A DNA stretch of 64,000 nucleotides from Brachycybe producta. Lineage: Eukaryota > Arthropoda > Diplopoda > Playtdesmida > Andrognathidae. The DNA is taken from the NCBI GenBank assembly GCA_036925085.1, contig JAUPFP010000065.1:105001-169000 (forward strand), read 5' to 3'. The notes below the pieces were generated by a model. That model made no database searches. It saw only the letters and a list, made by a program, of their open reading frames with translations, and was not told the origin of the DNA. The position numbers and the translations under genes are program-made. Shown here piece by piece: positions 1 through 64,000 of this stretch. Every line of letters begins with the position of its first letter. The first letter of the stretch is position 1.

Positions 1-645
1 GCCCCCAAAAATTTTCCGCCCTAGGCAGCTGCCTACTCTGCCTATTGGTAAATCCGCCCCTGAATTCTACTACTCTTTATGAGCATTATTAAAATATTAA
101 AACGTATAAAATATTACAAAAATATTGACTGTGTATTTATCTGAAATACAAAACTAAATTCTGAAAATAAAAACGAAACTCTAAACTCTTGAGCAAAATT
201 ACTGCTAAAATTCTTGGCATTTTGCAAAAACACTAAATTTTTGGCAATTTTAAAAGAGGTGATGACCTCTACTCTAATCATACAAATTTATAAATGACTA
301 ACTCTTAATTATGCATGTATTACACTTAAGATTAAAATGTGCTGGTGATGAGATTGTTCTTTTATCACTCACTGATGTACTCTCGTGATCGGAGCACTTC
401 CAGTCCATTAAAGAAGAGTCTCAACTCCGGAAACACACGAGGTAGTTCCACAGGGGCTTCTGAACTTGGAGCACACATTGCATGCACTGACTCCTTGGGC
501 TAAACATGCCAAGTTGGCAGGCCTAGCCCTCTCTCTCTCTCTTGACTTATCGACTCTTTCATCTATGTTTAGGGGTCTCTCATGTCAGCCCATTCGCGGT
601 GGGGTGATTCGGTCGCCCGCATGATCATAAGGAGCATTGCTGCAA
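1..645. other. AT-rich flank, no gene seen
   Basis: AT-rich sequence without a convincing reading frame. A short (CT)n tract lies at about 529-542. I see no transposon termini or RNA gene. Confidence 0.5.
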
Positions 646-987
646 TTAAACACACTTCCTTCTGATGATCTCTTTTTGGGGCATGTCCCCAATGACCTCA
701 TGGATGACGGTGTCATACAGTAGGATGACATGGCCGGCGAAGGGTCCTTCCGTAAACCTTTGATCGACATAGTCGATCATCACTTCGTGCGTCGGCCTGG
801 ACCGCAACACTCTTTCTAAAAAAGACCTCACATTGTCGATCTCTCGGGGCACGTTCCAACCCCCTCTGAAGTAGTGGACCATGCACCTAAGCATCGTCTG
901 GTGTATTCTGACAAAGGCAATGCCTCCTCTTGCCCTCAATGAAAGTAGATACTCGTTGCAGGTCCTTGACAATGCGACTCGCGGCAT
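646..987 (-). CDS. unrecognised 113-residue open frame
   Basis: Open frame on the minus strand, rich in Arg, Ile and Val with a mixed hydrophobic pattern that looks more like coding than chance (for example RVALSRTCNEYLLSLRARGG near the start and EVIGDMPQKEIIRR near the end). I do not recognise the family. The minus-strand DNA upstream (1207-1555) has another open frame, and an alternative frame there reads as an acidic, Ser/Glu-rich disordered stretch. The pieces may therefore belong to one decayed gene or mobile element. No splice sites or start context support a complete gene. A chance ORF is a real alternative. Confidence 0.25.
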   Translation of the reverse strand: MPRVALSRTCNEYLLSLRARGGIAFVRIHQTMLRCMVHYFRGGWNVPREIDNVRSFLERVLRSRPTHEVMIDYVDQRFTEGPFAGHVILLYDTVIHEVIGDMPQKEIIRRKCV

Positions 988-1554
988 TCTACTATGTGGT
1001 TCGAATCACTCCAGGTACTGAACTGACCTGGGTGCCTGGTGTCGATACCAGCGCACGATCAAGTTATTTAAGAGGATCGGGCTTTTGCGATCTCTTGGTC
1101 AATGTTGGCCTGGCCGTCTCCTCTGGGTTCCACTCCTTGTGGATGAACTGGGCATGTCGGGGTTACTACTGCTCGCAGAGGGACTGGCGTGTGAGTAATG
1201 TCCAGATCACAAAGCCTCGCACTCTTGTTGGCCACTGCTTACAGCCTTGGTTTCCTCCGCTTCCCGCTGTGTGGCATGAGTCATGCTCACCGTCTGTGGG
1301 TTACTCTTCTTGTTTCTCACTTTTATACGAGCTCTGACTTCCGCCAAGAGAGTCTCCGGTTTCGGGAGCAGGAGTCCGCTCTCTTCTGCTTGTGGACTGA
1401 ACATTACTTGGACTGGATGCATTGGCATCATGCTCTTCATCTGAAGAGGCCCATGGTTCTCTTGTCTCCTGGTCATCCCTTTTGGCCTCAGGGAGGATGA
1501 TGGTAAAATTCCATGGTGCGCTCTCTCAATTAGCCGGGACCGATGGGTGCCCGG
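988..1554. other. possible coding remnant left of the TA element
   Basis: Minus-strand open frame at 1207-1635 runs into the MITE that starts at 1557, so its N-terminal part is transposon sequence and not a real protein start. No known domain is visible. Confidence 0.3.
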
Positions 1555-1556
1555 TA

Positions 1557-2359
1557 GGGTGGAGTGAAAAAAAATATTTTTGCAAAATAAAAATAGAATA
1601 CCTTGGAAATGTAGGTTGACTCTATAAGGAACCATGCAAAATATTTTTTTCTAATGTTGCACTTTGAGGTGCCCCCAGAGTTTTGAAATTTTGATATTTT
1701 CAGGAAAAAATGTCTATTTTTAATGATAAATATCTATAATATATATATGAAATCTTAACAGAATACATAGGAACATGTTTAAAAAGCCGTTTGTAGATGC
1801 CACACTAGATGCTCCACCTCCCACCTAATTTTTCCAGGTGGCTCTGCTCACTGTAAACATCATTCGAAGGAGGCTTTCATAGTGTAAGAACATGCCTTCC
1901 TTTGAAACAAATTGTGACTACAACACATAACTTGTTTGCAACTATTGTTTTTTATATTTCTTTTGATTACTATTAATAAAACAAAATAAAGAACATCCTA
2001 TAATAATTACAAAAATTTATTTCATTTTTCATCTTTTTTTTCTGATTTCTATTGCTTTTGGGGCACCTCAAAAGTCTAATTTAGGGCAACTATAGTTTTT
2101 CTTATGCCAAATCGAGTTCGGAAACATATTTTGTGACTATTCCATGTGTTTTTTTTGCATACTCAAAACAATATGATTTATAGAAAATTAATAGAAAATT
2201 GCAAAATTTTACAAATTTCGGATCGGGGGCACCTCGAAACTTAAATCTAGAAAATTGCCATTTTGCACATTTAAATGTTAAACAGAATGACAGCTTTTAG
2301 CAACTATTCCATTACAAAAATCGAAAAAAAGTCGTTTTTCATACATTTTCACTCCACCC
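1557..2359. mobile_element. 803-bp MITE with 14-bp terminal inverted repeats and TA duplication
   Basis: The left end GGGTGGAGTGAAAA (1557-1570) and right end TTTTCACTCCACCC (2346-2359) are perfect 14-bp inverted repeats. Both ends are flanked by TA (1555-1556 and 2360-2361), the duplication expected of Tc1/mariner-type insertion. The interior is AT-rich and non-coding, with several copies of a GGGGCACCTC-like motif in both orientations (near 1668, 2060 and 2227). The element is non-autonomous; assignment to Tc1/mariner is inference from the TA duplication only. Confidence 0.8.
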
Positions 2360-2361
2360 TA

Positions 2362-2689
2362 GTGCCTGGGTCACTCCGTTTGGGGTTGAGGAGCCTGCGG
2401 GCAGAACTCAGGGTTATTTGAATGGTGTCTGTGCCCCTATTGGGGTTGCTGAACTTTGTCCATGGACACCATCATCATTCTTCTTCTTCCTTCTCTGCCG
2501 GTGGCTCCAGGGGTGTGTTCGTTGGTTGCAGCGCATCTCACTTGTCCTTCTTGTTCTTGGGTTGGTGGTGGACAATGGAGCCATATTTTGGATGGAACCC
2601 CTCTTCGTTCCATCACTTACTTTTCTGGTGGCAGTCTACGGGTCGGCGTACTACCACTCTTCCTCTTCGCAAGGCCGGCGATGCTGCTT
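2362..2689. other. flank right of the TA element
   Basis: GC-richer than its surroundings, with several overlapping open frames on the plus strand and none recognisable. Possibly the continuation of the coding remnant seen left of the MITE. Confidence 0.3.
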
Positions 2690-3265
2690 TTAAAAACTTT
2701 TACAAAATATTCTTATGATCTTCACTCCAATAACGGTAAGTAAAATTATAAGAACAATAACCAAGGTGACAATATTTATTGGATTTCTCCCTCCATTGGA
2801 AAAATATATTTCTCTCCCTGTCGTGGTCAGATGACCATTTTTGAGGGTCCTGTTTCCATTTCTACTTTTGTTTACTTTAGCAGAGACAAAGGATTGTCTT
2901 TCCTCCATTTTTTCTACGGTGGCAGTTATCTGAACTCCAACCTGTCTATTGAATTTTCGTCCTAAATCTTGGTTCCTATTGTCTGAAGGTGTCAATTGAC
3001 TTCTGATTCCTTTGACTGTCCTTTCAGGGGATGGTCCTTTCTCGTCTTCACTACAAGTTGCAGTGCCTGCTCTCTTTTGTGAATCAGCGTCGTACTGACT
3101 TCCGACCTCGTATTGTATAACTTTTGTATACATTGTTGTTTTGCCACCTTGTGTGTGTTTCTCTTGTTTTAATTTTGCATTTGTGTTTTCTTTGCAAATT
3201 GATACCTCGGTGACTAATGAAGGAACCATGATCATAGGTTGGTTCGATAGATTTCTCCATGGCAT
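2690..3265 (-). CDS. unrecognised 191-residue ORF with C-terminal membrane segment
   Basis: The minus-strand ORF begins with a charged, Lys/Gln/Ser-rich region of about 150 residues and ends with a strongly hydrophobic stretch (NIVTLVIVLIILLTVIGVKI, roughly residues 160-180) followed by a short basic tail. That layout fits a single-pass membrane-anchored protein with a short cytoplasmic tail. There is no signal peptide. It lies directly downstream, on the same strand, of a decayed gag zinc knuckle (3770-3960), so it could be a 3' ORF of that retroelement, but I see no fusion peptide or furin site to support an envelope. It may also be a chance frame. Confidence 0.3.
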   Translation of the reverse strand: MPWRNLSNQPMIMVPSLVTEVSICKENTNAKLKQEKHTQGGKTTMYTKVIQYEVGSQYDADSQKRAGTATCSEDEKGPSPERTVKGIRSQLTPSDNRNQDLGRKFNRQVGVQITATVEKMEERQSFVSAKVNKSRNGNRTLKNGHLTTTGREIYFSNGGRNPINIVTLVIVLIILLTVIGVKIIRIFCKSF

Positions 3266-3395
3266 TGTCTACACCCTCTTAAATATCGTCTATCTCTCTT
3301 TCACTTATGTATCCTATGATGTCATCATTGTCTGCGAGACTTCTGTTGAACGATGAGTCATTGTTTTCTGGTGTTGTAAGTTCAGGTAAGTATAC

Positions 3396-3960
3396 TTATT
3401 GCTTACGAGCCTCGTAGATGTCAACTTCTTTCTCTTCACTTTTGTGGACACTTCGCGATGGACATCTCTCGTGTGGTGTGAATGCCTCGGGCTGGACATC
3501 TCTTTTGCTTTGGGTGGATGCCCCTCGATGGACATCTCTCTTATAGCTCTTAGATGCTGCTTGCTGAACATCTCTTTCGACCGGGGTATTGACCTTGCTC
3601 TTCTTCGAATGTAATTTCTTCGTGAAGGATGGTGGGCCCCTTTTCACCGCTGCCCCAATTAGTTTAAATGTTGTTGTTGGATTTCGATGGGGAAATAGGT
3701 CATCTGTCCATTGACTAAAACGGCTATATACTGCTTTCCATCGGGTCCTGTGGAAACAGTAGACTCTTGACTTGTTACATTTCGACGGTCGACGCTTTTC
3801 ATCTGTAAGGCAGTGGACAATTTCTGCCAAAATTTCCTTTTTAGCGGCAGTTGTAGCACATGACCTCCTCTAAAGGTACTTTAGGCTTCTGCCTTCTATT
3901 TCTCTATTGGGATTTCTGGCGCTGTTGCTTTTTCTTCTGGAGACTGTAGCTGAGTGTTGA
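3396..3960 (-). pseudogene. decayed retroelement gag fragment with zinc knuckle and short tandem repeats
   Basis: Minus-strand reading near 3800-3860 gives CYNCR*KGNFGRNCP, which aligns position by position with the retroviral CX2CX4HX4C knuckle apart from one stop and a His-to-Asn change. A basic Arg/Lys/Gln-rich stretch precedes it, as is usual in gag. Downstream (3430-3590) the plus strand carries four diverged units of about 33-40 bp containing GGACATCTCT, giving a repeated KRDVHRGAS-like motif on the minus strand. The fragment has frameshifts and stops. Family (gypsy, BEL or other) is not decidable. Confidence 0.45.
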
Positions 3961-4188
3961 CCCCGACGTCTACCGTAATTTCAGGCAGGTTTTTGCAGGA
4001 CTGGTCATTGCAGGTTCCACAGACAACTGAACACTTCAAACTTGCTTTCCTGCAGCTGCAAGCATTTCTGCATCCCTTCTTGAAACTGCAGGAAAGCAGG
4101 TTTGAAGTGTGCAGTTGTCTGTGGAACCTGCAGTAGCCAGTCCTGCAAAAACCTGCCTGAAATTACGGTAGACGTCGATGTCAACACC
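3953..4188. repeat. 236-bp imperfect palindrome (fold-back)
   Basis: Left arm about 3953-4068, right arm about 4078-4188, with a loop of some 10 bases. The outer ends pair as GTGTTGAC..GACGTCTACCGTAA against TTACGGTAGACGTC..GTCAACAC. A few mismatches only (for example GGTCATTGCAGG against CCTGCAGTAGCC). The right arm overlaps the reading frame of the exon at 4102-4296. Confidence 0.85.
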
Positions 4189-4534
4189 CACAATTTGGAC
4201 ATGCTCAACGATGATGACGAGATGGATAGGCTGCTCGACTACCCAGTCAGCCAACTCGCCGGGGATGCTATTGAACAAGTCGAGGAACAATATCAGGTAT
4301 ACTTACACTCGTATTGTTGTTGAAAGTTACCATTATTTCTATTAATTAATACTTACCAAGATGTGTGTTGCATTTATACTAGGACTTCTTGACAACGTTT
4401 TACCTTGGGATATTCAACAAATAAATATTTTCATTCCATTTTAGGAGGTCCAGGACGATGAAAATGGCACTGAAGGAGGCGGATTGGCGGATTTGCTTGC
4501 CCCTGGTCATTCGAAGAGGAGGAAACACCTTTAA
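4102..4534 (+). CDS. last two exons of an unidentified gene
   Basis: Frame 4102-4296 ends at CAATATCAG followed by GT (donor 4297-4298). A TTTTAG acceptor ends at 4446 and exon 2 starts in phase 0 at 4447, running to TAA at 4532-4534. The spliced protein end is acidic (NDDDEMDRLLDYPVSQLAGD, EVQDDENGTE) and finishes with a basic SKRRKHL, which could be a nuclear localisation signal. The 150-bp intron and a downstream AATAAA support a real 3' gene end. Upstream exons are not identified; the 5' part of exon 1 lies in the palindrome and may not be coding. It could be a domesticated or transposon-derived ORF. Confidence 0.45.
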
Positions 4535-4605
4535 TTCACATTTCGTTTACACTTTCGTTCACTTCATTTACACTTTTTGTATACACTTGATGTAAATGTT
4601 TGTTA

Positions 4606-4611
4606 AATAAA
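4606..4611 (+). promoter_or_regulatory. polyadenylation signal
   Basis: AATAAA 72 bases after the stop codon of the two-exon gene end, followed by a T-rich stretch. Confidence 0.5.
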
Positions 4612-5239
4612 TTTTGTATTTCAATTTCAGTCATCTGGTTGTGAACAGTGACCTCCCCCTCCCAGCAATCCTTCCTCCTCCTCCCCACCCCCCCTTCAAA
4701 ATTTTAAATTGAATAAATGTTTATTTCACTGACTCATATCAGACAGGTTATTGAAGATATAAAGACAATTGCATATATGATGAAACATGAAAATTAGCTT
4801 AAAATTTTCAAGTTTGGAAAATTTGCCAAAATATGAAAAGCTGTCTCTCGGAAACTATTAGGTCTACCGAGCCCATTCTGGTCTTAAATTGTAGCATTTG
4901 TAATTTAGTTTAAAATGTATACAGTGGGCTTTGTCGAAAACGTGCTTCTTTATGATTAAAATGGGAAAAAAACGAAAAAAGAGCAAAAATTTAGCAGTTT
5001 TTGGTATATTCAAAAGTGATCCGGGGGCTACCGAGGTCGAAAACTTGGATTTTGCATCTCAGTCACATCCCATACAAGAAAAAAAATAAACCTACTACCC
5101 CCACTTGATGCAACTTAGGCCCCCCTTTTCATGACAAGGTTACTGGACTAGAAATTATTTCAGAATAAATATCAGGAATCTAAAAATATCATGGTCTGGT
5201 GAGTAAAAAGGGTGAGGTAAAACAGCTATGATGTTGGTG
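4612..5239. other. non-coding, nothing recognised
   Basis: Includes a C-rich pyrimidine tract (about 4653-4694) and AT-rich sequence. No ORF or repeat termini recognised. Confidence 0.5.
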
Positions 5240-5966
5240 GCCAGAAATTGTGAAAAAAACTAAAGCAGTGTGTGCTGTGAGCTTTGATATGAGGACCTTA
5301 TAATTTTTACCAACTTATTATGATGTTTTCTATAACTCGTTTCTTCCCTTGATCGTGCGGTGACCTCACGGAGAAGAATAGAGCTATAGAAGTAGTCGGA
5401 TCGTTTGTAGTCGTGATCGATTGTGATCATCCTTCTGTGTATGGTTGTGATCTGTGCAGAAGGATGGTGACCATCACTTCTGGCCGCCATTGATGTACAC
5501 CTTCCTTGATGCGGTTGGAAGATGTTGTTGCTCCTTCAGGATCTGTATGTCTCCTTTCCTTGTGGTGTCTTCGGCTTGTCTAGAGAAGGGTTAGTTTCAG
5601 AACAAATAGACAACGCAGTTTCTCATTGCAAACACTTTATTCATTCTTGTATGGGAACACTAAGTTTACAAGAATGAACATCGATGATTAAAGGTGCGTC
5701 CACGAGCCCATTATATAAAACGGATAAAGATCTACATAGTACAAAGACAATGTAAACAAAGTAAATGAAGACCAAAGAGGAACATGGTCTTTTTATACCT
5801 TGGACCTGTGTACACCTATGAGGTGTAACCAGGTCCAAGCGACCATTGTCCTAAGAGTGTCAATCTGCCACTTGAGCTTGAGTCAGAAAGAGAGGGATGG
5901 ACAGCTATGAGTTGTTTACCCCCTATACAATCATTTTGGTGGGATCACGAGTTACTGGGTGTTACA
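5240..5966 (-). mobile_element. LTR-like repeat, copy 1 (inverted relative to copy 2)
   Basis: Reading on the minus strand it begins TGTAACACCC (5966 leftward), has a TATA box (GGTATAAAAAG near 5795) and an AATAAA at about 5637-5642, the order expected in an LTR U3-R. Homology to copy 2 (11292-11960, plus strand) continues past the AATAAA into the region near 5400. Within it lies a dyad GGACCTGTGTACACC..GGTGTAACCAGGTCC (5803-5840). I do not see a clear CA-ending 3' boundary or primer site, so an LTR is likely but not proved. Confidence 0.5.
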
Positions 5967-6227
5967 GTGCTACCCACAAACAATTTCTTGTGCCTCCACA
6001 CCCCTTACTCACAAAAATAAACTCCAGCAGATTTTTATGGTTCCACAGTTAAAAACTATAACAGGTTGTTACTCTAACAAATGAAAGCTATAATGGCTAA
6101 AAATTGTAAGTATTCCACAAAAGCGTTACCAAGAGCCGTAGTGAATTTACTATTTTGCCACTCATAGGCAGCTATTCTGCCAGCAAAGTGATTGGGGGCA
6201 TTGGTTCCTGAAGAGATATAGACATTT

Positions 6228-7198
6228 GCCCTAAAGGGATGTTTGCCCTAAAACCACTTGCATTAAAGTCACATTTGTCTTAAAACTTTTTGCCCTAAAG
6301 GGGCATTTGCACTTAAACCATTTGCCTTAAAGAACATTTGCCTTAAAACCTCTTTTTTCTCAGTTGCAATTACAATTACAATTAGAACTCTGCAAGCAGC
6401 CAAATAGGCCTATGGCCGAGGGACTTAAAAGTCCACATGCATTAAGCATTGTCAAGCACATATACATGCACATATATAAAAACAAAGTGAATATAAAGTT
6501 CATACAGTTTAGTGTCTTTCAGTGAAGTAGGTTAAATAGGTTCTGTGTGCCACAGGCACAAAAAATGCCAAAGAAATTTTATTTAAACTACTGGTTAGGG
6601 CAAACATCCCTTTAGGGCAAGTGATTTTAGGGTAATTTTCCTTTTAGAGCAAGTGATTTTAGGGTAATTGTCCTTTTAGAGCAAATTATTGCAGGGCAAA
6701 TGTCAAATTAAGACAAATGATTTTAGGACAAATGTCCCTTTGGGGCAAATGTCCTTTAGGGCAAATGTCCCATTATGGCAAATGGTTTTAGGGCAAACAT
6801 CCCTTTAGGGCAAATGGTTTTAGGACAAATGTCACTTTAGGGCAAGTGGTTTTAGGGCAAACATCACATTAGGGCAAGTGGTTTTATGAGAAATATCCCT
6901 TCAGGGCAAATTGTTTTATAGGAAATGTCCATTTCGGGCAAACACCTTTAAGGCCCCTTTAAGGCCACCTTAAGGGACATTTTCTCTGAATTTTTTTGTC
7001 TGAAAACATTTGCTTTAACACCATTTGCCCTTAACGAAAACTTATTTTAAAGTTACCTTAAGGTACATTTGCCAGGAAGACATTTGACATAAACAAAAAA
7101 GCACCTAAAAAGCATTTCCGAAACACTATTTGCCCTAAAGGCTCATTATCCTAAAGGAACAGTTGACTTAAATGGGCATTTGCCATAAAACATTTGCC
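6228..7198. repeat. GCAAAT minisatellite in both orientations
   Basis: Degenerate units around TTTAGGGCAAATG/CATTTGCCCTAAA with a spacing of about 12-24 bp. At 6228-6352 they read as CATTTGCCCTAAA, at 6590-6990 as TTTAGGGCAAATG, and from 6990 on as CATTTGCC again. Orientation therefore switches twice. The first switch coincides with an inserted LINE tail (6353-6560). A related AGGTCAAAT array lies at 37780-38050. Confidence 0.8.
6353..6560 (-). mobile_element. truncated CR1-like LINE 3' end
   Basis: Minus-strand sequence ends in CCTCGGCCATAGGCCTATTTGGCTGCTTGCAGAG-type sequence plus a short tail repeat (ATTGTA)n, matching the 3' end of the LINE at 14160-17936 (CTCTGCCATAGGCC..GGCTGCTTGCAGAG). 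Only about 200 bp remain, typical of 5' truncation at insertion. It interrupts the GCAAAT minisatellite. Confidence 0.65.
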
Positions 7199-7202
7199 TT
7201 AA

Positions 7203-8165
7203 GAGGGTGTTTGGTAAAAAAAACAAGACATGCATATGCTGGAGTCAATTATTTTGCCTGTAGGCGTGTAAGTAGTTTATAGAGGTGGAAAGCACTATCT
7301 TTATGACCCCTCGCTTCTCAATGAAAATATGAAAAACACGCTGATTGGTTGTTTTTCTAGAATTCGTTTGATATTCCTAGTACAAAAACTACTCCTCCAG
7401 GTATCCTCCTAATCAACGATAATCGATTTTGAAAACTGTTTCCAATACTTAAATCATCATTCAACGATATGAAATCAATTTGAGGTATTTCGATTTAACA
7501 AAAATCATAAATAAACTTTTTATTGATTGTTAAATAAATGCCCCATGTATTTTCAATGCAAATAATCCAAAATAAAACGATCGATAAAAAGTTTATTTCT
7601 AAGCTAATTTGATTTAAAAAAATTCTTTTATTTGTATTTCGTATCATTGAAGTATTGAAAACATTTTTCAAAATCGATTATCGTTGATCAGGAGGAGCAG
7701 TTTGGTACTAGAACTATTAAACGAATTCTCGAAAAACCAACCAATCAGCGTGTTTTCATTCTTATTTGATGAAAAGCGCGGCAATTCCTGCACTCCTCCT
7801 TTTTTGAAAAACAACAAGGTACACTCCTCCTGTTTGGAAATAGAACAACCCACACTCAACGGTCTCTATGACAAATATTTTTCTTTATCAACTGCTGAGC
7901 CTAACCTATACTTCAAAGTCGACGCAGTCCACAACGGTAAAAAATATGCACAGGCATTTAGAAATATGGATGAACACAAGTTGGCTCCGCCCTTTTTATG
8001 ACGACCAGCAACTTCTAATTGGTTTGTTATGTGGTTCGTCGTGACGTCAGACTACATAACCAACCAATTAGAAGTTGCGTTCGTCATAAAAAGGGCGGAG
8101 CCAAATTGTGTTGTGCCGATTTCTAAATGCCTGTAAAATATGCATGTCTTGTTTTTTTTACCCTC
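7203..8165. mobile_element. TTAA-flanked palindromic element
   Basis: TTAA at 7199-7202 and 8166-8169 flank inverted termini: GAGGGT(GTTTGG)TAAAAAAAAC on the left and GTTTTTTTTACCCTC on the right, continuing into ACAAGACATGCATAT and its complement. Further inverted pairs lie inside (7310-7430 against 7670-7790). No transposase is encoded. TTAA duplication is typical of piggyBac-type elements, but the termini do not show the usual CCC start, so class is inference. Confidence 0.6.
7943..8150. repeat. near-perfect palindrome with CRE in the loop
   Basis: Arms 7981-8033 and 8051-8104 (TTGGCTCCGCCCTTTTTATG ... CATAAAAAGGGCGGAGCCAA) are nearly identical; looser pairing extends to 7943 and 8150. 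The loop contains TGACGTCA (8042-8049), the full cAMP-response/ATF site. Partial copies of the arm occur at 8275-8295 and 8755-8820, the latter again with TGACGTCA. Confidence 0.8.
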
Positions 8166-8169
8166 TTAA

Positions 8170-9096
8170 AACCGAGTTTAGCGTAGAACAAACTATCGGG
8201 TGCAGTTGTCCAAGTGAGGCCGCAAAAATTACATCTTTGACACGAGCAGTTGTGCTCAGCACAAATCCATCGTTGACCCCGCCCTTTTTGTGTGCATCAG
8301 CGCCATTTATTATCTTTATTTTCGAGTGCCTATGTGTGGTGTTTTGATTGACCATGTTGATATTGGCGATTAGGGGTTCGTACCCCGTACATGTTCAATA
8401 TTTTATTTCCATGTGTCTGTTTTTTTTTTTTTTGCTCTGGTGTGACAGCTTTGACAAATTTTGAAGTCGTACCTAACAGAATTGGTGATTATTACGATTT
8501 TTACGGTCTGGCAAAGGGGTTATACAGACATATTAGTCAATATATAATAGGGGTCTGTAATGGTAAAAGGTTATAAAACCCCTTCTGTCCTATATTTGCA
8601 GTAAAAGCATTTTGTTTTAAACAAACATTTTGTTTAAAAACACTTGTTTTATAAAAAAAATTTACCCAAAAACATTTGCTAAAAAGAAACAATTACTTTT
8701 TAAACCAGCTGTCCTGAACACAGGCAAGTAAGTACCGCAGAACACAGTTGTTTGCCCCGCCCTTTTATGAGGAACGGCAACTTCTAATTGGTTTGTTTAT
8801 ATTTGGTCTGACGTCACATGCCCCGCTTTTCTTAATTTCTAATCTGTTGATACTGTTATAAACTGTATATAGCACGTATCCGAACGTTCTCTATTTACAG
8901 CTTCTAGATCTACATTAATTATATCAGTGATTTTTGTTCACAGCTTGATGCCTCGCTATTGTATCATATCATAGCCTACCCTTTTATAACCACTGCCCTA
9001 TATTTACATAAAAAGCTATATATGTATAATTCCTATTCAAACGAGAATGATCTGTGACTGGGTAATATCTGCTAGTACAAGTTTTCAGAACAAAAT
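8170..9096. other. non-coding with partial copies of the CCGCCCTTTTTATGA repeat
   Basis: Holds the partial arms at 8275 and 8755-8820 and AT-rich DNA. A GGGGTTCGTACCCC sequence near 8371-8384 resembles a tRNA T-arm or B box, but no acceptor stem or anticodon arm surrounds it. Confidence 0.4.
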
Positions 9097-9100
9097 TTAA

Positions 9101-9849
9101 GAGGCTGCATCGCAAAATTCCACAAAGAGTGCAAGTGTATTTTTTGTTTGTTGAGCCCATAGACCCAATGTTAAAGAAAAAACGTTAGTTTTCAAAATAC
9201 ACAGTCGCGGCAATATGTTTATTTTTCATAAACTTGTCCAATTTTGATGGTCCAAAGTGCAATATGCGTGCATTTTAAATATTTATATTCATCTAGTGAT
9301 AGAATGACAAACAATTACATTTTTAAAAAGTATTTCAAAGTTGCGAATTTCTAACACTTATGTTAATGAAAAAAACATTATTAAAATGCTCATAAAAATA
9401 CATAAAATAATTTTAAAAACCATCAAAAATCAGCACGGCGCGAATGTGTTGGCTTCACTGAGGTTTAATTGTGGATTTTGAAAATTGTTTTTAGGTATTT
9501 TTACAAGCATTTTAATGGATGTTTTTTGCTTACGAGCGCGTACTCAATGAAGTTTAACATTAGAGTTAGAAATTCGCGATTTTGAAATAGTTTTTAAAAT
9601 TATAACCGCACTTATCAATTTTTTTCGTTATTCTATAACTAGATCGGCATATATTTCAGGTGTACATTGCACTTTGAAAACTTAATATTGGACAACTTTA
9701 AATATGAAAAATAGACATATTGCCGCGACTATGTATTTTAAAGATAACGTTTTTTCTTTAACATTGGGTTATGGGCTCAATAGAAAAACTATGCTAGCGA
9801 TCTTTGTGGAGATTTTTCAAAGTAATTTTGCAATGTATCATGTAGCCTA
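9101..9849. mobile_element. 749-bp TTAA-flanked fold-back element
   Basis: TTAA at 9097-9100 and 9850-9853. The whole element is a long imperfect inverted repeat: left arm about 9101-9440, right arm about 9480-9849. Clear matches include ACACAGTCGCGGCAATATG / CATATTGCCGCGACTATGT and TGAGCCCATAGACCCAATG / CATTGGGTTATGGGCTCA. Termini GAGGCTGCAT and ATGTAGCCTA pair with mismatches. Non-coding and non-autonomous. Confidence 0.7.
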
Positions 9850-9853
9850 TTAA

Positions 9854-10896
9854 GAAATTTTGGCAAATCTCCTTGGCAGTATATTAGCTGGTGCGTGGGC
9901 ACATAAACCCCATTTTTCTAAGATCAAAAACACATGAAAATGTCCGCTTTTGTTTTCATAATAACTTAATGTGACAATGCTGTATGCGTATACGAGCGTA
10001 TATTATTTATTTAATTACTTCTGAATTTCCATTTCTTGTGCTCCAAACGACGCCACTGTTTTTATTGCTGTTAAAACTTCTTCGGCAATGGTACCAGCTT
10101 TTGCATCTTCATTTGTTTCCTTTTTCGAATATATCACGTTTGACTGAAAAGAAATACTGCATTTTCAATTTGTAACTTAAAAATGCCTACATAGATATTT
10201 TCTTACGTATGTTTGGATCCAATAGGAACCAACAAATAATACCGAAAAACAGCAAGATAATAAAGTTAATTTCCAATTAAGAGTCATGCAGTATATTAAA
10301 GGTAACAAGTATCCAAAAACGCAACTAAGAAAATGACTCATTTTAAAACCGATTGCATCTTGGAACTTTTCAAAATCACTGAAATAATATAAAAAAATAT
10401 ACGATCATTAGAATGACAATGAAATTCTATTAGAAACATAATTTTTTCAATTGTTGCATGGCTCAAGATTAGGGTGGCCCATATTTTTCAACTTTGGAAA
10501 TTTTAATGGGGCACTTTGCCAATTTGTTACTAATAGTAAGTTGTTAATTTGTACAATATTACAACTAAATACTTTAATATTTAGAGGTTGCTACCATTAT
10601 TTCATGTTTTATGGTTACTATAAGCAATAATACAATACAGTTTGTATTCATGGGTTCATCATCTGGTCCAGATATAAAGCTTTTCAAAAGCATCCAGCAA
10701 AATGGAAACCTATGGACATAAAAAAGTTCCAGATTCTGATTGAAGATGAGAATGAAGCAAATGTAATGGAAGATGATCTGGCGACAAAATCTAAGGTCCT
10801 GGAAGACTGTTATGACCGAAACTCACGTTTTTCGAAACTTTGGGGCTGAATCCTTATGCAACTCTGTCGCATGATCCTGCATTATGCGACCAAATG
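9854..10896. other. AT-rich, nothing recognised
   Basis: No conserved ORF, no clear repeat. Simple AT-rich sequence with scattered short open frames. Confidence 0.5.
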
Positions 10897-11144
10897 CAGA
10901 GTTATTGAAAGGCCGGAAAACATACAAGCATCTACGATTTGTCAATGTTACAGCCAAACATGGGATAGCACTTATACAGTATAAGAACTCTATAAGCTAC
11001 ACTTTAACTGACTTGACTACTGTTCATTATCAAGGAACAAAGAAAGAAATTCGCTGATGTAAAAAAAAGTGCAATCATGAAAGGTGTAGCAGTGATTGTG
11101 ATTTGATTAGGCTGAATAATAAAGCTTACTGTGGGTCTGTTTAA
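10897..11144 (+). pseudogene. possible coding remnant with Cys-rich end
   Basis: One frame reads as an ordinary polar/hydrophobic protein segment (KGRKTYKHLRFVNVTAKHGI) and, after a single TGA, continues into CKKKCNHERCSSDC and a later Cys. The Cys spacing resembles cysteine-rich tails of some transposon-encoded proteins. Too short for assignment. Confidence 0.3.
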
Positions 11145-11291
11145 CTGATTTATATTTTTTTGACAGATTCATATGCATAATGCATACAGAATAGTCCAGC
11201 GTAAGGAATGTACAATTCAAGGATCGGTAGTGACCCCTAAATATGACTTTTATCAATTTTCTGTATATCGAAGTTTCTTTTCAGTACGAAT

Positions 11292-11960
11292 TGTAACACC
11301 CTGTAAATCGTGATCCCGCCAAAACCATAGCCCGGGGGGTAAACAACTCTCAACCGTCCCTCCCTCTTCTCTGACTCACCTTTCTGACTCATGGCCAAGC
11401 GGCGGATTGATACATAAAAGACCATGGTCACTTGGACCTGGTTACACCTCGCAGGTGTACACAGGTCCAAGGTATAAAAGGACCATGTTCCTCTTTGTTC
11501 CTAAGTTCTTTCCTTTGCCTGTATTACGAGATATTATTCCGAATCATGGGCATGAGGATTCACCGTTAGTATTATTAATATTCATCCTTGTATTCTGTGT
11601 TTCTTACAAGTGATGAATAAAAGTGTTGTAACAAGAAACAGCGTTGTCTTTCTGTCTATATGTAACTAACTTCTCTTCAGAGGCCGGAGGCTTCATAGGG
11701 CAGGAGCTATACGATTCTCAGCAGCTACAACATCTTCTCTTGTCGGTATACCGATGGAGAAGATGTATATCAGCATCAACCGGAAGAGAGAGAGAAAGAT
11801 GGCCGCCACTCTCCTGCATCGATTTCACCCCCATGCAGAAGAGTGACTACAATCTGTCTCCATCCAGCTCTCTCTACAGCTCGGATCTTCTCTGTGCAGG
11901 TACCATACTGTTCAGAGAGGAAACGAAGTGTGGAAAATGTCATCTAAAGGTTGGTATTAA
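11292..11960 (+). mobile_element. LTR-like repeat, copy 2
   Basis: Begins TGTAACACCC, contains TATAAAAG at 11473-11480 and AATAAA at 11616-11621, and matches copy 1 (5240-5966) in inverted orientation, including the GGACCTG..GTACACAGGTCC dyad at about 11436-11470. The two copies are clearly diverged, so they are not a recent pair. Whether each is a solo LTR or the edge of an element is not decidable. Confidence 0.5.
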
Positions 11961-12958
11961 AAATGGGTTGATGTCAAAAGCTCACAGAATAAATATGTGG
12001 GGTTCCTATAGAGATTTCCACATTTTTTTAACCACCGGATAAGAGTTATCCTACTCAAGATACATTTGTAGGCATCACGGTTAACAATTGATTTGTTATT
12101 TTTTAAACTTAAGGGAAAGAAATGGTTTATTTGATAACTGATTGGTTGTCTGTTTTATTTGGGGAGGAATGTAAAACAAAAGCAGTAATAAAAACTGATC
12201 GAAGGATGTAGTTTTGTACAGTGAACTTTGACATAATTGTGCAGAAAATGTAAGAGGTTCATTATTTTACTCTTGTCAGACCACTGTTATAATGCTGTTC
12301 CCCAATTTGGAGTATTTTTCAAGTTAAGAGCTTAAATATAGCGTTTAGTTAAAAAATTTTCCAAATGTAGGTGCTGCGATCGTTTTTTTATTTAAAATGT
12401 TTTTTAATGTTTTTTCCAGGTTTGAAGTCACATGATAATTAATAGAAAATGCTAATCTTATAATCAGGAAATATCGTGAAGACAATAGATTATCACATAC
12501 AGTGTACATGTGCTAATTTTTTTTGTTAGGCTAGGCACATATTCAGATGATTATGACGTGTGTGAAACGACCTGATATGAGTGCTATGATGGTGATTCGC
12601 ATATTGTTACGCATTCAATTCAAACACAACTTCACTATTGAGACGTACCGACTCTTGTAACGTTTTTATTTCTATTTATAACGCCGTTTATTTTTTTGGG
12701 CTCTGTATCATGTTTACCTTCTGGGCCACTCGGTACGGTATGTACCGATTGACCCAGATTCAATTTCTTATGTTGACCTTTTCAAGTGTTGTCCTCTTGC
12801 CCATTGTACTGATTTACACATAAGTGGAGTTATTGTTTTATAATTTGATTCTGTTTACGTTTTGCAGTTCACACCTGATTGTAAAAAGTTTGAGTCAGCA
12901 GTTTTTGGACAGATGGACCAATCTGTTTATTGGTCTATTTGCGTCCAAAAACTCAAAT
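11961..12958. other. AT-rich, nothing recognised
   Basis: Short hydrophobic open frames only (for example 12638-12823), low complexity and unlikely to be genes. Confidence 0.5.
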
Positions 12959-13100
12959 CAGCCAATTAAAGAAAAGTGCCCTGAGAATCCGACTTCCAAT
13001 AATTGGTGGATTCTCAGGGTATATAAAGAGTTGAAATTTTATGTTTAGAGATCAATTTTAGTTCCCTTTTAAGATACTGAATCTGTGCCCAATTTTGGAT
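12959..13100 (+). repeat. hairpin plus TATA repeat, copy 1
   Basis: CCCTGAGAATCC (12979-12990) pairs with GGATTCTCAGGG (13008-13019) and is followed directly by TATATAAAG (13020-13028). The same unit recurs at 23048-23087, and similarity continues downstream (GTGCCCAATTTTGGATAGAT against ATGCCCGATTTTGGCTAGAT). Confidence 0.75.
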
Positions 13101-13387
13101 AGATTTTGAAATGATATTTATGTACAGGTCATTTCTATGTATGTTTTAATCAAAAAATGTTCAGTTCTGATTTATGTTTTTTTTAGTTATTAAACAAGTT
13201 AGTTCATACTTTAAAAGTTGTGATATCTTTAATTAATTTCACGGTTGTATTTTCATCATGAGTGCAGTTTTCCACCCGATCATCATTCAATTGGACAACA
13301 ATCAGGTGCAAACCTGCAACAGTGCAGAATAGTTTGCAGGACTAAATAGAAAACTATTGCAGAAACTAATAGTTTGCAGGACCTAAA

Positions 13388-13735
13388 CTTTGCAGGGTAG
13401 GGGTGACCACTCTAACAAAGTTGGAGAGATTTTTGCACGAACAGATTCTTATTACTGGTCATTTGTTCCTAGGGCGATTCGACAATGGAACTCGCTTGCC
13501 GGCAATTTTGTGCAGGGAAAATGTATTTTATGGGATTCATAATTTTGTTTTGTTTTGACAATGCATATATTTACAGCATTAAAAAATATTGAAATTGTTG
13601 TTGGGTTTATATCAATGGGGTTTTATATTTTCTGGTTTTGACAATGCATTTTCTATGCTGCACTTGGACTCTTGTCCCTCTGCCATAGGCCTTTATGGCT
13701 GCTTGTAGAGTAATTTTTCAAATCAAAATGAAATC
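13388..13735 (+). mobile_element. 5'-truncated copy of the CR1-like LINE 3' end
   Basis: Plus-strand sequence matches the minus-strand LINE at 14170-14530: GGGTAGGGGTGACCACTCT, the CTTATTACTGGTCATTTG block, and the terminal CTCTGCCATAGGCCTTTATG. It covers only the end of ORF2 and the 3' UTR. With the full element it forms an inverted pair separated by about 430 bp. Confidence 0.85.
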
Positions 13736-14159
13736 AATAGCAGTCAACTGAATCTTCAAGGGTAAATTACTGTATGAAAGTCTGATGTCATAACAGAAGA
13801 CAAAACATCCCCAAAACTGTGTGAGTTTAGAATAAGTGAACTAGCCAACCAATTGGTGATAGAGGGTGAACTCGTCTCGTATCCAAAATCAAGTAGATTC
13901 TATCAAGTCCAAAAATGTCCGTCACACTATTGTAACGAACAACATTCATGGGGTGAATAGAACTGTCCAAAAGTATTGTAGCGCTCTTTCGAGCAATCAG
14001 AAAGTGGTTGGCTAGGCCACTAACTAGTCTGGTTCAGTCTCTCAAGAACCTTTACAGTTTTAAGAATCTTTTGTTGTCTGTTACTCCTCGGGCTTTTGAG
14101 CATTAAAAGCGGCTGGATCGTGTTGTTTTCTGAAGTTTCATCTATGACTGGAGATCCAA
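13736..14159. other. spacer between the inverted LINE ends
   Basis: No gene. A minus-strand segment reads KILKTVKVL and a plus-strand segment LANQL..KSSRFY; similar words occur together on the plus strand at 23440-23640, suggesting a very old shared repeat. Confidence 0.3.
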
Positions 14160-14482
14160 GTTTAATTTGAATTTGAATTTGAAAAATTACTCTGCAAGCA
14201 GCCATAAAGGCCTATGGCAGAGGGACAAGAGTCCAAGTGCAGCATAGAAAATGCATTGTCAAAACCAGAAAATATAAAACCCTATTGATATAAACCCAAC
14301 AACAATTTCAATATTTTTTAATGCTGCAAATATATGCAATGTCAAAACAAAACAAAATTATGACTCCCATAAAATGTTTTTCCTGCACAAAATCCCCAGC
14401 AAGCGAGTTCTATTGTTGAATCGCCCTAGGGACAAATGACCAGTAATAAGAATCTGTTCGTGCAAAAATCTCTCCAACTTTG

Positions 14483-17233
14483 TTAAGAGTGGTCACCCCT
14501 ACCCAAATATAATGCCCTGCAAAGTTTACTTGAAGTAGGTTTAGGGCAAGAGCCTTCTAGCATTCGATTAAAGATATTAAGACTAAAATCTGAACGTCTT
14601 GCAAGTAAACTATCCCAACCAAGCTCTGAAAGCATTTTAGTTACACTGTCGGCATATCCATATTTACCACAAACAAACCTAGCAGCCCTGCATTGGACCA
14701 TTTCTATAGAGTGAGCCAAGTCTTCAGTGTGGGGATTCCACACGGAGCTGCAGTATTCTAGATGGGGACGTACTAATGATTGATATGCTATACATTTTAC
14801 CTCCCTGAGACACCTTTTTAGAATGCATTGACTAAACCTAAGCATCTGCATAGACTTGGAAATAATCTGTTCAACATGCAGCTTCCAAGAAAGTTTAGCT
14901 GTAATCGTTACCCCCAAATATTTATAAGAATCTACGTTATTAAGTGGAATGGCCCCTATTCTATATGGAAATATTATTGAATTCCTTACCCTAGCTACCC
15001 TCATTACACAACATTTTCCCTTATTAAGTTGAAGTTGCCATTTAGAACACCATGCCTCTATTGCTTTCAAGTCATTATCAATAATATGGCAACCATTGTC
15101 AGAGGTAACCTCACGATAAATTATTGTATCATCTGCAAATAGCCGGCAATTGCTGCTAACTTGACTGCTGAGGTCATTGATATATAAAAGAAACAGAAGC
15201 GGACCCAACACACTACCCTGAGGAACCCCTGATGTAACCTCTATCCAGTCAGATTCCGACCCACCTACAACAACCCTTTGTTTCCTGTCACTCAAAAAAG
15301 AATGCACCCATTTATACACCTGTTCACCCAATCCATACCCACTAATTTTTGTCATTAGTTTTGAGTGAGAAACTGTGTCAAATGCCTTGCAGAGATCAAG
15401 AAAAACCAAATCTATCTGACTGCCTTTGTCTAAAATTTTCTGAAGGTCATCAACTATAAGAATAAGCTGGGTTTCACATGAACGCCCCCTAAGAAACCCA
15501 TGCTGGTTATCACACAAAAGATTGTTTTCCATAAGAAATTTCATTGAGGACAAATATATAATATGTTCAAGGACCTTGCAAACTATCGAGTTTAAAGAGA
15601 CGGGTCTGTAATTAGTTACCTGAGACTTGTCTCCTGATTTAAAAATTGGACTAACATTAGCTAATTTCCACATGTCTGGTACAATACCTACATCTAAACT
15701 CTGTTGAAAAATTAACTGAAGGTATGGACCCAACTCTTGTGCAAGATTTTTTAAAATGATAGCATACATCCCATCTGGACTACAGGTTTTATTTGAGTCT
15801 AATTTTAGAAGTTGCTTGACTATTCCATCTGCAGTTATTACAATTTGATCCATACAAAGAGATGTTGAAGGAAAACCCTCATGTGGTATGCCATCATCAA
15901 TTGTGAAGACCTTCTTGTATTGTTCATTTAATAAGGTAGCTTTCCTTACTGGATCTGAAACAAGCTTCCCATTTGTGTCAACCAGAGAAGGAATAGATTT
16001 TCTACTTCGCCTAGAGTTCTTGATGTAACGCCAAAATAGTTTTGGGTGCGTTTTTAACCATTCTCCAAGCGTTTCTGTTTTAAAATTATTGTGAGCTAAC
16101 AAGATTTTCCGTTTCGCTGCTGTGCGTGCAATACGGAATTCATTGGAATTCACTAATTTTGGGTAATTTCTAGCCCTATTCCTCCATAAGCATTGCTTAC
16201 AAAAAGCCCTTTTAATTTTGCTAGTGTACCATACTGGTGTGGCACAGTCTCTAACTACCTTGGTTGGAATAAAGGAGGAAGACCCACTTAAAATTAAACT
16301 ATGAAATTGTGACCAATTCAAATTCACATTTTGAGGATGAAAACATTCTTTAAATTTATGAAAATTATCTATCAAATGTGACTTAAAACCATCCCAATTA
16401 CATTTGTTAAAAAGAAACACTATTTTAACCTCATAAATTTTTTCCACACATGCATTAACATCACATAAGACAATCTGATGATCACTAATTCCCCCTAATA
16501 CCCTAACATTGGATAATAACTCCGGACTATTAGTCAGTACTACATCAAGAATTTTGTCATTTCTGGTTGGTTTAGTTACAACCTGTTCCATAGAATAAGT
16601 ATTCATACTATCTAAAAATGAAACTGCTAATGGCTTGTCACTGCCACTGATCACCGTATGCATTTCCTAGTTGATGTTTGGAAAATTTACATCACCTCCT
16701 AAAATAATCATTGGGCTATGGTATTTACGATGAAGAGTGTCCAAAGAATTTCTTAAACTAGTGACATCTGCTATGGAGGATCCCGGTGGCCGATAGAAAG
16801 AATATAAAAACACCTTTTTACCATTCTTTAGCCTTAAACTACAACATACTATTTCACAGTCTGTTTCAAAACTTGTTTCCCTGCAACTATGAAATATTTG
16901 TGAAATAGCTATGAAAATCCCACTCCCAGAACGACAAACCCTGTCTCTACGGTACACTGTGAAACCATCTGGAAATATTTCTCCATTATTAACAGTATCA
17001 TCAAGCCATGACTCTGTACGAAGAATTATATTGCAACCAGTCTCCTCAACTGCCGCAATGAACTCAGGAACTTTGTTTCGTAGACTCTTACAGTTAACCA
17101 CCATAACCTTTACATGTGAGGGTATAGCTGAAGTGGGTTTTCCTAAATGATTTCCTTCCTGGACAGTGTTTGAAGAAATAATACCTGAAACAAAGGAACT
17201 ATTGCTCCCAGCAACAAGCTGTGGAGCATTCAT
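14483..17233 (-). pseudogene. LINE ORF2: endonuclease and reverse transcriptase
   Basis: Encodes the enzyme that nicks the target and copies the RNA. The first part (17233-16667) is an AP-like endonuclease: VNCKSLRNK, TESWLDD and GGDVNFPNIN are its usual blocks, and GISDHQIV (about residue 58 of the second part) is the SDH motif. A single in-frame TAG at 16667-16669, where related elements have Trp, separates it from the RT part (16663-14483). The RT shows FLDLCKAFDTV (about 421-431), GVPQGSVLGP (479-488) and FADD (509-512), then the CR1-type thumb with RAARFVCGKYGYADSVTKML. The normal C-terminus (NSLP-like block) is out of frame, so the stop at 14483 is premature. Confidence 0.92.
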
Positions 17234-17280
17234 ATTAGTATCAACCCCCCCTAAAGCATTTGCACCTAAACCCCAAAACC

Positions 17281-17936
17281 TTATCCTAAAAAATGCTTAA
17301 CAAAATCACCTATCTTTTTACCCACAATCCTACCAGCCCTATAATTCAAATGAACCCCATCCCAACTCTAGGAACCCCCAAAATTGAGCATAACTGCCCT
17401 CCAGTCTATTACCTGGGCCCCCACCTTACTACATGCTTCAATTAATCTATCATTTACATAATGTGCCTTACGAGTAACTATATCACCCCTATCCCACCTC
17501 TCAGGAATAGCACTAACTTTAACAGTAACTCCAGCCCTACAACATAAAGTATGCTTTACTAAGTCCGCTAGCCCATCTAAAACTTCTCCTCCTCTCCTCC
17601 GCTTTTTTCCCACGTACCATCCTCTTGATACGTTCCTTAACATCTTTAATCTGAGCCCCTGGTAAACAAGCTACACTTACTTTTCCTCTATCTTCACCCA
17701 CCACCCACTTATCAAGCCTTTTGACATTACTATCACCTACAAAAATTACTGATCTGCTCTGCACGCTTTCCAAAATAACCCCACTCTCATTTCTTACCTC
17801 AGCCTTACTGACATTCTTCTTACCCTGTCTAGCATCATTCTTCTTACCCTTACTAATACCTTGCTTCTTACCCTTGCTAACACCCTCCTGAGCTGCATTT
17901 ACATTCCCTACACTTGCTTTCTTAGCTTTCTTGCTT
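17281..17936 (-). pseudogene. LINE ORF1 with SGNH esterase domain
   Basis: ORF1 of CR1-type LINEs often carries an SGNH hydrolase. Here a basic linker (repeated SKGKK) precedes VIFVGDSNVKRL (block I, catalytic Ser in GDS), then an isoleucine/proline block (VSAIPERWDRGD), and after one TAG (17368-17370) the DGVHLN block that supplies the catalytic Asp and His. A frameshift lies at the A-run near 17594-17601. ORF1 ends with TAA at 17281-17283, about 50 bases before the ORF2 start at 17233. The N-terminal part is missing through 5' truncation. Confidence 0.8.
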
Positions 17937-17999
17937 TATAAAAGCACATAAGCAGTAAAGTCCATTATACTCGACTATGTACGTGACTCTGGAACTGGA

Positions 18000-19673
18000 C
18001 TTCTGGACTGGAGCTCAAGTTGATTTATTTCGAAAGTATGGTGAACGACAACACACCATCCTGCCTATAAATGCCACGAGAAATATTGCCCATGCTCCAT
18101 AAAACCAGGATGGTACCAAGTCTCCAGTTTTCTATTATGTGGGAACTGTGAAGAGTGTTCCCATGTTTCAAATGTTCAGTGGAAGGCACCACACACCTGC
18201 GATTACTTACTGGTTGCAAATTTGGCTAAAGGATGTCAACATCCTACCATTCATCGTTGTAACTGACAAAGCTTAGCATTAATTCAGGCCAGTTCAGCTG
18301 CATTCAATGGGTTATCTCTTCGGAGGTATTTATGTGACTGTTACATGGTTCTCCGAGACACTAATTATGCCTTTTTGCCAAAGGTTTGGCTACCGATTGA
18401 CTATGTTCATGTCGTAAAACTAATTTCAAAACTGCAGTCCTTTGCCACCTCCAACCGTGCTGTTGAAAATTCTTCATGCATGCAACATGTCATTTCATTA
18501 CTCTAACAAACATCCAAGACATGAAGAGACTATTAGGGAAGTTGGGCATCTTGGCATTGTCTGAGTATTACAGTTCAGCAAGCAGAGAAGCACTAGCCAC
18601 ATTGAAGGCATTTGTTGCAATGGATGAAGCTCAGGCAACAGATATTCTTGAAGAAACTGAAAATTCTGAGATGGTCTGTGAAGATCTAATGACAGATGTG
18701 GAAGAAGGAGGTGCTTTTCAAGAACAGCCTTTGCAGAATGCTTTTTCTGAGATGGCAGACAAAATAATTAGCGTGTCAAATGATATCATCTCATTGGCTA
18801 TGGAAACAACTAATGATAAAGAACCCAATCCATACTATTCACCACAACTTCCAAAGGCACTAAAAGATATTATATTCACCAAGCTACCATTAGTGACTGC
18901 CATTATGGCACCACACTATGGAATGGCTTTAACACGGGTCTCAAACAGTGAAGTTGAATCACACCACCGCTTTGTGAAAAGACAGATATTTTCTGATGTC
19001 AACCTTCCAACACATCCTGATGTATTTCTAACTTGATTTTATAAAAATTTGGATGGCATGCTAAAACTTGAAGCAGCAAGAAACAAAAATGATCAAGAAA
19101 AAAAATGCACAAGTTTCTACAATGTACATGCTTTCTGAATCCAGTTCTGCAACTACATGTGCCAGAATTGGAGATGATCATGAAGCTGGGCACAGACAAC
19201 AAGGAGATGAGGTTCATTACGAACAGCAAGTACAGCATGACATTCTGCAAACTATCAGTGGTGATGGTTCAGCACAGTCAGAGTAAATATGTGCAGTTTG
19301 TGGTAGAGAAGTAGGTGGTGCACATGTTTGCAATGTCTACAATAAGGCAGTGCACCTTATTTGTGAAATCAGAAACAATGAAGACGAAGAAGGATATAGG
19401 CAGAAAGTAGTCTGTCTTATCTGTGGCAAACAAAAAAGTGATAAACCAGATGAAGGTGGCAGAGTTACTGAAGCAGAGTACATTCACCATTCTCAAATGA
19501 GCAAGAATAAAAAGAAGCAGGAGAAAAAAGTACATTTTGCTGAAGAAATGCATACTCAATTTCAAGTGGTTGAAGACTGGATGGGGCTAGCAAAAAAGAA
19601 ACATCTAAAAAAACACAGAAGAGAACATACTTCAGTCCTAGTCACAAATTTTCAGACAAACATGAATTTGTAA
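18000..19673 (+). pseudogene. decayed DDE-type transposase-like gene with zinc-ribbon-like tail
   Basis: Across shifting frames the plus strand encodes, in order: FYYVGTVKSVPMFQMFSG and WLQIWLKDV..VVTDKA (18130-18270), a stretch around CDCYMVLR and LPIDYVHVVKL (18330-18425), a long acidic helical region (18476-18800), then ISLxM and SNSEVESHHRFVKRQIF (about 18940-18990). After one stop (19284-19286) follow CAVCGREVGGAHVCN, KAVHLICEI and DEEGYRQKVVCLICG, a Cys/His tail (19287-19430). The layout matches an uncharacterised animal transposon family with a conserved D, the SNxxVE motif and a terminal Zn module; I cannot name the superfamily. At least four frameshifts or stops. Confidence 0.6.
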
Positions 19674-20076
19674 AGAATCTTGTTAGAATGGACATAAGTT
19701 GAAACCAGTTTGTTTTCTATGAAATACAAGTGTCAGTGTAAAAAATACATGTGGATTCGACTCAATGTTTTCATTATTCTGCTGTGCATACATGGATAGC
19801 TATGAGTTAAATAACTGCACAAATAGTGAAGCCACAGGGAACTCCTTTTCTGTGATGGTTACAAACTTTTGCAATGAAGCTAACCTAATAACAAGCTTAC
19901 AAAAAAGAGCCATCTTGATTATGTCGCAGTGTGCAAGTCTTGGGAAAAGATCAGAGACCAATCCAGTCCTCAAGATATATGACTGCAAGTGTTATTTGCA
20001 TAATGTCTTCTTATGTAATAAAACATGTTTAATAGAATCAAAAATTTAATTTGCAGGTTTTTCTCCCTTACACACA

Positions 20077-21110
20077 ATGGCTGCTGCGGTGGTGAACACT
20101 AAATTTGAATGGTTATGCAATTGTTTAGAACTAAACTGCCCTGAGCAGACAAGAAGTCAAGGATTTTTAACAGTTGGACTAGACTGTGTAAACAATGCAA
20201 TAGCATTGTGTGACGACCCAGTTTTGCTCCTTTTGGAGCAAAACTAAATCTCCTGTTGTCGTCTGCTAGGCTGGCTATTTGGCTGCCAGGCAGACGACAA
20301 AATGGCCAGCAAAAGGTCACTGTCCTGTCCAGGTGGAGCAGCCTGGGGGTGGTATATAATGGCGGCGGCAATTATTACCTGGACAGTGAAGTTGAACCCT
20401 GAATGCTGTATGCATGTGATTTTTGTGCTCCGTCATTTTCAACAGGTGGCCAAGATGGCCACCATTCATCTCTTTGTTTGGGTGTCTTATCACCTGCTCT
20501 CTCGGTTAAATTAGCCAGGAGATTGTGCTAATATCCATCCTATCTATGTGAGTGTTTTTATAATTTATTTGTTTAATAAATTATCCCTCTTTTACTTTCA
20601 CTCAATAACTGTGTTCATGTCTCTTTATTTTGGTAATAACTGAGGAAGTCACCACGGGGAGGGTGGGTGTTTCTGGTGGGGTTTCACTGGCAACATCACC
20701 ATCCTTTTACTGTCTTGTTTTGGCATTGTTGGCCGATGCATCGCATCGGTGTTTCACAGTAGGATCCATCGGGGGTGTACCGTGAAATCTTCGATACGGT
20801 CGGCGGGAAACGACCGTCGATGTATGGGGAAGATTTTCCGACCGATGCCACCCACGGACACGGAGGATAAGAGAAGGGTTGGCCAGTGCTTTGACCCATC
20901 CCAATGAGGATCAAGTGGCAGTAAGTTGGGGTAAACTTGCCGGGGCATTGCAACAACCAAGTCGGGTCATTACAATTGCAAGCTGCACTAGAGAATGAAT
21001 TGGAGAGTAGAGCACTTGGACAGGAATGTGGCATGTGTCCTGCAAAAACATTGGATTCCAAATCAGCACTTGTGTATCTATGCCTATACTTTCACTTTTG
21101 TCATCTTTAG
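20077..21110 (+). pseudogene. exon-like ORF split by a solo LTR
   Basis: A TTTGCAG acceptor-like site at 20050-20056 precedes an ATG at 20077. The frame runs open for 44 codons to the LTR insertion at 20209. Skipping the LTR and one copy of its 4-bp duplication, the frame resumes at 20979 and continues for 43 codons (including ECGMCPAKTLDSKSA) to TAG at 21108-21110. Uninterrupted reading across the insertion point argues that the sequence was coding when the LTR element landed. No family recognised; it might belong to the adjacent transposon. Confidence 0.45.
20209..20974 (+). mobile_element. solo LTR of the C/E gypsy subfamily
   Basis: 766 bp, begins TGTGACGACCCAGTTTTGCTCC-type sequence and ends GTCGGGTCATTACA. 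It is flanked on both sides by ATTG (20205-20208 and 20975-20978), a 4-bp target duplication. It matches in order the LTRs at 51447-52219 and 60575-61252 (AGCAAAACT / GTCGTCTGC / GGTGGAGCAGCCTGGG / TATATAATGG). No primer site follows, so the internal region was removed by LTR-LTR recombination. Confidence 0.92.
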
Positions 21111-21626
21111 CAATTATTTATTAAATTCTAATTTAAAGGTGAGATAATTTGTGTGATGGAGTGCCATTCAATTCACTTGTAAAGGTTCCACTGGTTGTGT
21201 GCTTGAATGTGGGTCAGACTGACATTGTCAAACCTACAGTAGGACCTGCAGTTGACACTTCTTATAAAACCAAGTTGAGCATGATTCCAGTGAAAGTACA
21301 AATTAACAAATCATTGTAAGTAAAAATTATTTCTAATATTAAAAATGGCTTGATCATAAGCATCAAACAACAGTTTTATAGATACAACTTGCATGTTGTC
21401 ATAGAATAAATTGTGGCTAATTATGTTGCTTATTGTCGATGCTGGGATGGCCAATTGATGAGAATGGATGATCTAACAGCAAAAGCAGACCCTGTTACTC
21501 CCACAAAACTTGTTTATTTGCGAATGTTTATTTATTCTTTATAAAAAAAAGTTTCAACAATTTTCAAATAAAAATTATTTTGGATAAACCAGCAGTGCTC
21601 AATGAAAAGTATTTTAGTATAACAGT
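21111..21626. other. non-coding, one possible exon
   Basis: An open segment at about 21165-21316 on the plus strand (reading KVPLVVCLNVGQTDIVKPTV and ending before GTAAGT at 21317) could be an exon belonging with the split ORF upstream. Otherwise AT-rich. Confidence 0.25.
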
Positions 21627-22033
21627 ACTAGTGGGGTAACTCATCATAAATGATGGGAGCAAAATTCACAAACAATTGTGCCCATGCATGTTGCTTTTTC
21701 TTTTTTTATTCCTTTCATTTCAATTTCAGTCACCCCTCCCCCTTTTTTCCTCCCTTCACATTTCTCTTTCCCCCTTTACACTTTCCAACTTTTTCCCCTC
21801 CACGTTTCTCTCACCCCCTCTCACCCCCTCTACACTTTCCAACCTTTTCCCCTTTCCAATTTAATAGCATGGGATTCTTGGAAGGGAAATGTGCAACATA
21901 TAGTTGACCTTGAGAAAAAAGCCGTTCATTTATTCAAATTTATATAAATTCCAACGTGCTTCAATGGTTGTACAGCATTACTTCTGAGACAGATAGATAG
22001 ATACCCACACAGAGCTGGCATAATATATATATT
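21627..22033 (+). repeat. dispersed repeat, copy 1
   Basis: Starts ACTAGTGGGGTAACTCATCA with a small hairpin (TCATCATAAATGATGGG), then a long pyrimidine-rich tract, CATGGGATTCTTGG, ATATAGTTGACCTTGAGAAAA and a TATATATA end. Collinear with 38621-38953. No ORF. Class (SINE, Helitron or other) not decidable. Confidence 0.8.
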
Positions 22034-22090
22034 TTTTAAAATGTAAACAGTCAGTTGTACTAATGCAGTATAAAAGTTGAAGATAAAAAA

Positions 22091-22880
22091 ATGGGCTCAA
22101 ACAGCCCACTGGGTGTACTAACTACATTAGTTCATTTTTTCAGCACTAGTCCAGTCACTTCAGTTTGTCAATTTATTAAAAAATGAGCCCGATCAAAAAA
22201 ATGACCTAGCTCAAACAGCCATTTGGGTGTATTAGCTAGCCCAACAGTTTTAGGCCCAGCTCAATTGTCTGTACTATTGCAGTACAAAGTTCAAGGGCCA
22301 CTTTGGGTCCTAAGGAATTGAGCACAATCAAATAATTTACCTGGCTCAAACAGCCAATTGGGTTTACTAGCTAGCCCAATTGTTTTTAGCCCTAGCTCAA
22401 TTGTTTGTACTGCTGCAGTAGAAAATTCAAACGCTGTTTTGGGTGCTAAAAATAGAGCCCAATTAAAAAAATTACCTGGCTCAAACAGCCCATTGAGTGT
22501 ACTAGCTAGCTCAATTGTTTTAGCCCCGACTCAATTGCTTGTACTGCTGCAGTACAAAGTTCAAGGGTCATTTTTGGTCCTAATAAATTGAGCCGAATCA
22601 AAAAAATTACCTGGCTCAAACAGCCCATTGAGTGTACTAGCTAGCCCAATTGTTTTAGCCCTGACTCAATTGCTTGTACTGCTGCAGTACAAAGTTCAAG
22701 GGCCATTTTGGGCCCTAAAAAATTAAGCCCAATCAAAAAAATTACCTGGCTCAAACAGCCCATTAGGTGTACTAGCTAGCCCAATTGTTTTCAGCCCTAG
22801 TTCATTCATCTGTACTGCTGCCTGTGAAGTTTGCAGTACATTTTTCAAGGGCCATTTTACCATGTTAGGAATGTGGCCCA
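22091..22880 (+). repeat. 135-bp tandem repeat, about five and a half copies
   Basis: Units start with ACCTGGCTCAAACAGCC at 22204 (variant), 22339, 22474, 22609 and 22744, exactly 135 bp apart; a partial earlier unit begins near 22091. Each unit contains a short palindrome TTGTACTGCTGCAGTACAA. Copies differ by scattered substitutions; spacing is conserved. It lies just downstream of dispersed repeat copy 1, whose second copy at 38621 lacks it. Confidence 0.92.
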
Positions 22881-23033
22881 TTCGCTAAGTATGGCTGGCT
22901 CAATCAGCCCATTCAATTGTCTTGCATCCTGCTCTGGCCCATTCATTTGTACTGCCAACTTCACAGACACAAGAAGATCCCACTTTCCCCCTGAAACCAT
23001 AATTAAAAAATTAATTAATAATTTAATTAACCA

Positions 23034-23130
23034 ATCAGGAGTTTGTGCCCTGAGAGTCCGACTTGTGGATTCTCAGGGTATATAAAGTTATATTTTGATG
23101 TTTGAAACAGATTTCTAAAATACCGAACCT
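23034..23130 (+). repeat. hairpin plus TATA repeat, copy 2
   Basis: CCCTGAGAGTCC (23048-23059) and GGATTCTCAGGG (23067-23078) form a stem, followed immediately by TATATAAAG (23079-23087). Same arrangement as copy 1 at 12979-13028 with a shorter loop. Confidence 0.75.
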
Positions 23131-23723
23131 ATGCCCGATTTTGGCTAGATTTTTTTCATTAATTTTCCAAACGTTATTATTTCTATGTGTTGTGATTTTC
23201 ATACCAAGTTTCTATTTCGCTCATGTTATATCTATGAAATAAATCTTCAATTTTATTTAACTTTAACAGTGGTATTAATTATTTTTCACTTAAATTCCGC
23301 GATTGTACAAATTCATCAATTCGTTACAGCTCTTCACCCATTTGGATACTTCAGGTCCTCAAACAGGTACACGCGGCATCACCCAGTTGTAAGTATATTC
23401 ACAGTATCTTGAGGAGCAGATTTCTGGACGCAAGTCCGAGAGATACAGACAATTTTAAGATCCTCAAGACTGTGAGAGTCTTAGCCAGAGACCAGTGAGG
23501 ACATTAAATAGACGTTATATTGGTCTAGTCCTCCCGGACCAGTAGAACTGGTGACTTGGCCAATCACCTTAAATACGAGGAAAACTCGCTCGTACCATTT
23601 AAAAAGAGCAGATTCTACCTGGGGAAAAAGGTCCGTCACAATAACAACCTCATCGATTAAAGTTATTTCTCATATTCTTTTTTAAATGAACGTTTTACAA
23701 ATGTAAAGCTAAAATATACTCAC
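23131..23723. other. non-coding, no gene recognised
   Basis: Holds a weak protein-level echo of 13736-14159 (KILKTVRVL, LANHL, KSRFYLGKK on the plus strand) but no intact frame. Confidence 0.35.
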
Positions 23724-23957
23724 TTTGCAGTTTGGCTTATTAATTTTCCTGCTTGATTGTTATCAAACCACGATATGTCCTGATGCATCAATGACTTTAA
23801 AAATGCTCTTTTGCATCGTAAAATTTGTTGCTCAGAAGCATAATCGAAAGTGATCATCATAAAGTAATTGCAACACCAAATCATAATACAAAGTATAGCT
23901 AAAGAAATAGATAATTCATGGAAGGCATTGATGATGATGTTTGCAGCTGAAGCCATT
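23724..23957 (-). CDS. ABCB-type ABC transporter, single internal exon (transmembrane domain)
   Basis: 234-bp exon bounded by TTTATTTAG (acceptor 23959-23958) and GTGAGT (donor from 23723). The encoded segment has a long hydrophobic helix (ISLAILCIMIWCCNYFMMIT) followed by ASEQQILRCKRAFLKSLMHQ and DISWFDNNQAGKLISQT. This is the intracellular loop after transmembrane helix 2 of P-glycoprotein-like exporters, where family members have aR..R..f...l.Q.i.WFD.n..G.L..r. Such proteins pump lipids or xenobiotics at the plasma membrane using ATP. Neighbouring exons are not visible within the window, so either the introns are long, being filled by mobile elements, or this is an exon of a decayed gene. 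The exon itself has no stop or frameshift. Confidence 0.65.
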
Positions 23958-24101
23958 CTAAATAAATAAAAGAAAATTGTTTAGGTACAATATTATTATG
24001 CATTATATTTGAGTTCATGAATTGTTAATTGTCAAATAAGAAAACCGTGGGGGTCTACATTATAAAAATAATTCAGTTTCTTAATTTTTCTTTATAGGCC
24101 C

Positions 24102-24827
24102 CAGGGGTGTAGCTAGGGAACCGCCAAACCCACAACTGTGGGGGGTGGGGCACAGGAGGTTTGGGGGCGCAACAAACAAAAATGAAAGTATGTATTTTCA
24201 AAAATAATTGAAGAAGTCGACTTTCATTTAATAATTACTTTTGAAAACTACATAGTTGCACCAGTAAATCTTCATAGAAATTAATGGGCATGGTGACATT
24301 GACACCTCACATACGAATTCACACATAGCCATCTAATGGCAACATTTGTAATTAACTCTAATAGAAACTGTGACTCCATAACCAATTATTGGGCATAGCA
24401 ATTTTTTTGTGGGTGCTATTTTGATGAACGGCAGAATGTTCGGATTAACGGCACAACAGTCGGAAAAATAGTAGGAATAGTCGGAAAGTTAGGTTGTTGC
24501 AGCGAGCTCAGGGGCGCAGACCCCGATTTTTTTAAGAACTATGAAATGAAATTAGTCCATTTTTCCGACTGTTCCATAATTTGTTCAATGGAAGAAACTC
24601 AGAAAAATGGACAAATTTGATTTAATAACTAAAAAATGGGGACTGCACCCCAGACCCCCTGCAACAAGGTTCATTTTTTACTAAACCTAACCTTCAGACT
24701 CCCCCAGAATGATGGCTATTTGGATCGGGAGGTAAAGTTAGCCCAAATTTTAAGCTGCAAAGGGAGAGGGTCCACACAATTTTAAGTGGTGGGGGACGGG
24801 GTTCAACAAAGGTTAACTACGCCACTG
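24102..24827. mobile_element. hAT-type MITE with 8-bp target duplication
   Basis: Termini CAGGGGTGTAGCTAG and (complement of the right end) CAGTGGCGTAGTTAA are imperfect inverted repeats. ATAGGCCC flanks both sides (24094-24101 and 24828-24835), the 8-bp duplication expected of hAT transposases. Interior is non-coding; contains GACTGTTCCAT and complementary segments that fold back (about 24430-24620). It lies about 145 bp from the ABC exon, upstream of it on the transcribed strand, so probably in an intron. Confidence 0.85.
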
Positions 24828-24835
24828 ATAGGCCC

Positions 24836-25254
24836 CTATATTAAAGCCTCATTTTCACAATAATAGTGTTCATGATAATTCCTGTCATGACAGCACCCCC
24901 ATAGCTTTTATCGCCTTGTGGTGTGGGGGCTTGTCGGGTCCTCCGAGGGCTGTGTCAGCACAGATCCAACCAAGGCAGAGTGGCCTTGGAGATCAACCCT
25001 ACTAAATTATACAATTTTCTACCCAGAGTTGCATTACTTCTTTTTTCGTGCAACTACACCTCATAATTCCTTACCTGGTGTTTCCACACCACTTTCTTTC
25101 CATGTGGCAACCACGGTCAATTACATCTGACCATCCCAAACTCAGCTTAAGCCCCAGTGCTAACCCGTACTGGAGATAGCTAGTCTGCAACTGGAGAATA
25201 TTCAAGGTTGCAGCCAAACCTGTCAAGCTGTTTTAACATTTCAAGGGAAGGCTT
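24836..25254. other. non-coding, probably 5' region of the following LINE
   Basis: No ORF beyond chance. May include the 5' UTR of the LINE whose ORF1 becomes recognisable near 25430. Confidence 0.3.
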
Positions 25255-25435
25255 TATCTTGAGGAATGGAAAAGGCTAAAATGACTTTACTTATGCAAAC
25301 AGTTGTTTTTTTTACTATTCCTTACCGACCTTACCTTTCCTAACTAATCCGTGAGGACCTCTAGCGTAAAATTTCAGTTGATGATATTGGGGGAACCCGA
25401 GGAGTGAGGCAAGGAATGGAGCACTGGTCATTGTT

Positions 25436-26740
25436 GTGCAGAGTGAGCAGCAAAGGAATAGATTGATCGAGAAATTAAATGATATACATGTACGTGAATA
25501 CTCGGCAGTGAAGGTAAAAACCAAGATGCCTAAAGTGACAATAACTGGGATTGACACCGAGAAAACGAAAACCAAAATACTGGACGAGATTCTGCATTCC
25601 AATGATACCATGATCAAAGAGGTGGGAGGTGAAGCCGAGTTTGGAGGAGGCTTCAATATTGTTCACGAACGCCCGTGCAGGAACCCAGAAAGAAAAAAAA
25701 AACACTATTGAGGTGTCACCAGCAGTTTTTAAAGCCTGCTCCAAGGAATGGAGGATTTGCCTGGGATGGGCAAGACATAACATGGAAGAGCACGTTGATG
25801 TTCTTCAGTGTTATAAACATAATGAGTACGGTCACAAAGCCAGTGAATGCACTTCAAAATTCAAGAGATGCATTAAATGTGCAGGTGATCACTTAGTGAA
25901 TGACTGCCCCGCTGATATTCTAGACTGCAGTAACTGCGCCAAAAGTGTCACGACCCAGTTTTGCTCCTTCTTTAATCAGGAAAAGCAAGACTGAATCCTG
26001 ATGTCGTCTGCTAGGCTGCTATAGTAGGCAGCCCGGTGGACGACATGAACTCCAGGTAGGGTCACTGTCAAACCCCAGGTGGAGCAGCCTGGGGGTTCTT
26101 AATGGCATGGCAGTTATTAAAGAAGGACAGTGTAGTAAGATCCTGGAAGTGAGTGCATGTGTTTTTTGTTGTTGCTGGAGGCCAAGCCAGACCTCCAAGA
26201 TGGATGGCACTTCATTGTTCTCCGGTTGCTGCTTTTTGATCTTTTGTGTGTGTTAATGTATACTATTGATACTAAATAAGTGTTAGTCAATAAATTATCT
26301 TTATTTCTATTTAAACCTACTACACTGGTGTCGTGTCACCTTATTTCTTTATTGGGGAAACATCGTGGGTAGGGTGGGGGTTTCCGGAGGGAGATTCACC
26401 GGACCATCACTATCCTGTTTCCATCCTGTGTGGCCGGTACTTCATGCATGGTTCCATGGTGGGATTCAACTGGAATCCACCATGGGTTCTTTGTCTCGTT
26501 TGGCGATTCTCGGCCAGCGCTACCCAAGGACACGATGGAGCAAGAGGGCAGCTAAGGCTGTGATCCCGGCCCCCGAGGGAGTCAGGATTTGGTAAGATGG
26601 GGCAGTTTTATGGGGCCTTGTAACGGTGCTCAGTCAGGTTGCTACAAAAGGGACCTGGAACCAAGATGTCATAGTGCCATGGACAAGAAGTGTCCTGTTT
26701 ATATCCAAATGCAGAATAGGAGCAAGTGCCAAATTAACTA
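25436..26740 (+). pseudogene. LINE ORF1 (gag-like) with CCHC knuckles, split by a solo LTR
   Basis: Nucleic-acid-binding ORF1. An RRM-like region (VTITGIDTEKTKTKILDEIL, about 25530-25600) is followed in another frame by RICLGWARHNMEEHVDVLQC, then CYKHNEYGHKASEC and CIKCAGDHLVNDC and the start of a third knuckle CSNCAK. The solo LTR sits in the third knuckle. After it the frame goes on with GTWNQDVIVPWTRS. Frameshift near 25690 at an A-run. Confidence 0.75.
25946..26646 (+). mobile_element. solo LTR of the C/E-like gypsy subfamily
   Basis: 701 bp, starts TGTCACGACCCAGTTTTGCTCC-type sequence and ends CAGTCAGGTTGCTACA. AAAG duplicates flank it (25942-25945 and 26647-26650). It shares the order of blocks with 20209-20974 (GTCGTCTGCTAGGCTG, CCAGGTGGAGCAGCCTGGGG, AATAAATTATC) and is considerably diverged from it. 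Confidence 0.9.
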
Positions 26741-28886
26741 TGGATAACAGTGCATCTTTAAAAATTTTTCAGATAAACATTATAAAAGGCAAGAAAGCCG
26801 AATCCTGTCTTGAAAAATCTTTTTGGGATATTCATTTCATTTGCATCCAAGAACCTCACCCATGTTCAATTAATAGACAAAGTTTTGTTGGGGGTAGCAT
26901 AATAAAATGCAATGTCCATCCAAAGGTAGCAACAATCTTTGGAGGGCATAGGTTCCAGGACACACCCTTTATGCAGTTGCTTACCCCAATGTAGTTGTCA
27001 TACAGATTAATTTTAGGAATACTCCTTTTCTTATAATAAATGTACATGTATATATCCTGCCTAATAGACAAATTGATGAGGCCTTAGAGTATATCGAAAA
27101 TATAATAAAATCTTCTAAGTTCCACATACTTTTGTTGGGTGACTTTAAAGCTAAGCACCCAAAATGGGGTTCGGGGGTTGCTGAGCAGAAGAGAATTCCT
27201 GTGTAGAATTTGCAGTCATTAATAAACTTGATATTCATAATGACCCACACTGGGGCCCAACTTTCTTATCCACCAATATGCAAGGATGGATTGACCTACC
27301 CATTGTCACTAAAACTGGAAGTAGAGAATTGGAAAGTACTCCCAGTTGAAACAATGAGTGACCATAGGTATATTTCTATGCAGATCCATGCAAAAAGTGC
27401 GTTGACTAGCCCAGCTGTCACTAAATTTAGATGGAAGAAAGCTGACTGGGGGAGATTTAACTCGATGATGATGGAGTTCAATAGAGGGGCAGGGCAATTT
27501 TCGTCAATTAAAGTTGAGGTTGATGCATTTAAAGTTGCAATAATTTCTGCATGTCAGAACTCCATAGAAAGATACAATAGTAAACCTAAGAATAGATGTG
27601 CCTGGTGGTCCCCTACCTTTCAGCAGTCTCGTACTGACGTACGTAGGGCAAGCAATATCAAAGGGCAGTTGAGAGCATGAATAGGGCAAGACTGGGCTCT
27701 GCCTTTAAGGCATTTAGGAACAAGTTTAAAGATTATATAAAGAAAGCCAGAGGGAGTACTTTCCAGTTGATAACCCCAATGCAGACTCCCAAAGCCAGAC
27801 AATAACTAGACAGCTAGCAGCAGTGGATTATAACCACTATGTTGAAAGCCATTTTCCTCAGGTGAGGTAATGAATGCTATTGAAGAAGTCAATGTCAATA
27901 AGGCCCCAGGCAGCGATAACATCAAACCAGGGGTAATAAGCCATATGGGCGACTGCTGTGGAGAATACCTTGTGGCTCTTTTAAATAGATGCCTATCGCA
28001 GGGGTCTTTCCAACAGCATGGAAAGTAGCCAGAGTGGTATGGGTGCCGAAACCTGGAGGGGATAAGGTTTGACTAATATGCCTCTTGTCTTGCATTGGGA
28101 AATTACTTGACCACCTATGCACCAAGTGATTAAGTTATTTTCTTGAGAAAAATGGGTTCCTGTCCAGTGAACAATTTGGTATCTGTGAAGGGAAGAACAC
28201 AATCCAGGCTTGTGTTAGATTTCAAGATATTGTCACAGCCCAGAGGGTAAAGAAGAGGCATACATTGGTGATATCTTTTGACAATATGAATGCCTTTAAT
28301 AATGCATGGCCCCCAATTATACTTAATCAGCTTAAAAGATTTAGATGTGTCCTAAACTTATATAACAATGTGCAATCTTTTTTTCAGAATCATAGGATTA
28401 TAGCAGGGTTTGTCGTGGAGGCTACTAACATGGGGTTTCCTAGGGCTCTTGCCTTGGACCTATTCTATGGCTGATACTTATGGAGAAATGGTTCGCAGCT
28501 ATAAAGAGACGTATGGGGGAAGATGACTCTACAGGCTTTTGCAGATGACACTGTATTATTTTTGAGTTGGAGGTCTGCTAAGGAAATACTCGATGCATGT
28601 TCCTCATGAGCCAATAATTGTGAACTCCAGTTCTCTGCAGTAAAAACGACTGCCATATTTAACCTGCCATGAACAATACAAGAGGGCCAGTAATTCATAT
28701 GAATGGGTACACTATAGCCCTGAGCGTTAACCTTAAATACTTGGGATTGCACTGGGACTCTTAAGTTCTTATGAATCAATCATATTAAGGCTATACAGCA
28801 TAAGGGGTTGTCTATTGCCACTAAACTTTACTATGTATGTGGTAGGAGTTGGGGGTCTCCCCATGTATTCTGTGGAAGGTTTACAT
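26741..28886 (+). pseudogene. LINE ORF2, endonuclease and RT part
   Basis: Endonuclease blocks: LKIFQINIIKGKKAE, FICIQEPH (about 26750-26870), HILLLGDFKAKHPKWGS (about 27120-27175) and MSDHRYI (near 27355). RT blocks: ISFDNMNAFNNAWPPIIL (28270-28325) and FADDTVLF (about 28535). The RT end GRSWGSPHVFCGRFT stops at the insertion point of gypsy copy B. Several stops and frameshifts; not functional. Confidence 0.85.
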
Positions 28887-29083
28887 TGTAACGTCCCGCC
28901 GGACCGTTACAATACCCGGTAAGCAAAAACGCGAAGATGCCGTCAAACTTACCAACAACCGGCTTCTTACGGGGACGGGACCGTACCCGTAGCCGCCTCC
29001 ACACGGTGTTCCCCTTGGAATGTGTCTGCTCCAGGAGCCACCAACGACGGACACGACGAGAAACCACGTCGCCATGCCGTCCG
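28887..29083 (-). repeat. 3' LTR remnant of copy B
   Basis: Matches the first 190 or so bases of the 5' LTR in window orientation (TGTAACGTCCCGCCGGACCG to about CACGTCGCCATGCCG), i.e. the U5 end. It then passes straight into pol sequence: the pol frame reads into the LTR and stops at 28881. Confidence 0.9.
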
Positions 29084-30111
29084 AAAAAACGGACGGTGGC
29101 TTTAGCGCTGGAGTCAATCCACTCTGCGCCGAAGCCTCCGTGGCATCGCTGTCTGCATCGGAGGAGGTGTCAGAGACCCCAAGTCCATCTTCCTCCCTCC
29201 CGTCACAGGTGGGTACATACGGTTTAAGGTTATCCACGTGAAACCGGTCACGCACCTTCTGACCATACCCATCTACGAACTCTATCTCGTAGACCAGGTC
29301 GGAATACTGCGTGACCACCGTACCCCCCTCAGCTTTATAAGCCAAGCTCCATTTCTTCGCCTGACCGAGCTTCCCAGCCTGATCTCTTATCCACACCTGA
29401 TCCCCAGGCTGATACAGTGGAGACTCCACACGGCCAGCGTCGTACTGCTCTTTCTGCCTTTTCTGAGCAGCCATCAAACGTTGACGAGCCTGCTCTTTCA
29501 CGGCTTGCTGGTCAGGCAAGTCGCGGACTGGACCGTTCGGAAGGAGATTATCAATCTCCAACTGGGGCTCACGGCCAAACAACAACTGATATGGAAAGAC
29601 CTGTGTACTCTCCTGGACAGCTGTGTTATAAGCCCACACGGTGGGCCGTAATTTGTCCCACCAGTCACGCTGTTCCTTGAGGGGATCAAGGTACCGCTTG
29701 ATGGTTTCCATTACGGTTTTGTTCGTACGCTCCGTAAGCCCATTAGCTTGCGGATGGTACGCCGTCGTGAAGTGATGCGCTATGTTATAGCGCTCCCAGA
29801 ACTTCAGCAGGACTTTGCTGGTTTTAACTGGGACCCACGATCCGAGACAAGAGCTTTCGGTGTGCCATACACCGAAAGGATCTCGTCCTTCAGAAATTTC
29901 ACCACACAGGTGTGGCCCTTCGTACTGCCCTTGCCACACCGTACCGGGTGAAATAGTCAACCATGATTAGTACATAGGTGACTCCACCCACAGAGGCAGG
30001 AAACGGTCCAACGAAGTCCATTCCCCAGGTATCAACTGTTACTCCGGCACAATCGGTTGGAGAAACCCCTGGCTTCGAGCGAACTGTCGTGCTCGCTGAC
30101 ACACCAAACAT
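29084..30111 (-). pseudogene. copy B integrase core and C-terminal domain
   Basis: Inserts element cDNA into the genome. First catalytic Asp in TWGMDFVGPFPAS (30111-29899 frame), then a frameshift near 29950, second Asp in VSDRGSQ (about 29850) and Glu in YHPQANGLTERTNKT (open frame 29960-28881). The C-terminal part has the GPY/F-like pattern KKWSLAYKAEGGTV..VYEIEFVDGYGQ..FHVDNLKPYVP. After an acidic Ser/Asp-rich tail the frame runs into the LTR remnant, so the normal pol end is missing. All three DDE residues survive but are in two frames. Confidence 0.9.
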
Positions 30112-31460
30112 GACTTAACATATTCGGTAGTATCCCGCTTCATACCGATCCAGTAGAAGCGCGAGCGGAGTCTCTGGTAGGTCTTAAACATCCCGAAGTG
30201 ACCAGCTTCGGGAATGTCATGTAGCTTTCTTAGACAGAAAGCCCTGCATGACTTCGGAACTACCAGAACAGTTCTCAACCGATCCTGGATGGACCTGATG
30301 GCAAACAACAAGTCATCTGCCACCACAAACTTGAACCGGAGGTTCGAGTTGGGGTCACGGAAGATTTCACTCTTCACTTTGGAGCACCAGCCATCGGCCT
30401 CTTGCTCCTTGACCCAATCCACCTCGGAACGGATGTGGTAAATAACCTCACCTACGTCGGCTTCGACGTATTCAGAGAAGGAAAGGTCCGCCACATCACG
30501 AACAGGATACCGACTCAAAGCGTCGGCATCCACGTGCAGTGTTCGCTTCCTATACTGAACCTTAAACCGGTACTCTTGAAGCTGCATCTGCCAACGCCCC
30601 AACCTGCCTTGCAGGTTTTTGGCTGTCTGCAGATAGCAAAGAGCGTGGTGATCAGTTACGATCACGAACTCCCAGTTAAAGAGGTAAGGACGGAATTTAC
30701 CCACGGCAAACATGACCGCCAAGCACTCCTGTTCGGTGACCGAATACCGTGTTTCCGCTCCTTTCATGAGTCGGCTTGCGTAGGCCAGAACACGGGGGAC
30801 ACTGTCCTCTGGTAACTTCTGGTAAATTACGACTCCCAAGCCGTACCCACTAGCGTCGGTATGGATAATTACCTCACCACGAGGATCGTACATGGTGAGT
30901 ACCGGCGCTTCGGTTAAAAATGCCTTTAACCGAGCAAACGCTAGTTTGCACTGATCTGACCACTCAAAAGATGCATCCTTCTTCGTCAGATTGTGCAAAG
31001 GCCTTGCCACCTTGGCGAAGTCCTTGATGAACCTTCGATAGTAACCGGCAAGTCCGAGAAAACTGCGGACGCCTGTCACCGTCGTCGGGACATCAAACTC
31101 CTGGACTGCCCGCACGAGATCCGGGTCCGGAGCAACTCCCTCGGCACTCACTACGTGACCGAGATAACGTACTTTGTTAAAGCCAAAGAAACATTTCTTC
31201 GGCTGGAGTTTCAGCTCCGCCCCTCGTAACAGTCCAAGGACAGTGGAGAGTCTCTCGAGAAACTGCTTGAAAGTGTTCCCAAAGACGATAATATCGTCCA
31301 GGTACACCAGACAAGTCTCCCACTTATGTCCTGCAAATAAGAGGTCTAACGCTCTCTGCATGGTGGCTGGAACATTACAGAGTCCGAAAGGCATTTTCCG
31401 GAACTCAAACAGACCTTGAGAGCAAATAAATGCCGTCTTCTCAACGTCTGGCTCAGCCAT
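30039..31460 (-). pseudogene. copy B RT (C-terminal half), RNase H and integrase zinc domain
   Basis: 473-residue open frame. RT palm from KMPFGLCNVPATMQ (residues 23-36) and YLDD (53-56), thumb, then RNase H with TDASG (201-205), TEQECLA (242-248) and VTDHHAL (268-274). Integrase HHCC zinc site: H414, H421, C451, C454. The RT N-terminal half including the first catalytic Asp (the TLDLASGYWQ block visible in copy C) has been deleted: the frame before it ends at KIGP and resumes at WQFRMAEP. RT cannot be active despite the long intact frame. Confidence 0.92.
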
Positions 31461-31579
31461 CCGAAATTGCCAACGGGACCAATCTTAAGACACTCTTCGA
31501 GAGTAGGAGCCGTCGCCACATTGAGCACTTGGCGTCCGTTTCCGGACGCCCCTCTCAACTTAGACGAGGACTTCCCTGG

Positions 31580-32938
31580 TCAAACCGTCGTCTGAGTGGG
31601 GTCTCCCCCTCTCAACTTAGACGGCTCTTCCAGCCCTACCACAATGGCAGCCTCCACAGCTTGAGCCGTGGCTACACCCTCTCCTGTTTCCAGGGCAATA
31701 GGTGCATTACCCACGTTCTCAAGCCAGATATCGTACGTGCCAAGCCGGTTAGCTGCAGCAATACCTGCTACTGCCAACACACCACGTCCACCTAAAGCTT
31801 TCCGGTGCGGCTCCACGAGAAGCAGCTGGCCAGGGCCGGCATTCTCTACCAGCGTCACGGATACGACATGTCGTACGTGGGCTGTTAGCCAGACATTCTC
31901 CCTCAGTCGCAGAGAACAAACTTCTCCGTGCCCGATAGAGGTTCTGGTCTCGGGCAGCTCTGGTGAAACAATGGTCACCCACCCGTCAACCTTCTCGAGT
32001 GCAGGCGGATCCACTGGGAGTTGCCGTCCCTGAGGCAAAGCCCCTGGTATCGGCGATGGAATTGCTTCCACCTCCCTAGGTTCTGCAAGCGCTCGATCGG
32101 TGAATGCAGCTTGGAGGCTGTCTGGATGTGCCGTCCAGACATCCTCCCGGAAGTAGACCTTCTGGTGCACGATATCAACCATCAAGCCGAAGCGTGAGGC
32201 GTGATCAACGCCTAACAATGCTTCGCCCTCTCCTTTCACCAAAAGGAGAGACACCTTGATGGTTTTCTTGTGGATGGTCAATTCCACATTTGTGACCCCT
32301 ACTACCTCAATGGAGTGCACACCCATTCCAAGAAGGAATGAAGGAACCGCCAGTTCCTCTATAGGCAACTCCATCACTCGGGCCGCCGTAATGCTTAGGA
32401 CCGACACGTCGGCCCCGGTGTCTATGATCATCTCCATCAGACGATCACCAATCGACACCCACACCCTTGGTGAACCTACATCGTAGGCCCGGCTCTGAAG
32501 CTCAGGGATGGGAACCCGCGGGCTCCCACCATCGATCTTCTGCCTCCCGTCCACCTTACCATCCACACCGGATGGTAATTCCAGACGTGCAGAAGACTGG
32601 GGCACAGTCTCAGAAACCAGAGACTCCCCAGGCACAACAGGAGGTATGGGCACACCAACTCCTCCCACCTGCTCGATGAGCGCACGATCCAGCACCTCAC
32701 CACTAGGCATGTAGGGTGAGGGGGCAAACCAGCGATCCAGCTGGCTGCACACGGCCTCCAATGTGGAGCATGGCAATGGAAATACCCACTGGGTAATTTC
32801 CGGGTCCGCAGACCTCGCCAGAGGCAACCCTGCTTTATGCAGGACATCCACATATTTGGAGACCGCCCGGAGGTACGTCCCTCGTTCAGAGCTCAGGCCG
32901 TGACAGGCACCTGAGCTTTGAAACTTTACCGGTCGCAC
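31580..32938 (-). CDS. copy B gag-pol linker and retropepsin
   Basis: 452-residue open frame. Residues 20-100 are a conserved linker (YLRAVSKYVDVLHKAGLPLA) also seen in copy D. The aspartic protease runs about 158-265: WVSIGDRLMEMIIDTGADVS with the catalytic DTG at 173-175, flap region LLGMGVHSIEVVGV, and the second conserved LLGVDHASRFGL near 241-252. Cleaves the polyprotein during particle assembly. Downstream residues lead to the RT and are followed by a stop plus the deletion noted above. The protease looks intact. Confidence 0.88.
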   Translation of the reverse strand: MRPVKFQSSGACHGLSSERGTYLRAVSKYVDVLHKAGLPLARSADPEITQWVFPLPCSTLEAVCSQLDRWFAPSPYMPSGEVLDRALIEQVGGVGVPIPPVVPGESLVSETVPQSSARLELPSGVDGKVDGRQKIDGGSPRVPIPELQSRAYDVGSPRVWVSIGDRLMEMIIDTGADVSVLSITAARVMELPIEELAVPSFLLGMGVHSIEVVGVTNVELTIHKKTIKVSLLLVKGEGEALLGVDHASRFGLMVDIVHQKVYFREDVWTAHPDSLQAAFTDRALAEPREVEAIPSPIPGALPQGRQLPVDPPALEKVDGWVTIVSPELPETRTSIGHGEVCSLRLRENVWLTAHVRHVVSVTLVENAGPGQLLLVEPHRKALGGRGVLAVAGIAAANRLGTYDIWLENVGNAPIALETGEGVATAQAVEAAIVVGLEEPSKLRGGDPTQTTV

Positions 32939-32943
32939 ACCAC

Positions 32944-34716
32944 TCAGTTCGGTGGCGACCGGTGGCGGTTTAACGAGGATTTCTCCTCGTCCTCCACGAG
33001 TCGATAGTAGAACTGGCCATCATGAACGGTGGCCAGGTACTTACGACCCTCCAGCCAAACAGGTGCAATGCCAGCGGTTGGCTGGAGGTTCTGACTCTCG
33101 TCAGGTACCATTCTGGCAACTTGCCCTTTGGCCGCAGCCTTCGGACAATCCTTCCTCAGGTGACCCATCTGGTTACACCCGAAACAAGGACCTAGTCACC
33201 AGAGTGAATCTCCTGTACGGTCCGTACTTCGAGGCGTGGCTGCCGGCTGACCTCCACCAGAGCCTGCCGTCTTCTTCTTCTTGCCTCCGGTCTTGGCTCC
33301 TGCTTTGTCCGACTTGGACGGTGCAGCAGCCTTCGCACCCGTTTGGCTCGAAGATGAAGCCTTGGCAGAGCTCCCAGAGCTAGCCGTGGTTCCAGAGGAC
33401 AGAGCGTTAGCCCTGTCCTGGGGAACCTCTCTAGTACGGTTAGGTAATTTACCTACCAGAAGCAAATCGGCTTCAACCAGCCGTGCCTTTCGGGCATATG
33501 CTTCCACCGTACCGGCCTTGCAACCGATCAATTGATCAGTGATGGCCGTCAGGAGTTTCCGTTTGAAGCGAATGAGCCTGCAGCTCTCATCTTCGCCCGG
33601 AGACACTCGGTCGGACAGTTCCAAGAACCGCCAGTAGAATGCCTGCACAGACTCGGTAGCCCCCTGTTTCATCGATTCGAATTCGCCGAAACAGAGGCGA
33701 GCCTGGTTGCTGGTGCTGAAGCGGCTACACATAGCATCCTTCAGCTCAATCCAGGTCAGGTCTGGAAGAGTTTCCACCAAAGTGGCGTAGTACTCCTCTG
33801 CCGGACCGTCCAGCAGAAATGTAAAGAAACTGCATCGGGACTCGTCCGTCCAGTGCTGAGCTCGGGCTTTCGCTTCGAACTTGCAGAGAAAAGGCTTCAA
33901 GTCCTCTCTGCCGTCATAACGAGCAAAGGAGTGGACCGGGTTAAAGAGCCCGAACGCCTGAACCTCCGCTGGAACCGCTGGAGCAGGCGTCCAAGCAGCG
34001 GCACTAACCCTGCGAGGCTGCCTGCTCCGGTTCCCCGAAACGTCAGACACGGACTCAGCTTCCGAGGGGATCATCACCTGAACCCTCGGCTGCTGTCCGG
34101 GTGCAGGAGGAACTCCCCGGCCAATCCCCCGAGGAGATGGCCTGGGTGCTTCCCGCGGAGGTACCAACCGGGGTCGTACCAGTGGTTCCTCCCTCTGTGC
34201 GCCTTCACGCACGGGCGACAGTGAAAACCGAGGTGTCACGCTCGGCTCAACCATGGACCGGGACAGTCGTCCGTCCAAGCGAAGGACATCATCCCGTAGG
34301 CAATCTCAATGAGTTGCTGCTTGGAGAGCCCGGCCAAAAAGGCCCGGCCCTCACGTGCAGTCTCATCTGGAATTTCCACCATGTCCCTACGGGGCTGATC
34401 ACCACGTCCAACTGGACGGGCGACGGTGGAAACTTGGACAGTCGCCCGGGGCCGATCGTTCCTCCCGGTGAGATCACCATCGGACTCACTGTCTTCCAAC
34501 GGGTATTCTCCCGGAAGAACGTCTCGGCGGCGTTTCCGCACTGTGACCCAGTCCTCCGGGGAATCAGCGTCTACGCTACCGCTAGGTTCCTCTGTTTCCA
34601 AAGGATCCCCGCCTCCGCCCCCCAAGGGGACTGTCGACTACGCGGCCACATAACTCTAAACCCGCATCCGCACCAAGTTCCCGACCTCCCGTCGGGACTT
34701 TTGGGGCTGACTCCAT
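32944..34716 (-). pseudogene. copy B gag with CCHC zinc knuckle
   Basis: Structural polyprotein that binds element RNA. The likely ATG is at 34716 (MESAPKVPTGG, matching copy D MEQNPKLPTKG). Frameshifts lie at a G-run near 34620 and near 34278. The main domain (34278-33196) has FARYDGREDLKPFLCKFEAK, WTDESRCSFFTFLLDGPAEE and ESVQAFYWRFLELSDRV, the retrotransposon gag pattern, followed by a Lys/Ser/Ala-rich tail with GGKKKKTAG. After a short out-of-frame gap the zinc knuckle CFGCNQMGHLRKDCP appears (about 33185-33140). Many frame changes; not functional as it stands. Confidence 0.88.
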
Positions 34717-35305
34717 TTTTCACCGTAAATGAACGGTAAAATCTGGACGAAGCCACCAGATATCGGGTTTCCACCATCGAAAACGGTAAACTCACGGACA
34801 AAAGTCTGCAAAATACCGTAACGAACGGATGGAACCGTGCGAAACCGCGGTATCACGGACAAAAGTCCGTGTCCCACAGTAAGGAACGGTCAGAGTTTAC
34901 CTTTACCGGTTTCTACCGTGGTATAACGGACAAGAGTCCGTTTCCCACAGTGTACTTCTTGGTAGAAGACCTTTCACCACTTTCTACCACGGCCCAACGG
35001 ACAAAAGTTCGTACACCACGGTGTACTTGCGGTAAAACACCGTACACCACCGAAAACCACGGTACCACGGACCGTAGTCCGTGCCCCACAGTAATTTGAC
35101 AGGAAATTTACCGTTCACCACGGTACAACGGACCAAAGTCCGTTCCCCACGGTGAGCAACGGTAAATCGACGGTGAACCGGTGGTTTCCGCCGCTGTCTC
35201 ATGGACTAAAGTCCGCGCCCAGTGGCGTACTCACACCGCACGGTGATTCGACCGACTAAACGGTCGAATACACGGTAAATCACCGTGCGAGAGGCGGGGT
35301 ACAGA
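34717..35305 (-). repeat. copy B leader: seven hairpin repeats
   Basis: Between primer site and gag. Seven copies of ACGGACaaaAGTCCGT-like dyads at about 34797, 34855, 34926, 34995, 35066, 35128 and 35203, spaced 58-75 bp. Most are bracketed by CCACGGT/ACCGTGG so that each unit folds as a double-dyad stem. Spacer sequences are diverged while the dyads are kept. Confidence 0.85.
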
Positions 35306-35307
35306 TA

Positions 35308-35323
35308 CCCGGCGCCTCCACCA
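35308..35323 (-). other. copy B primer binding site
   Basis: Reads TGGTGGAGGCGCCGGG on the minus strand, two bases inside the 5' LTR. It is complementary to a tRNA 3' end CCCGGCGCCTCCACCA; metazoan tRNA-Ala ends in CCCGGCACCTCCACCA or close variants. tRNA identity is from family knowledge. Confidence 0.65.
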
Positions 35324-35325
35324 AT

Positions 35326-36080
35326 TGTAACGTCCCGCCGGACCGTTACAATACCCGGTAAGCAAAAACGCGAAGTCCCGTCCCCTTACGGGGACGGGAC
35401 CGTACCCGTAGCTGCCTCCACACGGTGTTCCCCTTGGGATGTGTCGGCTCCAGGAGCCACGCACGACGGACATGACGAGAAACCACGTCGCCACGCCGAA
35501 AATATCGCGGTAGAACACCGGTTCTACCGCGAGCCGACACGAGTTCCGGCCGGAAAAGGACGATAAAAGGACGGTGGTGATTTCCTCAACCGGTAACAGC
35601 ACCCCCTCGCGGTACTCCCCAAGAAATAGACACGACACAAAGTAAGATGATAAAAAGCGTATTTATTCACACTTACGACGTGTAGATCAGTATTTACACA
35701 CTTGGCTGGGAAATATCCCTCCAGCCAAGAGACGTATACAAAAACCAAGGCACAGTGGCCACCAAGCAAAAGATGAGGTAGATGATGTACCTGGACAATG
35801 GAGGTCCACTTGACCTCCATCCACAGGTCAGGTCTCCACACAAGCTCACAACCAACTGCCCAGATCCTGTGGTTGACTAGGCCACAGGAAACCTCCACGC
35901 AACTCCACCTGGAGGGGACAGAGGTGACATCTGACCTCTCACCCATAGACTTCATGGTGAGAGGTCTGCTGGCACCAAAATGGCGTCCGTCCCAACAGCC
36001 TACTGTAGCTGTCAGGCAGACCACCATAGGGAAATTCGTCTGCTCAATCAAAATTAAAATTTGAGCAGACCAGGTTGCCA
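35326..36080 (-). mobile_element. copy B 5' LTR (B/D subfamily)
   Basis: 755 bp. Minus strand starts TGGCAACCTGGTCTGCTCAA (expected TGTGGCAACC as in copy D; the outermost bases are eroded) and ends GTAACGGTCC..CGTTACA. The start contains a hairpin GTCTGCTCAA..TTGATTGAGCAGAC. AATAAA on the minus strand near 35663. The U3 differs completely from the C/E LTR although the coding regions are alike. Confidence 0.85.
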
Positions 36081-37249
36081 AAATATGCAGTCATAGAACC
36101 AATGATTTTATATGGAGCTGACCTTTCAGGTATAAGAGGAAAGGATTCTCGCATTAGTAGTAGATTAGATGCTGTTCAGAGACCCTTTCTTCTGGCTATT
36201 ACTAAGTCCTAGAAGACAACCTCTAACAAAGCTTTGCAAATTATGGCAAAATGTGCTCCAATCTGGCTGTTGGCTGAAGGCAGATACAACTTGGCCACTA
36301 AGCTCAGAAGATACGCTGAGGATATAGAAGCTCCCGTGGGCTACATAGCACAGAACATCCAGGGGCAACCACTAAATATGATATAGGAACTTGGGATGAA
36401 ACGTGCTTGGAATCAAGTGACCTGCAGTGCTTTACCGACGGGTCGAAAAGAGATGGAAGTGGGGTAAGCGGTAGGTATCTACCGGGATGGTATCATTATT
36501 AAGAAATGAAAAAATGTTCCAGCTTTTAAGCTGAGGACTTTGTCCTCAACATGGCAGGGGTTTTCTTATTGCAAATGTAGAGAGAAAAACATATAATCTC
36601 TATTGCATCTGACTCAAAAGCTGCCTTAACTTCAGTATCTAAAACGTTAAGAAATAGAGAATATGCATATCAAGCCCACCAAAAATAGACAAATTAAATA
36701 GAAGAGGTAGCAAATTCTCCCTATATTGGATGAAGGCCTGTGTAGGTTTCTGTGGTAACAAAACAGCAGATCACTATGCTAAGGCCAGTATGGGTAATGT
36801 GACCTGTTTAACTCTTAAAAAATCCTCGTCATGGTTTAAGTTAGCATCAAAAATAATTATTAGCAAGATGGAAGGAAGACTGGAGTCAGTCAACTAAAGG
36901 TAAAGAAACCTTCCAATTGGTTCCTGAACCTTCCATGGAGGGTTATATCTTCTCAGGCAGCATCACCCAACTTATGACTGGTCATGGAGCTTTCAGCAGG
37001 TATCTAGACCGCTTTAATCTGCTGAAAAATAGAGCTGAGAATATATGTAGGTGTTCCAGGGGTGAGGATACTGTCGATAATGTGCTATGGGAGTGCTCCC
37101 TGCCTAACAGAACCGAAGCCTGGGACGTGCTGAGAAATGAAATGATTAAACTCGGGTTTATCTGGCCATGTAGTAAAAACGAGTTGGTGAGCCTTCCCCT
37201 TATTTTAGGAATTCTGAGGTTCTGCAGAGATGATGAAATCGTTGTATAA
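36081..37249 (+). pseudogene. LINE ORF2, thumb, RNase H and C-terminal Cys module
   Basis: Continues the RT at the copy B insertion point: YAVIEPMILYGADLSG follows in frame once the insertion and duplicated bases are ignored. RLDAVQRPFLLAITKS and APIWLLAEGR are typical of the region before RNase H. CFTDGSKRDGSG (about 36427-36462) is the first RNase H block. The last 110 residues are open (36917-37249) and include ITQLMTGHGAFSRYL and a CRCSRGEDTVDNVLWEC module. Stop at 37247-37249. Confidence 0.85.
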
Positions 37250-37330
37250 TATCTCAATCTGATTCATGACTGCGTTTTTATGCCTCTGGCTTTTCCCAGT
37301 CATGTCCATACGATACTTACTTTCAAATAA

Positions 37331-38620
37331 ATAGATAAAAGAGTGAAAGGGATAAGTCCCTCAGCAGGTAATTAACTTTGTGTTATTTCGCCTTAAAGCC
37401 TTCAGGCGGGTGGGGCGTTCCTGTCATAACAGCAACTATCGCGAGAACTATCATCGTGAAAAAAGGTGCACTATTCGAATATCCCGGTTCTTCTTCATCG
37501 TATCGCTTTTAGCGCAGATGCTCTATAAAAGCCATCTGCAATTCTGGGTATTTTTGGAGACCACCTTTATCTCTAGTGTTTTTTCAGTGTGTTTTAATTG
37601 TCGTCTATTCTATTTATACTTATTTTCAAGGAACACAAATGAACAGTTTATTTAACATTTACTTTCTTGTTTTTACGATTTCTTCCAACATCACGGCAAT
37701 TTCTGGTAATGTTTCTCGCTCTGTTTTGTGACAAATCTAGGCCCCATATCTGACGATATGTTCTTTTATGTAAACTTGGCTTTAGGCGAACCATTATTTT
37801 AGGTCAAATACCACTTTAGGTCAAATGCTATTAGTTGAAACATTCTTTTATGTCAAATGCAACTTTATATTAAACAACTCAAGGTCAAACGCCCTTCAGT
37901 TCAAATTTTTCTTTAGGTCACAAGCTTTTTATTTCAAATTTGTTTTGAGGGCAAATAAATGTAGAGCAAATGTTTAAGACATGTGGATTTTTGGACAAAA
38001 GGCCCTTTAGGTGAAATGGTATTAGATCATATATTTTAGGTCAAATGAAGTGTGTTTTAGTGCAAGTGCCAAACGTGTCGATAGCTTCTTGCAAAATATG
38101 TACTTGTTTGTATAGATACAGTATATCGATATATAAAGCTATGAGGACGCGTCTTAATCCCCCTGACTTGCACGTGCAGGGTCATTCAGATGCATGTTCA
38201 GGGTCTTCACTTGTTGGGTCATAGGAAGTATTCTGCCGAATTTTGGTTCCTATAGGTGAAAGGGCATGAGAATGCATAGCGGACAAACAGATGGACAGAC
38301 AACCCACATCCAAAAATATAGAAAAGATATTTCATTTAATGTTTTAGTTGTCCCAAACACCGTGTGGTGTTTGTGTTCACTTACATTAATGTGTACCCAA
38401 ATATTTATGCAATTTTTTCTTAACAACAGGAAATATATAAAAATATAAATGGTTGTCCCAAGTTGTCCATTTTGAGAAGCTGTTGTCCCAACTACAAAAA
38501 AACTTTAATGCAATCTCAATGAGATAGCCTACACATTAATTACAGTACTCATTTTAACACATTTAGTAACACTTGTAATTTTAAATTTTTATTCCATTTA
38601 ATTTTTATATATTATAGTCT
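37331..38620. other. non-coding with AGGTCAAAT repeats
   Basis: At 37780-38050 units around TTTAGGTCAAATG recur about 10 times, a diverged relative of the GCAAAT array at 6228-7198. Remainder AT-rich, no gene seen. Confidence 0.55.
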
Positions 38621-38953
38621 ACTAGTGGGGTAACCCGTCATAAATGACGGGAGCAAAATTCACAGGCAATTGTGCGCATGCGCGTCGTTTTTTTTCTTTT
38701 TTTCCTCCTTTCATTTCAATTTCAGCCACCCCCTCCCACTTTCCCTCTCCACGTTTTTCTCTCCTACCTCCTCTACACTTTCCAACCTTTTCCCCCTCTC
38801 CAATTTAATATCATGGGGTTCTTGGATGGGACGAGTTCAACATATAGTTGACCTTGAGAAAAAAAAGCAGTTCATTTATTCAAATTTATATAAATTCCGA
38901 CACAGCGTTAGTTCCCTCACATACACACAGACCTGGGATATTATATATATAAT
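38621..38953 (+). repeat. dispersed repeat, copy 2
   Basis: ACTAGTGGGGTAACCCGTCATAAATGACGGG hairpin start, pyrimidine tract, ATCATGGGGTTCTTGG, ATATAGTTGACCTTGAG and TATATATA end. Collinear with 21627-22033; shorter in the pyrimidine tract. Confidence 0.8.
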
Positions 38954-39949
38954 TCTAAATTCTATGATATATCAAGTTAAATATACGTACTATATGTAGT
39001 AGAAATTGCTAACTTACGTCATCGTTTGTGAAGAATTGTAGAAATTCTGTTCATCAAATGTTAGTTCAGTATTGAATAGTAAAAGGTTCGTCATTACGCT
39101 GATTATAATAATAGCGATGGCCATCAAGCGGAGACCATATATAATAGCGAAAATAGCTCCAATGAACATCAAACACACATCTTTTAAAGATGAAAACTTG
39201 TACTATAATTATATAAAAAAATATTACAACTGAGGTATGTGTTATATCAAATTAAATTAAAAGTGTTACATACAAGTTGAAATACAGAAACTGGTTTTGT
39301 ACAATCCCCTTGCTGTCCTATAGAAGTGGCCCTATTATATATAAATGCATAAATTATTTTCATTTGACATTCACTGAGTATTATTGACGTTGTTTCAGTT
39401 TTTGAGTAATATTGACATAATATTGACAATGACATTGTTCAGTTTATTAAGTTCAATTTACAAATGTTATATGCATTTTCTTTATTATTCATGTTTCTTA
39501 AAAAAATTGACAGCTTAATTATTCCTTTTTAGGTAGACACTACCAAGCCTCAACTGCGAGGTCGTGGTTTAGATTTGTCTAGATGGACGTTCAGACTAAC
39601 AACAATAGTCCATACATAATCAATATGATGTGTTTTTGTTTAATGCGTGTAGGAAGCTCCCATGTAAAAGAAGTTAAAATTCACTTGGAGAAATTCATTG
39701 ACAAAAACAAATGTTTTTATATATGTATTTGAATAATAAAGGAGAACTTTTACACAAACCACTAGTGTAACATACAGTACTGTAAAACTGTAAAGGGTGT
39801 TCCTAGAGCTCAACAAACGTGTCGTTGAAAAGTGTTTCTGACATACAAATCAGAGTTTTATTTGTAATGTTAAGATACTCTAATCTGAGTATGGAATATT
39901 ATTCATGGTTTTTAAATGAAGGAGTCCCAATATATGGGACACCAATACC
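38954..39949. other. AT-rich, nothing recognised
   Basis: No conserved frame, no repeat termini. Confidence 0.5.
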
Positions 39950-41320
39950 ACTATTCAAATACGTCCTGCAGGAGGTCTGTGATGGCCTTCTGCTTCCTTA
40001 AAAAGGCGGTGCGGTCAGCAGAGGGCAGAGGTGTCGGCGGCACATGCGTGGACCTCTCAAAAGGGCGACCTGGAGGTGGCAGAGGAGGAGAGTGGCACTG
40101 AGCCAGATGTGTTGGGCACCAATATATGTGGCGATGGTTGCGGTCCAGCTGGATGTGCAGGTCCTGTGTTGGTGATGTGACTCCAAGGTTGAAGGCCGCA
40201 AGGTTGCAAGGCCGCATCTGGAGGAGATACATTGCTCCTGGTTACTTTTTCTGTCAGGCCGGCATCATGGTTGGGGCTGTGAGTTACGAGGCAGAGAGCG
40301 TTGTGGCTGTGGATGACGGAGAGAGCTATGGAGAAAGTGGTAGTCCTTATGGATCTGCTGAGGCTCCTTGGGGCGGGCCCCATTGGAAGCCTTGATGTCT
40401 TTAGGTCCGGGGACTATCACTACAGATGGCAGTTTGATAGGTGTCGTGGCAACCTCCTGGTCTGGTGGTGCGGCGCATCATGCTGCAGGTGGTGATGGAG
40501 AGGCGGTGGCATTATTGATAGCGTAGAAAGCACCGGAGAGTTGAGCAGCACAACATGTGTTAACCGGAGGCGTGACGAAAAGCAAGGAAGGCATAGACAG
40601 TGTGGATGATGATGCAGGTGGAGAACTTGAAAGCGGTGGCATCAGTGTAACAGGCGGTGTGGATTGTTTGGTCCCTTGGAGGTGGTCCTCAATCTGCAGG
40701 AGCTCTTTTTTCGGTAGTTGAAACATGCAGGGAAGCTCCAACTCGGCAAGGCGGGAGCAAACTGCACGCAGGTATGCTATGCTTTCCTCCCCGCGAATCT
40801 TGTCCTTATTGGCCTGACGTGCAGCAGCCTCTTGTTGGAGTTGGAGCTGTAGTCTTCAAGGGGGTGGGCATTGGTCCACCACCCCATGCTTTCCCCTTGG
40901 TGCAGGTCTACCAGGAATTGGCTTTCCAGGGGCAATACTATCATTGAACTCCTGGTTGACACCCCATGCCATCGTGTTGATGTCAATTTTATCTTCCCGC
41001 TCCTCCCAGTAGTGTTTAGACATCGTGACGTCGAAAAGAACGATACTATTCAGAGCATCAGGCTTCACCTCACATCTGATGTTGGCTGGGCATTTGAAGC
41101 TAGGTTAAGGCACTTCTTTCCGTGCTGGTTGAAGTTCTCCAGCTCGGAGTAGGTGTGGGGCCTTGATGGAGTGTCAGGTGATTTTCTCCTTGTAGTCGGC
41201 TCACTGGCGGGTCCCGCCACTCATTGCTTGCAGGTAGTAGGAGTTTGTGAGAGCAGTTCCGCGTTTCCCGCCATTCTACTCTCAATGTCATCATCGCTGG
41301 AGGAGGTAGAAGACATCCTT
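39950..41320 (-). pseudogene. decayed coding region, family unknown
   Basis: GC-rich block whose minus strand reads as protein in shifting frames: MSSTSSSDDDIESRMAGNAE near 41310, TYSELENFNQHGKKCLN near 41140, MSKHYWEEREDKIDINTMAW near 41020, QANKDKIRGEESIAYLRAVC near 40790 and a long Ser/Pro-rich tail (40740-40478). The acidic start and helical middle look like a structural or regulatory protein of a mobile element, but no diagnostic domain is present. Confidence 0.4.
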
Positions 41321-41339
41321 CTACTTCCTCTTTAGGATC

Positions 41340-42224
41340 ATCTATCTGACATAGTTCACGAGAAAGTTGTTACTTGTTGTTGTCCCGCCGGTGGTAGCTT
41401 CTTGATAATAGCAGAAATCAGCAACCAGTCACTCTGCTATTAAAAGAGGTGCAGAAAGTCTGGAAGTCTGGTGTGCACAGTTGGAATATAAACACAGAAA
41501 AAAAGTCTAATGACTCGAACGAGAGTCTAAAGATGTAGGCACAAAAGTCCGGAGAAGAAAAACTTTAAAACTGAAGAATTTGCAGAAGACTGAAAATGTG
41601 GATTTGGAAGGTCCAAAACTTTAAAACTGAGAACTTAAAAAAATAGAGGTGGATGATGGTCAGCAAGTGTTCTTTGAAGAATAAACAAGTTGAATTAAAT
41701 ATAATTGACCACATTTTTGGTCCTATTTTTATATATTTTTGGAGGAATTTAGAAGTTAGAAGTGCCAGCCCCTTTGGTCTGGGACCCCTTGCTCTAATTG
41801 GTTTTTCATACTCTTATTTATTGAGGGGGAGTTGTCCCACCGATATTGGATATCGAGAGGTGTTGATCCAATTCTTATTAGAGGCAGGTCCTTGTTTATC
41901 ATTTTTCCCCTTTTCTTAATTTCTTTTGGGAAAGAAAATATAGACTGGTCAATAAGGTCACTAATGTACCTCACTGTTTGTTATGATCTGGGGGGGGTTG
42001 ATTTCCAAAAAAATTTATTATTTAATTGAGAGTGACAGGTTCCGAATTTTTTATGATTTAATTGATGGGGTGCCATTCCTCAAAAAATATCTTCAGTTTT
42101 TATTCTTTTGTGTGTTTTTTTTTGATCTCCATGAGGTGTGCATTGATCTGACCCCCAGCTATAATGTTCTCTTTGAAATTTTTGTTTTCTCTCTGTCAAC
42201 TGTCGGGGTCACTGACGTCCATCC
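41340..42224. other. non-coding, nothing recognised
   Basis: AT-rich. Open frames at 41653-41919 and 41756-41974 overlap on opposite strands and show no family features. Confidence 0.45.
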
Positions 42225-42228
42225 ATAA

Positions 42229-42833
42229 TGTAACAACCCGACTTGGTCGCTACAATGACCCCGGTAAAACTTCTCCATCTTACCGGATCCTTGACTCCCT
42301 TGGGCCGAGGTCGAAGCGCAGACTGCCTGCTCTTGTCTGTCCGGTCCCTGGATGACGCTGGTCGGAAGTCTACCCACGCCGCAAGTTGCCGGACGAAAGA
42401 CTGACAAACACGACGTAGAATCCACGGTAGATTCCCGATGAATCCTACCGTGGAACCGCATGTGAAGAACCGGCCGACATGACAATAAACATGACGGAAA
42501 CAGGATGGTGGAACGATGTTGAAACCCCACCGGCAGCCCCCACCGGCAGCCCCCACCCTCCTCGTGGTAACTTCCCCTATTATAAGTATAAATAAAGACT
42601 AAAAAAGAATAAAAGATATAATTTATTCACAAAACAGACAATGAATAAATAGACACTCTATCAATGCAATAGTAAACCTCCTGGCTACTCCAGCCAGGAG
42701 AAGAGGTGGTTAGCACCCACACAACACAAAGAGATAAAAATAATGGTGGCCATCTTGGACGCCATTAATCCAGAGCACCAACAATCACATCCACACCTCA
42801 TTCAAGGGTTCTACACACTGCCCAGAATATAAT
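42229..42833 (-). repeat. copy C 3' LTR, U3 end missing
   Basis: Collinear with 51447-52052 (for example the GACTCCCTTGGGCCGAGGTC and CTCATTCAAGGGTTCTACAC blocks). A local tandem duplication ACCGGCAGCCCCC lies at about 42529-42557. Similarity ends abruptly at 42833; the first 165 or so U3 bases present in the 5' LTR are gone. Confidence 0.9.
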
Positions 42834-43990
42834 CTTCTGGCAGTCCTCCCCTGAGACTCCTGACCCTTCTTCCAATACCTGGACTTTCTCTTGTCCATTT
42901 CCTTCTACTTCTTCTTTTGGGAAGAAGGTTTACCATGCTTTGAGCCGGACGCACCTAAGCTCAAAGACTCACCGGGCCGGTCAGACTTAGGAGGGTGGTT
43001 AGCCCCCTTCGAGTGACCGGACTTCACAATGAAACCTTTCAAGCCAAAGCTGTACTCGCCTCTAAGTTGACTCCCGTAGCCGACTTGACAATTGAGGGCT
43101 TTCGTGCCGCCACGAATGCCCTCTTTCATTCCGGGGAATATTTACTTTCTCCGGTGCAAGGGTCCGCTAACCCTTGCCACCAACAGTTTTAGCTCCCGCA
43201 CCTTGGAAGCCTGCATCGCCCCCTCTGGGCGATACGCTGTTGGCCAGTGGCGTTGTGCCACTCGCAACAAGTGCGACATCATGTCCGACAGGAGGTTCCC
43301 CTGTCATGAGTGGATCCCGGACTTCAGTTCTCCACAGGGGCAGAAAATGAGAGGTCCGGGGCACAAACTCCTGTTGGCATTCAACCTGCTCCGCTCTCTT
43401 TATCCGAGCTTCGCACTTCGCCGCTTGAGCCATGTGGTACCGTGCCCGGTCCTCATAGCTCCACTTGCCTGCAGGGAAGCCGGCCCGGACCTCCACGTGA
43501 GGTCTTCACCTTTTTCCCTGCCAGATGACAGGGCACTGGTGGGGTGTAAGGGTGGGAACATTTCTGTCTCTGACCACCACCACCACTCACTGGAGTGCTC
43601 TTCCTTGGAGCGGATACTAAAGGCTGGTTGGCCTTTTTCTCCACTCTTTGGTCCTTCTTGGGAGTCCCAGACTGCCAGCTTGAACCACCAACCGCTATTT
43701 CGGGCGAACCCGTAACAGACGGTTGGCTAACAGGCCAGGCAGCCCCTGGGGCTCCCTCAGGATGAGCATGGGCATCAGCCGGAAGGCCTACTGCCGGCAT
43801 AAGTTCTGCCATGGCAGCTTCCCTCCTCTTAAGCTGAGCCTCTCTCTCAGTAAGAGCCCTCATCCGCGCAGCATACCTAGCAGCACCAGACTTCTTGGAT
43901 TTTGATCCGTCCTTACGGTACTGCTGGGCACCCTGCCTGGTGATGTGCACTCCGGAAACCTCCGTTGTGTTCATCCCAGCCTCCGTGTTT
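42834..43990 (-). pseudogene. copy C accessory ORF (coiled coil, Pro/Ala-rich, Lys tail)
   Basis: Follows pol. Reads through three frames (43974-43453, 43496-43167, 43129-42905). N-terminal part KKSGAARYAARMRALTEREA continues as a probable coiled coil, then a Pro/Ser/Ala-rich linker (SWQSGTPKKDQRVEKKANQP), a basic KKVKTSRGG, a second helical block YHMAQAAKCEARI, TGEPPVG, and a C-terminal KPSSQKKK. The same order occurs in copy E (62370-63460), showing the ORF belongs to the family. No transmembrane segment, so it is not an envelope. Function unknown; basic tails suggest nucleic-acid or nuclear interaction. Confidence 0.6.
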
Positions 43991-44103
43991 CTGACAAGGG
44001 TACATCCTAAAGAAGTATCCCTGCTTTACGCAGCCAGGCTAGCCAATTCTAGCCGGCTTTGGTCTGCCGGAGCTACGAGTTTCACTTTGGCAAACAAGGA
44101 TCC

Positions 44104-45384
44104 TCAATCTTCCCATTCCACCAGAGGAACGGCCACCAGCGGCGGCATGGCGGCTAAAACACCATTAGCCACTTCCACCACTGTTCCCGTGGAGATCCTA
44201 CCGTCGTCTGCCTTTTTAGGGGCATCAACACGGTACGAATCTCCAGAAAAAAATGCAGGGGAGAGATTACGGTCAGAAACTTCATCTGCAGACTTAACAA
44301 CAAGTCTGCAGCTGAACACTATGAATTTCTCCACCCAGTTCTCCCCGGGCAACCGCCATCTGTCCACAACAGACTGGTGGTGTCCTGTCCAGGGGTCTCT
44401 GGGCACCCAGTTTTTATTCTTCCGCACCAGGCCATCATCCCACTCCAGGGATCGGCCTGCTCTCTTCCACCAGGGAAGAGACACATAAAGTCCCTGTAGA
44501 TCCCTGGTGTCCACTGGTGCCTCAGAGGAAGCTTGCACCACCTCAGGTCCAAGATTATACCGGGGCTGAGGTGCTTCCTCTGCCTCAGAGTCGGTAGACT
44601 CACTAGCCAAGCCAGGCCGACTGGACAGTCCCGGAGGAACATTATTATCCTCCACCATCCTATCAGCCTGGGACTCAGCATCACTGGTCCCACTGAAGTT
44701 TGATGAGGTGTCAGAGCCACCAAGGCCATCTTCCTGACGAACTCCAAATGTGGGAACGTACAGCTTCAGGTTATCAACGTGAAACTGGTCCCGCACCTTC
44801 CGACCATACCCATCTATGAATTCTACATCGTAGACTAGGTCAGAAATCTGCCGGAAAACCGTACCCAGTTCAAGCTTGTAAGCGAAGTTCCACTTCTTGG
44901 CTTGGCCGACCTTCCCAGCAATATCCCTCATCCAGACCTTCATAAAAGCCTGGTACAGGGGTGGCTTCACCCGGCCAGTATCATACCGGCTCTTTTGCTT
45001 TGCCTGAATGGCCGCCAAATTTTGGCGAGCACGCTACTTCACGGCTTGCTGGTCAGGTAAGTCGCGGACCGGACCGTTAGGAAGGAGATTATCAATCTCC
45101 AACCTTAGTTCGCAGCCAAACAACAATTGGTACGAAGGCACTTCCGTGCACTCCTGCACCGCAGTGTTGTAGGCCCACACGGCGGGTTGCGATTTCTCAA
45201 ACCAATCGCGTTGGTCCTTGAGGGGATCAAAGTAACGCTTGATGGTCTCCATAAAGGTTTTATTCGTACGCTCCGTAAGCCCATTAGCTTGCAGATGGTA
45301 TGCCGTCGTGAAGTGCTGCGCTATATTATAGCACTCCCACAACTTTCGCAAAATCTTGCTACAGAACTGGTACCTACGATCCAA
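44104..45384 (-). pseudogene. copy C integrase core end, C-terminal domain and long tail
   Basis: TTAYHLQANGLTERTNKT carries the catalytic Glu (45384-45034 frame). The 45018-44104 frame has KKWNFAYKLELGTV, VYDVEFIDGYGRK and FHVDNLKLYVP (GPY/F-like), then about 200 residues that most gypsy integrases lack: acidic Ser-rich region, SLPWWKRAGRSLEWDD, KNKNWVPRDPWTGHHQSVVD and RLPGENWVEKF with several Trp. Stop at 44104-44106. The Trp-rich tail may be a chromatin-targeting or structural extension; inference only. Confidence 0.8.
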
Positions 45385-47692
45385 GATGAGAGTAGTCGGT
45401 GTGCCATAGCGTACCAGGTGAAGTAGTTCACCATAATCAACACATAGGTGACTTCACCCATGGACGCAGGGAACTGCCCAACAAAGTCCATTCCCCAGGC
45501 ATGAACTGGGTACTCAGGAACTATCGGTTGCAAGAATCCTTGAGCTCTTGTGAACTGTCGTACTCTCTGACACACCAAGCATGACTTAACATACTCCACC
45601 ATGTCACGTTTCATACCTAACCAGTAAAAACGAGTACATAACCGTTGGTATGTCTTGTACACTCCGAAGTGACCAGCTTTGGAGCTATCGTGCAACTTCC
45701 GCAAGCAGAAGGCTTGACACGACCTCGGCACAACCAACACAGTTCTAGTGCGATCCTGAATGGATTTGATGGCATACAACAGTTTGTCTGCCACCACGAA
45801 CTTGAACCTTAAGTTCGAGTCGGGGTCGGTGGAGAGCTCACGCTTCACCTTGTAGCACCAACTATCGTTGGCCTGCTCCATTACCCAATCCACCTCAGAC
45901 CGGATCCGGTAAATCACCTCACCCACGTTGGCTTCGACGTGTTCAGGCAACGAAGGATCGACAACTTCATTCACCAGATACCGACTCAAACAGTTCTAGT
46001 GCGATCCTGTATGGATTTGATGGCATACAACAACTTGTTGGCCACCACAAACTTCAACCGAAAGGTTCGAGTCGGGGTTGGTGAAGAGCTCAAGCCTCAC
46101 CTTGAAGCACCAATTGTCATTGGCCTGCTCCATAACCCAATCCACCTCGGACCAGACCCGGTAAATTACCTCACCCACATCAGCCTCAACATGTTCAGGC
46201 AAAGAAGGATCGTCAACTTCATCTACTGGATACCGACTCAAACAGTCGGCATCCTCATGGAGTTTCCCCTTCTTGAACTGAATCTTATACCGGTACTCCT
46301 GCAACTGCATTTGCCAATACCCCAACCTGCCCTGCAGGTTTTTGGCAGTCTGCAAATGACAGAGCGCATGGTGATCAGTTACGATCACAAAGTTCCGGTT
46401 AAAGATGTAAGGTCAAAATTTACCCACGGCAAACATGATCGCCAAGCACTAATGCTTGGTGACACTATATCGTGTTTCCGGTCTCTTCATGAGATAGCTA
46501 GCGTAGGCCAGAACCCGAGGAGCCTTGTCCTCAGGTAACTTCTGGTACACTATGACACCTGGACCGTACCCACTCGCATCGGTGTGAATTAATACCTCAC
46601 CATGTGGATCATACATCATGGTGAGCACCGGTGCTTCGGGTAAAAATGCCTTTAACCACTCGAATGCTAGACCACACTGCTCTGGCCAGTCAAAAGACGC
46701 ATCCTTCCTGGTCAGATCACGCAGTGGTCTTGCGACCTTGGCGAAGTCTTTAATGAACCTACAGTAGAAGCCGGCCAGTCCAAGAAAACTTTGGGCGGCA
46801 GTCACCATTGTAGGAACATTGAACTCTTCGACTACTCTCATGAGTCTCGGGTCGGCAGCAACTCCCTCAGCACTGACCATGTGACCGAGATATTTGACCT
46901 TGTCAAAACCGAAGAAACATTTCTTCGGCTGGAGTTTCAGCACCGCCCCTCGTAACAGTCTCAGGACAGTACTTAAGCATTCAAGAAACTGCTCAAAGGT
47001 GCTCAAAGATATCATCTAGGTACAGGAAGCAGCTCTCCCACTTATGTCTCGTCAACAAGAGGTCTAACGCTTTTTGCATTGTGGCAGGAGCATTGCAGAT
47101 TCCGAAAGGTATTTCTGAAACTCAAACAGACCTTGAGAGCAAATGAATGCTGTCTTCTCAATGTCCTGCTCCGCCATCCTGACCTGCCAGTAACCACTAG
47201 CGAGGTCCAGGGTTGCAAAATACTTTGCTCCAGCTAGCATATCGAGGGCATCATCGATGCGAGGTAGCGGGTACTAATCCGCCTTTGTCTGGGCGTTCAG
47301 TCTCCGATAGTCCACACAGAAACGAAAGCCACCATCCTTCTTGCGAACAAGTAGGATAGGGCTCGCGTAGGGACTATGTGAAGGTTGGATTACCCCTGCA
47401 TCCAACATCTTTGCTACCTCTTCTCGCTTGATCGCATGAGCCGCCGGAGCGGTTCTTCACAATCCTTCTCACACATGAGGTAACCCACCGGTATAAATTG
47501 TATGTTCGAAGAGCGGGGTTTCCCCAGCTCTGTGTAATCGAACACGAAATGATCTCGGCATTCCAGCAGGAACTCCTGAAGCTGTGCCACCTCTTCAGGC
47601 TTCAGACCAGGTCCGATTTTAAGGCACACTTTGAGAGGGGGTTTAACTTCCTCATTGAGGACCCGGCAACCTTTACCTGTAGCCCCTCTCAA
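45321..47692 (-). pseudogene. copy C RT, RNase H and integrase zinc domain
   Basis: Starts with a linker (KIGPGLKPEEVAQLQEFLLE), then a decayed RT N-terminus around 47414-47160 (SPYASPI, VDYR, LPRIDDALDMLAGAKYFATL readable across frames), the palm and thumb (47015-46449: PKKCFFGFDKVKYLGHMVSA), RNase H (HTDASGYG near 46590, VTDHHALCHLQTA near 46380), and the integrase HHCC site (LHDSSKAGHFGVYKTYQRL, CLVCQ). Contains a 251-bp tandem duplication between RNase H and the zinc domain. Frameshifts in every domain. Confidence 0.9.
45741..46242 (-). repeat. 251-bp tandem duplication within copy C pol
   Basis: 45741-45991 and 45992-46242 both run from AGTTCTAGTGCGATCCTG to CCGACTCAAAC. They encode the same segment (SRYPVDEVDDPSLPEHVEAD ... 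AIKSIQDRTRT) but differ at many positions, clearly more than recent copies would. Confidence 0.88.
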
Positions 47693-48788
47693 CTTAGGTG
47701 GAAGCCCCCATGGGTGGCCATCTCCATGAGTGGGTTCTCCCGTCTCAACGTAGATGGACCATCCAGTCCCATCACTAGGGCTGCCTCCACAGCTTGAGCT
47801 ATCACCACACCCTCCCCTATTTCTAGGGCAATGGGTACATCAGCGACATTCTCAAGCCAGATGTTGTAAGTGCCTGGGTCTGTGGCTTCGGCAATACCTG
47901 CCACCGCCAACAGACCACGACCGCCCAAGGCTTTCTGATGGGGCTCTATGAGAAGCAGCTGACCAGGGCCAGCATGCTCTACCAAGCTCACGGAAACTAC
48001 CTTCTGCACATGAGCTGGTAGCCATATGTTTTCCAACAGTCGCAGGAAACAACTTCCCCGCTCCTAATTGGAGAACTGGTCTCGGCGAGTGCGGGTGACA
48101 CAATGTCGTCCCACCCATCCACTTTTTCAGGATCTGCAGGCATACCTTCCGGTATCCCAAAAGGAGGGAGTAGCAGAGGCTCCACAGAATCGTGAAGCTT
48201 CGCCAGCACCTCCAACAACGAGTTCGGAAGTTGTACCGAAGTACCCTGCAAAGCCTGAACGGCCAGTGCGGCATGAAGAGCATCTGGATGTGCGGTACAA
48301 ATGTCTTCCCGGAAATATATTTTCCAGCTCACGACGTCCAACATTAACCCAAACCGAGAAGCCAGGTCAACACCTATGATGGCTTCTCCTTCACCCTCAC
48401 TGAGGAGAAGTTGGGTTCGTATGGACCTTCTGTGGATTGACATGTCCACATACGTGACTCCTATCTCTATGGAGTACCTGCTCATGCCCATCAGGTATGA
48501 GGGGAGGTTAACCTCTTGCACCGGTAACCCCATCTCCGGTGCCAGTTTAACGATGGCACACAATCGTTTCTGGCAACAGGTAGGACAGGTGGACAGATAC
48601 TCATGGTCCTGCCATACTATGGGTACAAGACCCGTGCTACACGGCACCACCTGGCTTCTGCCAGGTGTGACCCTAGCAACCTGTCTTTGGGCCGTAGCCT
48701 TTGGACAATCCTTCTTCAAGTGACCCATTTGGTCGCACTTGTAGCAAAGACCTAGTTGCTTCCGGGTGGGACATCCACCTCCAGCCAT
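47690..48788 (-). pseudogene. copy C zinc knuckle and protease region, active site deleted
   Basis: Frame 48788-47997 opens with the knuckle CYKCDQMGHLKKDCP, then HEYLSTCPTCCQKRLCAIVK, then the protease from EMGLPVQEVNLPSYLMGMSR and AIIGVDLASRFGLML. The segment holding DTGAxVSVLS in copies B and D is absent: deletion joins the pre-protease linker to the region just after the active site. Last part 48036-47689 continues as the pre-RT linker. Inactive protease. Confidence 0.88.
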
Positions 48789-50390
48789 TTAGCCAACCCC
48801 AGACAGTGCTACTGTGGACTTATTTCCACCCTGGCTCTGCCACCTAGTTTTATTACCGTTCTTTCCTCCGGTCTTGGCAGTCGCTCCATCTGCGTGGGAT
48901 GGAGCAGTCGCCTTCGCACCCGAAGGGTTGGAGTAAGACATAGCAGAGCCTTTGGGCTGTGCCACAGCACCAGAGGCCTTGACCGTAGTCTTGGTCTCTG
49001 GTACGGTCAAGGTATGGGCAGGCAACTCACCCGCTGTCAGCATGTCGGCCTCGACCAACATTGCCTCAGCGGTGAATGAACTCACCGTTTTGGCCTTCGA
49101 TCCCCAGAGCGGTCTGAGGATCGCCGGCTGCAGTTTTTTTTTAAATCGGAGGAGTCAACAGGACTCATCCTCATTAAGAGAAACTCGTTCTGCTAGCTCA
49201 GTAAAGCGCCAATAGAATGCCTGGAGTGAATTGGTCGGCCCCTGCACCATTGTTTTGAACAGATTGAAACAGGCCTGAGCCTGATTCTTGGTCCCGAAAT
49301 GCTGGAACATGGCCTCCTTTAGCTCTGGTCAGGTCAGGTCTGGCTGAAACTCCACCAAACTGGCGTAGTATTCTTCAGTCGGGCCGTCGAGCAGGTGCAT
49401 AAAGCTGTACCTGGCCTCGTCCGTCCAGCGCTGAGCCCTAGCCTTGGCTTCGAACTGTCAGAGAAAAGGCGTCATGTCCTCCCGTCCATCATACCGAATA
49501 AACGAGTGGACTGGGCTGAAAAACCCGAACGCCTGGATCTCCGACGGGACGGCCGGAGCAGACGTCCATGGTGTGATACTTACCAGTCCTAAGTGCGCTG
49601 CACCGGTTTCCCAAAGTCTCAGCATAAGGCTCAGCATCCGAGGGTTCCACCAGGTGGACCCTCGGTTGCTGAACGGCCGGAGAAACTCCCTGACCAACTC
49701 CCGCAGGAGCGGTCCAAGTTCCTCCAGGAGGTATCCGCCCGGACGAAACCTGCGGCACCTTCCTCCATACACCTCCCAGGTGCACAGGCAACAGTGTGAA
49801 CTGCGGTTGCACTTCCTGGATCCAATGGATCCCCTGGGGCAGACGTCCCTGCAACCGCAGGACATCAATCCCCCTGGCAACAGCAAGGAGTTGTTCCTCA
49901 GACATTGAGGTCAAAAATGACTCTGTGCCCTGCGGACTACCCAACAGAGTCCCCACCGCCTCACTTAAGAGTCCCCCACCGTGTCCAACTGGACTGGTGG
50001 CAGTGAAGGCCAGGACACCGGCCAAAGGCCGCGTGCCTGTCTCTGCTGGGGTCCTCACAACCCCTTCACCACCATCCAACAGTGTTCCATCGGAGACAAT
50101 GCCTCCACGGTGTGATTGCACCATTACAAAGTCTCCATACGGAGGTTCGGTCCGTAGGGGCACCCCCTATGGCACCTTTGTCTCCAGAACCCTCATGTTC
50201 GTTCCCGCTAACAACAACCAAACCCGGTTGCTGCCCCGCTGGCTGAATACCATGGCCAAAGGTGCGGGAACGCAACTCCAATCCCTAGCGTACACCGTTA
50301 CCCCAACCTACCATCGGGGAATACGGGGTTCAAGCCAATTTCCACCATGCGAACACGCGCAGAAACGGCCACCAATTGTAGGTGAGAGAA
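48789..50390 (-). pseudogene. copy C gag
   Basis: Frames 50163-49489 and 49886-49458 carry the N-terminal half (SEEQLLAVARGIDVLRLQGR; FGFFSPVHSFIRYDGREDM), which aligns with copy B and D gag. The gag core at 49440-49140 is readable only across stops. The C-terminal basic Gly/Lys/Ser region is at 49085-48789. The start codon is unclear; about 50280 is possible. Confidence 0.75.
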
Positions 50391-50394
50391 TCTA

Positions 50395-51425
50395 CCGTGA
50401 AATCCGGTGAATTCACAGACCAAAGTCCAGAAATCACCGTCAAACAACAGTAGAACCGTACCAAACCAAAGTTTCACAGACAAATGTCCGTGTCCCACGG
50501 TAACTGTATGGTTAGAGTCTCTTTTCACCATCTTCGAACAGAGATTCACAGACAATGGTCTGTAAACCACTGTCTACTAGCGGTGAAACTACCTTTTTAC
50601 CGTGTTCGCCCGGTGATGCATGGACAAAAGTCCGCAATACATCGTCAAACACCGGTAAAACCGTAAACAACCACAGTATCACGGACAACGGTCCGTGTCC
50701 CACGGTTAGATTTATGGTTGGAGTAGCTTTCACTGTCCTCGAACGGAGATACACCGACAACGGTCCGTAATCTATCGTCCACCAACGGTGAAACTCCCTT
50801 TTTACCGTGTTTGAACGGCGATACACGGACAAAAATACGTATTCCACCGTCTACTAACGGTAAAATTAACTTTTCACCATGTTCGACCGGTGATACATGA
50901 ACAAAAGTCCACAATCCTCCATCTACTAACGGTAAAATAGCCTTATTACTGTGTTCTACCAGTCCTGCACGGTCAACCACCGGGCCCACTGTCCTACTTA
51001 CAGATAACCTAGGGCTTTCTCCGGTAACCACCGCAGTATCACGGACAAACCGTCTGTGTCCCACGGTCCTTTACCGGACTACTATGCCCTAAGCTGTTTT
51101 CCACCGTAGTACCGTGGACAAACGTCCATGCCCTACAGGTGGACTCACGACTCCGGTTTACCAACCCTGACCGTGAACCGGTTTCTACCGTAGTTCCACG
51201 GACAACGGTCCGTGCCCTACGGTATACTACCGGTAAAGTTGGCCGTAGATTGGGTTCAACCGTAGTCCCACGGACAAATGTCCGTGCCCTACGGTTTACT
51301 ACCGATCTACCGGTAAAGTCGACGGTCAACACTGTTTTCTGCCGCTGTACCATGAACAAAGTCCATGCCCGGCAGCATCAAACAGTTTCACGATCTTTCG
51401 ACCATCAAGAGCAGCAGCGGTGGCA
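50395..51425 (-). repeat. copy C leader: about thirteen hairpin repeats
   Basis: Dyads GGACnnnnGTCC or variants at about 50413, 50475, 50548, 50618, 50683, 50753, 50826, 50897, 51042, 51115, 51197, 51269 and 51353, mostly 63-82 bp apart, bracketed by CCACGGT/ACCGTGG-like sequence. Nearly twice the copy number in B and D. Several units have lost full pairing. Confidence 0.85.
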
Positions 51426-51428
51426 CTA

Positions 51429-51444
51429 CCCGGCACCTCCACCA
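51429..51444 (-). other. copy C primer binding site
   Basis: Minus strand TGGTGGAGGTGCCGGG, two bases inside the LTR, exactly complementary to CCCGGCACCTCCACCA, the usual 3' end of metazoan tRNA-Ala. Confidence 0.7.
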
Positions 51445-51446
51445 AT

Positions 51447-52219
51447 TGTAACGACCCGACATGGTCGCTACAATGACCCCAGCAAAACTTCCCCGTCTTA
51501 CCGAATCCTTGACTCCCTTGGGCCGAGGTCGAAGCGCGGACTGCCCGCTCTTGTCCATCCGGTCCCTGGGTGACGCCGGTCGGAAGTCTCCGCACGCCGC
51601 AAGTTGCCGGACGAAAGACCGACGAACACGATGTAGAATCCACGGTAGATTCCTGATGAATCCTGCCATGGAACCGCACGCAAAAAACCGGCCGACATGA
51701 CGATGGACATGACGGGAACAGGACGGTGGAATAACAGAGAAACCCCACCGGCAGCCGCCACCCTCCCCGTGGTAACTTCCCCAATTATAAGTATAAATAA
51801 AGAAACGGACACACAGTGTGTATAAAAGAATAAAAGATATAATTTATTCACAGAACAGACAATGAATAAATAGACATCACTCTATCAATGCAATAGTAAA
51901 CCTCTTGGCTACTCCAGCCAGGAGAAGAGGTGGTAAGCACCCACACAACACAAAAAGATGAAGATAATGGCAGCCATCTTGGACGCCATTAATCCAGAGC
52001 ACCAACAATCACATCCACACCTCATTCAAGGGTTCTACACACTGTCCAGAATATAATGATCGCCACCATTATATACCCCCCAGGCTGCTCCACCTGGGAG
52101 AGGACAGTGACCCTTGCTGGCCATTTTGTCGTCTGCCTGGCAGCCTCCTATAGGCGCGCCTAGCAGACGACACAGGGATTTAGTATTGCTCCACACAGGA
52201 GCAAAACTGGGTCGTCACA
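51447..52219 (-). mobile_element. copy C 5' LTR (C/E subfamily)
   Basis: 773 bp. Minus strand begins TGTGACGACCCAGTTTTGCTCC-type sequence, has TATATAAT at 52075-52068 and AATAAA at 51848-51843, and ends CATGTCGGGTCGTTACA. Contains the inverted pair CTCCTGGCTGG/CCAGCCAGGAG. Flanked by ATAA outside. Confidence 0.92.
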
Positions 52220-52499
52220 ATAAGAGAACATTGTGTTTTTTCTTAATGTCCCATTTATGGTATTTTCGTTTTTTTTATGTTCTTGACTCGGTTATGATGT
52301 TGTCTCAGGTGCACCACGTGGTCGACAGTTATTTTGAAGTCATGTGGTCCCGGTGAAGTTATTGAAGTCGTTGCCAATATGCAAATATTGGTGGCCATGT
52401 TGAAAAAATTAAAGTTGTGAGATTTTTGTAGGTTTGGTTGAGTTTATGTGATATCTGAGAGTGTTTTAGAGGAGTTGTTGATGTTGTGGGTTATTTATT

Positions 52500-54190
52500 C
52501 CTTGGGTGTTCCTTTTATCCCCTCCCCCACCTCTTGACAACTGCCCTCTCCTTCTTCAGGAGGTGGTGCTGTGGCGGTCGGGAGCTGGCACTGGAAGAGG
52601 GATCTCACAAATCTGTCCCCCTAATCGGATTAGTGCAAACTCAGTTCCATTTTCGGTAATGACATCCGCCTCAGGCACCTCCTTCTTGGTGTCGTAATCG
52701 GTAATCGATTCTCCAAACTGCTTGATGGTGATCTTCTTCGGTTGGCTTCACTCGCGGAGAAAATGACCCAACTTCCCACAATTTTAACATGTTGACTTGC
52801 TCCTGTCAAACATGTGTGGTGTCTTGTTGGGTGTCTCTCACAGGGTGTCGTTCCAGGTTGGTCGCTGCAGTTTGGTTAGGCCATTTGTCTTGCCTAGAAC
52901 GATGGGTGTTGTCCTTAGAGCTGGTGTTTGCCGCCCGTTCGTTGTCGGTCTTGGATGCTCCTTTACCAGCATGTGGACTAACTGCTGTTTCAGGTCCCAT
53001 TGGCTATTTATTCAAGGAATGCAAAACCACCTCCATGTTGATGACGACATTTGCAAAGTCCTTGAACGATGTGGTTGGTGCATGATGAACGGTGCTCTGG
53101 ATGGTTAGATGTAGAGTGCGGCGCAACTAACTTATATGCAGCTGGTCATTCAGATGCGGGTAAACTCGGTCGCTGAGTGCCATGCACTTCCAAATGAAGG
53201 CTTGTGTACTCTCGCCTTCTGTTTCGAGCATCTCTGTGTACTGCTTCTCCAAGATGGCTAGTTCGTTAGGTTTTCCGAATGTGTCCACCATCTGTACTCA
53301 GCGCAGTCCAAGGAATGCCTCGACATTCGTATCTCAGTCTGCTCAGAGGCACTCAGTGAGATACTCCTTCTTGTGATGGAAAGTCCAGTAGTACAGGTGG
53401 GCCACTTCCTCGATTTTTTCCAGGAAGAGACGGAAACCTGTGAATCCATTGAATTTTTGGATTGAGTTGTGAATCCATTGAATTTTTGGATTGAGTTGGC
53501 TCGGTGGCAACCACTGTACTTCTTATAGAAGTCATCAACTGAGTTCTCCTTGGGGGCAGGCCTGCAGTTGCCATCTTGAACGTTGGACATCCCACCATGC
53601 TGCCGCTTGCGGTGGAAATCATGGCACATAAACTGAGCTTGATCTTGCTGTTATTCTGGGGGTGCTGACTGACAACCACTACGTGCAGCCTGGACAAGAA
53701 AGTGAAGAGTCAGCATGTGTCATATTCGGTAGTGCGCATGGTTGTTCTGCACGCTCCCCTCTACGGTGTGGACCATCTGCCGGGTCTCGACACGATTGTT
53801 TGTATGCTCGTGGAGTGTACAGCCAGTCAGCGTGGCACGGTAGATGGTGTGGCGTGTAATATCTGTTGTGTTAATTGTAACGCATTCCATGGTGCTCTTC
53901 ATAGCCATAATAGGGGGTTGAAGAGGCGTCAGTCATTACGGTGTTGATGCACGCATGTTGGTTGCTATGTAGTCGGTGCAATCTGATCGGCGAGTACATT
54001 GGTGAGGGTGGACATTTGCATTGCTAGCACATCCACATGCAGCCAGACATCGTCAAGGCTGCGGCCGATCGGTTGTGGCAGTGTTGTTGCATCGGCAATG
54101 ATGGGCACATCCTGCAGATCCTCGTGAGAGCCCCGGTGATCAGACAGGGTATCAGTGGATTTGTGTGTAGCAGCTATGATTGGTGATGCA
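52500..54190 (-). pseudogene. gag remnant of another LTR retroelement
   Basis: Minus strand, shifting frames: TLSDHRGSHEDLQDVPIIAD near 54140 and SLDDVWLHVDVLAMQMSTLT near 54040, then a gag core with IQKFNG (53480), KQYTEMLETEGESTQAFIWK and CMALSDRVYPHLNDQ (about 53170-53230), a basic linker, and CxNCGKLGHFLRE (52760-52790), a CCHC knuckle with one stop. Not the B-E family: no close sequence match to their gag. Decayed by stops and a local duplication (ATTGAATTTTTGGATTGAGTT twice, 53448-53500). Confidence 0.55.
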
Positions 54191-54502
54191 GCATGTATTT
54201 TATTGTTATTTTACTGTATTTTAATTGAGCAATTATGAGGCGATTTCTTGCAAGTTTAGTAACACCATATAGAAACACTTATTTGTCTTCTTGTCGTCTG
54301 CTCACAACAACAAGATGGCGGTGTATCTAGACTTTTAATAAAAAATAGACACTGGAAAAAAAAATAATGGATTGTTTCAGGAAAGTTTTTAATTTCTCAT
54401 TTTTAACAATAATAGACCTTGCTGCGATCTACAGTATTTGCCCTCTGGTGTAAACTTTCTCATTAACCAAGTTTTTAATTTCCACTCGCAGACTAATTAT
54501 AT

Positions 54503-54551
54503 GCCATCTTTGTGTGATTAATAAAGTCATTGTTAATCACACAAAGATGGC
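54503..54551. repeat. perfect 19-bp inverted repeat
   Basis: GCCATCTTTGTGTGATTAA (54503-54521) and its exact complement (54533-54551) with an 11-base loop. Isolated hairpin; possibly the centre of a small fold-back element. Confidence 0.9.
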
Positions 54552-54559
54552 GTCTATTG

Positions 54560-55497
54560 TGACCAGTATTTTTTGTTGAAATTTTAAATGAATCACTGTG
54601 ATTAAATAAAAGAAAGCAAAAAAATAAAATATAAAAGTCAAACTTACATTGTTTTATGATGTAAAAGGACAGATAACTAACATGAAACCTACAAAAAGAA
54701 ACAAAAAAAATGATTTTACCACATGCGCAAATTAATGTACTAAAACTCCTAGACATTAAAGAAAGAGTTGTACCACCAGTGTGGAAATTACCTATTTTCA
54801 GAGCGAGTTTTGAATCTTTATTACTATTTAGATCAATACATGTTTAATATGTGAGCACATGCACAATGTACATGCGCAGGCACGCATGTGTGTGAGTGGC
54901 ACTTGCATACATACTGTATATTAACATGTGTCCAAATGCAAAATGTGTGCATACACATGCATTTATTTTTACTAGTTTGCATGTAAACATGGGTGCATTA
55001 CCGTAGACAACGAATAGGGGTAAACCTTAGCCCATGCACATGTATATGGGTAGACGGCGCATGAGCCACAGCAGCTGCTAAATGACAGTGGAGCCAAGAT
55101 GACTCATCAGTTTATATCATGAATGTCATGTTGAGTGTTGCCAATAGTTACGTGACAAGGCCAGCTGTTGGCATAGCTTTGGTTAATTTGAATTTTAAAA
55201 TAGGAGCGCTGCACTTTATTTTTGTACGATTTAAAACCCACTCTTCAGAATTAATTATTCTAACACTGCATTCCTATTGGCCAACTCAAATTGACTGAAG
55301 CTATCGCCAACAACTGCCACGTGACAAGTACCCTGCGTCATTTGATCCCAAGGTTATTCCAGGCGCTCCATCTACCTCTTAGATCTACGGCGTAGTTATT
55401 CATACAGTATATGCAGATCCACAGTTGTGAATACAGTGGCAGGTGATTATGCAACTGGGCAGCTGAGGACAGTATAAATGTAGTCAGTAGCTATAGT
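54560..55497. other. non-coding, alternating purine-pyrimidine tract
   Basis: Rich in CATGCACA/TGTGTG-like alternation at about 54850-54990. No gene. ACGTGACAAG occurs at 55151 and 55320. Confidence 0.4.
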
Positions 55498-55541
55498 AGA
55501 AAGATCAGAGAATTTTCTTGTGAAAATTCTCTGATCTTTCT
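55498..55541. repeat. perfect 20-bp hairpin with 4-base loop
   Basis: AGAAAGATCAGAGAATTTTC pairs exactly with 55522-55541 across TTGT. Tight loop and full pairing make it a candidate hairpin in RNA or a cruciform. Confidence 0.9.
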
Positions 55542-55764
55542 TTCTTTCACTAATATAAGTGCGACACTGACGATATGTGATTTCTGCTAGTCGTTGACTC
55601 ACATACCTTTCTCTCTCGTATGGTTACCATACAATGAGGAACGTTGGAAAGTCAAAAGTAGGCAGATGGCAACGAATGACCTATGGCTTCCTGCAAAAAA
55701 TTGTAACGACCCGACTGGGCGCTACAATAACTACGGCAAGTTTTCCCCAACTTACCGTCGCTTG

Positions 55765-57873
55765 TGTAACGAAGAGGTCCGTGCGATCACGCACCGGATA
55801 CCGACTCAGACAGTCCGCATTCACGTGGAGTGTTCCCTTCTTAAACCGAACCTTGAACCGGTACTCTTGCAATTGCATCTGCCAACGCCCCAACCTGCCT
55901 TGAAAGTTCTTGGCGGTCAGCAGAGCACAAAGAGCATGATGATCTGTTACGATCACAAACTCCCGGTTGAAGAGGTAAGGACGGAATTTAAACACGGCAA
56001 ACACAATCGCCAAGCACTCCTGCTCGGTGACAGAATACCGTGTTTCCGCTCCTTTCATGAGCCGGCTTGCGTAGGCCAGAACACGGGGGAACTTGTCCTC
56101 CGGCAACTTCTGGTAGAATACAACACCCAAGCCGTACCCACTAGCGTCGGTATGGATCCTTACCTCACCACATGGATCATACATGGTGAGTACCGGCGCT
56201 TCGGTTAAAAATGCCTTTAACCGAGCAAACGCTAGTTTGCACTGATCCGACCATTCGAAGGACGCATCCTTTTTCGTCAGTTCATGCAAAGGTCTTGCCA
56301 CTTTGGTGAAGTCCTTGATGAACTGCCGATAGTAACCGGCCAGTTCCAGAAAACTACGGACGCCTGTCGCCGTCATTGGAACATCGAACTCCTGGACTGC
56401 TCTTACGAGATCCGGGTCCGGAGCAACTCCCTCGGCACACACTATGTGACCGAGGTAACACACTTTGTTAAAGCCAAAGAAACATTTCTTCGGCTGGAGT
56501 TTCAGCTCCGCCCCTCGTAACAGGTGCTGCACAGTAGACAGTCTCCCAAGAAACTGCTCGAATGTGTTCCCAAAGACGATAATATCGTCCAGGTACCGTT
56601 CCAGCCCTACCACAAGGGCAGCCTCCACAGCTTGAGCCGTGGCCACACCCTCCCCTGTCTCCAGGGCTATGGGTGCCTCTCCCACGTTCTTGAGCCAGAT
56701 ATCGTACTCGCCCAAAATGTTGGCCTCGGCAATTCCTGGCACAGCCAACACACCATGTCCACCTAAGGCTTTATGGTGGGGCTCCACGAGAAGCAGCTGG
56801 CCAGGGCCGGCATGCTCTACCAATACCACCAATATGACACGTCGTACGTGGGGTGGTAGCCAGACATTTTCACTCATTCGCAGGGAACACACTTCCCCGC
56901 TCCCGATAGGAACACTAGTCTTGCACAGCTCCGGTGAAACAAGGTTCACCCACCCGTCAACCTTCTCAAGTGCCGCCAGGATTTCTGGAGTTGCCTCTGG
57001 TATAGGCGGTGGAACAACTTCCACCTCCACAGGTTTCCCAAGTGCTCGATCAGTGTAAGCGGCTTGAAGGGCGTCTGGCTGTGTGGTCCAGACATCCTCC
57101 CGGAAATACACTTTCTGGTGAACGATATCCACCATCAGGCCAAAGCATGCGGCGATATTAATGCCCAAAATCGCTTCGCTTCTCCCCTTCACAAGGAGAA
57201 GAGATGCCTTGACAGTCTTATGGTAGATGATCAAGTCTACCAGTGCAACACCTTCTACTATGATGGTGTACCCACCCATACCCAAAAGGCATGACGGTAC
57301 CTCCAGTACTTCAATGGGTAACCCCATCGCTCGTGCCGCCTTCATGCTCAGAACCGAGACTTCGGCTCCCGTGTCCACAATCATCTCCACCAGGAGGTGA
57401 TCACCAATGGACACGTACACAATTGGTGCAACTTGAGAATACGCCCAGCTCTGCAATTCAGGAATGGGGACCCGTGGGTTCCCACCATCGAACTTCTGCC
57501 TCCCGTCCACATCACCATCCACACGGGATGGTAACACCAGACGAGCAGAAGTCGGGGGACTAGCCTCACTGACTAGAGAATCCCCCGGCCCAGCAGTAGG
57601 TATGGGTACACCAACACCTCCCGCCTGCTCGATGAGCGCACGATCCAGCACCTCACCACTAGGCATGTAGGGTGAGGGGGCAAACCAGCTATCCAACTGG
57701 GATACTACGGCGTCCAATGTGGAGCATGGCGTCGGAAAAACCCACTTGGTTACTTCCGGGTCCGCAGACCTAGCCAGAGGCACACCTGCTCCTCGCAGGA
57801 CATCCACATATCTGGAGACCGCCCGAAGGTCATCACAGTGCCGACAATGTCGGACACCTGAGTTTTTAAGCAT
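55765..57873 (-). pseudogene. copy D protease-RT-RNase H in-frame fusion by deletion
   Basis: A single open frame of about 730 residues (the frame continues into the LTR remnant and stops at 55681). Residues 1-100 linker; retropepsin with VEMIVDTGAEVSVLS at about 167-181; pre-RT region to VVGLE; then directly YLDDIIVFGNTFEQ, so about 900 bp including the RT fingers and first catalytic Asp are deleted without frame loss. Thumb, RNase H (HTDASGYG, TEQECLAI, VTDHHAL) and LSRYPVRD follow. Ends where pol joins the LTR tip. Surviving long frame probably reflects chance in-frame deletion. Confidence 0.88.
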
Positions 57874-57890
57874 TTCCGGTCGCTCACCAC

Positions 57891-59650
57891 TCAGTACGGT
57901 GGCGACTGGCGGCGGTTTAACAAAGATGTCTCTTCGTTATCCTCCACAAGTCTATAGTAGAACTGGCCATCGATTACGGTGGCCAGGTACTTTTGACCCT
58001 CCAGCCACACCAGCGCCAAGCCTGGTGTTGGCTGGAGCTTCTGGCTTGCACTAGGCTTCACTACAGCAACATGTCCCTTTGCCGCAGAATCTGGACAGTC
58101 CCGTCTCAGGTGCCCCATTTGGTTGCACCCAAAACACTGGCCAACTCGCCGGAGTGAACCTCCTCATCCATGGTCCGTACCTCGAGGCATTGCCACTGGC
58201 TGACCTCCACTAGAGTTCGCCTACTTCCTACCCTTCTGACCTCCGGTCTTGGCCACCACTTTGTAGGACTTGGACGGTGCAGCGGCCTTCGCACCCGACA
58301 GGTTTGAAGTGGAAGCTTTGGCAGAGCTCCCAGAGCTAGCCGTGGAACCGTAGGACTGGATGTTAGCCCGGTCCTAAAAAACCACTCGAGTACAGGCAGG
58401 TAATCTACCTGCTGTCAGCATATCGGCTTCAACAAGCCGTGCCCTACGGGCAAATGCCTCTACCGTCTCGGCCTGGCAACCGAACATTTGATCGGTGATG
58501 GCCGTCAGGAGCTTCCGTTTGAAACGAATGAGCCGACAGCTCTTGTTTTTTTTGGACACATGCGTTCTGACAGTTCAAAGAACCACCAATAGAATGCTCG
58601 CACAGACTCATGCATCCCCTGCTTCATCGTCTCAAACTCCGAGAAGCAGACACGAGCCTGACTAGAGCTACTCATAGCCTCTTTCAGTTCAGCCGAGGTG
58701 AGATCCGGAAGAGTTTCCACCAACGAGGCATAATACTCCTCCGCTGGACTGTCAAGCAGGTACGTAAAGTAGCTGCACCTGGCCTCATCCGTCCAGCGCT
58801 GAGCCCGAGCCTTCGCTTCAAACTTACGGAGGAAAGGCGCCATATCCTCTCTGCCGACAAATGAGTGGACTGGGTTGAAAAACCCAAACGCCTGAACTTC
58901 CGTAGGAACCGCTGGAGCGGGCGTCCAAGCAGCGGCGCTAACCCTGTGAGGTTGCCTGCTCCGGTTCTCCGAAGTATCAGACATGGATTCAGCCACCGCA
59001 GGTAACGCCATGCGAACCCTCGGTTGCTTTTCGGATGCGGGAGTAATTTCCCGGCCAACTTCACTTGGAATCGGTCGGGTTTCTTCCCGCAGAGGTGTCG
59101 TCCTGGCTTGCTCCGGTGGCACCTCCCTCTGTGCGGTTTCCTGCACGGGCGACAGTGAACACCGTAGAACATCCCTCGGTTCAATCACCGACCGAGACAA
59201 CCGTCTTTTCAATCGAAGGACATCAATCCCGTAGGCAATCTCCACGAGTTGCTGCTCGGAGAGCGTGGCCAAAAAGGCCCATCCTTCCCTTGCAGTCTTG
59301 TGCGGGATTTCCACCAGCTCCCGAAGGAGTTGACCGCCATGTCCAACCGGATGGGCAGCGGTGGAAGCCTGGACAATCGGCCGTGGCCGATCGCCATCCC
59401 CACTGAGATCACTGTCGGATCCACTGTCTTCCAACGGTAATTCTCCGGGGAGAATGTCACGGCGGCATTTCCGCACCGTGACTAATTCCTCCCGGAAATC
59501 ACCGTCCACGCTACCGCTCCGTTCCACTGTTTCCAGTGGTACGCCGCCTTCCGCCCCAAGTGGACGGTCGATGGTGCGTCCACGTAACTCCAACCCCGCG
59601 TCCGTACCGATTTCCCAACCTTTCGTCGGTAATTTCGGATTTTGCTCCAT
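57891..59650 (-). pseudogene. copy D gag with zinc knuckle
   Basis: N-terminus MEQNPKLPTKG at 59650, the best preserved gag start in the window. Open to 58505: LSEQQLVEIAYGIDVLRLKR, then the gag core FVGREDMAPFLRKFEAKARA, RCSYFTYLLDSPAEEYYASL and ESVRAFYWWFFELSERM. A frameshift in the A/T-run near 58550 moves the rest to 58559-58374. The knuckle CFGCNQMGHLRRDCP lies at about 58135-58092, then QYLATV-like FYYRLVEDNEE to 57891. Confidence 0.88.
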
Positions 59651-59654
59651 TTTT

Positions 59655-60265
59655 CACCATGTTTTTACGGTCAAATCCGGCCAAAACCACCAGAACACGA
59701 GATCCCACCGTCGAGAATGGACAATTTACAGACAAAAGTCCGTAAAACACCGTAACGAACGGATGGAACCGTGCGAAACCGCGGTATCACGGGCAAAAGT
59801 CCGTGTCCCACGGTAAAGAACGGTTAGAGCTCTTACCTACCGGTTTCTACCGCGGTCCCACGGACAACGGTCCGTGCCCCACGGTGTACTTCATGGTACG
59901 ACGTCTTTTACCACTTTCTACCGTGGTACCACGGACCAAAGTCAGCACCCCACGGTGTAATTGCAGTAAAAACCTCTCCAATCACTTTCCACCACGGTAC
60001 AACGGACCAATGTCCGAAACCCACGGTGTAGTTACTGTTAATTATGGTTACAAACCTTTGTAACCACGTTCCACCACGGTACAACGGACAAAAGTCCGAA
60101 ACCCACGGTGAAATTACGGTTAACAAGGTCTGCGAGGTTAACCCAATGGTTTCTGCCGCCGTCCCACGGACCAAAGTCCGTGCCCAGCAGCGTACTACCG
60201 TCGCCAAGTGATTTGACTGTCGAAACGGTCAAATCCACGATTTAAAACCGTGCAAGAGGCTGGGT
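59655..60265 (-). repeat. copy D leader: seven hairpin repeats
   Basis: Dyads at about 59732, 59790, 59860, 59932, 60003, 60082 and 60167 (GGACAAAAGTCC, GGACAACGGTCC and variants), spaced 58-85 bp and bracketed by CCACGGT/ACCGTGG. Same number and similar spacing as copy B. Confidence 0.85.
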
Positions 60266-60272
60266 ACGAGTA

Positions 60273-60288
60273 CCCGGCGCCTCCACCA
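60273..60288 (-). other. copy D primer binding site
   Basis: TGGTGGAGGCGCCGGG on the minus strand, same as copy B, two bases inside the LTR. Confidence 0.65.
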
Positions 60289-60290
60289 AT

Positions 60291-60570
60291 TGTAACGACC
60301 CGACTGGTTCGTCACAATACCTCGGGCAGACTTCGTACTTTCAGAAACAACTTAACAAAACTTACCCAGCCACCAGACTCCAAAACGGAGACGGGATCGT
60401 CCCCGTAGCAGCTCTCTGCACGGTGAACGTTGGGTAACGTCGACTCCCGGAGTCTCCCTAGCCGGTCACGACGGATGATTCGCCGCCACAATGAGAATAT
60501 CGCAGGCAGATCACCATAGGGAGTTTGTCTGCTCAATCAAAAATTTGATTGAGCAGACCAGGTTGCCACA
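60291..60570 (-). mobile_element. copy D 5' LTR with internal deletion
   Basis: 280 bp. The outer end TGTGGCAACCTGGTCTGCTC (60570 leftward) and the inner end match the B LTR, but about 480 bp in the middle are gone: AATATCGC joins directly to AGGCAGATCACCATAGGG. TGTGGCAACC gives the true start of this LTR type. Confidence 0.85.
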
Positions 60571-61252
60571 CTTGACTCCAATGGGACGGAATCCGAGCGC
60601 GGGCCAACCCTCTTCTTGCACCTGTCCGTGTCACTAGTAGCGTCGAACGGGAGTCCTCCCCGAAAATCAACGGTCGAAAGGCCGCCAACGACGATGGAGA
60701 ATCCACGGTGAATTCCCGATGAATCTCACCGTGAATGACGGAGCGAAGCACCAGCCGACATGTCGAGAACCACGCCGAAACAGGACGGTGAAATACCAGT
60801 AAAACCCCATCGGCAACCCCCACCTTCCTGGCGGTAACTTTTCCAGCTATTATCAAGATGAATAACGGACACGGACTCAGATAGAGAGTGAAAATAAACA
60901 ATACTTTATTCAAGTATTAAATAACTTATAAAACACTCACGAAGAATAATAGATGTATCTCCTGGCTAATCCAGCCAGGAAAGTGATGAATGGTGATGAA
61001 TGGTGGCCATCTTGGCCATCTGATGAAAGATTGAAGGAGCACAATCACATGCACAAAGCATAAGGGTACACTATTCACTGTCCAGATAATAATGGCTGCC
61101 ACCATTATACATCACCTCCAGGCTGCTCCACCTGGGGAGGACAGTGACCCTTGCTGGCCATTTTGTCGTCTGCCTGGAAGCCAAACAGGCGCCTAGCAGA
61201 CAACACAGGAGTTTTAGTTTTGCTCCAACAGGAGCAAAACAGGGTCGTGACA

Positions 61253-61280
61253 ATCCTCTCAACTTCCCTGATCCGCCCCG
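61253..61280 (-). other. copy E polypurine tract
   Basis: Minus strand CAGGGAAGTTGAGAGGAT immediately before TGTCACGACC of the LTR, where second-strand priming occurs in LTR elements. Confidence 0.7.
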
Positions 61281-61332
61281 CGATCAGGTAGGTCGAGACA
61301 GCAAGGATTGCTCCTGTGACCCCCACTCAGAT

Positions 61333-61842
61333 TCAGGCTGGGTTCCCCGGTGGTGGAGTCGTCGGAGCCACCATCCACTCCGACATCCACTGATGTATCC
61401 ACCATGAACACATCCGGGTGTTGCACCACCTGAAGCCAGGAACGAACTCAGTCCCCCTGAGTCTTGCTACCTCCTGCTGCAGAAACTCATCGATAGCAAG
61501 GGTGTCAAGTTGCAGATCCTGTTGCAGGGTTCGACTTGTCAGAAGGTCCACGAGGGCGGCCACGGGATCGGACTTGCTCCCTCGCAGTGGTTGGGCGACA
61601 AATTCCCCAACCATACGTTCCAAGTCGCAGCCAAGGAGACGCTGAACGTATGGTGTTGCGAGCTGGGCTAGGCATACTAGTCCAGCTCCTGTCCCCACAA
61701 TGTCCAAAATAGCAAAGCGTCTCCTCACCGGGTTGATGACCAGCAACACCGGATAGTCTGTACTGCCAAATGCCAGCACATAACGCATGGCAAATGATGG
61801 CAACAAGAGCTGGGAGTGGCTCTCCCAGGTAATAATACTCAT
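61333..61842 (-). CDS. copy E accessory ORF 3, small globular protein
   Basis: 169 residues, ATG at 61842. Mixed hydrophobic and charged composition typical of a folded protein: MRYVLAFGSTDYPVLLVINP, RRRFAILDIVGTGAGLVCLA, a helical region LVDLLTSRTLQQDLQLDTLA, then a Trp/Cys-rich end RWCNTRMCSWWIHQWMSEWM. No signal peptide or clear membrane anchor. Last ORF before the polypurine tract, 32 bases after ORF 2. No family recognised. The corresponding part of copies B, C and D is deleted, so there is no second copy to compare. Confidence 0.5.
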   Translation of the reverse strand: MSIITWESHSQLLLPSFAMRYVLAFGSTDYPVLLVINPVRRRFAILDIVGTGAGLVCLAQLATPYVQRLLGCDLERMVGEFVAQPLRGSKSDPVAALVDLLTSRTLQQDLQLDTLAIDEFLQQEVARLRGTEFVPGFRWCNTRMCSWWIHQWMSEWMVAPTTPPPGNPA

Positions 61843-61874
61843 AGTATTGGTACCTCTCTTTTCTGCTGGTCCTG

Positions 61875-62207
61875 TCACAGACCAAGCCGGTTATTCAGAA
61901 AGACCTCTCTTTTTGAATACGGAGGCACCGCACCAAAGCGTCGACCCTCGTCCTCAGGCTCGGGAGACCTCGCTCTTTCTTTCGGTCCTAGTGCCGCAAA
62001 GACCCCATCATCGGGATCCGGGGAGAAGGGTGTCCTTCTTACGGAAGGCACGGGACCACGTATGACTTGAACACTAACATTCCCCACCGGGCTGCCCGCA
62101 CTGCTAGGTAACGGTGAGCTGACCCGGTGGAGAGTTTCCACCTTCGGGGAGGATGAAGGTATACCGAGAACAACGTCTCGCATTGACCTATCATCCATCT
62201 GCGCCAT
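61875..62207 (-). CDS. copy E accessory ORF 2, disordered protein
   Basis: ATG at 62207 (MAQMDDRSMRDVVLGIPSSS), about 110 residues, Ser/Pro/Arg-rich, mostly low hydrophobicity, ends NNRLGL. An SP-rich middle could be phosphorylated. It lies in the same frame as the Lys tail of ORF 1, after one TGA, so it may once have been part of a longer protein. Confidence 0.4.
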   Translation of the reverse strand: MAQMDDRSMRDVVLGIPSSSPKVETLHRVSSPLPSSAGSPVGNVSVQVIRGPVPSVRRTPFSPDPDDGVFAALGPKERARSPEPEDEGRRFGAVPPYSKREVFLNNRLGL

Positions 62208-62369
62208 CTTGCTATGACAGGTATGGTGCGGTTGGCTCCCGGCCGACACGGACACACAGTGTTGGGACTCCTCCTCCTCCGTCCCGATACTTCCACCACC
62301 ACCAGTCTCCTGGGACCCACGGGTGGAAGTCTTCAGACCTTCCTTCTTCTCATGTCAGGCCTTCTTGTC

Positions 62370-63460
62370 CTTCTTTTTCTTTTTCTTTTTATGAGAATAA
62401 GGTTTACCGGGCTGTGAGCTGGACGCACCTACACTCACAGACTTACCGGGCTGGTCAGCCTTAGGAGAGTGGTTAGCCCATTCGTTTGACCGGACTTGCT
62501 AGCCGTAGACTTTCTAGCCGAAGCCGTACTAGTCTTCGCACTAGCTCCCGTAGCCGAACCGATGGTCGAGGACGCTCGTGTCGATACGAAGCATCCCTTC
62601 CCATCCCGGGGAAGATTTCTCTTCTTCGCCAGTGCAAGGGTCAGCTGACCTTGCCACCAATATGTTTAATTGCCACACCCTGGTGAGGTGCCTTGGCAGC
62701 TTGTACCGCCCCCTTTGGGTGATACGCTGTTGGCCAGTAGTTGTGGTGGCACTCGGAATTGGAGTGGCACCCACCCCGACAGGAGGTTCCCCTGTAATGA
62801 GCGGATATCGGGCATCAGCTTCCCGAAGGGGCGGAAACTGAGAGGCCTGGAGCTCAAACTCCCGTCGGTGTGTGGCCTTCTTGTCCTGCTAGACAAGGGC
62901 TGCACAACGTGCCGCTTGAGCCTGGTGGTACCGCAAGCGGCCCTCCTGGCTCCACTTTTTTTTGGTGAAGCTGGCCAGACCTCCACGAAAGGTTTTAGCC
63001 TTCTTCCCCACCGGATTACTGGCCACAGGTGGGGTGAAGGGGTGGGGACGTTTCTGTCCCTGACCACCACCACTAGCGGGAGTGCTCTTCCTCGGAGCGG
63101 GAGGAGAAGGCTGATTGGCCTCTTTTTCCTCTCGTCGGTCCCTCTTGGGAGTCGCAGACTGCCAACCCGAAGAACCAGCCACTGCCGCGGGCGAACCCGT
63201 GACAGGGGTTTGGCCAACAGGCCAGGCAGCCCCTGCGGCTCCCTCAGGATGAGCTCGAGACTCAAGGAGAAGACCCACAGCCTGCGTAAACTTCGCCATA
63301 GTAGCCTTCATCTTCTCCAACTGAGCCTCTCTTTCCACCAGAACTTTCATCCTGGCGGTGTACCTAGCAGCTCCGGACTTCTTTTTGGTTTTTGAACCGT
63401 CCTTTTTGAACTTCTGGGTAATGTGTTCTCCAACGAAGTAGCGTTTCCCATCCCCATCAG
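62370..63460 (-). pseudogene. copy E accessory ORF 1 (coiled coil, Pro/Ala-rich, Lys tail)
   Basis: Counterpart of 42834-43990. Reads KSGAARYTARMKVLVEREAQ (coiled coil), SGWQSATPKRDRREEKEANQ, GGGQGQKRPHPFTPPVASNP, KKAKTFRGG, YHQAQAARCAA, then after one stop (62889-62891) ITGEPPVG, and finally HKKKKKKKDKK (62368-62400). Same block order as copy C at clear amino-acid similarity, with several stops between GYGS and the Lys tail. Non-membrane, basic; function unknown. Confidence 0.6.
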
Positions 63461-63591
63461 GAATCCACCTGACTGAGTCTGGTACTTGGCACTCTCGTCT
63501 TGCCTTTCCAGACAGGCCACTTCCATCTCCCCAACAGGGTCGAATGGAATTGGGCTGCCCTTCCGGGCTTGAGTACCCTCCTGGAATCCGG

Positions 63592-64000
63592 TCATCGACC
63601 GTTTACCCAAGGGGCCCGATCCTCTTCCTTCAGACTCCAGAAAGTCCTCTGAGGAGAGGTTACTCTGGCCTCTCCAAGAGGACCTAACTTCATACCTAAC
63701 CAGTAGAAACGAGTACGTAACCGTTGGTATGTCTTGTACACTCTAAAGTGACCAGCTTCGGAGCTATCATGCAACTTCTGCAAGCAGAAGGCTTGACACG
63801 ACCTCAGCACCACCAACACAGTTCTCGTACGATCCTGAATGGATTTGATGGCATAAAACAACCTGCCTGCCATCACAAACTTGAACCGTAAGTTCGAGTC
63901 GGGGTCGGTGCGGAGCTCAATCCGCACCTTGGAGCACCAACTGTCATTGGCCTGCTCCTTAACCCAATCCACCTCAAACCGGATCCAGTAAATTACCTCA
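63592..64000 (-). pseudogene. copy E pol: end of RNase H and integrase zinc domain
   Basis: Frame 63972-63592: EVDWVKEQANDSWCSKVRI, then LHDSSEAGHFRVYKTYQRLR and FYWLGMK of the integrase HHCC domain. Directly after GMK the sequence changes to LGPLGEARVTSPQRTF, so the CxxC half, the DDE core and the C-terminal domain are deleted and the frame ends in the pre-accessory region. Confidence 0.85.

Follow-up and report, generated by a model that had tools for sequence, protein, structure and literature searches.

Tandem repeats are found in the 5' untranslated regions (UTRs) of several LTR elements of Drosophila. The 5' UTR of gypsy is described as containing 12 Su(Hw) sites (PMC4276936), that of Tirant as carrying from two to six tandem repeats of 102 bp, with variable copy number (PMC5408687), and tandemly repeated 5' UTRs have been reported for 19 of 49 LTR elements of D. 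melanogaster (PMC8872304). In the accounts on which we draw, the leader repeats of Tirant, ZAM, and accord were studied as DNA, in relation to HP1, RpL22, and the TERM motif. Regarding RNA packaging, a purine loop in the signal of MMTV is reported to be needed by Gag (PMC8096270). The packaging signal of Ty1 is described as a pseudoknot. Retroviral and Ty1 signals are generally not tandem arrays of a single hairpin, and to our knowledge, how animal Ty3/gypsy elements select their own RNA is poorly known. Here, we analyse a window (the whole stretch of 64,000 nucleotides presented above, from a genome assembly of 295 Mb) in which the leaders of three Ty3/gypsy-type elements carry a row of similar hairpins.

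Results

The Elements and Their Surroundings

The three elements, B, C, and D, all lie on the minus strand, as do all of their features given below. A Pfam search with six stop-free ORF pieces from B and D revealed the presence of aspartyl protease, reverse transcriptase (RT), RNase H, and integrase H2C2; Retrotrans_gag was matched in the gag piece of B, and the gag piece of D matched no Pfam family in this search. The pol piece of element B (30039..31484) included part of the RT, RNase H, and integrase H2C2, with RT and RNase H preceding the integrase, which is the order of Ty3/gypsy elements (Metaviridae). Among the best 120 of the 6094 matches to this piece, the nearest named relatives were from orb-weaver spiders, the best named one showing 46% identity. 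In addition, a CCHC zinc knuckle was found in all three elements, that of the Gag of B at approximately 33145..33186 (CFGCNQMGHLRKDC) and the others at approximately 48705..48746 in C (CYKCDQMGHLKKDC) and 58095..58136 in D (CFGCNQMGHLRRDC).

The 5' LTRs of B (end at 35326), C, and D terminate in ACA, after which comes ATTGGTGG, the primer binding site (PBS) beginning at TGG; an LTR ending in ACA and a tRNA-complementary PBS also correspond to Ty3/gypsy elements (Metaviridae). The PBS of B (TGGTGGAGGCGCCGGGTATC, 35304..35323) is a 20-nt complement of a host tRNA-Ala(AGC), including the CCA end, which is absent from the tRNA gene and was assumed for this match; the 20-nt complementarity applies to element B only. 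The corresponding sites lie at 51427..51444 in C (TGGTGGAGGTGCCGGGTA) and 60271..60288 in D (TGGTGGAGGCGCCGGGTA). Among genomic copies (L009 to L087), the PBS varies even within one family, for instance TGGTGGAGGCGCCGGGTA, TGGTGGAGGAGCTGGGCA, and TGGTGGAGATGCCGGGTA, which may be due partly to decay and partly to priming by other tRNAs, tRNA-Ala(AGC) being the only one matched. The gag start codon of B is found at 34714..34716 in the context AAAAATGG, position 34717 thus being the base immediately 5' of this ATG (34716-34714).

Several additional repeats were observed in the window. The pol region of element C contains a tandem duplication of about 252 bp (45739-46246), and a further gypsy-type element, only partly included in the window (61255-64000), seems to adjoin D on the same strand, so that the two may have one LTR in common. 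The segment 20219-20978 shows about 70% identity to the LTR of relatives of element C in the opposite orientation and could be a solo LTR. An inverted repeat of about 1.07 kb (13413-14485), whose arms measure 205 nt (97%) and 109 nt (94%), corresponds to a foldback or terminal-inverted-repeat element and adjoins an ORF for a LINE-like reverse transcriptase (minus strand, 14483-17296). Finally, the stretches 6225-6354 and 6595-6942 comprise an array whose 32-bp unit includes TTAGGGCAAATG and an inverted counterpart of it 442 nt away, and a 135-bp unit is present in 4.8 tandem copies at 22177-22821.

A Row of Hairpins between the PBS and gag

A first-pass annotation of the window, made from the letters alone, had reported arrays of 7, 13, and 7 units between the primer site and gag of B, C, and D, respectively, and the arrays were indeed found at those positions. 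The motif GGACNNNNGTCC (up to one mismatch) appeared 56 times in the window versus 18.3 expected, a number reached in none of 100 shuffles. A covariance model trained on 20 units from three other genomic copies yielded 24 sense matches along the 64 kb at E ≤ 1, all of them within the three leaders (7 in B, 7 in D, and 10 in C) and none elsewhere, and six antisense matches, at the same sites and with lower scores (best 24.5 bits, versus 58.5 in sense). In the sense RNA, each unit consists of a 7-bp outer stem, a 2 × 3 internal loop, a 7-bp inner stem ending in CGGAC/GUCCG, and a 4-nt loop, with 61-84 nt from unit to unit; three of eight units of family D presented an inner stem of 5 bp.

The leader of element B, from the PBS to the gag ATG (34717..35303), contains seven units identified by the covariance model at 35190..35226 (39.3 bits), 35117..35153 (58.5 bits), 35056..35092 (52.6 bits), 34986..35022 (40.6 bits), 34915..34951 (50.8 bits), 34844..34880 (56.3 bits), and 34783..34819 (34.5 bits). 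The leader of C (50315..51426), delimited by a gag start at 50314 that was set by homology to the first conserved ATG of its relatives, contains about 13 units. Ten of them were detected with the covariance model, four in the block 51103..51376 (51341-51376, 51259-51295, 51187-51223, and 51103-51139) and six in the block 50414..51067 (51030-51067, 50815-50850, 50670-50706, 50610-50645, 50538-50573, and 50465-50501), and the other three (cores at 50896-50913, 50752-50769, and 50414-50431) matched the template only and were chosen by eye from a template list that also held spurious rows. In D (59651..60270), six units (60155-60191, 60073-60109, 59991-60027, 59920-59956, 59849-59885, and 59778-59814) and a seventh, weak one (59721-59753, E 0.28) were detected with the model. 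The unit counts of the first-pass annotation therefore agree with ours, with one weak unit in D and three template-only units in C. A perfect core of GGACNNNNGTCC, accompanied by additional nested complementarity, was also observed within the coding sequence of B gag (34261-34272).

Regarding the genome as a whole, one strict form of the unit gave 759 exact matches and its reversed pattern none, the unit pattern had no exact match in a viral contig collection, and a search with the pattern GTTCGANNCCNGGCGCCTCC gave no match. Among the unit matches listed for contig C1 (22 Mb), the first lies at 7.94 Mb; the elements seem to be concentrated in certain regions, which may be heterochromatic. Leader lengths fell into classes of 595-631 and 657-692 nt in family B, with one row of 508 nt (38 rows), and of 611-652 and 706-737 nt in family D (34 rows), the classes differing by about one unit in both families, and ranged from 1092 to 1275 nt in family C (38 rows).

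Compensatory Changes among Units

The first-pass annotation had proposed selection on the RNA structure of the leaders, with packaging, IRES activity, dimerisation, or translational control as possible functions. Folding of whole leaders with RNAalifold gave two-sided changes at 12 of 156 pairs in B, 23 of 155 in D, and 18 of 290 in C, and the folds of B and D mixed different units, since near-identical units can pair with one another across the alignment, the fold of C being cleaner and nested. Because of this mixing, the analysis was carried out at the level of units and branches instead.

Among 20 paralogous units, 19 of them distinct, 94.7% of the cells were paired, versus 88.4% after shuffling, and two-sided changes were detected at 6 of the 14 pairs, a result matched in 5 of 500 shuffles. 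The covariation score was 0.306 versus 0.186 (0 of 500 shuffles). When the partner was slid by one to three columns, pairing fell to 29.1-50.7%, a control that on its own would be biased because the structure was derived from these same families. Compensation is visible in outer-stem variants such as ACCGUGG/CCGUGGU, GCUGCUG/CGGCGGC, ACCGUGG/CUACGGU, and ACGGUAU/UUACCGU. The four tip-most inner pairs showed no variation among units, so covariation cannot be assessed at them.

Substitutions along the Branches of Three Families

Leaders were aligned by sequence alone (40 of family B, 39 of D, and 40 of C, window copies included), trees were built from the alignments, and changes were counted by parsimony. 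The families hold at least these numbers, 40 copies having been scored among 784 (B), 728 (C), and 798 (D) candidates. L053, a duplicate of L052, was excluded, as were 87 of the 1032 unit rows, which had gaps or differed in length, and two C units incompatible with the template. We assumed that changes on internal branches for the most part predate insertion and that those on terminal branches are mainly later. Segmental copying and parallel decay of CpG sites can blur this split, as both can also yield shared changes.

One-sided changes from a paired state kept pairing in 87 cases and broke it in 30 on internal branches, versus 302 and 272 on terminal ones. The contrast was found in family B (30:7 versus 111:111) and family C (32:8 versus 76:62), and it was weaker in family D (25:15 versus 115:99). 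As CpG decay could mimic this pattern, CpG columns were analysed separately, and the contrast was present both outside them (43:12 versus 121:120, p 1.5e-4) and within them (44:18 versus 181:152, p 0.017). Random re-pairing of the same columns gave a mean odds ratio of 1.50 and a maximum of 2.45, compared to 2.58 for the real pairs (0 of 200), which indicates that the raw contrast is partly compositional and that the remainder depends on the true partners. Changes from a broken to a paired state numbered 20 on internal and 19 on terminal branches, a count that includes the two C units excluded later.

Relative to terminal branches, substitutions on internal branches were also rarer in stems than in spacers, with 45/279 internal/terminal substitutions in the inner core and 68/332 in the outer stems, versus 571/1510 in the spacers. 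Tetraloops (60/118) and the outer two pairs of the inner stem (29/64) did not differ significantly from the spacers. Without CpG columns, the outer stems were still slow (25/129, p 3e-4), whereas for the inner stems, the result lost significance and was only suggestive (49/156, p 0.098), so that the conservation of stems relative to spacers stands for the former and is less certain for the latter. Taken together with the compensation among units, these pairing-preserving changes on internal branches, beyond the controls, support well the conclusion that selection acts on the sense-strand RNA structure of the leader, as the first-pass annotation had suggested, and they show that the constraint on the hairpin was maintained while the element was active and was lost on terminal branches. 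Neither of the outcomes that the first-pass annotation had named as refuting its proposal, a lack of compensatory substitutions or a conservation of stems no greater than that of spacers, was observed.

The array could instead have no function and derive from an inverted repeat that formed by chance and then expanded neutrally in tandem, and the leader lengths that lie about one unit apart do suggest gain and loss of units. However, this explanation is extremely improbable in view of the compensation among units and of a contrast between internal and terminal branches that holds after the control for CpG and exceeds the re-pairing null.

A second, smaller hairpin is possible in each spacer. 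In 7 of 20 cases, the spacers folded better than mononucleotide shuffles (p < 0.05), and kept:broken changes were 67:44 on internal versus 108:151 on terminal branches (p 0.0014), with no contrast in family B alone (16:19 versus 44:59).

The 5' side of the internal loop of the unit is mostly GG (334), GA (148), or GT (140), together 622 of 870, which may be compared to the purine loop that MMTV Gag is reported to need (PMC8096270), and a role for this loop in recognition is possible. However, on internal branches, its sites were not detectably slower than the spacers on either the 5' (9/32, p 0.48) or the 3' side (24/83, p 0.32), which weakens the idea that the sequence of the loop is read. 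The same result bears on whether an RNA-binding protein of the host recognises the repeated hairpin, such as a nuclear-export factor of the kind that acts on constitutive transport elements. The structural evidence for such a protein is identical to that for recognition by Gag, and what we computed fits both alike. Nevertheless, the lack of detectable constraint at the loop counts against it, as does an Rfam search over positions 28000-64000 of the window, which yielded three weak matches at E ≤ 1 and none on the leaders, and we regard a host protein as improbable.

The Strand That Folds

The first-pass annotation had described an outer CCACGGT/ACCGTGG dyad in each unit. As a perfect DNA dyad, this was found in only one of the 13 units of B and D considered (59920-59956; the weak seventh unit of D was left out of this count). 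In 10 of the 13 units, the outer stem needs from one to three G-U pairs, and thus it closes in the sense RNA only. Moreover, the two outer arms are nearly the same in direct orientation in seven of the 13 units (differing at no more than one of six positions, and identical in four of the seven), and arms of this kind, such as CCGUGG with CCGUGG, pair only in the sense RNA. Among the majority pair states of the 20 units (280 pairs), there were 29 G-U or U-G pairs, a single A-C, and 10 other mismatches; as the 29 G-U pairs would be A-C mismatches on the opposite strand, this asymmetry identifies the sense strand as the molecule that folds.

Folding energies were in agreement with this. Relative to 60 dinucleotide shuffles for each leader, the z values were -11.3 (B), -11.8 (C), and -5.5 (D) in sense and -8.6, -10.1, and -5.2, respectively, in antisense, thus lower in sense in all three, if only slightly so in D. 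The minimum-energy fold corresponded exactly to the template in 8 of the 20 units and deviated locally in the remainder, with at least one of them (L061:933-969) adopting another register.

These data also bear on the possibility that the units act as DNA, as palindromes bound by a protein of insulators or of heterochromatin, in the manner of gypsy with Su(Hw) or ZAM with HP1. The inner 12-bp GGACNNNNGTCC palindrome is nearly invariant among units, the 5' UTR tandem repeats of Drosophila LTR elements are reported to have DNA-binding roles, and the unit matches listed on contig C1 begin only at 7.94 Mb, all of which would fit with such a role. However, a DNA site does not account for outer stems that, in 10 of 13 units, close only through G-U pairing in the sense RNA, for 29 G-U against one A-C among the majority pairs, or for changes that keep RNA pairing. 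The known motifs were also absent from the leaders. The Su(Hw) motif is YRYTGCATAYYY, and with up to one mismatch, it appeared 13 times in the window versus 12.6 expected, none of them in the leaders; likewise, the TERM motif ATCCATCGCTGAT, with up to three mismatches, was found 18 times versus 13.9 expected, none of them in the leaders. A function as DNA is, in our opinion, very unlikely.

The gag Start Codon and the Leader

The scarcity of start codons was analysed on 38 of 39 (B), 36 of 38 (D), and 39 of 39 (C) fetched copies. No ATG was common to half of the copies in the leader sequences analysed, of about 613 (B), 666 (D), and 902 nt (C), and likewise none was shared over the final 400 nt of the LTR, while other arrangements of A, T, and G gave 3-28 sites common to half of the copies in the same leaders. 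The first conserved AUG past the LTR was that of gag in all three families (38/39, 33/36, and 38/39 rows), in B and D mostly in the context AAAAATGG. On internal branches, ATG was gained less often than the other arrangements were (195:499 for the latter, p 0.0015). However, conserved CAT, the reverse complement, was also rare in the leaders (1, 3, and 3 sites), and new ATGs (39:183 internal:terminal) behaved like new CATs (50:215, p 0.73). A specific avoidance of AUG, strong as it appears in the conserved state, is therefore not supported by the comparison of gains with CAT, and the fit of the leader with scanning is a suggestion.

The hairpins might thus control the translation of gag, with modest hairpins in an AUG-free leader setting scanning, shunting, or internal entry. 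The absence of shared ATGs up to the gag codon and the IRES activity reported for Drosophila gypsy speak for this, but the rarity of CAT and the similar gains of ATG and CAT speak against it, and tandem units are not independent samples. Control of translation as the function of the array consequently seems doubtful to us.

Discussion

The reading that we prefer, with a probability of about 0.4, is that the array serves as a multivalent packaging signal, bound by Gag, on the sense genomic RNA of the element. The row of hairpins forms in the sense, genomic RNA of this Ty3/gypsy-type lineage, and its units would jointly make up the encapsidation signal, each presenting to the Gag of the same element a stem with the invariant CGGAC/GUCCG core and the 2 × 3 internal loop. 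This Gag, through its CCHC zinc knuckle, would read the units and thereby gather full-length RNA into particles. The location of the array between the PBS and gag and the presence of the knuckle in B, C, and D are consistent with packaging. Translation would be compatible with it, since single units, with a mean folding energy of -19.8 kcal/mol, are probably weak enough for ribosomes to melt them one by one; modest and local, they could be opened singly, with initiation at the first conserved AUG, that of gag.

Tentatively, we further propose that the genomic RNA may be recognised through 7 to 13 near-identical and individually dispensable hairpins, so that avidity, and not one psi element, would set packaging. 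The number of units would then be free to differ between copies, and the array would be a natural counterpart to the hairpin arrays that are engineered. Dimerisation through kissing loops was also considered and found unlikely, as the loops are of only 4 nt, variable, and not self-complementary in any of the 14 commonest.

A repeated, covarying, and highly numerous hairpin constitutes a defined RNA motif whose possible part in binding, packaging, or translation can be examined. Its presence further suggests that the 5' UTR tandem repeats of such elements, read as DNA sites in the studies cited, can be RNA structure. The first-pass annotation knew of no gypsy family with such a leader, which needs to be divided into two parts. 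Tandem repeats in leaders of this kind are not new, as gypsy, Tirant, and ZAM have them; in contrast, no array in which a single covarying RNA hairpin is repeated in tandem was found in the open-licence literature searched, which is a weak negative.

Compared to the insulator of Drosophila gypsy, the elements described here are similar in being of Ty3/gypsy type and in having a repeat array in the leader, but the gypsy repeats are reported to bind Su(Hw) as DNA (PMC4276936), whereas the evidence for B, C, and D indicates RNA stems, in leaders devoid of the Su(Hw) motif. Likewise, they share tandem leader repeats with the Drosophila errantiviruses Tirant, ZAM, and accord and differ from them in the absence of TERM from the repeats and in the covarying hairpin, which the accounts available for those elements do not mention. 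Finally, the retroviral and Ty1 packaging signals, as described in the sources used here, are similar in that they form a structured 5' region including the PBS or next to it, and they bind Gag; they are formed by distinct stem-loops or a pseudoknot, whereas B, C, and D carry a tandem array of one hairpin.
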